This document shows, piece by piece, positions 1 to 33,059 of a stretch of 33,059 nucleotides of DNA. A program made the position numbers and the translations under genes. Every line of letters begins with the position of its first letter. The stretch's first letter is position 1. This stretch comes from Puniceicoccus vermicola (GTDB lineage: Bacteria; Verrucomicrobiota; Verrucomicrobiia; Opitutales; Puniceicoccaceae): positions 1 through 33,059 of the forward strand of contig NZ_JACHVA010000099.1 of NCBI RefSeq assembly GCF_014230055.1. The letters are read 5' to 3'. Under the pieces are notes generated by a model. It did not search any database and was not told where the DNA came from. It saw only the letters and a program-made list of their open reading frames with translations.

Positions 1-828
1 TTGCCTTGGCACACCGTCAAACGCATTGACAAAGCTAGGTTGGTTCGGGAGTTGCCTGAAGTCGATTACGGTTCGCTCAGAACTCTGGTCATGGATGAGT
101 TCGCATTGCACAAGGGGCACCGCTACGCCTCCGTCGTAGCCGATGCGGACACTCGGCAAGTGCTTTGGATCGGTGAAGGGCGCAGTCGCGAATCCATACG
201 CCCCTTCTTTGAATCACTGGGCGAACACTGCGATCAAATCGAAGCGGTCGCGATGGATCAGAACAGCGCCTTTGACCTGGAGGTGAAGATGCACTGCCCG
301 AATGCGGAAGTCGTCTACGACCTTTTTCATGTCGTTGCCAAATACGGCCGTGAAGTCATCGACCGAGTCCGCGTGGATCAGGCCAATGAACTAAGGCAGA
401 ACAAGTCGGCTCGCAGAGCGGTCAAACGTAGCCGATGGTTACTTCTAAAGAACAAGGACAACCTCAATGAAGAAGAACTTGTCAGGCTCGAAGAGCTGAT
501 GAATGCCAACCAATCCTTGGCTCAAGTCTACGTCCTGAAAGAACAGCTCAAAGAACTATGGCGAAGCTCAAGCATCTGGGGCGCCTTCAAACGCTGGCGC
601 ACATGGTGGAGGATGTGCCGTGAGTCCAAAATCAAACCCCTGCTCGCCTTCGCTGATAAACTCAGACCCTACCTCCGTGGAATCATAGCCTCAGCCAAAT
701 ACCCACTCAACACCAGCGTGCTCGAGGGCATGAACAACAAGATCAAGGTCATCAAAAGAACCGCTTATGGCTTCAGGGATACGGAATACTTCTTCCTCAA
801 GATTAAGCATGCTTTCCCCGGGAAATGA
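1..828 (+). CDS. ISL3-family transposase, 5' end outside window
   Basis: This is the catalytic C-terminal part of an ISL3-family DDE transposase, the enzyme that moves its own insertion sequence. The frame is open from the first base, so the gene very probably begins upstream and the N-terminal zinc-ribbon/HTH part is missing here. Visible family features are MDEFALHKGHRY with the first catalytic Asp, AMDQNSAF with the second, and the C-terminal LEGMNNKIKVIKRTAYGFRD block that carries the Glu. The protein ends in KHAFPGK, a natural-looking ISL3 end (AFPG is common in this family from memory). An IS3-family element starts directly after or within its 3' end, so no ISL3 terminal repeat is visible downstream. 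Confidence 0.9.
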   Translation: MPWHTVKRIDKARLVRELPEVDYGSLRTLVMDEFALHKGHRYASVVADADTRQVLWIGEGRSRESIRPFFESLGEHCDQIEAVAMDQNSAFDLEVKMHCPNAEVVYDLFHVVAKYGREVIDRVRVDQANELRQNKSARRAVKRSRWLLLKNKDNLNEEELVRLEELMNANQSLAQVYVLKEQLKELWRSSSIWGAFKRWRTWWRMCRESKIKPLLAFADKLRPYLRGIIASAKYPLNTSVLEGMNNKIKVIKRTAYGFRDTEYFFLKIKHAFPGK

Positions 829-1099
829 CGATGAACCAAAAAAAAGACATAGCCTAGAATCGATCATGCGTATTCTGCGGGCCTCTGAAACGGGAACGTC
901 AGTAAGCGACTTGTGCCGCGAGCATGAGATCACCGATCAGACGTTTTATCGTTGGAGGCGTAAGTATGCGGGCATGGAGCTGTCGGACGCGCGCAAGCTC
1001 AAAGAACTACAGGATGAAAATCGCCGCCTGAAGGCGTTGGTTGCCGACCAGGCCTTGAACATAGAAGTATTGAAGGAGATAAACTCAAAAAAATGGTAA
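809..1099 (+). CDS. IS3-family transposase OrfA (HTH protein)
   Basis: This is the small helix-turn-helix protein of an IS3-type element. KKRHSLESIMRILRA leads into an HTH (ISDLCREH-like SVSDLCREHEITDQTFYRWRRKY), then a leucine-zipper-like coiled coil (LKELQDENRRLKALVADQALNIEVL). It is about 96 aa from the ATG at 809. The start is odd: the native start may be the ATG at 831, but a run of eight A (838-845) puts it out of frame. Nine A would give MNQKKRHS, so a one-base loss in the homopolymer is plausible. The end overlaps OrfB. Confidence 0.75.
   Translation: MLSPGNDDEPKKRHSLESIMRILRASETGTSVSDLCREHEITDQTFYRWRRKYAGMELSDARKLKELQDENRRLKALVADQALNIEVLKEINSKKW
1087..1093 (+). other. A7 slippery site for -1 frameshifting (OrfA to OrfAB)
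   Basis: A run of seven A sits in the OrfA frame as TCA AAA AAA TGG, six bases before the OrfA stop (1097-1099). Slipping back one base continues into the OrfB frame at 1093. This is the usual place and form of the programmed frameshift in IS3-family elements. OrfB also has its own overlapping ATG at 1093. Confidence 0.55.
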
Positions 1100-1957
1100 G
1101 CCCGGAGCGCAAGAGAAGAACGGTGGCGTCGGTCCTTGAAGAGGGGCCGTGCTCGATGCGCCGGGCTTGTCGCTATCTCGGGCTTGCCCGTTCGAGCTAC
1201 TATTATCGGGGTTTGTCGAAGTCCGATTACGAGAAGGCTCTGGTGGAACGAGTCGGCGAACTGTCGTTGAAGCATCCGTGCTACGGCTATCGCCGGATCA
1301 GGGCACTGCTCGTGCGCGAGGGCTGGCGGGTGAGCCGGAAGAAAGTCCAGCGTCTGCGCAGGGCTGAAGGGCTACAAGGAAAACGCTTCACCAAGAAGAA
1401 AAGGCCGAGAGGCACCTCCACGGCCGAATCAATGGTAGTAGCGGCGGAGAAAGCCAATGACGTTTGGAGCTGGGACTTCATCTTTGACACGACTGAGAAC
1501 GGCAAGAGCGTAAAGATCCTCAGTCTGGTGGACGAAGCCACCTGTTACTGTATCGACCTCCATGTGGATCTTCAGATCTCCTCAGCAAAGGTTCTGGAGG
1601 TGCTGGATGCGGCCTGCAAGCGCCACGGAAGGCGCCCGCCATATACGGAGCGACAACGGGCCGGAGTTCATAGCCGCATCGATTCGGCAATGGGTCCAAT
1701 CCCGCCGGATCGATACGGTTTATATCGAACCGGGTTCTCCCTGGCAGAATCCCTACGTAGAAAGCTTCCATAATCGTTTCCATGGAGAATGCCTAAACCG
1801 CAACTGGTTCATCAACGAACTCGATGCCAAGGTGACCATCGCGGACTGGCGTGAAGAATATAATACGGTACATCCACACGGCGGGCTGGACTATCTCAGC
1901 GCGGCAAACCAATCAACAAGAACAAAAGCTACAACAACCAGAAACCTGCCGGACTAA
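1093..1957 (+). pseudogene. IS3-family transposase OrfB, frameshifted
   Basis: This is an integrase-core (rve) transposase. It opens with an HTH_21-like region (CRYLGLARSSYYY, HPCYGYRRIRALL) and continues into the catalytic domain. The first Asp is D128 in VWSWDF (codon 1474-1476). The reading frame then breaks between about 1633 and 1643, after AACKRHGR, and resumes one frame on as HIRSDNGPEF, with the second Asp at 1652-1654 and the Glu in PYVESFHNRFHGE at 1760-1762. That spacing is exactly DD(35)E. Without the shift the gene would be intact, ending at 1957; as it stands the first frame stops at 1773. A single extra base in the GGCGCCCGCC region explains it. A sequencing error is possible. 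Confidence 0.85.
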
Positions 1958-2038
1958 CATTTAGACTGGTCCAGTTCCGGGGGCTCTTCCAGGCGGAGGG
2001 TTGGGCGGAAGGCAGGGTGTTCTCCGTAAGGTTGGAAG

Positions 2039-2120
2039 GTGAAAATCAGGGAACAAGGGCGTGGTGTTGGTTGGATATTTTGTCATTGATAACCATTACC
2101 AAACCCTCCCTGATTTTCAC
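2039..2120. repeat. 14-bp perfect inverted repeat
   Basis: GTGAAAATCAGGGA at 2039-2052 and its exact reverse complement at 2107-2120 are separated by 54 bp. Between them lies a partly symmetric site, TTGATAACCATTACCAA, at about 2084-2100. The repeat could be the ends of a tiny non-coding element or a decayed insertion; no T-run follows either arm, so it is not a simple terminator. Confidence 0.6.
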
Positions 2121-2140
2121 TCATTTACCCCTGGCAAAAC

Positions 2141-2194
2141 CCCTTAACTTACTGCCATTCCGGGCTGACCCTAGGCCCTGATTCTTCAGCCCGG
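2141..2194 (+). repeat. REP-like element, copy 1 (head plus hairpin)
   Basis: The head CCCTTAACTTACTGCCATTC (2141-2160) runs straight into a 9-bp stem, CCGGGCTGA (2160-2168) with TCAGCCCGG (2186-2194) and a 17-nt loop. A second copy of the head in inverted orientation (7033-7052, 16 of 20 bases identical) is also followed by a hairpin. A conserved head next to a hairpin is the organisation of REP/RAYT-type elements; no RAYT gene lies in the window. Confidence 0.4.
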
Positions 2195-2210
2195 AACGGG
2201 TGGCTCCCCA

Positions 2211-2230
2211 CAGCCCAGTCCGAAGGGCTG
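2211..2230 (-). terminator. weak hairpin downstream of sulfatase
   Basis: CAGCCC (2211-2216) pairs with GGGCTG (2225-2230) across an 8-nt loop, about 55 bp past the sulfatase stop. There is no following U-run, so a Rho-independent terminator is only a possibility. Confidence 0.25.
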
Positions 2231-2284
2231 GGTACCAAACAAAAACCAACGACAAAGGCCTGTAGGGCCGCCTCTCTGATTTAT

Positions 2285-4060
2285 TTATTCCTGCATAAGC
2301 GGTAAACTGAGATAAGCCCGGACCTGACTGGGGGTAGGCATTTCGCTTCCCAGTGGTTCAGGTTCCCACCAGGTCAGGGCCGGATGCTGTTCAACCAGCA
2401 TGTCGATCAGCTTGTCCTGCATTTCGCCGAAAACCCAGCCCTGCGGTGTGCCATAGAGGTTATCTTTTCGCTCCTCATCGCTTTTGCTGAAAATCATATG
2501 CTCCCGGGTATCTACGCGGTAGAAGAGGGTCCAGTGCTTCCACTCCAACGCATGAATGGCTCGACCGCAGATAAAGTAAGGACCGCTCTCTGTACCATTA
2601 CGGTGCAGATTTTGATGGGTGAATTTCCGGCGCCTCTCAATCGTTGAGAGAACCGCATTCTCAATGGATGCCGTGTCGGTTTCATCATGGGGGCCGGATA
2701 GAAACAGGATCAGCTCATGTTTGAGCGCATCCACCTTTTCCGCATGACCGGATCGCAGATAGAGGTTCTCGTATTCGAGCGGATCCTCTGCAATATGATA
2801 CAGCTCGTGGACACTGCCCCCTACGTGATGAACCAGACGCCAGCCGTCTTTCACCACGGCGCGGCGGAAATAGCTTTCACAGAAGGCGGGACGGTGCGGA
2901 TCGGCGGATTCCCTGCCGGTGCAGACCGGAGCCAAATCATGTCCTTCCACGTGCGCGGGCGTGTCCAGTCCTGCCCAGGAGCAGAAGGTGGGGTAGAGGT
3001 CGATGTTTTCGACTGGGGCATCAACCACCTGTCCTTCTTGACCCTGCCCGCGGGGCGGAACGAGCAGAAGGGGAATACGGACCAGCTGATTGCTGCTGGC
3101 ATGCAGACACTTGTCAAAGATCCTCTTGCGTCCCGCCATGTCGCCATGGTCAGAACAAAAGGCGATCGCGGTATTTTCCGCCAAACCCAGTTCCTCAAGT
3201 TTAGCCAGAACGCGCCCCACCTGGTCGTCGATCATTTCGATAATGGTGTAGTACCGCCGCACCACCTCGCGGAAGTTGTCCGGGGTCTGCCAGGTATCCG
3301 AGCAGATATCCATCCGCCCCTCAATGCAGATGCGCGGCAGGAGGAGAAGCTGCTCCTCGGTTTCGGGCGGATCCAGCGGTATGCGGTCGAGCGGAATGCG
3401 GTCTTCCTCATCCTTTGGAATATTGATGGGTTTATGCGGACGCTCAAACGACATCCAGGCTATAAACGGCTCCTCTTTTTCCGCGCAGTCACTGATGAAG
3501 TCCATGGTGCGGTCAGCGGTCCACCGTTCCAGATTGTGTTCATAGGGAACATCAGAGCGCATGGGAGCGGAGGGTTCTTCAGGCATGCGGGGCGGATCGC
3601 CCTGGCCGCCGTGGGTCTCATGGGTCGGATAGGAGAGACCGTGCTTTTCCAAATAGGCTCCGTAATGATTATCGGACGGCTGGGCCTGGAACCAGTCGAT
3701 AGACATGGTAGGCGCTGAAAAATCGGGAACGAAGTGCATTCCCAATGGATCAACGTGAAACTTCCCCACCGCACCGGTCTTCCAGCCATGATCACGAAAA
3801 TGGTTCATCAAATGCGCAGGCTCACCGCCCATATTACCTAGAAATCCGTACTGCCGGCTGGTCTTGCAGTATTGCCCCGTCAGCATGCTGATCCGCGACG
3901 GGGTGCATTGGGGATACTGACAGTACGCCTGTGTGAAACAGGTACCGCGAGCCGCCAGACTGTCGATGTGCGGCGTGCGCAGCACAGGATGTCCCAAACA
4001 GGACAGGCAGTCGGCGTTGTGCTGATCCGTCATAATCCAGAGAATATTTGTTTTTCTCAT
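2285..4060 (-). CDS. family S1 sulfatase (formylglycine-dependent)
   Basis: This sulfatase removes sulfate esters, presumably from a sulfated carbohydrate. The 591-aa protein opens with NILWIMTDQHNAD, the N-terminal metal-binding block. It carries the Cys-type maturation signature CTPSR, with C52 expected to become formylglycine, and the second metal site in FCSDHGDM (D304, H305) followed by the FDKCLHASSNQLVRIPLLL block. No signal peptide is visible, so it may act in the cytoplasm or need other export. It is longer than most family members (about 450-550 aa), with extra sequence at the C-terminus. The start is supported by AAGGA seven bases upstream. No maturation enzyme is encoded nearby. 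The exact substrate cannot be told; choline-sulfatase-like and polysaccharide sulfatases are both possible. Confidence 0.92.
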   Translation of the reverse strand: MRKTNILWIMTDQHNADCLSCLGHPVLRTPHIDSLAARGTCFTQAYCQYPQCTPSRISMLTGQYCKTSRQYGFLGNMGGEPAHLMNHFRDHGWKTGAVGKFHVDPLGMHFVPDFSAPTMSIDWFQAQPSDNHYGAYLEKHGLSYPTHETHGGQGDPPRMPEEPSAPMRSDVPYEHNLERWTADRTMDFISDCAEKEEPFIAWMSFERPHKPINIPKDEEDRIPLDRIPLDPPETEEQLLLLPRICIEGRMDICSDTWQTPDNFREVVRRYYTIIEMIDDQVGRVLAKLEELGLAENTAIAFCSDHGDMAGRKRIFDKCLHASSNQLVRIPLLLVPPRGQGQEGQVVDAPVENIDLYPTFCSWAGLDTPAHVEGHDLAPVCTGRESADPHRPAFCESYFRRAVVKDGWRLVHHVGGSVHELYHIAEDPLEYENLYLRSGHAEKVDALKHELILFLSGPHDETDTASIENAVLSTIERRRKFTHQNLHRNGTESGPYFICGRAIHALEWKHWTLFYRVDTREHMIFSKSDEERKDNLYGTPQGWVFGEMQDKLIDMLVEQHPALTWWEPEPLGSEMPTPSQVRAYLSLPLMQE

Positions 4061-4230
4061 GGGTTGATCCTTTTCCTCCCTATGCAGTATTCAATCCTGA
4101 ATTTCAACTTATTCGGTTTACCGCAATATCAGACGCAGGCGACGTCTTAATAATCAGAACCAGATGATGGTTTCTCATTGGGTTTAAGGTCACCTGAGAG
4201 CACTCGATTGCAAATAGATGAAACCACTAC

Positions 4231-5561
4231 TGTCCAGTTAGCAAGTCACTGAATGTCAACTGATTAAGTAATTAGGGATTGTCAAGATTTGTGCAAAAAT
4301 CCATAAAGAGCTGATGGAGAGGTGCTTTCTGAAATGCGTTGACGCTCAAAACTTGCAAAATCCGGCTGAGTTTTTCGCCGAATCCATGAATCTTATTGAG
4401 ACAGGCCACCATGAGGTAAACGCAGATAGCGATCCATATCTGTGTCTTCACCGCGTTTTCGGAGGTGCCGTAGAACGCCTTTATCCTGAGGTTTTGCTTG
4501 ATCCATTTGAAGAAGAGTTGTTGATGTCGCCGGCCGCTCGGTACGATATGCCAACGATCCCGCTCAGCGGGATAGATTTTGGCGATGGTCACTGCGGACA
4601 GGCCGAAATGATTGTTGATAAATACCAAGCTTTTGCCCGTTTCTGGATCGACGAAGCGGATGCGTCTGAGTTTTGCAGGGTAATCCCGTTTGCTCTTCGC
4701 GGTCTTCAAACCGACACTATGGTCGCAACGCAAACCACTGGCCTTGTCGACCGGAAGGGAATCACTGACATAGAAAGCCATGTTGCTCTTGGCCCGCGTG
4801 ACGAAGAATGCTCCTGCTTGATGAATGCGATAAAGCCATGCAAAATCGACGTATTCACGATCCATGACATAGATGCTCGAGGGCTTGAAAATCATCTCGT
4901 CGAGTATGCTTACATCATGGACGCTCCCGTCGGTGATGCGCATGAATACCGGGATGGAGCCTCTCAAGTCGATCATCGTGTGCAGCTTGACTGCGGCTTT
5001 GGTCTGCCTGAAATGAGCCCACGGGAACATCGAAAGGCACAAGTCGATGGTCGAGGCATCGAGCGCGTAAACCATCTCCTCGATGTCCAATCCGTTGGAA
5101 TCTTCGACATACAATCGGCGGGCTTTGTGGATCAGTATTTGGGCAAGAGCTTCGTAGACGCGCCAATCACGATTCCCGTTCGCGTAGGCGAGATTGGTCC
5201 GGACGATCTTCCCGCGAATACCCATCGCATAGCAATGGGCGCAACCATCTAGGCACGCTTCGATATCCCGCAGAATCTCCCGGAAGGTAATTTGGGCGAA
5301 GGCCATGGCAAGAAACTGATCGCGAGCGCTCATGCTCTTGCTTGCCCTTGGCATCGGGTGCAGAGCGATGCAGCGGTTGAACTGCTCGCGATGGATGAGA
5401 TCTGTGATCTGGGTGAAAATGAGGCGTCCGGAATTCATTCTTTATTGAGAATGAACTCGACCGACATCGGCCAGCACGTTCAAATGCGTCACATGCCTTT
5501 TTGTTCATTAAGCACTCAAAATGAATGATTTGCAAAGTTTCAAACTGCCCTTAACTGGACA
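4231..5561 (-). mobile_element. IS4-family insertion sequence, 1331 bp
   Basis: Ten-base inverted ends flank the transposase: TGTCCAGTTA at 4231-4240 and TAACTGGACA at 5552-5561. The length fits IS4-family elements. Flanking bases (CCACTAC on the left, CCAGTGA on the right) do not form a clear target duplication, which suggests an old insertion or later rearrangement. The element separates the sulfatase from the glycoside hydrolases upstream of it on the minus strand. Confidence 0.75.
4272..5438 (-). CDS. IS4-family transposase, probably inactive copy
   Basis: The 388-aa DDE transposase has a DUF4372-like N-terminus (FNRCIALHPMPRASKSMSARDQFLAMAFAQ), the first catalytic region YALDASTIDLCLSMFPWAHFR, the second in YVMDREYVDF, and the C-terminal FFKWIKQNLRIKAFYGTSENAVKTQIWIAI block. 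The IS4 signature Y-(2)-R-(3)-E-(6)-K, usually seen as YxxRWxIELFFKWIK, is disturbed. Here the sequence runs Y289 PAERDRWHIVPSGRRHQ Q307 LFFKWI K314, so the residue six before K314 is Gln instead of Glu and about eight residues are extra. The DNA at this spot looks like a degenerate 26-bp duplication. The catalytic Glu is probably lost, although the frame is open throughout. Confidence 0.85.
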   Translation of the reverse strand: MNSGRLIFTQITDLIHREQFNRCIALHPMPRASKSMSARDQFLAMAFAQITFREILRDIEACLDGCAHCYAMGIRGKIVRTNLAYANGNRDWRVYEALAQILIHKARRLYVEDSNGLDIEEMVYALDASTIDLCLSMFPWAHFRQTKAAVKLHTMIDLRGSIPVFMRITDGSVHDVSILDEMIFKPSSIYVMDREYVDFAWLYRIHQAGAFFVTRAKSNMAFYVSDSLPVDKASGLRCDHSVGLKTAKSKRDYPAKLRRIRFVDPETGKSLVFINNHFGLSAVTIAKIYPAERDRWHIVPSGRRHQQLFFKWIKQNLRIKAFYGTSENAVKTQIWIAICVYLMVACLNKIHGFGEKLSRILQVLSVNAFQKAPLHQLFMDFCTNLDNP

Positions 5562-5690
5562 CCAGTGAGATGAAATGATAACTGTTTGAGGAGTAGAGGT
5601 ATCAGTGGAGGGTGCTCTCACTCTAGTAAGATTAAAGCAACTATCAATGTTCTCAGTGTCCATTTCGTGTATGGACGAATGACCTTTTGA

Positions 5691-6899
5691 TCATTCCATC
5701 AAGAGATCTTCTAGCTTCCCTCGTTTAACGGCCTCAAGTGCATATAAGAAAACGCCAGCACTCCATGCCTGATAGGGGTATCCCATTGGAATGCCCGTAC
5801 AACCATGAAGCCATTCATTACACTCCCACTCTTCTTCGCCTAAACGCAGTGCTTCAGCTAGGTGAATCAGTTCGGTTTTGGCTTTGTCTAAACGATTGGC
5901 TTTCACAAGAGCTGCCACGTAAAGTCCACCCACCCATGGCCAGATACCACCATTGTGATATTGGTTTGGAAGGTTGAGGTTGAAAAGTTTCATGTAATCA
6001 CGCCACTCTTTATCGTTAGGCTCAATGGCTGGGTAAAGGACTCGAACTGGATAGGGCCGGTTAACGCCAACAGCATCAATGTAATCTAGAATACGATCCG
6101 TCTCATTGGTTTCCGCAATGCCAGTGAGGATGGTCATTAAATTCGCTGTTGTGTCAAAGTGCTCTCCCCAGTCGCATTGGCTCACCCAAGGTAGAAAGTA
6201 AGGCTTGTGTCTTAATTGAGCATGAATCATGGTTCGCAATTGGAAGTGTGTCTTGTCCATTGTGGGGACGTTCTCGGCGACGAGAAAAAGTTTTCTGATG
6301 GCTTGTCGCACTTGCTTTGATTTTTCTCGAAACCTAGCAGCATCGTTAGGAAGAATATCTTCTAGTAGCTCTGCGCCAACTCGAAGCGCGGTAGAGTAAA
6401 GTACATTTGGGAATAACACATGATCTCTATTTGGCATCAAGTCAGCCCAATCGATCATTTCAGTGGAAATCATGAGATCATTCTTACGTATCTCCATTCC
6501 CTCACACCAGTTTAATGCTTTGACGATTCGCTGAGCTTGCTTCTTCCTCCACGATAAATCATGATGTTGATGAGCTATGGCGACACCGAGAATCCACCAA
6601 ACATTGGCATCTGAGGATCCCCATTCCGTTTGACCACTATCACAATGGACAAGGTAGGGGATTTGTCCAAAGTTATCTTGGTGAGCACCTAGCGTCTCAA
6701 TCGAAACATCTAAGCAGTTGAGGACAGCGTCGTCTCCATTGATAGAAGCACCTAGCATGGTGATCATTGTGTCTCGAGCCCAGACCTGAGAGTAACCATC
6801 AGAGGACGCGCATAACCCTCGAGGAGTGAAACTTTTTTTGATAACTTTACGAGCGGCTGCTTCGGCATCAAAGAGTAACTGATCGTTCATGTTTATCAT
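5691..6899 (-). CDS. (alpha/alpha)6-barrel glycoside hydrolase, GH100-like
   Basis: This 402-aa protein resembles the GH100/amylo-alpha-1,6-glucosidase (GDE C-terminal) group, which includes neutral invertases and debranching-type glucosidases. Visible signs are DGYSQVWARDTMITMLGA near the N-terminus (substrate-site WxRD), the helical-barrel pattern, GSSDANVWWILGVAIA, and the C-terminal YHNGGIWPWVGGLYVAAL block. There is no signal peptide, so it probably acts in the cytoplasm on an imported sugar. Two ATGs compete, at 6899 and 6890; neither has a clear Shine-Dalgarno site. A TATAAA sits only about ten bases before the first ATG, so a leaderless transcript is possible. Its base composition is more AT-rich than the genes after 9000, suggesting separate acquisition. 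The substrate is unknown. Confidence 0.75.
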   Translation of the reverse strand: MINMNDQLLFDAEAAARKVIKKSFTPRGLCASSDGYSQVWARDTMITMLGASINGDDAVLNCLDVSIETLGAHQDNFGQIPYLVHCDSGQTEWGSSDANVWWILGVAIAHQHHDLSWRKKQAQRIVKALNWCEGMEIRKNDLMISTEMIDWADLMPNRDHVLFPNVLYSTALRVGAELLEDILPNDAARFREKSKQVRQAIRKLFLVAENVPTMDKTHFQLRTMIHAQLRHKPYFLPWVSQCDWGEHFDTTANLMTILTGIAETNETDRILDYIDAVGVNRPYPVRVLYPAIEPNDKEWRDYMKLFNLNLPNQYHNGGIWPWVGGLYVAALVKANRLDKAKTELIHLAEALRLGEEEWECNEWLHGCTGIPMGYPYQAWSAGVFLYALEAVKRGKLEDLLME

Positions 6900-7011
6900 T
6901 GTTTATACATGTCATTTTGCGGGTTAAAGTGCACCGCTGGAGGACGGTGTTTTTCATGTGGTTCTCGAGTAGTTTTGTCGAGGCCTGATTATGGGAAGCT
7001 TTCGGATATTG

Positions 7012-7052
7012 TACCCCTGGCGGGGTATGGGGGGATGGCATTAGATTAAGGG
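7012..7052 (-). repeat. REP-like element, copy 2
   Basis: On the minus strand the head CCCTTAATCTAATGCCATCC (7033-7052) matches copy 1 at 16 of 20 positions. It is followed by a perfect hairpin, TACCCC-GCCA-GGGGTA (7012-7027). The order head then hairpin is the same as in copy 1. Confidence 0.4.
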
Positions 7053-7271
7053 TGTGTGCGGGATAAAATTGCTCTTAAAACAAGCAAAAGACTCGCCCCG
7101 GCCTAGGCAAAAACTCAAAAACCGGATTCGCCAGAAGAAAAATCAGTCGCAAGGCAGCTTAAACTAGTGCCTTTCGGGTAGTCCCCCCCAGTGATGTAAG
7201 TATAGGCCCATTTGGGTTCGATAATTCCCCATGGAACAATCGAGATCGGCGGGGGTGAGTGATGGCTGGTT

Positions 7272-7335
7272 AAAAAAGCCCGTTTCCGAAGCTCGGAAAA
7301 CCAGAAATAGGTTTTTACGATGTTCGGAAACGGGC
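7272..7335 (-). terminator. Rho-independent terminator of PEP-CTERM gene
   Basis: A perfect 13-bp stem, GCCCGTTTCCGAA (7278-7290) with TTCGGAAACGGGC (7323-7335), ends on the minus strand in a run of six T (7272-7277). It lies about 20 bp past the stop of the minus-strand gene. The loop of 32 nt is long but contains smaller self-pairing sequence. Confidence 0.85.
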
Positions 7336-7356
7336 GGTTATCCAGCTCGTCCGGTT

Positions 7357-8097
7357 TTATCTGCGTTTACGAAAATAACCGAGGCCTGCCAGTGATGCAA
7401 TATACATCAATGCAAGACTTGAGGGTTCTGGAACGGCGACTAAAGATAATGTCATTTCATCCAAACGAAAATCGTCAGTTTCTCCTGCTCCCAGAGCAAA
7501 ACCCACCCGAGTACCATTAGCAATTTGAGTCCCGGGGAAAAAATCAAAACCCTCTCCATCATAAGGAGAACCACTGGCGGTGGCAGTTGTAATGTATTCA
7601 GTGTCAGAAATACCATCGACTACCATACGAATGTCAGTAATCGTCCCTTGATTTCCCGTTTGGATTCGAGTAATCGCTAATTCGAACCCCGCAGGTAAGT
7701 CAGCACTTCCTAAATCGAAGGTGAAAGCCAGCATCGTATCAGGACCAATATTATTTAAGGGACTATTAGGATTCACACCCCAGCCACTATTAGAATTTGC
7801 AGAAATACCATTAGCATTCGTCTCATCCGAAATGTCGACCCCCGTCATGGTGAAGGATGCCAGTGCCTGTACTGTAACGTCAATCGTACCCGTCACACCC
7901 GCCAAGGTTCCGCTTAAAAGTAAATCATTACTTGGTTGAACACCGCTCCTCGAGGGAGTCGTCGTCAAGTCTGACATTGTAAAAGTGTAACTAGGATTCG
8001 TGCTAGAACCTCCTCCCGCAAAGTCCATAAGCAAGGCAGCAGATGCGCTTCCGGTCACGAATAAGGAGAGTAAAAATATTTTGGAGATGGTTTTCAT
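7357..8097 (-). CDS. PEP-CTERM exported protein, unknown function
   Basis: This 246-aa secreted protein has a classic signal peptide (MKTISKIFLLSLFVTGSASA, then ALL) and a C-terminal PEP-CTERM sorting signal: VPEPSSLALM, a hydrophobic stretch and the basic tail FRKRR. Such proteins are exported, cut at the PEP motif by exosortase and often linked to extracellular polymer. The middle is rich in Ser, Thr, Asn and Gly with beta-strand character (GTIDVTVQALASFTMTGVDI, DFRLDEMTLSLVAV), like a secreted jelly-roll module, but I do not recognise a named domain. I chose the start at 8097 because AGGAA lies six bases upstream; an in-frame ATG at 8112 is less likely. No exosortase is in the window. It ends at a strong terminator. 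Confidence 0.85.
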   Translation of the reverse strand: MKTISKIFLLSLFVTGSASAALLMDFAGGGSSTNPSYTFTMSDLTTTPSRSGVQPSNDLLLSGTLAGVTGTIDVTVQALASFTMTGVDISDETNANGISANSNSGWGVNPNSPLNNIGPDTMLAFTFDLGSADLPAGFELAITRIQTGNQGTITDIRMVVDGISDTEYITTATASGSPYDGEGFDFFPGTQIANGTRVGFALGAGETDDFRLDEMTLSLVAVPEPSSLALMYIASLAGLGYFRKRR

Positions 8098-8290
8098 GGA
8101 ATTCCTGTTCATTGGGTTAAAATAGTAGACTGCATGAATGAATACGAGGAGCGGTTTCTGGGTTGGGATGGATGCGACGATGAAGGTATTCATGGGGAGA
8201 TGAGGGCCGGATGTCAAACTGAAGGTGCAGTCCCGCTTTCTTGGAATCGAAGGTCTGGCCATCGGTATTCGTAGACTTTGCGCAAGCCTC

Positions 8291-8858
8291 CAAATGAGGA
8301 CAAAAAGAACCCACATGCGCATTCATCTCCTCCGCCTTCCATTGCTTGGAATTGAACGGCCACCAGCCGTCGTACCAGAGGACATCCACGGAATTGAATC
8401 TTGTGACCAGCTCCCGAATTCGCTCAAAGGTATTGCCGATGAATTCCTCATAGGCGTCCTTGCTTTCCAAAGCATCGCATGAATCCGGCTGATCCATCCA
8501 GTTGTTCAGACTGTGATAGAGTGCCACTTTCAGGTCCCGATCCCGGGCCGCGGTCGAATTCCTCCACCAGGTCCCGACCGCATGCGGCCATGGAATTGAA
8601 ATCGGACAATTCAGTGTCGTAGAGGTGGAACCCTTCGTGGTGCATGGTGGTCAGGTTTACGTACTTCATGACTCCTGCGACTGCCAGGTCGCACAGTGCT
8701 TCCGCATCAAATTTCGCGGCCGTGAATTACTCGGCGAGTTTACGGTATTCGGCCGGGACAATCCTCTCCCGGTTCATGACCCATTCGCCCAGTCCCAGCA
8801 GAATGAACAGGCCATAGTGAACAAACATTCCGTATCGCGCTTCTGAAAACCAATCCAT
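8291..8858 (-). pseudogene. GH29 alpha-L-fucosidase fragment, decayed
   Basis: This is the N-terminal half of a GH29 alpha-L-fucosidase related to the intact gene at 29741-31051. It begins MDWFSEARYGMFVHYGLF at 8858, with AAGGA seven bases upstream. An in-frame TAA (8727-8729) interrupts it after EYRKLAE. It resumes as KYVNLTTMHHEGFHLYDTELSDF, shifts frame near 8558 (after DLVEEF), and continues as AARDRDLKVALYHSLNNW and VLWYDGWWPF, which includes the nucleophile Asp position. Recognisable similarity ends near 8291 at SFCPHL; the open frame runs on to 8117 in unrelated sequence. The whole C-terminal half is missing. It has one stop, one frameshift and one truncation, so it is certainly non-functional. 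Confidence 0.9.
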
Positions 8859-8999
8859 TTTTATTCCTTATAATTGAGTTCTGTTAGAGATGACGGGAGA
8901 CAGGACTGCATTGCTTATCCTGATAGAATGTTGGAGTTAAGTTGAATCGATATGCATCATTATCAAGGTGAAAAACCCCTGTCTGACCTATCTTCTGCG

Positions 9000-11096
9000 T
9001 CATATTGCCTCGATTCTGTAAACTCTCCAAGGCTCTAGCCTCCGTTCCTCTGTTGACCGTCCGGTCAACAACTCGACCGGTTGTCCCTCGGTCCACGTCC
9101 CTTCTATAAAGGACCAGAGCAGTTGTTCACCCTGATCGCCTTCCCAAAGAACCCCGGCATCGTCGGCAAGGACCGTGCGACGCTTCATTATTCCACGGGC
9201 GGCCTTGTACATGGCGAAATACTTCTTCATGGTCGCCACGGATGTTTCATTCCACTTGTCCCGCGGCACCTGATGTAGTCTCAGACTTGGCACCCTGCGA
9301 TGCGCAAAGCAGCGGAAGACCAGTTCGGGGGAAACCTCGCCCGAGAGCAATGCTTCATTGCTGATGCCCGTGTTGTTCAGGTCGATGGTCGTGTCGTAGG
9401 AGTAGCCTAAAAGGTCGCCGGCATAGACGTTGCCACCGTGCAAACCGCAACAACTATGGCTGGAGAAGGCGACGAGAGCCTCGGGTTTGACATAGAGTCC
9501 GCGGCGCGCCATCTCGGCATAGAGCCCGGCCATCCTGTCAAACTGCGGGCGCATTGATCCGTCGGAGTAATCCACCTGCCACCACCCCAAGTTCGAGTAG
9601 CTATCCCAGAGATAACCGCTCAATCCCGTCCGCTCACAGACGCCGAGCAGGTTTTCACAGAGATAGTCATATACGGGGCTGTTCAGGTTGAGCGTCCAGC
9701 AGGAATTAGGGTAACCCGTCCAGGGATGCCGTCCCGATTCCTGTCCCGCAATGGCGCCATTCATCCCGTGCTTGAAATGCTCACGGCTCGGAACATCCGC
9801 ATGGGCATCCTCGAGGCATTGCGGACCGTCGACGATGACGCTGTGTGGATGCACGTGAGCTGCCATCCATGAAATGACCTTGACGCCTTTGCCGGATGCT
9901 CGGTCGCAGAGCCGTTTGAGCGCCGCTTCGCCGCCATGGGCTGCGGCGACTTTGAAATCGAGCACACAACACATGTTACGATGTTGGTATTTCTCAAAGA
10001 TCGTCCCTTTCTGTTTTTCAAGCGGAACTACCGCCGCAAGGCTCTCCTTGAGCGCCTCTCCCTGTTCCCAGCAGACATCGACAAAGATCTGGTCCATGCC
10101 GAATTCAGCAGCGGTCTCTAGCACATGCTCGTAAGTGGTGTCGAAGTTAAATCCGCTCCAGACATTCTCGCTAAGCGTGAGCCGCGGAGGCTCTTCCTCG
10201 GGGATGCCGAACTGGCGCTGGCTCATCTCGCGATCACGATCCTGTAGTTCTGTCCACAGGTTGAGTGCGGCAGTATGCTCGAGAATATCCGGGCAATGCA
10301 AAATCGTTTTCGGGTTAGTGGAGATCTGCCCACTCTGTTCGAACCAATGAAAATCGTTGATGCGAATGGCATCCTCGCCGGTATTGCTCTCGAGGGTGGT
10401 TCGCACCAGACTGACTTGATCAAACCAGCCCACGAGAATTCCTTCCTGCCCGTATTGCATGTCGAAACCCGGCAGCAAGCTCCAGCGCGCCCACATATTA
10501 CCGGGCAGCAGGTTTGCCCAGTTGTCGAGACCGACGGTTGAGTAGGTCGTCTCACGAGCGATCCGCATCCGTGGCGGGGTCAGCCAGTTGCGACAGACCA
10601 GATTAACATCGTCAAGATTGCCACCCAACTCCCAGGATCCTCGATCAAGCAACCGGTGAATCGGGCAGGCTTCGCCCGTGTATTCGAACCAGTAGGTAAA
10701 CCCACTAAAGACCCGCCTTCCGATTTCGGCGGCGGCAGGCTTGAAGCAAATCGCCAGCTTCACACTTAGTGGCGGTGCATCGAAAGAACGGTTTCGAAAA
10801 CACAGATCACCGGAACAATCGCGCCGTTCACGGAACGGAAAGTCCGAGTTGCTTTCTGTTTGGAGTTCCACGCGTGTCACGTCGCCGTCCTGCGCGACAC
10901 TGAGCAACATAAAGCGGTCAAAGACCTCGCCCTGATAGCTATCGAACCAGGGCAGAAAAGGCACCTGCGCATTGCGTAAATGCGTCCCATTGACGGTTAC
11001 TGCGCCAATCGAGCGCAGGCAGCCCTTATGCGTAACCAGTTCTATACTGGTGTTGTCAAATTCAATTCTACTTATTGGTTTCTCTTTTATTTCCAT
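9000..11096 (-). CDS. GH36-like glycosidase (clan GH-D type)
   Basis: This 698-aa protein resembles GH36 alpha-galactosidases/alpha-N-acetylgalactosaminidases: an N-terminal beta-sandwich of about 300 residues, then a TIM barrel. Barrel landmarks are MDQIFVDVCWEQ (strand resembling the DDGW block), ALKRLCDRASGKGVKVISWMAAHVHPHS, and GLSGYLWDSYSN, whose D498 is the candidate nucleophile. SSHSCCGLHGGN lies at the CSSGGGR position. A candidate acid/base may be in YAGDLLGYSYD. It has no signal peptide. The TTG at 11111 also opens the frame, but the ATG at 11096 is preferred. The substrate is unsure because the canonical KWDMN motif is altered. It lies 57 bp after the CBM9-like pseudogene and may share its transcript. 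Confidence 0.75.
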   Translation of the reverse strand: MEIKEKPISRIEFDNTSIELVTHKGCLRSIGAVTVNGTHLRNAQVPFLPWFDSYQGEVFDRFMLLSVAQDGDVTRVELQTESNSDFPFRERRDCSGDLCFRNRSFDAPPLSVKLAICFKPAAAEIGRRVFSGFTYWFEYTGEACPIHRLLDRGSWELGGNLDDVNLVCRNWLTPPRMRIARETTYSTVGLDNWANLLPGNMWARWSLLPGFDMQYGQEGILVGWFDQVSLVRTTLESNTGEDAIRINDFHWFEQSGQISTNPKTILHCPDILEHTAALNLWTELQDRDREMSQRQFGIPEEEPPRLTLSENVWSGFNFDTTYEHVLETAAEFGMDQIFVDVCWEQGEALKESLAAVVPLEKQKGTIFEKYQHRNMCCVLDFKVAAAHGGEAALKRLCDRASGKGVKVISWMAAHVHPHSVIVDGPQCLEDAHADVPSREHFKHGMNGAIAGQESGRHPWTGYPNSCWTLNLNSPVYDYLCENLLGVCERTGLSGYLWDSYSNLGWWQVDYSDGSMRPQFDRMAGLYAEMARRGLYVKPEALVAFSSHSCCGLHGGNVYAGDLLGYSYDTTIDLNNTGISNEALLSGEVSPELVFRCFAHRRVPSLRLHQVPRDKWNETSVATMKKYFAMYKAARGIMKRRTVLADDAGVLWEGDQGEQLLWSFIEGTWTEGQPVELLTGRSTEERRLEPWRVYRIEAI

Positions 11097-11153
11097 TTTT
11101 ATTTCACTCAATTTAGTTCTGTTCCAGCAGTCGTCCTGCTTTAATAAAGTCTG

Positions 11154-11887
11154 TCATTTCCAGATGTCCGTCCACATCCCGCCACCACATCCCGCCACCG
11201 CGTCACCGCCACGAGGCGGAGCTTCGACGCCCAGGGTGGTCCAGGGGACCCGGTATTCAAAGGTATAGCCTTTGCCGTCGGGTGTGGGAATATAGGCCGA
11301 CTGAAATTTCTCTTCGGGGGCAATGCTGAAACGGCCCCAATCCGGATTTTCCGGACGGTAGGACATGCCTTTATATAGCTGAAGAACTGGCAGGTCTTTG
11401 TCGGTGTAATACCAAAGTGTGAGGTGCTTGATATCATCCCTCGAATCAACAAGTTCCTTGTTTCGGCTATACTTAAAGGCGCTTTCTTCTTCAGGATATT
11501 CTCTCGAAGGATCGACTGTGATGCGAAATTGTGCAGAATCTGCATCCCAGCCCTTATCCCCCGTCACATCGGGGTTGTGCCGGTTCATCATTGGGGTAGG
11601 GTCGCGCACCTCTCCGCTGAGATAGAGCGCATTGGCATCGTACATGATGGCAAACTTGGCATTTTGTTTGTCCTGAAGAGACTGGAACACAAACATCTCG
11701 ATCTGACCGGAAAGGTCCCAGTCGCCGAGCTTGCCATCCACGGTGACTTCGTCAGGAACGGGGACCGCGTAGAGCTGTTTGTGTCTCCCTTTACCGGTTT
11801 GATCCTCTTCGCCATGGAGGGAGGGGGCAGCGTCAGGAATGAGAGGGGGATAAGACTGAGAGTTAAAATCAGGGATGGGATTTTCAT
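11154..11887 (-). pseudogene. exported CBM9-like sugar-binding protein, frameshifted
   Basis: The gene starts at 11887 with a signal peptide (MKIPSLILTLSLIPLSFLTL) but the mature part lies in another frame. There DAAPSLHGEED, then AVPVPDEVTVDGKLGDWDLSGQI opens a CBM9/DOMON-type module that continues as AKFAIMYDANALYLSGEVRDPTP and FEYRVPWTTLGV. The shift is near 11830. At the 3' end the frame passes into APPRGGDAVAGCGGGMWTDIWK, translated from a short GC-rich imperfect repeat (11170-11215), and stops, so the C-terminus also looks damaged. The family binds sugars outside the cell or in the periplasm. Without the frameshift the product would be about 240 aa. Confidence 0.75.
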
Positions 11888-11963
11888 AAAACTTGGGTTG
11901 GAGGAAAGTCGAAAATTGGATGAGGATTAATTTAGGTTCAGCGAGCGAAAGTCAGGTTGTAAA

Positions 11964-11975
11964 TGGTTATAACCA
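11964..11975. promoter_or_regulatory. operator-like palindrome TGGTTATAACCA
   Basis: A perfect 12-bp palindrome lies 77-88 bp upstream of the CBM9-like pseudogene start, in the 207-bp gap after the GH130 gene. It could be an operator for a regulator of the downstream genes. No matching regulator is encoded next to it. Confidence 0.3.
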
Positions 11976-12094
11976 CCTTCGTCAATGGCTTGCCGGAGGC
12001 AGGGCTTTTATACGGGCTATTGATTTAGGTGTGTTTGGATGGTGGATACGTTCGGGTGAAGGCCATCAGGTGGCTTTCGGGGGAGCCTGAGCCT

Positions 12095-13162
12095 TTAGAT
12101 CTCGTTTTCGCCGGAGATTTTCAAATGATTGAGAAGATCGGAAAGTTGCACCCGAGCTCCGCAGGTTACGAGGTCGCCGCCGCCGTAGTAAAGTTCCACA
12201 CTGCCGTCCCCGGGCACGATGGTTCCGTTGTGAAAGACGACATTGGGCATGAAGCCACCCTCGCATTCATAGGAGGTTTCCGGAATGAAGAAAGGCTTCT
12301 CCGAGCGGGCCAGAACCTTCGAGGGCTTATCGAGGTCGAGAAGAAGAATGCCGAGGCAGTAGCGCGTGTCGTAATCAGCCGCGTGGTAGAATGCGAGCCA
12401 GCCTTCGGGTGTTTTGATCGGAGCGCTTCCGGCACCCACTCGTTCGCAATCCCAGTGTCCAGAGCGGGGACCGATGATGTACTCGTGACGCCCCCAGTCG
12501 AGCATGTCGGTCGAGGAGGCGGTCCAGATCGAGGGCTTTCCCGTGTGTACCACCGCCGGACGGTGGAAAGCCTGATAGCGACCGTTGATCTTCTCCGGGA
12601 AGAGGGCGACATCTTTGTTGTCGGGGCCGAAGATGATGCCTTTCCGCTTAAAGTTTTTGAAGTCCGTCGTCGTGATCAGTGAGGTGACTACGCCAAAATC
12701 GGAGGCGGCGGTGTAGTTGATGTAATAGGTTCCCTCAATTTCCGTAATCCTAGCGTCCTCGATGCCGAAGGCTTCGTAGTGGCCGACGGGAAAGATGCTG
12801 GGTTGATCGTCAATCGTGAAGTTGAGTCCGTCGTCCGAGGTGGCGATTCGGAGGTGACTGAGGCTGGTCAGGTAGATCTTGCCCTTGTGTTTGAAAAAGC
12901 GGGGATCGGGCAGTTCGAGATCGGGGTCATCCTTTCTGAATTGCTGGATATGCACCTCGCCGGTTTCAGGATCAAAAATGGGGGTCGCCACGCAGCCCTT
13001 GTCTGGTGTGGCCATTTCGGCCACCCGCAGCAGGAGCAGACGCTTTCCACCGTAGAGAGTCGCTCCCGGGTTAAAGGCACACATGATCTCCACATCCGGG
13101 CGGGACGGCTTGATATCCGCGGGCGTGAAAAGTGGATTGGTGGGAAGGCGTTCGATTTGCAT
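12095..13162 (-). CDS. GH130 beta-mannoside phosphorylase or hydrolase
   Basis: This 355-aa five-bladed beta-propeller belongs to GH130, enzymes that phosphorolyse (or in some subfamilies hydrolyse) beta-mannosides in the cytoplasm. Family marks are CAFNPGA, LPDPRFFKHKGKIYLTSLSHLR, FGIEDARIT with the candidate general acid D136, KDVALFPEKINGRYQAFHRP (phosphate-side region), and a C-terminal GGFMPNVVFHNG and YYGGGD block. The LFPEK and HRP residues suit a phosphorylase, but I cannot exclude beta-1,2-mannosidase activity. It has no signal peptide. The start lies inside the tail of the truncated GH2 frame, with a 92-bp overlap, which points to a deletion that fused the 3' end of GH2 to this gene's 5' region. 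GH2 plus GH130 is a typical mannoside-degrading pair. Confidence 0.88.
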   Translation of the reverse strand: MQIERLPTNPLFTPADIKPSRPDVEIMCAFNPGATLYGGKRLLLLRVAEMATPDKGCVATPIFDPETGEVHIQQFRKDDPDLELPDPRFFKHKGKIYLTSLSHLRIATSDDGLNFTIDDQPSIFPVGHYEAFGIEDARITEIEGTYYINYTAASDFGVVTSLITTTDFKNFKRKGIIFGPDNKDVALFPEKINGRYQAFHRPAVVHTGKPSIWTASSTDMLDWGRHEYIIGPRSGHWDCERVGAGSAPIKTPEGWLAFYHAADYDTRYCLGILLLDLDKPSKVLARSEKPFFIPETSYECEGGFMPNVVFHNGTIVPGDGSVELYYGGGDLVTCGARVQLSDLLNHLKISGENEI

Positions 13163-14957
13163 GATGGTGGTTGGTTTGTAAAGGAGAAGGCAAAGAGGAA
13201 TCTAGAGCTGCTTTGGGGTTGGCGTCGCGGTCAGGATACAAACTACGGGGAATCGGCCAGCAGGCATCGAATGCTTTATGATGAATCCAGACCGGATCGT
13301 CAGGATCGGGCAGGTCCGGGGCAACGCTGTCTAAAACATGCGCGATGCTTTCCCGGGAAGCAATCCCTTCCACCGAAGCCTCGGAATAGAAGTGCTCTTT
13401 GGCGTCGTTCCAGAAGTCATATAGGTTGTCGTAGTCGCGCATGCGCTGATCGCCGAGCCGGGGATTAAAGTTCCAGATGCCGTGCGGTTCACCTTCACCT
13501 TCCATGCCGGAGGTCGGCTGGAACGGCCGGGTGCCGTCAAGCTTCTCAAACAGCCCGCCGATGAACAGCAATACTAGGTTGCGGTACGGGTCGTTACCAC
13601 CGATCATCTCTTGGTCGTTCCAAAACCGCATGGAGAAATCGGATTTGGCCGCATTCATCTCCGGGGTTCCGCTTTCCAGGGCATCCCAATAATGAAAATG
13701 CTCGTTTCCCCCCGTCCACATCACAATAGAGGGGTGCGGATTGAGACGGGGCACGAAGTCTTCCATCTCTTGTTTGACAAGGCGAAGAAAGTCCTCTCTC
13801 TCCGGAACCTTTTCACAGGCCAGTGGAAACTCCTGCATGACCATCAGACCGAGCCGGTCACAGGTTTCGTAAAAAGAGGCCTTTTCAATCAACCCTCCTC
13901 CCCATACGCGGATGATATTAAAATGCGACCGGGCGTAGGGGGTGAGCTGTGATTCGTAACGCTCGCGGGTCATTGCAGCAAAACAGCAGTCACCCGGCAC
14001 CCAGTTTGCACCGCGCAAAAATACCCGGCGACCATTGATCATCAGTTGGTGCGGGGTGTCGTTGGGTCTCTGACCCTGTGCGGGTTCTTTGCGAACTTCT
14101 CGCAAACCTGTGAGGACGGCGTATTCATCCAGGGTTTCACCTTCCACGGCCACAGAAATGGCCAGCTCCACTAGGTCCGGACGGCCAAGACCGTTCGGCC
14201 ACCACAACGTCGGGTTCGTTAAGGTTACGGGGAGGACGAAATCACGGTCACCGACCACGCTGAATCTGTGCTTGTGGCCGTCAAGCTGAACCGTGATCGT
14301 GGCGGCCGCGACCGGTTCGCTGAGATGCACGTACACCATGCAATCAGCCCGGTTGCGGTTGCTGAGACGGGTCTGAACCCAGGCACTCCGAACATGTCGC
14401 CGTTGGCGTTCAACCAATTCCACGTCGTCCCAGATTCCGGCAGTGAGCAGAGGCGGGGCCCAGTCCCAGCCCTTGCTAAAGCGGGCCTTCAGGCCGTGAT
14501 TCAAGGGGAGTTCCCCCGCGTTGTGTCCCGCCATACGCTCGACAACAAAAGTCGGTGGGAATATCCGAACCTCCACGGTGTGGAGCCCGGGCGTCAACGG
14601 GACTTCGGTGTGGGAGAACATGCCGTCCTTACGGATCCGCTCCTCCCCGTCGACATCGATGCGGAAACTGTAGTCGATGCCCTTGAAGCACAATACGATC
14701 TCTCTGTCGGCGTTGACATGCGGCACATCAATCTCGCGACGGTACACCCAGGTCTTGTCGGCCATCCACGCAACCTTCTCGGTATCGAGCCCCTGATAGA
14801 GCTGGTTTAGCGGAAGGCCGTGGGCCGAGGTCTGTACATGAAGGGGCAGGTCCACATCCACCCACTCATGAGCGTTGTGCGGGGCATCGGCATCCTCACA
14901 GCGCAGGAGCCAGCCGGAGTTTAGAATCTGATTCGTTTTTTTAAAGTGTATAGGCAT
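13071..14957 (-). CDS. GH2 beta-mannosidase, C-terminally truncated
   Basis: This is a cytoplasmic-type beta-mannosidase that releases mannose from beta-mannosides. Domains in order are an N-terminal sugar-binding sandwich (to about 190, with GWDWAPPLLTAGIWDDVEL), an immunoglobulin-like domain, and a TIM barrel with FLRGANWVPGDC, FNIIRVWGGGLIE, GGNEHFHYWD (acid/base E419) and FYSEASVEG (candidate nucleophile E526). Similarity fades after VWIHHKAFDACW near residue 565. The last 60 or so residues are unlike the family, and about 200-250 residues of the usual 800-860 are missing. The frame runs 92 bp into the GH130 gene. A deletion near 13200-13260 explains this. Both catalytic residues survive, but folding without the C-terminal domains is doubtful. 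Confidence 0.85.
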   Translation of the reverse strand: MPIHFKKTNQILNSGWLLRCEDADAPHNAHEWVDVDLPLHVQTSAHGLPLNQLYQGLDTEKVAWMADKTWVYRREIDVPHVNADREIVLCFKGIDYSFRIDVDGEERIRKDGMFSHTEVPLTPGLHTVEVRIFPPTFVVERMAGHNAGELPLNHGLKARFSKGWDWAPPLLTAGIWDDVELVERQRRHVRSAWVQTRLSNRNRADCMVYVHLSEPVAAATITVQLDGHKHRFSVVGDRDFVLPVTLTNPTLWWPNGLGRPDLVELAISVAVEGETLDEYAVLTGLREVRKEPAQGQRPNDTPHQLMINGRRVFLRGANWVPGDCCFAAMTRERYESQLTPYARSHFNIIRVWGGGLIEKASFYETCDRLGLMVMQEFPLACEKVPEREDFLRLVKQEMEDFVPRLNPHPSIVMWTGGNEHFHYWDALESGTPEMNAAKSDFSMRFWNDQEMIGGNDPYRNLVLLFIGGLFEKLDGTRPFQPTSGMEGEGEPHGIWNFNPRLGDQRMRDYDNLYDFWNDAKEHFYSEASVEGIASRESIAHVLDSVAPDLPDPDDPVWIHHKAFDACWPIPRSLYPDRDANPKAALDSSLPSPLQTNHHHANRTPSHQSTFHARGYQAVPPGCGDHVCL

Positions 14958-15133
14958 GAAATCTCTTTTCGCTCTGAAGCGTCAAGAAGTGGACTCCAGT
15001 GGGCCGGATAAGTTCGCGACGATCTGGACGCCTCTTTTCTAAAGTTGTTGAAGCGCTTGTCTGCAGAAGTCGTCGAAGTTGAAGTGAACGGCCTGTCGGT
15101 GGTCTATCATTGGTTCTGATGACTAAGTTTTTT

Positions 15134-15162
15134 TGTATAGTAATCATTACTATGCAAGGCAA
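15134..15162 (-). promoter_or_regulatory. sigma70-like promoter with operator in spacer, upstream of GH2
   Basis: On the minus strand TTGCCT (15157-15162) and TATACA (15134-15139) are spaced by exactly 17 bp. The spacer overlaps a perfect dyad, ATAGTAATCATTACTAT (15137-15153, 8-1-8), whose symmetry extends to TG and CA at the outer edges. A repressor bound here would block polymerase. The expected leader to the GH2 ATG is about 170 nt. Confidence 0.6.
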
Positions 15163-15292
15163 AAATTTTTCTCTTACAGATGTGTCATGAGAAATTGAAA
15201 CTCATAAGATAAAGAAAGATATGATCTTATAAAAATTAAGATGAGAGTTTTGAGAGTTGGTGGGAATTGGGTTCTTGGGATTGGTTGCAAAA

Positions 15293-15305
15293 TGTAAGGC
15301 TTACA
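15293..15305. promoter_or_regulatory. second operator-like dyad TGTAAGGCTTACA
   Basis: This perfect 6-1-6 dyad shares the core GTAA-N3-TTAC with the promoter dyad at 15137-15153. Their centres are about 154 bp apart. Outer GCA and TGC triplets extend the symmetry. It may be an auxiliary operator. Confidence 0.4.
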
Positions 15306-15611
15306 ATATGCGGGAGAATAGCTCCCAACCAGTGATACGCCGGGAAGTTTGGTGGATGTGAATATGGATCCGCTTCGTCGAGGATACCTCGCCGATCACG
15401 CATTTACTCCCTCCTGCGACCTTACGCTCTGCGGAGTGGGTTGAGGGTTGTTGATGCGGGCCAGACCGTTATCGATAGGATAGTATTTTTTTGGGACAAG
15501 ATAATACTCGGATGCAGGCGAGCATTTTATTTTTTTAAAGTTGAACTTTAAAATTGTCTAATCGGTGTCTTTTCAATAGTTTTTATTGATCGAGATTTAC
15601 GGAATCCACTG

Positions 15612-16677
15612 TTGGTCAACGCAAAGCGCTATCCTGTGGTTACGGTGCTCGGGCCGCGTCAATCGGGTAAAACAACGCTGGTGCGTTCGCTATTTCCCGA
15701 CCACGGCTACTGCAACCTCGAAGACCCGGAACTACGTGCTTTGGCGACTCGGGACCCCAAGGAGTTTTTGCATCGACACCGTCCTCCGCTGATTCTGGAT
15801 GAAGTGCATCGGGTGCCTTCGCTGCTCAGTCTCCTGCAGGTGCGGATCGACGAGCGTCCCGCCGAAAAAGGAGCTTTCATACTGACAGGGTCGCACCGGC
15901 CCCGCATACGTGAAAGCATCGGTCAGTCGCTTGCGGGCCGCACTTCAATCCTGAAGTTGCTCCCCTTGTCCATAGCCGAACTTTCGGCCTGGGGCGTCAC
16001 GCAGGATCGCGATGCGCTGCCTGCCAACGATCTCTACCGCAGTTTTTACGAGACCTATGTCGAACGCGATGTGCGCCAGTTGATCGAATTGCGGAACTTG
16101 CAAGCCTTCGAGTTGTTCATGAAGCTGTTGGCCGGGCGTGTGGGGCAGCTGCTGAATCTGCATGCGCTGGCAGGTGAGATTGGCGTCAGTTCACCGACGC
16201 TTCGCGAGTGGTTGTCCGTGCTGGAGGCATCGTTTGTCGTCTTTCTCTTGCCTCCTTACTACAACAATTTCACGGAACCTGGGTTGGCGGCATACCTTTT
16301 GGAGATACGGACGCCGCAGCAAATGAGTCGGGATCCACTGCTGGGAAACCTGTTTGAAAATCTGGTGGTGATGGAGGCGCTTAAATCGCGATGGAATCAG
16401 GGGGTCGATCCGGATCTCTACCACATCCGCGATCAGGGGGGTTGAGATTGACCTTGTGCTTTCACGTCAACGCCAATTGTTCCCTTTCGAGATTAAAGCG
16501 GCACGGAGCTACCGGGAAGAATCTTTCAAAAATTTTGATAAAGCAGCGGGATGGAGTGATTCGATCCAGCCCGGTGCGGTGATTTATGCGGGAAAGGAAG
16601 AACAAATCGTGCAAGGCCATTCCCTGCTGCCATTTGAGAAAGCGAGTTCCGGGTTTCAAGTCAGATCAGGGGCCTAA
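15612..16677 (+). pseudogene. DUF4143-family AAA ATPase, decayed
   Basis: This belongs to the common P-loop ATPase family with a C-terminal DUF4143 domain, whose biological role is poorly known. The Walker A GPRQSGKTT (residues 14-22) and Walker B LILDEVH are intact. It then reads TGSHRPRIRESIGQSLAGRTSIL and YETYVERDVRQLIEL as in the family. Two stretches look shortened compared with relatives as I remember them: before SFYETYVERDV, and between PPYYNNF and TEPGLAAYLL. The frame stops at 16443-16445, just after a run of six G (16436-16441), and continues one frame on as VEIDLVLSRQRQLFPFEIKAA to 16677. The start is unclear: TTG at 15612, but the family-like IDRDLRNPLL is encoded just upstream from 15585. 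The intact family is about 380-400 aa. Confidence 0.85.
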
Positions 16678-16990
16678 CACGAGTCGTTGCGTAAGAAGGG
16701 CGTTTTTTTTTCTGTCTGGTCCTCTAAAACTTGGGTGTCCTTAAAGTTGCAGGATAACTGCTTCGGGTGTGTCTTCAGGCAGTTCCGACCGAAGGGACCG
16801 CTCGACCTCGACGCGTGGCGGGCGCGGATACAGTGCCGAGCGCAAGACCGCAGTAATAGTTTCCTTCAGGATCACTGAACATCGTGAAGGAACAAAAGTA
16901 TTAATTTGTAAAGTATAAAAGCTGGGGGAGCGGCTCGCCCGGCTGGGTTTGTGGGATTATAGCCCCGCAGAAGGTAGGGTTTCCAATTCG
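16678..16990. other. gene-free region between converging genes
   Basis: I see no gene. The only structure is an 8-bp hairpin, TTCCTTCA (16861-16868) with TGAAGGAA (16885-16892), without a T-run on the minus strand. A clear terminator for the long minus-strand operon was not found. Confidence 0.55.
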
Positions 16991-17701
16991 TCACTCGTGC
17001 AGATCGACCTCGTCGGGAGAGGTGACCTTTTTGATTCTTCCGTCTTCGATCCAGCAGACGCGGGCGGAGGCGGCGAGCATCTTGGGGTCGTGGGTGGAGC
17101 AGATGACGGTGACGCCCTGGGTGCGGTTGAGGTCCTTGAGGATCTCGATGATTTCCTCGCCAGTGCGAGTGTCCAGGTTCCCGGTGGGCTCATCTGCAAG
17201 AATGACGGCAGGTTTGTTCGCCAAAGCCCGAGCGATGGCGACGCGTTGTTGTTGGCCGCCGGAGAGTTCGAACGGTTTGTGGTGGATTCGGTGGCCGAGA
17301 CCGACACGCTCGAGGATCTCGGTGCCCCGGCGAGCGGCTGATTTTTTGTCTTCGCCCTGAAAGACCATCGGAAGGGTGACGTTTTGAAGGGCGCTCATGA
17401 CGCCGATCAAATTGAAGGTCTGAAAGATATAGCCGATCTTGTTACAGCGAAACCAAGCTTGCTCAGGCTCGGTGAGGTCGAATACCGATTGGCCGTCGAA
17501 GATGACCTTACCCTCGGTGGGTCGATCCAGGGCGCCGATCTGGTTGAAGTAGGTGGACTTTCCGGAACCGGAGGGTCCCATGATGGAGAGAAACTCTCCC
17601 TTATAGATGTCGAGAGTCACCCCTTTGAGCGCCCACACTTCTTCGCCGATAAGCTTGTAGAGCTTTTTGACGTTCTCGGTGCTTATTAATACGTCGCTCA
17701 T
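16991..17701 (-). CDS. ABC transporter ATPase, MacB/LolD type (second ATPase)
   Basis: This 236-aa nucleotide-binding subunit powers an FtsX/MacB-type permease at the inner membrane. It has Walker [10 protein letters not shown] (42-50), Q-loop IFQTFNLIGVMSALQNVTLP, signature [15 protein letters not shown], Walker B AVILADEPTGNLD and H-loop STHD. The length and the ALKGVTLDIYKGEFLSIMG opening are those of LolD/MacB-N ATPases. One oddity is Tyr right after Walker A (KSTYFNQIGALDRP) where Leu is usual. It is the last gene of the operon; its ATG overlaps the stop of the PqqD-like gene by four bases (ATGA), so the two are translationally coupled. The permease partner is likely the 350-aa or the 1690-aa FtsX-type protein upstream. 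Confidence 0.93.
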   Translation of the reverse strand: MSDVLISTENVKKLYKLIGEEVWALKGVTLDIYKGEFLSIMGPSGSGKSTYFNQIGALDRPTEGKVIFDGQSVFDLTEPEQAWFRCNKIGYIFQTFNLIGVMSALQNVTLPMVFQGEDKKSAARRGTEILERVGLGHRIHHKPFELSGGQQQRVAIARALANKPAVILADEPTGNLDTRTGEEIIEILKDLNRTQGVTVICSTHDPKMLAASARVCWIEDGRIKKVTSPDEVDLHE

Positions 17702-18111
17702 GATGCTTGGTTTCGTTTGGGATGAACTTTGAGTTGGATCAGGTTGCGGCGCATAAGCATCTTGGTAAATCGGACCGTCGCATCTTCGCTATCGGAGGCA
17801 CTGAGATTATATTTGTTGCGAAGCGCTCGACGGATGGCGAAGAGGTCATTCCTCCCATCGATTTGTCTCCAGAAAAAGGCGCCCCTTTCGTCGAGGGCCA
17901 CCTGGATCGATTTTCCGGTTTTCGTAACTTTGGCCATTGCCCGTTCGACGAATGTGGTCGGAGGGACGACGGCGTGGAGGTGAAGATCCCCGGTGGAGGA
18001 AATGCGCTCCTCGACGGACTCGTGGCGAATGGGAACGGCTTCGAGCGGGTGGGCCCGGTCTTCGGGCGCAGGCGGGATCTGTTTCTTCTTCTGGTGGCGG
18101 GAGAGGATCAT
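17698..18111 (-). CDS. PqqD-like (RRE-fold) protein
   Basis: This 137-aa protein has a PqqD-like domain at about residues 60-130. PqqD is a small peptide-binding winged-helix fold (the RiPP recognition element). The pattern fits well: LDERGAFFWRQIDGRNDLFAI (residues 73 onward; LD..G...W..IDG), a helix RRALRNKYNL, then VRFTKMLMRRNLIQL. The first 50 residues are polar, basic and probably disordered. It sits between two ABC ATPases, 12 bp after one and overlapping the next by 4 bp. No PQQ precursor, radical SAM enzyme or other RiPP gene is visible, so it probably does not make PQQ. It may bind a peptide or act as an adaptor for the transporter. Assignment rests on pattern only. Confidence 0.72.
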   Translation of the reverse strand: MILSRHQKKKQIPPAPEDRAHPLEAVPIRHESVEERISSTGDLHLHAVVPPTTFVERAMAKVTKTGKSIQVALDERGAFFWRQIDGRNDLFAIRRALRNKYNLSASDSEDATVRFTKMLMRRNLIQLKVHPKRNQAS

Positions 18112-18123
18112 GAGGGGCTGGGA

Positions 18124-18894
18124 TTAGTGGAATTCGGCACTGGTGAAATCGATCTCGGACGGGTGGGCGACCTTGACGATCTGGCCATCCTTGATCCACA
18201 TAATACGGTTGGATCGTTTGAGCATCTTGAGGTCGTGAGTGGCCGAGATGATCGTCACCCCTAATTCGTCCTGCAATCGGGTGAGGAGCTCGATCATTTC
18301 CTCACCGGTTTTCTGATCGAGGTTGGCGGTGGGTTCGTCGGCGAGCACGATCTCGGGGCTATTGGCGAGCGCCCGGGCAATGGCTACCCGTTGTTGCTGC
18401 CCGCCGGAGAGTTCGGTAGGCTTGTGCAACAGGCGTTGTCCGAGCCCGACAAGTTCGAGGATCTCGACAGCTTTGTCTTGAGCGTCGTCCCCGTCCATCC
18501 CCGCGAAAGACATTGGGAGAGTCACGTTTTCAAGGCAGGTCATGGTGCCAATCAGATTGTAGGACTGGAAGATGTAGCCGATTTTCCGGCACCGTAGCCA
18601 GGCCAGTTCATTGGCGTCGAGTTGGGCGATATCGACCCGATCAATGAAGACCTTGCCGGAGGTGGGCTTGGCAAGACCGCCGATCATGTTGAAGAGCGTA
18701 GACTTGCCGGATCCCGAAGGTCCCATGATCGAAAGGTATTCGCCGCGATGGATCGTTAGGGTGGCTCCGCGAAGGGCGTGGGTTTGCACTTTACCCATTG
18801 TGTAGGTTTTCCGAATGTCGATTCCACGGATGACCACATCCTCGGAATCTTCATCCGGTCGGGAGAGGAGGTTACTGACTAGCTCGGCTTTCAT
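18124..18894 (-). CDS. ABC transporter ATPase, MacB/LolD type (first ATPase)
   Basis: This 256-aa ATPase is a paralogue of the one at 16991-17701. It carries Walker [10 protein letters not shown] (58-66), Q-loop [20 protein letters not shown], signature [15 protein letters not shown], Walker [14 protein letters not shown] and H-loop ATHD. It has an extra acidic N-terminal stretch of about 20 residues ([10 protein letters not shown]) before the domain. It follows the 350-aa FtsX-like permease by 16 bp and precedes the PqqD-like gene by 12 bp. With two ATPases and two FtsX-type permeases in the operon, either two homodimeric transporters or one heteromeric complex is possible; adjacency favours pairing with the 350-aa permease. 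Confidence 0.93.
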
Positions 18895-18910
18895 TGTGGG
18901 ATTTTCGGGA

Positions 18911-19963
18911 TCAGATGTTGCTGCGCAGGGCGGTCGCAGGGACCATGCGGGAGGCGAAGGAGGCCGGATAGATCGCCGCGAGGATCGACATCAGGATGCC
19001 GCAGGCGACGGCGATCAGATAGAGAAAAAGGGCACCGCTGTAATCGATTGAGGCGAATACGAGGCCGAACCCGAAGGTGAAGGCATAAATAACGGCGGCG
19101 ACGAGGAACCCCAAAACGCCTCCGATGAGGCTGCCGACCAATCCGGTGAGGGCGGACTCGATGAAAAAGATACGGCGGATGAAGGAGCTGAGGGCTCCGA
19201 GGCATTTCATGGTCCCGATCTCTTTGAAGCGTTCGGTGACGGACATCAACAGCGAGTTTGTGATGCCGATAATGGTCACCAGCAGCGCGATACTGACGAT
19301 CCAGATGTTGCGGATCTTCGCCTGGCGCTCCTCTCGCTCAATCCGCTTCAGCTCTTCGGGATCGAGTTTCCTCTCGAGGCGGACGGCGGTGCCGGTGTCC
19401 GGGACAGTCTTCAAGAGTTCGGTGCGCGGAGAAGCGACGATCGGCCTGCGCATTTCGGAGAAAGCAGCGGACCAGTTGACGGAAGGTGCAGGTCCGTCGC
19501 CGATCAGAAGAACTCCGGAAGCGCCTGCGCCGATTCCTTGGGTAGATTGAAGGGCCAAGAGCGAATCCAGTCTAGGAATCGGTTGACCCGGTTCGGCTTG
19601 GTAATATCGAATCTCAGCGACTTCCCGATTGTCGATCTCCTGGAGCAATCTCTCCTCAATAACGGTCAATTTGCCGGTGGCAATAACGCCGAGAACCCTG
19701 CCTTCGACCGAACCCGTGTCCGCCTCGAGAAAGCTGATCATTCGTTGCACCTCGCTCCGGATCTCGCGCTCTTCGGACATCCCCTTGCGAATCATGTTCG
19801 AGCAGAAGACGGACATGAGGAAGGCGACGCCGAGGACCACGCCCATCATAGTGACGACGGAGCGGCCCATTCGGATACGGATTCCTTGAAGGACAACTTC
19901 AAGGGCGACCGAGAACGGAAGTTTGACCTGGGACTGGATGATCTGTGTAGGTTGCCGGGACAT
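18911..19963 (-). CDS. ABC permease, FtsX/MacB-like
   Basis: This 350-aa inner-membrane permease has the MacB/LolC plan. A first transmembrane helix (about 36-58, VVTMMGVVLGVAFLMSVF) is followed by an extracytoplasmic domain of about 170 residues, then three helices near 233-255, 272-305 and 318-342. The FtsX signature is in TNSLLMSVTERFKEIGTMKCLGALSSFIRRIFFIESALTG. Such permeases transmit motion across the membrane instead of passing a substrate through a channel. The extracytoplasmic part is smaller than in MacB and has charged stretches (EERQAKIRN, RKLDPEELKRIEREER). It starts 2 bp after the stop of the OPT-like gene and is followed by its presumed ATPase. Confidence 0.88.
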   Translation of the reverse strand: MSRQPTQIIQSQVKLPFSVALEVVLQGIRIRMGRSVVTMMGVVLGVAFLMSVFCSNMIRKGMSEEREIRSEVQRMISFLEADTGSVEGRVLGVIATGKLTVIEERLLQEIDNREVAEIRYYQAEPGQPIPRLDSLLALQSTQGIGAGASGVLLIGDGPAPSVNWSAAFSEMRRPIVASPRTELLKTVPDTGTAVRLERKLDPEELKRIEREERQAKIRNIWIVSIALLVTIIGITNSLLMSVTERFKEIGTMKCLGALSSFIRRIFFIESALTGLVGSLIGGVLGFLVAAVIYAFTFGFGLVFASIDYSGALFLYLIAVACGILMSILAAIYPASFASRMVPATALRSNI

Positions 19964-19965
19964 GA

Positions 19966-22077
19966 TTAGAAGGGCGCTCCGGTGACCGCCTGTTTGATAA
20001 GGTTCATGGCGATGGCTCCCATACCGATGAGGCCGACACCGGTGAAGTAACCAGCTACGATGGTGGGAGCCATTCGGAGGAAATTGTTGGCTCCGAATTT
20101 CTTCTGAAAGTAGTAGCGTCCTATGATTGCCCCGACAAGTTCGAGCACGAGATAGTGCGGGAGCTGGCCGATCCCTCGAATGAAGCCATAGATGAGAAGA
20201 ACCGGAAGGCCGAAGACCGACAGGAGGGCGAAGACCACCACGGTGCCGATCGCGCTTCCCCCGATGATCTCCGGTTTGATCGCCTTCATGAACTGGCTGT
20301 CGCGAATATCGACATCCTCGGGATTCTGCCCCTCCGGTACGAAAGTCGAGGAATAGAGTAGGGTGTGTTCCTTACTGAGGAGTTCCCAGCGAATCTCTGC
20401 GGTCGGAAAGAAGGACGACGGGACCTCATTGGTTTTCCAGATAAACGCCCAGAAGAGAATGGAACATCCGAAGAGAACGGGAATGGCTACGGCTTCGGCC
20501 TTGACCAGGGACCACATGCTGACTCCGGTGAGTTCGTTGACCCGGAGTGCCTGGGCGATCCCTCCGTAGTTTTCGGTGGGGACCGGCGCAAGCCAGATGT
20601 CGATCCCTTTGGCTCCCGAGAGGATGAAGGACCCCTCGCGGATGAAGGGAATCTCCACATCCTGACCGGAGATCCCGGAGAGGCGGGCGTTGACGTACGA
20701 CATAAGAGGTACGTAGACGAAACTGAAAAGGATGAGGAAGATCAGGGGCAGCTGGGGAATCAGCAGGTGGGCCACGTAGATCATGGCGGTAGCGGCCAGG
20801 ACATAGCCGACGGCCGCCATCCAGAGAGGGTAGTCGCCACGTCCTTCCGGGGTGGCCCAAAGATCTTCGGGAGCACCGTCTTTCTGCTTCTTGCGCTCGC
20901 GGGCGGTCGTCACGAAAGCCCGGATGACGGAGTAGATGGAAACCACGGCGATGCCGAGAGCGGTGCCGATGCTGAAACTCAACCAGAAATCCACATGATT
21001 GGAGAACTGGGTGTTGACCGTATCCATTCCCGGCTGCCAGGTCGTCAAAACTCCGAAGTGGTAGAGAAGCGGATTGATCAGAAAGGTGACGAAGATCGCA
21101 ATCGCCGTTCCGATAACGGCCCAGAACGGGATGACGAATCCGATAAGCAGGATGCCCAGATCAAGAGTAGCCCCGATGGGCGCGGCGGGAAGAAACCCTT
21201 CCGTCACGTTGGTGAGATCGACAAACGGCTGGGGAATGAGGAAAACGGGTTCTTCGAGGATCAGGCCGGTGATGGCGGGAACGCCAACCAGGATCACGCC
21301 AAAGGCGATACCGAGGATGGCTCCCAGAGAAAACAGTCTCCACTTTGAGAAAGTTTTGCCCGAGTTCTCGTCGGAATCTTCGCTTTCGTTGTCGTCCCCG
21401 GTAATCGCGGATTTCGCTTTTCCGAACCGTTTGAGAAAGGACTTTTTCTTTTTGCCGCTATCTTCTTCGGCCATGGCCATGGCCCCTTGAGCCTGAATGG
21501 GCGCGAGCGGGAAGGGGAGTTTTTCGATGTCGGAGGTCAGGCGATAGAAGAAATAGCCGATCGTGTATTTCTTGACCACCGAGATGATCATGATGAAGGC
21601 GACCAAACCGATCGGGATCATCCAGTCGCTGTGCAGGAGGTTCCGTTCGATGAGAGCCGGACTGTCCGGAGAGGGAACCCACCAGCTAGGGAAAGCGTTG
21701 CCCATGCCTTGCTCGCGAACGGCGTCGCTGTTGACGAGAAAGGCGCGAAAGATAAGTGGACCGATCGGCCCCCCCGGCATGAGGAGGTACCCGGTCATCA
21801 TGAAACGGGTAGCGTAGAGCAGAGTGACGAGATTCTGCTTGGATAAAGGTTTCATCGCCCGCCGGGCCACCTGACTGAAGAGGATGACGGTGACCCAGGT
21901 TGCGGCCGAGGTCATGTCCCCTCCGGTCATGAGGCCCAGATAGATCGAGCCCGGCATCATGACGAGACCGCAGAAGAAGATCCCTACAACGGTGGACCAA
22001 CCGAAGCCGTCCCGAAACTCGGTGGGTGAGTCGAGTAGGTTGCGATACTGGTCCAGTTCTTTGTCGATTTTACGCAT
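19966..22077 (-). CDS. OPT-like (oligopeptide transporter) polytopic protein
   Basis: This 703-aa protein with many transmembrane helices resembles the OPT superfamily, which imports oligopeptides or metal chelates. Family-like signs are the N-terminal GWSTVVGIFFCGLVMMPGSIYLGLMTGG and the block DIEKLPFPLAPIQAQGAMAMAEE, close to the KLPFPxAPIxAQG motif of OPT proteins. A highly charged cytoplasmic loop follows (about 207-250, GKKKKSFLKRFGKAKS then acidic DDNESEDSDEN). The C-terminal half again has paired helices and ends near GVGLIGMGAIAMNLI. Its ATG lies inside the end of the giant permease gene (8-bp overlap), implying coupled translation. Substrate and direction are unknown. Confidence 0.75.
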   Translation of the reverse strand: MRKIDKELDQYRNLLDSPTEFRDGFGWSTVVGIFFCGLVMMPGSIYLGLMTGGDMTSAATWVTVILFSQVARRAMKPLSKQNLVTLLYATRFMMTGYLLMPGGPIGPLIFRAFLVNSDAVREQGMGNAFPSWWVPSPDSPALIERNLLHSDWMIPIGLVAFIMIISVVKKYTIGYFFYRLTSDIEKLPFPLAPIQAQGAMAMAEEDSGKKKKSFLKRFGKAKSAITGDDNESEDSDENSGKTFSKWRLFSLGAILGIAFGVILVGVPAITGLILEEPVFLIPQPFVDLTNVTEGFLPAAPIGATLDLGILLIGFVIPFWAVIGTAIAIFVTFLINPLLYHFGVLTTWQPGMDTVNTQFSNHVDFWLSFSIGTALGIAVVSIYSVIRAFVTTARERKKQKDGAPEDLWATPEGRGDYPLWMAAVGYVLAATAMIYVAHLLIPQLPLIFLILFSFVYVPLMSYVNARLSGISGQDVEIPFIREGSFILSGAKGIDIWLAPVPTENYGGIAQALRVNELTGVSMWSLVKAEAVAIPVLFGCSILFWAFIWKTNEVPSSFFPTAEIRWELLSKEHTLLYSSTFVPEGQNPEDVDIRDSQFMKAIKPEIIGGSAIGTVVVFALLSVFGLPVLLIYGFIRGIGQLPHYLVLELVGAIIGRYYFQKKFGANNFLRMAPTIVAGYFTGVGLIGMGAIAMNLIKQAVTGAPF

Positions 22078-25000
22078 GGGTGGGGATCTCGGACTTGGAT
22101 TGTTCTTCGAGTTGGAGGCGAACCTCTTCGTAAAGTTCGGATTTCATTTCGGGGGTGACGGCCCGCCAGTGCAGGAACTGTTTGCGGATCCCGACCATGA
22201 AGGGTCGGTTGACGCGCTCCCATGAGTCGCGGGTTCCTGAGCTGCGGACCAATCGAATAGCCGCCATAAATTCTCCGGTCTCTTCGTCGAAAGGAGTGCG
22301 GATGGTCAGCTCTTGGGAGACGCCCAGATCGAAGGGTTTCAGCCAGACGGTGGCACAGACCGAAGGAACCACGGTCTCGGGGCCGCCCTTGGAGGATCCC
22401 TCGATCTCATAGCGTGGCGGTCCTGCGGAAAAGCCACCGGCACCGCCTTCGCCATGGTCTCTTAGAAAGCGGTGGAAGAAGGCGAGGACGGCCACTCGCT
22501 CGCGGCGGTCGAAGGTAAAGGGGAGGTTGAAACTGTAGCTGTCGCCTTCGGGCTCCGGCATGTCCCACCCCGAGTCCTCGGAGGGTGCGGCGATCTCCAT
22601 GGCGGAGCGAGCGGGGAAGTAGGTCGAGAGGAAGACGGCGCCGACCACTGCGAGGGAGGCGTAGATACTATTGACCGAAGCGAAGGTCATGTTGAGATCA
22701 CCCGTCAGGTCGAGCGCGGTGAGAACCGTCCCTGTGCCTTGACTGAGCAGGTAGCCGATCACGCAGCCGACTACGGCGTAGACGAAGGCTTCGGCGAAAA
22801 ACATGAAGAAAATGAATCGCGGAGCAATGCCGACGGCGTTGTAGACGTAGATTTCGTCACGCCTTTCGTAGACCGATCCCTTCATCGTGTTGAGCACGGT
22901 CAGCGCCGCAATGATCAGGGGAATGATCAAGTCGATCAATCCGGCGAAGTCGGAGACGCGCATGCGGCTGCCACGGTAAGCCGTTCCGTCGATTCCGTAG
23001 AAAGCAGGGCGGGCGCGTTGTTCGAGGAATCGGACGACCTCCTCTTTCGCCTGGCGCAGGCTGAGAGAGTCGAAATCGAGGGCCAACGAAACCAGTCGGT
23101 TATCGGCATCGGCCACGTTGATACCGAGATCGGCCTGGGGGGCGATGAGAATTTCGGAGGGGGCCATCAGAACGCCATCCTCGTCGCCCAGAACACTCGC
23201 GAAGGCTCCGGGGACCTTCTCGAGCTCGCGGAGACCGCGAATGTCAAATGGCAGGATGGGACGTCCGTCAAGATCCTTGAGCGAAAGGTATTGGTTCTCG
23301 TCGAAAATCCCACGGACGATAAAGTTACCGCCATTGATGGAGACGGGAACCCCGCCGGAATTGACCGCTTCGACCGTGATCCCCAGGCGCTCCGCCATCG
23401 AGGAGGGAATGATGACGGGGATATCTTCTTCCGGACTGGTTTCGTCCGGGGTGGGAAACCAATATGGCTCCGTGATCAAAGGGAAATTTTCCTGGAGTGG
23501 TTCGTTGTGGGCAAGACGGATGATCGAGCCGAACGAAAGAGTGCTGACTCGGTCGTCGTCCCCTTCGTGAAGAATTTCGAGCTGGGGATTGAGTCGCTCG
23601 TTGTTGCTGTTGGTCGTGCCGACATAGAGCGAACGGGGAGCGACGGGAAAAGCGCTTCCGTATCGGGACTCGATGGCGAATCGCTCCGTGGCGCTGATCG
23701 GGGCGAATTTCTCATTTTTTACCAGCAATCCCTGATAGTTGGCCGGACCGACCGCGATTTCCGTGTCTTCGAAGTCGCTGTAAATCGAGGTGAAGCAGAT
23801 CATCGCAAAGGTGATGAGCACCAGTGTGAGGCAAGTGAGACCCGTCCGGACCTTGCGCCGATGCATATTATTCAAGCCGAGCATGAACGCCGTGCCGATC
23901 ACCCCCATGGAATTGGCTTCGGCACCTGCTACCCGTCCTCGCTTCTGCTTGATCTCTTCCAGGTTCTCGCGGAATTTTCCCGCAAACAACAGAGTGATGG
24001 CGACGGTGATCAAGAGGATGAAGAACCCGAGAAGGATCATGATCGACGAACGAATCATCTCGAACGCCGGATGGAGCAGACGGAGCAGGGCGAAGACGGT
24101 GAGGAAGATGACCACCTGAGCCCCGATCTGTTTTCGGATGTCGGAGAAGCCGCAGACGAGTTTCTCGAAGAAGAAGGTAAAGGGGATCAACAGAGCCATG
24201 TACCAGAGGATGCTGACGACCGCTCCGTTGATGTTCTCGCGGAGAATGGGATGGACGATGATCGAGTAGGTCAGCGAGTCGCGGGCGACCAGCATGCGCT
24301 CGAAGAATCCAAGATCCTCCCCGTCTCCGGCCGCCTCGTTCAGGAGCGCTCCGCTTTGTTCGTGAAATTCGAGAGTGTGACGGTCGGCCAGTCCCTTCGC
24401 TTCCTGGAGTTCCATGCGGGTCTCATTGAGCCGGTTCATGGACTGTGCTTGCTCGAAAGGGATATTCTGCAGGATCGAATGGTCCAGAGCGAGGTATCCT
24501 TCGCCCTCGATAGCCAAGTCGGTTGTCGGATTTTTCTCCGGGGACCCGCTCATGTAAGAACGGACGGCCTGGACCAACTCGTTGTCGGCGGTTCCCGAGC
24601 GAAACGTCGTGTAGAAATAGGAGTCGGGCGGAAGAAAGTTGACGACACTATCCTGGGTCACGACCTCGTTGAGCTGATCGAAATTGGTCAGGCTGCCTGC
24701 TTCGATCATTCGAATCGATGAGAAGGGCCGCAGCGTCTGCGGGTTGATCATGTCGAGTATGGCTACCGGTGTGGCCCGGAATACGACAAGATTTACGTCG
24801 CGGAAGTCGTCCTTAAGCGGATTGGGAAAAATAGAGGTGTAGAGGCTTTGGGTGGAGGAACTCTCGTCTTTGATGTAGCTTATGTATCCGTTGTCGTCGT
24901 AGTAAATCGACTGGAGATTGTATTCGCGCCCAAGGCGGAACGGAGAAGAGGCGTCTGGCAGATCGTACCGTCCGTAGGGATCGGTGAAGTGCATCATGCC

Positions 25001-27142
25001 TTCATAGCGGATGGGGCTGCGCTCGATGGCGAGACTTGCGGGCTTTGGTGCGACGAGCGCTCCGGCCAGCGGAAAGTTCGGAACCAGCGAGCGACCTACG
25101 TCGGCGACATAGACGGTTCCCGAGTATTGGCTCGGTTGAGTGGCGGGAGGCATCTTGATTGAGCCGAAACCCTTCCCGAGCGCCAAGGCAAACTCGGCAA
25201 TGAAGTCCAGGCTATCCGCCATCGTATTCGCAGTCATCGTGGACTCTTGCCATGGTTCGCGGATTTTGCGGTAGGAGTCCAGACGGTCGGTATTGACGAA
25301 GGTGAAGGCCCGGTAGCCCATGGTGTTCCAGTTCGAGGTCGGCACCGGAAAGCCGGAAACCGTCCGATAGATAGCCCCCGCCGAGCTGTTGGCGGGCGAC
25401 TTCAGCCGGACCGAATGATCGAGATCCGTTTCCTGGAGAACTTGCTCAACGACCGAAGCCACGTTGTTGGCGATGATACTGGTGCTTCGTGTGAAAAGAT
25501 CAGTCGGACCTCCGAGGACAAAGCTCAGTTCGCTCGGTCCGGCCGTTTCCAGAGTTTTAGGGAGGAAACCAGGGCTGAAAACGTACAGCTCTTCGTAGTC
25601 CGCAAAGAGCCGATTCAGTTCCAGACCGGCGGTCCACTCACGAACCTTCTCGGAATGATAGGCGACGAGCGTATCAAATCGGCTTTGAAGCGCCCCTTGA
25701 AGGTCATAAACGTCTACGAAACGGGTTGAATCGTCATAGCCGACTGCCGTCCGATCCATGAGCCGCGACAAGGGCAGACTGGCGGCGGTCGCCAAGTCTT
25801 CGTAGCGGAACTGAGCTTCGAGGAAGGCTTTGTATTCGGGGCGATCCAGCTCGAAAACATCGCCGCGCTCGAAATCGATGCGGCTTTGAAGAACCTTTTC
25901 GGAGTCCTCGAATACCAGGGTGTTGAGAACGTAGCGCAGCTGGTCGAAGAAGAAATTTCGCTCGTTCGGGGTGAAACTCGATTCGATCTGGGCCGTAGTT
26001 TCCTTGGACTGCAGGAAGCCCTCCGTCGCAACGGCGTCGGCGAGCGTGGTGACGAGAGCGAGGTCGGATTTCTCTTCCTCGATGTGCGAACGGATCTTTG
26101 TCGCGGTTGCTTCGGCAGCTCCCTCCGGTCCGATCATGCGGAGGAACTGGTCGAGTCCGGCGAAACCGATATATTGAGCACCGGTGGTGACAAAGATGAC
26201 GTCACGCTGAAGTTCATCCCGATGGGCCGCCAACCCTTTCGCCAAAGCCAGCTGGGTGGCGAGGGGGTAGCTTTGTAGAGGATTCCGGGCGTAGTCGGGG
26301 AGGAGTCCGTATTCGTCGTAGGGAACACTGAAAACCAATGCCTCGCGGGTGGGGTTATCTGCCCGGAGTACGCCCACCACAGTCTCGTGATCTACCGACT
26401 GGAACGTCGCTTTTACCTCAAGGCGGACTCGCTTCCCCGCGTAGTCGAGCAACTCTTCGGTTGCCGCGAGTCGGGGGAAATTGACCGGGAGAATGCTCTG
26501 CATCCCGGATTGGGCCAAGACAGTTTGCCAGGGAATCGCTTCCATTCCTTCTGGATGCACGAGAACCAGCCCTTTCATTCCCATTTGAGCATAGCGCGAC
26601 CATTCGAGGTCTTGGGTTTTCGGGATCTGGTCGAGCCGCACGACTCCGATCACGTCGCTGAAGTCCGAATACTTGAGGAGTGTAGTCTCATCCAGGACCA
26701 GGAGTCGGCCCGTTAGTCCTTCTTCGGGGCTTACGACCGGTTGAAAGGAGTTGGACGGAAACGGAAAGACTTCGACGTTCGGCATGACCGTCCCGTCCTC
26801 AAGACGAATAGAGCGATCTTCCGTTATGGGAGCGGCTGCAGTGCCCGGCAAGCGGTAGACTTCAAGGCCGTTCCCGGCGAGGAAGTCGGCGATAAACTCC
26901 GCCGCGTCTGCGTGGCCCGGGCGGCCGAGCATTCGCGAGCCCAAAGCCTCTATCTCGTCGTGCAAGGCTTCCACCGAACCCGGTGCGAGGGCTTCTCGAA
27001 CCGCGTCGCTTCGATAGTCGCTGTCAAAGGGGAATCCCGGGTCGAAGGGCTCGGGTGTGGATAATGAGAGAACAGTCCAAGCCGTACCGAAGAGAATCGC
27101 GGTGAAGAGGACGAAACCGATGATGCGTTCTTTCAAAGACAT
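22070..27142 (-). CDS. giant FtsX-type permease with degenerate M28-like ectodomain
   Basis: This 1690-aa protein is far larger than usual FtsX/MacB permeases (350-800 aa). After an N-terminal membrane helix (about 8-28), residues 50-370 look like an M28 aminopeptidase with a PA-type insert. The opening ALHDEIEALGSRMLGRPGHADAAEFIADFL and the block TVVGVLRADNPTREALVFSVPYDEYG match its shape, but the zinc ligands are gone: PYDE stands for HyDs, and GAQYIGFAGLDQF for the GAEExGxxGS region. So it is probably a non-catalytic, peptide-binding module. A long extracytoplasmic part runs to about 960, then helices at about 980-1060 and an FtsX helix after NNMHRRKVRTGL (about 1100). Another extracytoplasmic domain follows, then the last FtsX helices (1400-1510) with VYERRDEIYVYNAVGIAPRF. 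A cytoplasmic tail of about 170 residues ends it. It starts 8 bp after the upstream gene. Confidence 0.85.
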   Translation of the reverse strand: MSLKERIIGFVLFTAILFGTAWTVLSLSTPEPFDPGFPFDSDYRSDAVREALAPGSVEALHDEIEALGSRMLGRPGHADAAEFIADFLAGNGLEVYRLPGTAAAPITEDRSIRLEDGTVMPNVEVFPFPSNSFQPVVSPEEGLTGRLLVLDETTLLKYSDFSDVIGVVRLDQIPKTQDLEWSRYAQMGMKGLVLVHPEGMEAIPWQTVLAQSGMQSILPVNFPRLAATEELLDYAGKRVRLEVKATFQSVDHETVVGVLRADNPTREALVFSVPYDEYGLLPDYARNPLQSYPLATQLALAKGLAAHRDELQRDVIFVTTGAQYIGFAGLDQFLRMIGPEGAAEATATKIRSHIEEEKSDLALVTTLADAVATEGFLQSKETTAQIESSFTPNERNFFFDQLRYVLNTLVFEDSEKVLQSRIDFERGDVFELDRPEYKAFLEAQFRYEDLATAASLPLSRLMDRTAVGYDDSTRFVDVYDLQGALQSRFDTLVAYHSEKVREWTAGLELNRLFADYEELYVFSPGFLPKTLETAGPSELSFVLGGPTDLFTRSTSIIANNVASVVEQVLQETDLDHSVRLKSPANSSAGAIYRTVSGFPVPTSNWNTMGYRAFTFVNTDRLDSYRKIREPWQESTMTANTMADSLDFIAEFALALGKGFGSIKMPPATQPSQYSGTVYVADVGRSLVPNFPLAGALVAPKPASLAIERSPIRYEGMMHFTDPYGRYDLPDASSPFRLGREYNLQSIYYDDNGYISYIKDESSSTQSLYTSIFPNPLKDDFRDVNLVVFRATPVAILDMINPQTLRPFSSIRMIEAGSLTNFDQLNEVVTQDSVVNFLPPDSYFYTTFRSGTADNELVQAVRSYMSGSPEKNPTTDLAIEGEGYLALDHSILQNIPFEQAQSMNRLNETRMELQEAKGLADRHTLEFHEQSGALLNEAAGDGEDLGFFERMLVARDSLTYSIIVHPILRENINGAVVSILWYMALLIPFTFFFEKLVCGFSDIRKQIGAQVVIFLTVFALLRLLHPAFEMIRSSIMILLGFFILLITVAITLLFAGKFRENLEEIKQKRGRVAGAEANSMGVIGTAFMLGLNNMHRRKVRTGLTCLTLVLITFAMICFTSIYSDFEDTEIAVGPANYQGLLVKNEKFAPISATERFAIESRYGSAFPVAPRSLYVGTTNSNNERLNPQLEILHEGDDDRVSTLSFGSIIRLAHNEPLQENFPLITEPYWFPTPDETSPEEDIPVIIPSSMAERLGITVEAVNSGGVPVSINGGNFIVRGIFDENQYLSLKDLDGRPILPFDIRGLRELEKVPGAFASVLGDEDGVLMAPSEILIAPQADLGINVADADNRLVSLALDFDSLSLRQAKEEVVRFLEQRARPAFYGIDGTAYRGSRMRVSDFAGLIDLIIPLIIAALTVLNTMKGSVYERRDEIYVYNAVGIAPRFIFFMFFAEAFVYAVVGCVIGYLLSQGTGTVLTALDLTGDLNMTFASVNSIYASLAVVGAVFLSTYFPARSAMEIAAPSEDSGWDMPEPEGDSYSFNLPFTFDRRERVAVLAFFHRFLRDHGEGGAGGFSAGPPRYEIEGSSKGGPETVVPSVCATVWLKPFDLGVSQELTIRTPFDEETGEFMAAIRLVRSSGTRDSWERVNRPFMVGIRKQFLHWRAVTPEMKSELYEEVRLQLEEQSKSEIPTHA

Positions 27143-27150
27143 GATGGGAG

Positions 27151-29703
27151 TTACAAGAGGTCGGAAAAGATGATTTCAACTCCTTGCGAGCGGAGGTAGG
27201 CGGCATAGATTGCGTTCAGCAGCAGAGCCAGCACCGAGGCAATAAAGACTCCGGCGAAAAAGGGGAGCAGTTTCGTGCGAACCGTTTCAGCGCCTCCGAG
27301 CTTAACAACGATCAAACGTAGCAACCAGGCCGCCAAGATACTCCCCCAAAGGGATCCGGCTCCGGACCCCATCAAGTGGGTGGATCCGAGGATAAATCCC
27401 AGAGGGTGAAACCAAAAACCCGCAAATAGTTGCCGAAGGACGGTCAGAATGGTGGCTCCGATTGCTCCGTAGAGATAGCCATAGGTCGATGGGGCGATGC
27501 CGCTTTGCTGGGCTTCATCGCCCACCATGGCGGTGCCGGCTTGGGCCAGCTCCTGGTTGAGATTGCTGAAATACCAGGGCTTATCCTCAAAGGCCCAATT
27601 GAAGCGAAGTGAGTCGCCGCCGAAGGCGTAACTGGTCGAAAGAAACGACCAACCTCCGATTATGATCCCACCGAGTATTCCCAGCAGGCAGGTGTAGAGA
27701 ATATGTTTGGGGCGAATGCCATAGCGTCGGCCCAGCTCGAGGATCTCCAGTTGCGCGCCGGGGATAAGAAAAAAACCGGCAACCGTGATGAAAAAACTGG
27801 CGGTAAACGTAAAGACGACCAATCCGGGTCCAAAGGCTCCAATGCCCCCGAGCAGGAGGATAAAGAGGGCGGCGTTGTTCGGGGTGAAGTAGCCGAAAGG
27901 AATTCCACATTCAGCCCGGATTCGCATGGCCACGAAGCCGATTGTTAGAAGAAAGACCATAAAGGCCAGCACTCCGAGAATCGAAATCCCCACCCAGTTC
28001 GCCCAAACCGCTGACGCCGCAAAAACGGCAACGAGCAGGATGAGTGCTGTGCGATAGGAGAAAATCTCGTCCCGCTTCGGCGGTTTTGAGGAGACGGCTT
28101 CCTTAAGCACTTCCCGGAAGTAAGTTCGGGAAAACCAGAGGATCAGCAGGGCGTAGGCGAGGTAGGCCCCCACCTGCTGCTCCTGAGCGTAGGGGAACCC
28201 CGGGCTGGCGTCCATGCCGCTCACGTATCCGTACCAATACAGGAGACGGAAGAGAAAAAATCCTACCAGAAAGCTGAAGAGAATATTCAATTCGATGAAA
28301 ACCGCGAGACTGACGAAGACGGCCATCACGGTGAAGGTGATGTTCCACGTTTCGCCCCATTCAGGCCCGAAGTAGGAGCCCAGGGGGACAGAGATACTCG
28401 GATCCGGAACGGCCGAATTGTAGAAGCTGGCCATCTTGAGAAGGCACCAGATCAGGCCAGCGGAAAATCCGAGCCACATGGTGGAGTTGCGCCAGATGCC
28501 CGAAAGAAACCGGTTCTTGGGTTCGTCCGCGCTCCCGATGAGTAAGGTGGGGATCCGGGTGAGCGGCAGGGAGAACCGTTCGCTGTCGATCCATTTGCGG
28601 CGCATGATTACGGCGATGCTCAACGTGCCCAGGAGAATGATTGCCAGAAAACCGCCCCACGCGAGAATTGGCCGCCACCAAGCGTCCCAAGGAATATAAC
28701 CAGAGACCAGATATCGCAGTCCGCTCAGGCTGAAAAGATTATCGGGGCGGACGACCAGGCCGTGTCGATGGTGCTCGGGAAGAGCGGCGTAGTCACTTTC
28801 GGATATCTCCGTCCGTCCGGAAAAGACCTGTTCCATCGCTAGAACACTTTGTAGCTGTGGATCGGCCACATAGAGGACACCGGGGCCTTCCAATCCGATC
28901 TCGAGCGTGACACTCTCGGTTGCGTTTCGGGGAGCTTCAAAGCCATAGAGGCCTTCCCTCTGAAATCCCTGGGGATGAATGACGGATGGCTTGCGAATGA
29001 TCCGGGAATAGAGGATCTCCCGGAAGTCGTCGGAATCATCCGCATACATACGGACAAAGTAGCGACTATCGCCTTGGAACTCGGAAGGCCGCAGCAATAC
29101 GCTGGATAGGTAGGGGGTCCCGGGCATGACCCCCGGCGATTTTTCTTCCTTTAGGGGGAGGGTGAAGCGGATCGAGGACACCTCTCCGGAGGCTTCGTTT
29201 TCCAGGACCAGCACCTCTTGTTGCTCGCCGGCCGAATGGTCGACGGTTTCAAAGCGGGAGTTGCCCGAGAGAAATACGGATTCCGAAGGCTGAAGACCTT
29301 TATCGGCAAGAAGGTTCGCCCCGGAAGGCCAGAAATTGTCGCTGTAGGCGTCCATCTTGGCGAAGTCGCCCGTACGCGGGATCGTCGAGGATATGGCGAC
29401 GATTCGATGCCAGAATCCCTGAGTCATCATCGGGCCGCTGATCAGGATCGCGTAAAGGACGCAAAGCAATTCGGGACGGGAAAGGATGCGGACTTTGAAA
29501 AGGGTGAAAAAGATCGCCCCCAGACCCACCATCGCGAGAAAGACCCAAAGCCCCGGTATCACGAGCGCATGCTCTCCCGGGGAGCTGGCCACGAGGACGA
29601 CATGCACGTAGTTGATCAGAATGGCCGATGCCAGCATCGCGAATATACTGGCGACGAGGGATCGGGCGGTGAAGGCGGGTGCAAATTTTGAGGCTGCGTT
29701 CAT
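27151..29703 (-). CDS. DUF6785/DUF6784-like polytopic membrane protein
   Basis: This 850-aa protein resembles the DUF6785 (N-terminal) and DUF6784 (C-terminal) proteins common in PVC bacteria. Two N-terminal helices and the stretch SRPELLCVLYAILISGPMM precede an extracytoplasmic domain (about 105-340; FETVDHSAGEQQEVLVL, VTLEIGLEGPGVLYVADPQL, beta-rich). About ten helices follow. Key blocks are MRIRAECGIPFGYF, SFFITVAGFFLIPGAQLEILELGRRYGI, and the C-terminal FAGFWFHPLGFILGSTHLM with IVVKLGGAETVRTKLLPFFAGVF. The overall organisation recalls OPT-type transporters, and a real OPT-like gene lies downstream in the same operon. No convincing Shine-Dalgarno site is seen; the gene starts 37 bp after the fucosidase. 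Function is unknown; a transporter role is inference. Confidence 0.78.
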   Translation of the reverse strand: MNAASKFAPAFTARSLVASIFAMLASAILINYVHVVLVASSPGEHALVIPGLWVFLAMVGLGAIFFTLFKVRILSRPELLCVLYAILISGPMMTQGFWHRIVAISSTIPRTGDFAKMDAYSDNFWPSGANLLADKGLQPSESVFLSGNSRFETVDHSAGEQQEVLVLENEASGEVSSIRFTLPLKEEKSPGVMPGTPYLSSVLLRPSEFQGDSRYFVRMYADDSDDFREILYSRIIRKPSVIHPQGFQREGLYGFEAPRNATESVTLEIGLEGPGVLYVADPQLQSVLAMEQVFSGRTEISESDYAALPEHHRHGLVVRPDNLFSLSGLRYLVSGYIPWDAWWRPILAWGGFLAIILLGTLSIAVIMRRKWIDSERFSLPLTRIPTLLIGSADEPKNRFLSGIWRNSTMWLGFSAGLIWCLLKMASFYNSAVPDPSISVPLGSYFGPEWGETWNITFTVMAVFVSLAVFIELNILFSFLVGFFLFRLLYWYGYVSGMDASPGFPYAQEQQVGAYLAYALLILWFSRTYFREVLKEAVSSKPPKRDEIFSYRTALILLVAVFAASAVWANWVGISILGVLAFMVFLLTIGFVAMRIRAECGIPFGYFTPNNAALFILLLGGIGAFGPGLVVFTFTASFFITVAGFFLIPGAQLEILELGRRYGIRPKHILYTCLLGILGGIIIGGWSFLSTSYAFGGDSLRFNWAFEDKPWYFSNLNQELAQAGTAMVGDEAQQSGIAPSTYGYLYGAIGATILTVLRQLFAGFWFHPLGFILGSTHLMGSGAGSLWGSILAAWLLRLIVVKLGGAETVRTKLLPFFAGVFIASVLALLLNAIYAAYLRSQGVEIIFSDLL

Positions 29704-29740
29704 TCCAGTCGAATGGGGGAGGGGGACGTTGCTTGACGAA

Positions 29741-31051
29741 TTAGAGAAGTATGTCGGACGGACAAGGATCGTAGGGAGGGTGTGCGACCCTCGGGACTCT
29801 CATTCCTCCACCCAGACGGATGGACGGCGGACGGTCGCAAAGAAACTCCAGAACCGCGGGACCGTCCGGTTCCGGGGAGGATTCGGGCAGGGTAAGCTGA
29901 AGCAGATCTCCTTCTTTTCGGAAAGGAAAGGTCTCTCCGCTACCGAGCAAGGAAACTTTCTCGACTTCGCATTCGAGTCCGCCGAGGCGAAAGGACCCGG
30001 GCCAGTGTCGGGTGATCAAAAAGAGTCGGTTGCCCGAGCAGGTGAAAGGACCATGGTGCAACCAGTCGTCCCGGTGAGCGGATGTGCGCTCTCGAAGTTC
30101 GTAGAAAAAAGGCTCGGTATCATGGATAGCGGCTCCGTTGCGCGTCATCCAAGCCGCTAATTGATCAAAGAGGTCGCTGGCTTGTGGCGGGAGAGCGCCG
30201 TCTCCCATCAGGCCAAAATTGAGCAGGAGGTTTCCCCGCTGTTTTGCGACAGAGGCGAGAAGCTGAACCACATCTCCTAAACTTTTCCAAGAGTGGTCGC
30301 CCTTGTGGTAGCCCCAACTTTCGTTTGCGGAGATGCACGTCTCCCAAGGGCGCCACGGTTGCGGGGCGCTGATATGTCCTTCTGGAGTGCCGAAGTCACC
30401 GTCCAGACCGTTTCGGTTGTTAAACAGAAGGCCGGGGCACAGTTCGCGAAGTCGCTGGTTCATCAATTCGGCCCTCCAGCCATTCGCATCGAACGGCCAC
30501 CATCCGTCGTACCAAAGGATGTCAATGGGACGGTATCGGCCAACGAGCTCTTCCAGACGTGCGAAGGTCGCATCAAGAAAAGATTCGTGGGCTGCTTCGC
30601 TCTCAAGAGCGTCTGAGGCGTCCGGCTGGTCGTACCAATTGTTCAGGCTGTGGTAGAGACCAATTTTAAGATTATACCGGCGCGCGGCTTCAATCGTCTC
30701 GTCCACCAGGTCGCGTTTGCAGTGCGAGTTTCCGATGTGCAGGTCACTCAGTTCAGTCGGGTAGAGGCGGAATCCCTCGTGGTGCATCGTCGTGAGAACG
30801 ACGTAGCGCATGCCAGCCGCTTGTGCCTTGCGGCAGAGGGCGTCGGGATCGTAGCTCTCGGCGCTGAACTGATCACGGAGATTTCTCAGCTCCTCGCCGG
30901 AGAAACGTTCGCGGTTCGCAGACCACTCACCTCGGCCGACTAAGCTATAAAGTCCGAAGTGGATAAACATACCAAACCGTAGGTCGGAAAAGTCCTGGGC
31001 GCTGATCGAAGAGGCGATTTCGTCCTGAGAGCGATTGGCGGATTGGGTCAT
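29741..31051 (-). CDS. GH29 alpha-L-fucosidase
   Basis: This 436-aa intact enzyme cleaves terminal alpha-L-fucose. The TIM barrel opens with LRFGMFIHFGLYSLVGRGEW, continues with YVVLTTMHHEGFRLYPTELSDL and IGLYHSLNNWYDQPD, and carries the nucleophile D182 in ILWYDGWWPF. GNLLLNFGLMGDGALP closes the barrel and a C-terminal beta-sandwich follows. It has no signal peptide, so the enzyme is cytoplasmic and works on imported material. Its ATG overlaps the stop of the GntR-type regulator by four bases (ATGA), and the DUF6785-like gene starts 37 bp downstream, so it is the only metabolic enzyme of the nine-gene operon. A decayed relative lies at 8291-8858. Confidence 0.93.
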   Translation of the reverse strand: MTQSANRSQDEIASSISAQDFSDLRFGMFIHFGLYSLVGRGEWSANRERFSGEELRNLRDQFSAESYDPDALCRKAQAAGMRYVVLTTMHHEGFRLYPTELSDLHIGNSHCKRDLVDETIEAARRYNLKIGLYHSLNNWYDQPDASDALESEAAHESFLDATFARLEELVGRYRPIDILWYDGWWPFDANGWRAELMNQRLRELCPGLLFNNRNGLDGDFGTPEGHISAPQPWRPWETCISANESWGYHKGDHSWKSLGDVVQLLASVAKQRGNLLLNFGLMGDGALPPQASDLFDQLAAWMTRNGAAIHDTEPFFYELRERTSAHRDDWLHHGPFTCSGNRLFLITRHWPGSFRLGGLECEVEKVSLLGSGETFPFRKEGDLLQLTLPESSPEPDGPAVLEFLCDRPPSIRLGGGMRVPRVAHPPYDPCPSDILL

Positions 31052-32163
31052 GATTGTGAAACCTTGAAATCGATCAATTCCAGCCGAGAGGATTCTTCCA
31101 GACTTTGGCGATACGGATTGGTTCCGGTGTGCTCGGCGATGACTTCGCCAGCGACCGCTTCCGCCAAAATATCGGGCTTGAATTCAAGAAGCGTGGTCGG
31201 AAAGGGAAGAAACATCCCGGAGCCCTGATTGGATTGGGAAACCACCAGTAGGTCGTTGGGGACGTCGATGGATTCGTTGAGGATTGCCTGGCTCGCTTGC
31301 GCGTAGAGAATATCGTCCATCAGTAAAAGCCCGTCGGGCTTTTTTCTGGGGAAAGCGCCCCAAAGAGAGCGAAACTGCTGCCAACCAGCATCGCCAGAGG
31401 CCGGCGTTCTTTGGTCGTGAAACCACTCGGGATAGAAAGGAAAGCCCTCTTCGGCGAAAATTCGTTCAGCTAGGGTCATTCCGGAGCCTTCCTTGAAGAG
31501 CTCCCGCCAAGCAATCACTGCGATTTTCTTGCGCCGATTTGATTTGAAGTATCGAAGGGCCATTCGAAGCATCGCTTCCGGATCGAGCTGCAGATGCCGA
31601 TTGAACTGGGTCCCGAATCCGTAGACGTAGCGTTCTTTCCGCTTCTCCTCTGTGAGAAGAGCTGGAGGTGGATTGGTCGAAATGAAAACGAATCCCCTCA
31701 GTGAACGATCATTGTACACCGCCTCCCGGGCCTTTTCCGGGGTCCGGTCCCCCTTTTGGGGCGGTTGCACCTGCTCATGGAAGGTGACCACCGGGATTCC
31801 CGCGGCTTCCAACAACTCTTGGACCTTTTGGAATACCCTCATGTGGAAATAGGACGCTCGCGACGAGTAGAGGTCCCAGGTCATGACAAGGGCGACGGGG
31901 AGGGATTCGCGTGGATCGCGAACGAAGGTGCCACTTCCATGAATTCGTTCGATCAAGCCCTCGCTGGCGAGTGTCGCAAACGCTTCCCGAACTGTCATGA
32001 CGCTGACCCCAAAGCGCTTGGCCAATTTTGACTCCGCCTCCAATTTCGCGCCGGGTTCAAGCTCCTCTTTGACATGGTGCCGCAGGGCCTCGGCGACTTG
32101 GCCACTGAGGGACGGTTTGCGCTGAATGGTTTTGAGCATCGTATTCGGGGAGAATTGAGTCAT
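31048..32163 (-). CDS. GntR-family regulator with LacI-type effector domain
   Basis: This 371-aa regulator has a GntR winged helix at residues 18-82 (VAEALRHHVKEEL, then KRFGVSVMTVREAFATLASEGLIERIHGSGTFV) and a periplasmic-binding-protein-like effector domain from about 90 on (FHMRVFQKVQELLEAAGIPVV, RRKKIAVIAWRELF, KPDGLLLMDDILYAQA). This AraR-like layout is common in sugar regulons of PVC bacteria and Firmicutes; the effector is probably a sugar. As first gene of the operon, and coupled to the fucosidase, it probably controls its own operon, perhaps with fucose or a fucoside as inducer. AGG lies seven bases before the chosen ATG; an internal ATG eight codons later is a weaker option. Confidence 0.92.
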   Translation of the reverse strand: MTQFSPNTMLKTIQRKPSLSGQVAEALRHHVKEELEPGAKLEAESKLAKRFGVSVMTVREAFATLASEGLIERIHGSGTFVRDPRESLPVALVMTWDLYSSRASYFHMRVFQKVQELLEAAGIPVVTFHEQVQPPQKGDRTPEKAREAVYNDRSLRGFVFISTNPPPALLTEEKRKERYVYGFGTQFNRHLQLDPEAMLRMALRYFKSNRRKKIAVIAWRELFKEGSGMTLAERIFAEEGFPFYPEWFHDQRTPASGDAGWQQFRSLWGAFPRKKPDGLLLMDDILYAQASQAILNESIDVPNDLLVVSQSNQGSGMFLPFPTTLLEFKPDILAEAVAGEVIAEHTGTNPYRQSLEESSRLELIDFKVSQS

Positions 32164-32213
32164 CTAATGACCTGATGTTTTTGGCCAAACGTCAATGGCA
32201 AATCGGAATTTTT

Positions 32214-32231
32214 TGATCGTCGGGCCGATCA
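32214..32231. promoter_or_regulatory. dyad TGATCG-N6-CGATCA upstream of GntR gene
   Basis: Two perfect 6-bp arms flank a 6-bp spacer 51-68 bp upstream of the regulator's start. The position suits an operator for autoregulation. Confidence 0.35.
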
Positions 32232-32345
32232 GGACGGTGCCTCCAAAAACTATTGCGAGTCACTGTCTGAAAATCGCGAGCAAATCAATGATCGGAAACT
32301 AATTTCCTGAAGCGACTAAGGAGCAAATTCAAACGAAACTTGGAA

Positions 32346-32359
32346 CGTGCATATGCACG
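32346..32359. promoter_or_regulatory. 14-bp palindrome CGTGCATATGCACG
   Basis: This perfect palindrome lies about 185 bp upstream of the GntR gene. It could be a distal operator or belong to older sequence left by the ISL3 insertion. Confidence 0.35.
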
Positions 32360-32518
32360 CGTCTAGATATTCTGACAGGATTCTGTAACCAACTGAAACC
32401 AGAAATAACATGAACTCGTAAGTATCAGAAAGTGAGTGACTAAAAGAAATGATGTATGAATCCCTCCCTCTCCGCCAGCTATGCAAGCGGCCTAGCGGCT
32501 TGCATTCAGTGAGATTCA

Positions 32519-32540
32519 GGGTCTACTCCAAAGTTTGGGG
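32519..32540. repeat. possible terminal inverted repeat of ISL3 element
   Basis: The 22-bp tract starting GGGTCTACTCC and ending AGTTTGGGG resembles ISL3-family ends as I remember them. It sits 48 bp outside the transposase stop. The partner end is outside the window, so it cannot be confirmed here. Confidence 0.35.
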
Positions 32541-32587
32541 ACCGGGCATAATTTGTGATTATTTTTCTTTAGGATTATTGTGTGTGT

Positions 32588-33059
32588 TCATTGGCACTGA
32601 GCGAGGACGCGCAGTCGGTAATTTTCAAAGTTTCTGAAGCCGAAGGCTCTTCTTTGGATGAGTTTCATTTTTCTGTGGAAGCCTTCGGTGATGGCATTGT
32701 TTTTGGTAAATCGCCACATGGTGGCGATGGGCTCGATCCATTGTTGGAGGGTCTTGGCGAGGGTTTTGAGTTGTGCAAAGCCCTGTTGTTGTAGTTCTTC
32801 GATATGTCGATAGAGCTCTTTGGCATTTGATCGACACTTCTTTGCTGTGCAGGACTTCTGGCAGAGAAGGGAGTGGATTTGCCATCGTTTGAGATAGAGG
32901 GGCTCGAGGGTTGGGTGCTTGTCGAAGAGTTCCTGACGGCGTCGGATCTGTTTTTGCGAGAGGCGCCCGGGTCGGGTTCGCAGGATCGCCAGGAGTCCGC
33001 TGTTGCGGGTAATCTCGGGAGCAATCTCACGGCAAAGGCCCGTGAAGTGATGAGCGAGT
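32588..33059 (-). CDS. ISL3-family transposase, 5' end outside window
   Basis: The minus strand is open from the right window edge to a TGA at 32588-32590, giving 156 residues without a start codon. The sequence is the C-terminal part of an ISL3-family DDE transposase: IEELQQQGFAQLKTLAKTLQQWIEPIA, WRFTKNNAITEGFHRKMK with the catalytic Glu, and the family-typical RRAFGFRNFENYRLRVLAQC ending. It is a different subgroup from the ISL3 transposase at 1-828, which ends RDTEYFFLKIKHAFPGK. The codon frame is intact as far as visible, so the copy could be functional. Confidence 0.85.
   Translation of the reverse strand, partial: LAHHFTGLCREIAPEITRNSGLLAILRTRPGRLSQKQIRRRQELFDKHPTLEPLYLKRWQIHSLLCQKSCTAKKCRSNAKELYRHIEELQQQGFAQLKTLAKTLQQWIEPIATMWRFTKNNAITEGFHRKMKLIQRRAFGFRNFENYRLRVLAQCQ

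Follow-up and report, generated by a model that had tools for sequence, protein, structure and literature searches.

Here we describe a recurring gene cassette which, as judged from sequence comparison, comprises a DUF6785 membrane protein, a giant FtsX-type permease, an OPT-like protein of about 700 residues, a small FtsX permease, two ABC ATPases and a PqqD-like protein. It was analyzed in a stretch of 33,059 nucleotides from Puniceicoccus vermicola (contig NZ_JACHVA010000099.1, positions 1 to 33,059), hereafter called the window. The giant permease bears an ectodomain resembling an inactivated M28 peptidase; the cassette is the stronger result, ahead of this pseudo-peptidase fusion, and for neither of them was a published description found, judging on titles and abstract openings. 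The reading that we tentatively favor is that the giant protein would be both receptor and permease within a hitherto undescribed type VII ABC machine, which would bind, and not cut, a periplasmic ligand and would work together with OPT-like carriers. The cassette is defined well enough for this to be tested.

Gene content and recurrence of the cassette

In the window, the cassette belongs to a co-directional run on the minus strand, in which the overlap between neighbors never exceeds 8 nt and the spacing never exceeds 37 nt. The run is headed by a GntR regulator with a periplasmic-binding-like domain recognized by Pfam (31048-32163), followed by an alpha-L-fucosidase (29741-31051; PF01120, E 1.7e-68), which lies upstream of the cassette and, according to the flank survey, is not a constant member of it. 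Then come the DUF6785/DUF6784 membrane protein of 850 aa (27151-29703), the giant permease of 1690 aa (22070-27142), a polytopic partner of 703 aa whose gene overlaps the giant one by 8 nt (19966-22077), and a small MacB/LolC-E-like FtsX permease of 350 aa (18911-19963; PF02687, E 1.2e-17, and NCBIfam). The run ends with a first ABC ATPase (18124-18894), the PqqD-like protein of 137 aa (17698-18111; PF05402, E 2e-7) and a second ABC ATPase (16991-17701). Both ATPases were recognized by Pfam and NCBIfam and have intact Walker A and signature motifs; their best NCBIfam model is LolD (E 7.5e-69 and 2.9e-68), at scores below the LolD cut-off. Radical-SAM genes, which are possible partners of PqqD, gave 14 matches in the genome, none of them on the cassette contig.

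Of 46 related loci, 42 contain both the giant gene and the 703-aa partner, always on the same strand (42/42); the 46 loci are exclusive of the window, hand-picked from search matches rather than randomly sampled, and in some cases cut by contig ends. With profiles built from members of those same loci, the partner was counted in 43, DUF6785 in 36, a separate FtsX permease in 38 and a PqqD-like protein in 25; at least two ATPases were found by BLAST in 35, and the cassette is complete in 19. A survey of 387 genomes of the phylum returned the giant protein in 72 of them, the 703-aa partner in 70 and DUF6785 in 73; the three coincide in 67, a figure which assumes that the 387 genomes were identical across the three surveys. 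Many of the 72 giant-protein matches span only about residues 880-1690, the M28-like N-terminus having been examined in 46 proteins.

The association is not universal. In G007, a genome in a single contig, the giant gene is present in two divergent copies (342439-347571 and 1940856-1946003 on C1), neither of which adjoins the gene for the 703-aa partner, located elsewhere on the same contig. No relatives of this partner were found in plasmids. Nor did a common flanking pathway emerge, as no family occurs more than three times (E<=1e-4) among the 111 flanking proteins used out of 119 selected.

The count of 72 in 387 sampled genomes gains interest from the phylum, about whose uptake machinery little is known. 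A study on Verrucomicrobiota reports SusCD genes as not found and calls for further study of other, outer-membrane transporters (PMC8857213); the cassette would belong to the inner membrane.

The giant FtsX-type permease

The giant reading frame, on the minus strand, extends from an ATG at 27142 to a stop codon at 22070-22072. It is not a chance ORF, since a relative in a Kiritimatiellae MAG aligns with it across residues 2-1690 at 56% identity; this is, by sequence, its nearest named relative, returned as the single locus of a contig scan that detects close relatives only. Relatives were also sought in viral contigs, and none were found there.

Pfam recognizes the FtsX C-terminal domain (PF02687) at residues 1407-1516 (E 1.2e-13; 51.6 bits against a cut-off of 25.5) and no other family above cut-off, in agreement with a preliminary description of the sequence, which had proposed a pseudo-peptidase fused to a permease of the mechanotransmission type. 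Against the PDB (phmmer, E<=1), the matches are MacB/LolC-type permeases only, and a PHROGs search with the single protein did not reveal M28. The protein remains below the NCBIfam cut-offs of the named equivalogs MacB (30.7 against 966 bits), LolC (18.3 against 473) and FtsX (26.8 against 255), and of the ADOP subfamily (21.3 against 622.3). The FtsX-type NCBIfam models that it matches have 292-803 positions against its 1690 residues, which bears out the earlier remark that it exceeds known FtsX/MacB permeases in size.

Hydropathy predicts eight transmembrane segments (7-25, 974-992, 1006-1024, 1034-1052, 1102-1120, 1399-1417, 1444-1462 and 1487-1505). By PF02687 and hydropathy, an FtsX module could be delimited at residues 1102-1517 (22592-23839); its four-helix layout, drawn from hydropathy only, would consist of the helix at 1102-1120, an ectodomain at 1121-1398 and the helices starting at 1399, 1444 and 1487. 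Three extra predicted helices lie ahead of it (residues 974-1052; 23987-24223). A cytoplasmic N-terminus would place residues 28-970 and 1121-1398 in the periplasm and the last 170 or so in the cytoplasm.

This tail, previously estimated at about 170 aa, comprises about 170-185 aa after the last helix (residues 1518-1690; 22073-22591); it has no Pfam match and is conserved over the 46 proteins compared, with 18 columns at 90% identity or more and conserved positions in PFDLGVSQ and FLHWR. Another conserved stretch, seen in the alignment of relatives, precedes the second transmembrane helix (residues 681-970; 24233-25102). Its pattern resembles carboxypeptidase regulatory-like domains; the assignment to CarboxypepD_reg was rejected, with a single match among the 46 members, at E 0.059.

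An M28-like fold in the ectodomain

Taken alone, the window's protein gives no M28 match in Pfam, even at E<=10. At the level of the family, sequence profiles identify the N-terminal ectodomain as an M28-like fold with a PA insert. In a set of 46 N-termini of 750 aa each (the window and 45 relatives, leaving out L069, whose giant gene is split into two frames), Pfam at the same threshold matched Peptidase_M28 in 20 (best E 1.7e-8), Nicastrin in 15 (best 1.4e-4) and PA in nine (best 2e-4). Two profiles, one from 17 N-termini of proteins matching over their full length (window included) and the other from 29 more distant ones, were compared by hhalign with true M28 peptidases from the same order, seven of which were used after L126 was dropped from eight loci (wrong frame chosen). 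They scored 98.5 and 98.9% (E 3.2e-15 and 2.2e-17, as single comparisons), against at most 0.4 for 20 column-shuffled profiles each and at most 0.2 for reversed profiles.

Searched against the PDB, the profile of the 46 N-termini matched 31 distinct sequences at E<=0.01, all of which presumably share the M28-type fold: aminopeptidases, nicastrin, transferrin receptor 1, nicalin, glutaminyl cyclases and carboxypeptidase II types, plus a further one labeled just gamma-secretase. Two sets labeled Keratinase KP1 correspond to the P. aeruginosa aminopeptidase, according to the naming in the Foldseek result.

Structure prediction points in the same direction. An AlphaFold model of residues 40-350, built from two sequences, reached a mean pLDDT of 63.6, the other four models staying at 29-40. 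Foldseek placed PA-containing M28 aminopeptidases first (E 8.5e-11, TM about 0.4), and VIA-align gave Z 14.1 over 264 residues (rmsd 9.1) with PaAP and Z 12.8 over 140 residues (2.8 A) with a Legionella aminopeptidase, the long alignments having an rmsd of 7-12 A and the short ones (135-150 residues) of 2.5-3.4 A. Given these confidence values of the models, the matches count as support only beside the profile evidence, and a two-sequence model of residues 28-690 was kept out of the fold search on account of its mean pLDDT of 37.6. The idea that the N-terminal third resembles an M28 aminopeptidase with a PA insert, initially drawn from the single sequence, is thus borne out by hhalign, by the family profile and by the 40-350 model of moderate confidence, for which M28 aminopeptidases were the best matches and no unrelated fold appeared.

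The extent of the domain has to be revised. Residues 40-345 (26108-27025) hold the first half of the fold, with the PA-like insert at about 140-225. A C-terminal M28-type signature of the relatives, of the GTPxDTLDRL type, aligns by eye near window residues 605-680, and as a simple pattern GTPxD is present in 17 of the 46 giant proteins. The fold probably extends beyond the limits first proposed, residues 40-380, its second half lying approximately at 591-680 (25103-25372). An insertion of about 245 aa (residues 346-590; 25373-26107), defined by the alignment and predicted by the model as mainly helical at low confidence (mean pLDDT 37.6), would then split it.

Loss of the zinc ligands

In M28 peptidases, zinc is held by a first His, a bridging Asp and a Glu, among other residues, and another Glu acts as general base. 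Aligned with the seven M28 peptidases, the window's protein carries Pro274 instead of this His, Leu289 instead of the bridging Asp, Gln323 instead of the general-base Glu and Tyr324 instead of the zinc Glu (26171-26323), and retains the Asp of the HxD motif as Asp276. The two motifs that had been pointed out as replacing the metal-binding ones, PYDE (residues 274-277) and GAQYIGFAG (residues 321-329), contain Pro274 and the pair Gln323 and Tyr324, respectively.

The same holds for the family. The first zinc His is kept in four of the 46 proteins, the bridging Asp in one (with Glu in 12), the general-base Glu in one, and Glu or Asp at the zinc Glu position in none; the combination of His, Asp/Glu and Glu/Asp occurs in 0/46, a count that covers the three alignable zinc ligands, the last Asp and His lying outside the scored alignment. 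The loss predicted at the outset is upheld for the first half of the fold, with no ligands appearing elsewhere in it. On this alignment, the ectodomain is an M28-like domain devoid of its aligned zinc ligands and of its general-base Glu, and the His preserved in four proteins suggests descent from an active enzyme.

It could be argued that the ectodomain is an active hydrolase relying on other residues, given that the HxD Asp persists in 43 of 46 proteins and the first His in four, and that the last two ligands fall outside the scored alignment. As not one of the 46 keeps the three alignable ligands, and the zinc Glu position is never acidic, we regard this as highly improbable. Binding without cleavage is most likely the role of the M28/PA domain, by analogy with transferrin receptor 1 and nicastrin, which are precedents for an M28-like domain that does not cut.

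OPT-like partners

Against an OPT profile from the same order, hhalign gave 83% over 549 columns for the family of the 703-aa protein and 89% over 455 for DUF6785, with at most 0.3% in 20 shuffled profiles each. Pfam OPT matches two of 15 partner proteins (best E 3e-11), the 703-aa protein of the window not being among them, and in G023 the OPT and DUF6785 models fall on one and the same site. By these profile comparisons, both the 703-aa partner, polytopic by hydropathy, and DUF6785 appear to be OPT-like membrane proteins.

Relation to known systems and proposed function

The cassette resembles the type VII ABC systems (MacB, LolCDE, FtsEX, BceAB, YbbAP-TesA) in the FtsX C-terminal domain, present in two permeases, and in the LolD-like ATPases. 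It differs from them in that the giant permease adds about 950 ectodomain residues, including the pseudo-M28 domain, three transmembrane helices and the tail, and in that the cassette adds two different ATPase genes and genes for OPT-like and PqqD-like proteins. With the PA-containing M28 aminopeptidases (2ek8 AM-1, 6hc6 YwaD/BSAP, PaAP), the giant protein has in common the fold and the PA insert (family profile E 3.1e-16 for 2ek8 and 4e-16 for 6hc6; model Z 13-14), whereas three zinc ligands and the general base are replaced and the domain is held at the membrane in fusion with a permease. Nicastrin, transferrin receptor 1 and nicalin are likewise membrane proteins with an ectodomain of the M28 type (profile E 5.6e-8, 1.1e-6 and 4.5e-5, respectively); they are eukaryotic proteins without peptidase function and, to our knowledge, are not fused to an ABC permease. 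As for OPT oligopeptide transporters (PF03169), with whose profile the 703-aa partner and DUF6785 align, the cassette is distinct in encoding its OPT-like proteins with a type VII ABC core.

The gene content, with two FtsX permeases and two LolD-like ATPases, suggests a heteromeric type VII core, in which the large and small FtsX subunits would form a pair on top of the two ATPases, in the manner of LolC and LolE on LolD. The pseudo-peptidase would hold a periplasmic ligand without cleaving it, most likely a peptide or a peptide-containing molecule. The ATP-driven closing of the FtsX helices would move the ectodomain, which could hand the ligand to the OPT-like partners or gate them, and the ligand would cross the inner membrane, most likely inward. 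It is the OPT-like partners that suggest passage across this membrane, and the joint presence of M28, OPT and PqqD that suggests a peptide; the latter idea draws on these three family resemblances. Pointing to glycans, and against a peptide, are the sugar-type GntR regulator and the fucosidase heading the run; moreover, OPT-like proteins can carry other substrates. Against the reading as a whole, PqqD is present in 25 of 46 loci and the full set in 19, although contig ends cut some of these loci; no flanking pathway is constant, the giant copies of G007 stand apart from the partner, the window's 703-aa protein lacks a Pfam OPT match, and LysM-type inserts occur in five relatives. The peptide-binding sensor or gate of the preliminary description would be a candidate role.

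A bolder version would see here a new class of primary active transporter, widespread in the phylum, in which a type VII ABC core powers OPT-like carriers and a dead M28/PA peptidase serves as peptide receptor. If true, an ABC system would work by mechanically driving proteins similar to secondary carriers. We consider it unlikely.

Some of the ectodomains invite a different interpretation. LysM, a domain that binds peptidoglycan, is matched by Pfam in five of the 46 N-termini (best E 4.9e-15), as an insert of 113-115 residues inside the M28-like ectodomain, just before HxD (L037, L086, L095, L099 and L103). Such inserts fit a cell-wall role as well, and the complex could be a mechanotransmission machine comparable to FtsEX or BceAB, acting on the cell wall or in signaling and not in transport. 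The pseudo-peptidase would then serve as scaffold or sensor, either moving an enzyme of the envelope or binding peptidoglycan, with the OPT-like proteins as regulators. The most constant partners are nevertheless two large OPT-like membrane proteins, which would be odd for a pure signaling machine, and the 111 flanking proteins include no family more than three times. We judge this reading somewhat doubtful, and maintain as our tentative preference a receptor-permease that works with OPT-like carriers.

Lipid or lipoprotein traffic has also to be considered. The work that type VII ABC systems perform in the envelope is mechanical, and recently studied members have added functions to the group, as exemplified by YbbAP-TesA (PMC12646458), whose type VII core is coupled to a hydrolase. 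By analogy, YbbAP-TesA is the nearest functional counterpart of the cassette. It lends some weight, together with the best scores of both ATPases to LolD (below its cut-off), to an exporter or extractor of inner-membrane lipids or lipoproteins similar to LolCDE, MacB or YbbAP, in which the M28-like domain would replace the acceptor or the enzyme. This alternative seems improbable to us: ATPases of the LolD type work in many type VII systems, no LolA, MacA or TolC family was revealed by Pfam in the 20 window proteins scanned, and the OPT-like partners would be left unexplained.

Genomic surroundings in the window

Beside the cassette, positions 2285-14957 contain glycan-degrading genes (sulfatase, GH100/GDE-like, CBM9, GH130 and GH2-like), as well as a PEP-CTERM-like protein, below cut-off, and a 703-aa protein without a Pfam match. 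An AAA_14/DUF4143 ATPase gene on the plus strand (15612-16445) adjoins the end of the cassette. Transposase-type genes are found on both sides (1093-1773, 4272-5438 and 32588-33058; HTH_21/rve, DDE_Tnp_1 and ISL3). The 703-aa partner is absent from two genomes of the window's own genus and, considered together with these flanking transposases, this suggests that the copy in the window may lie in an accessory stretch of the genome.
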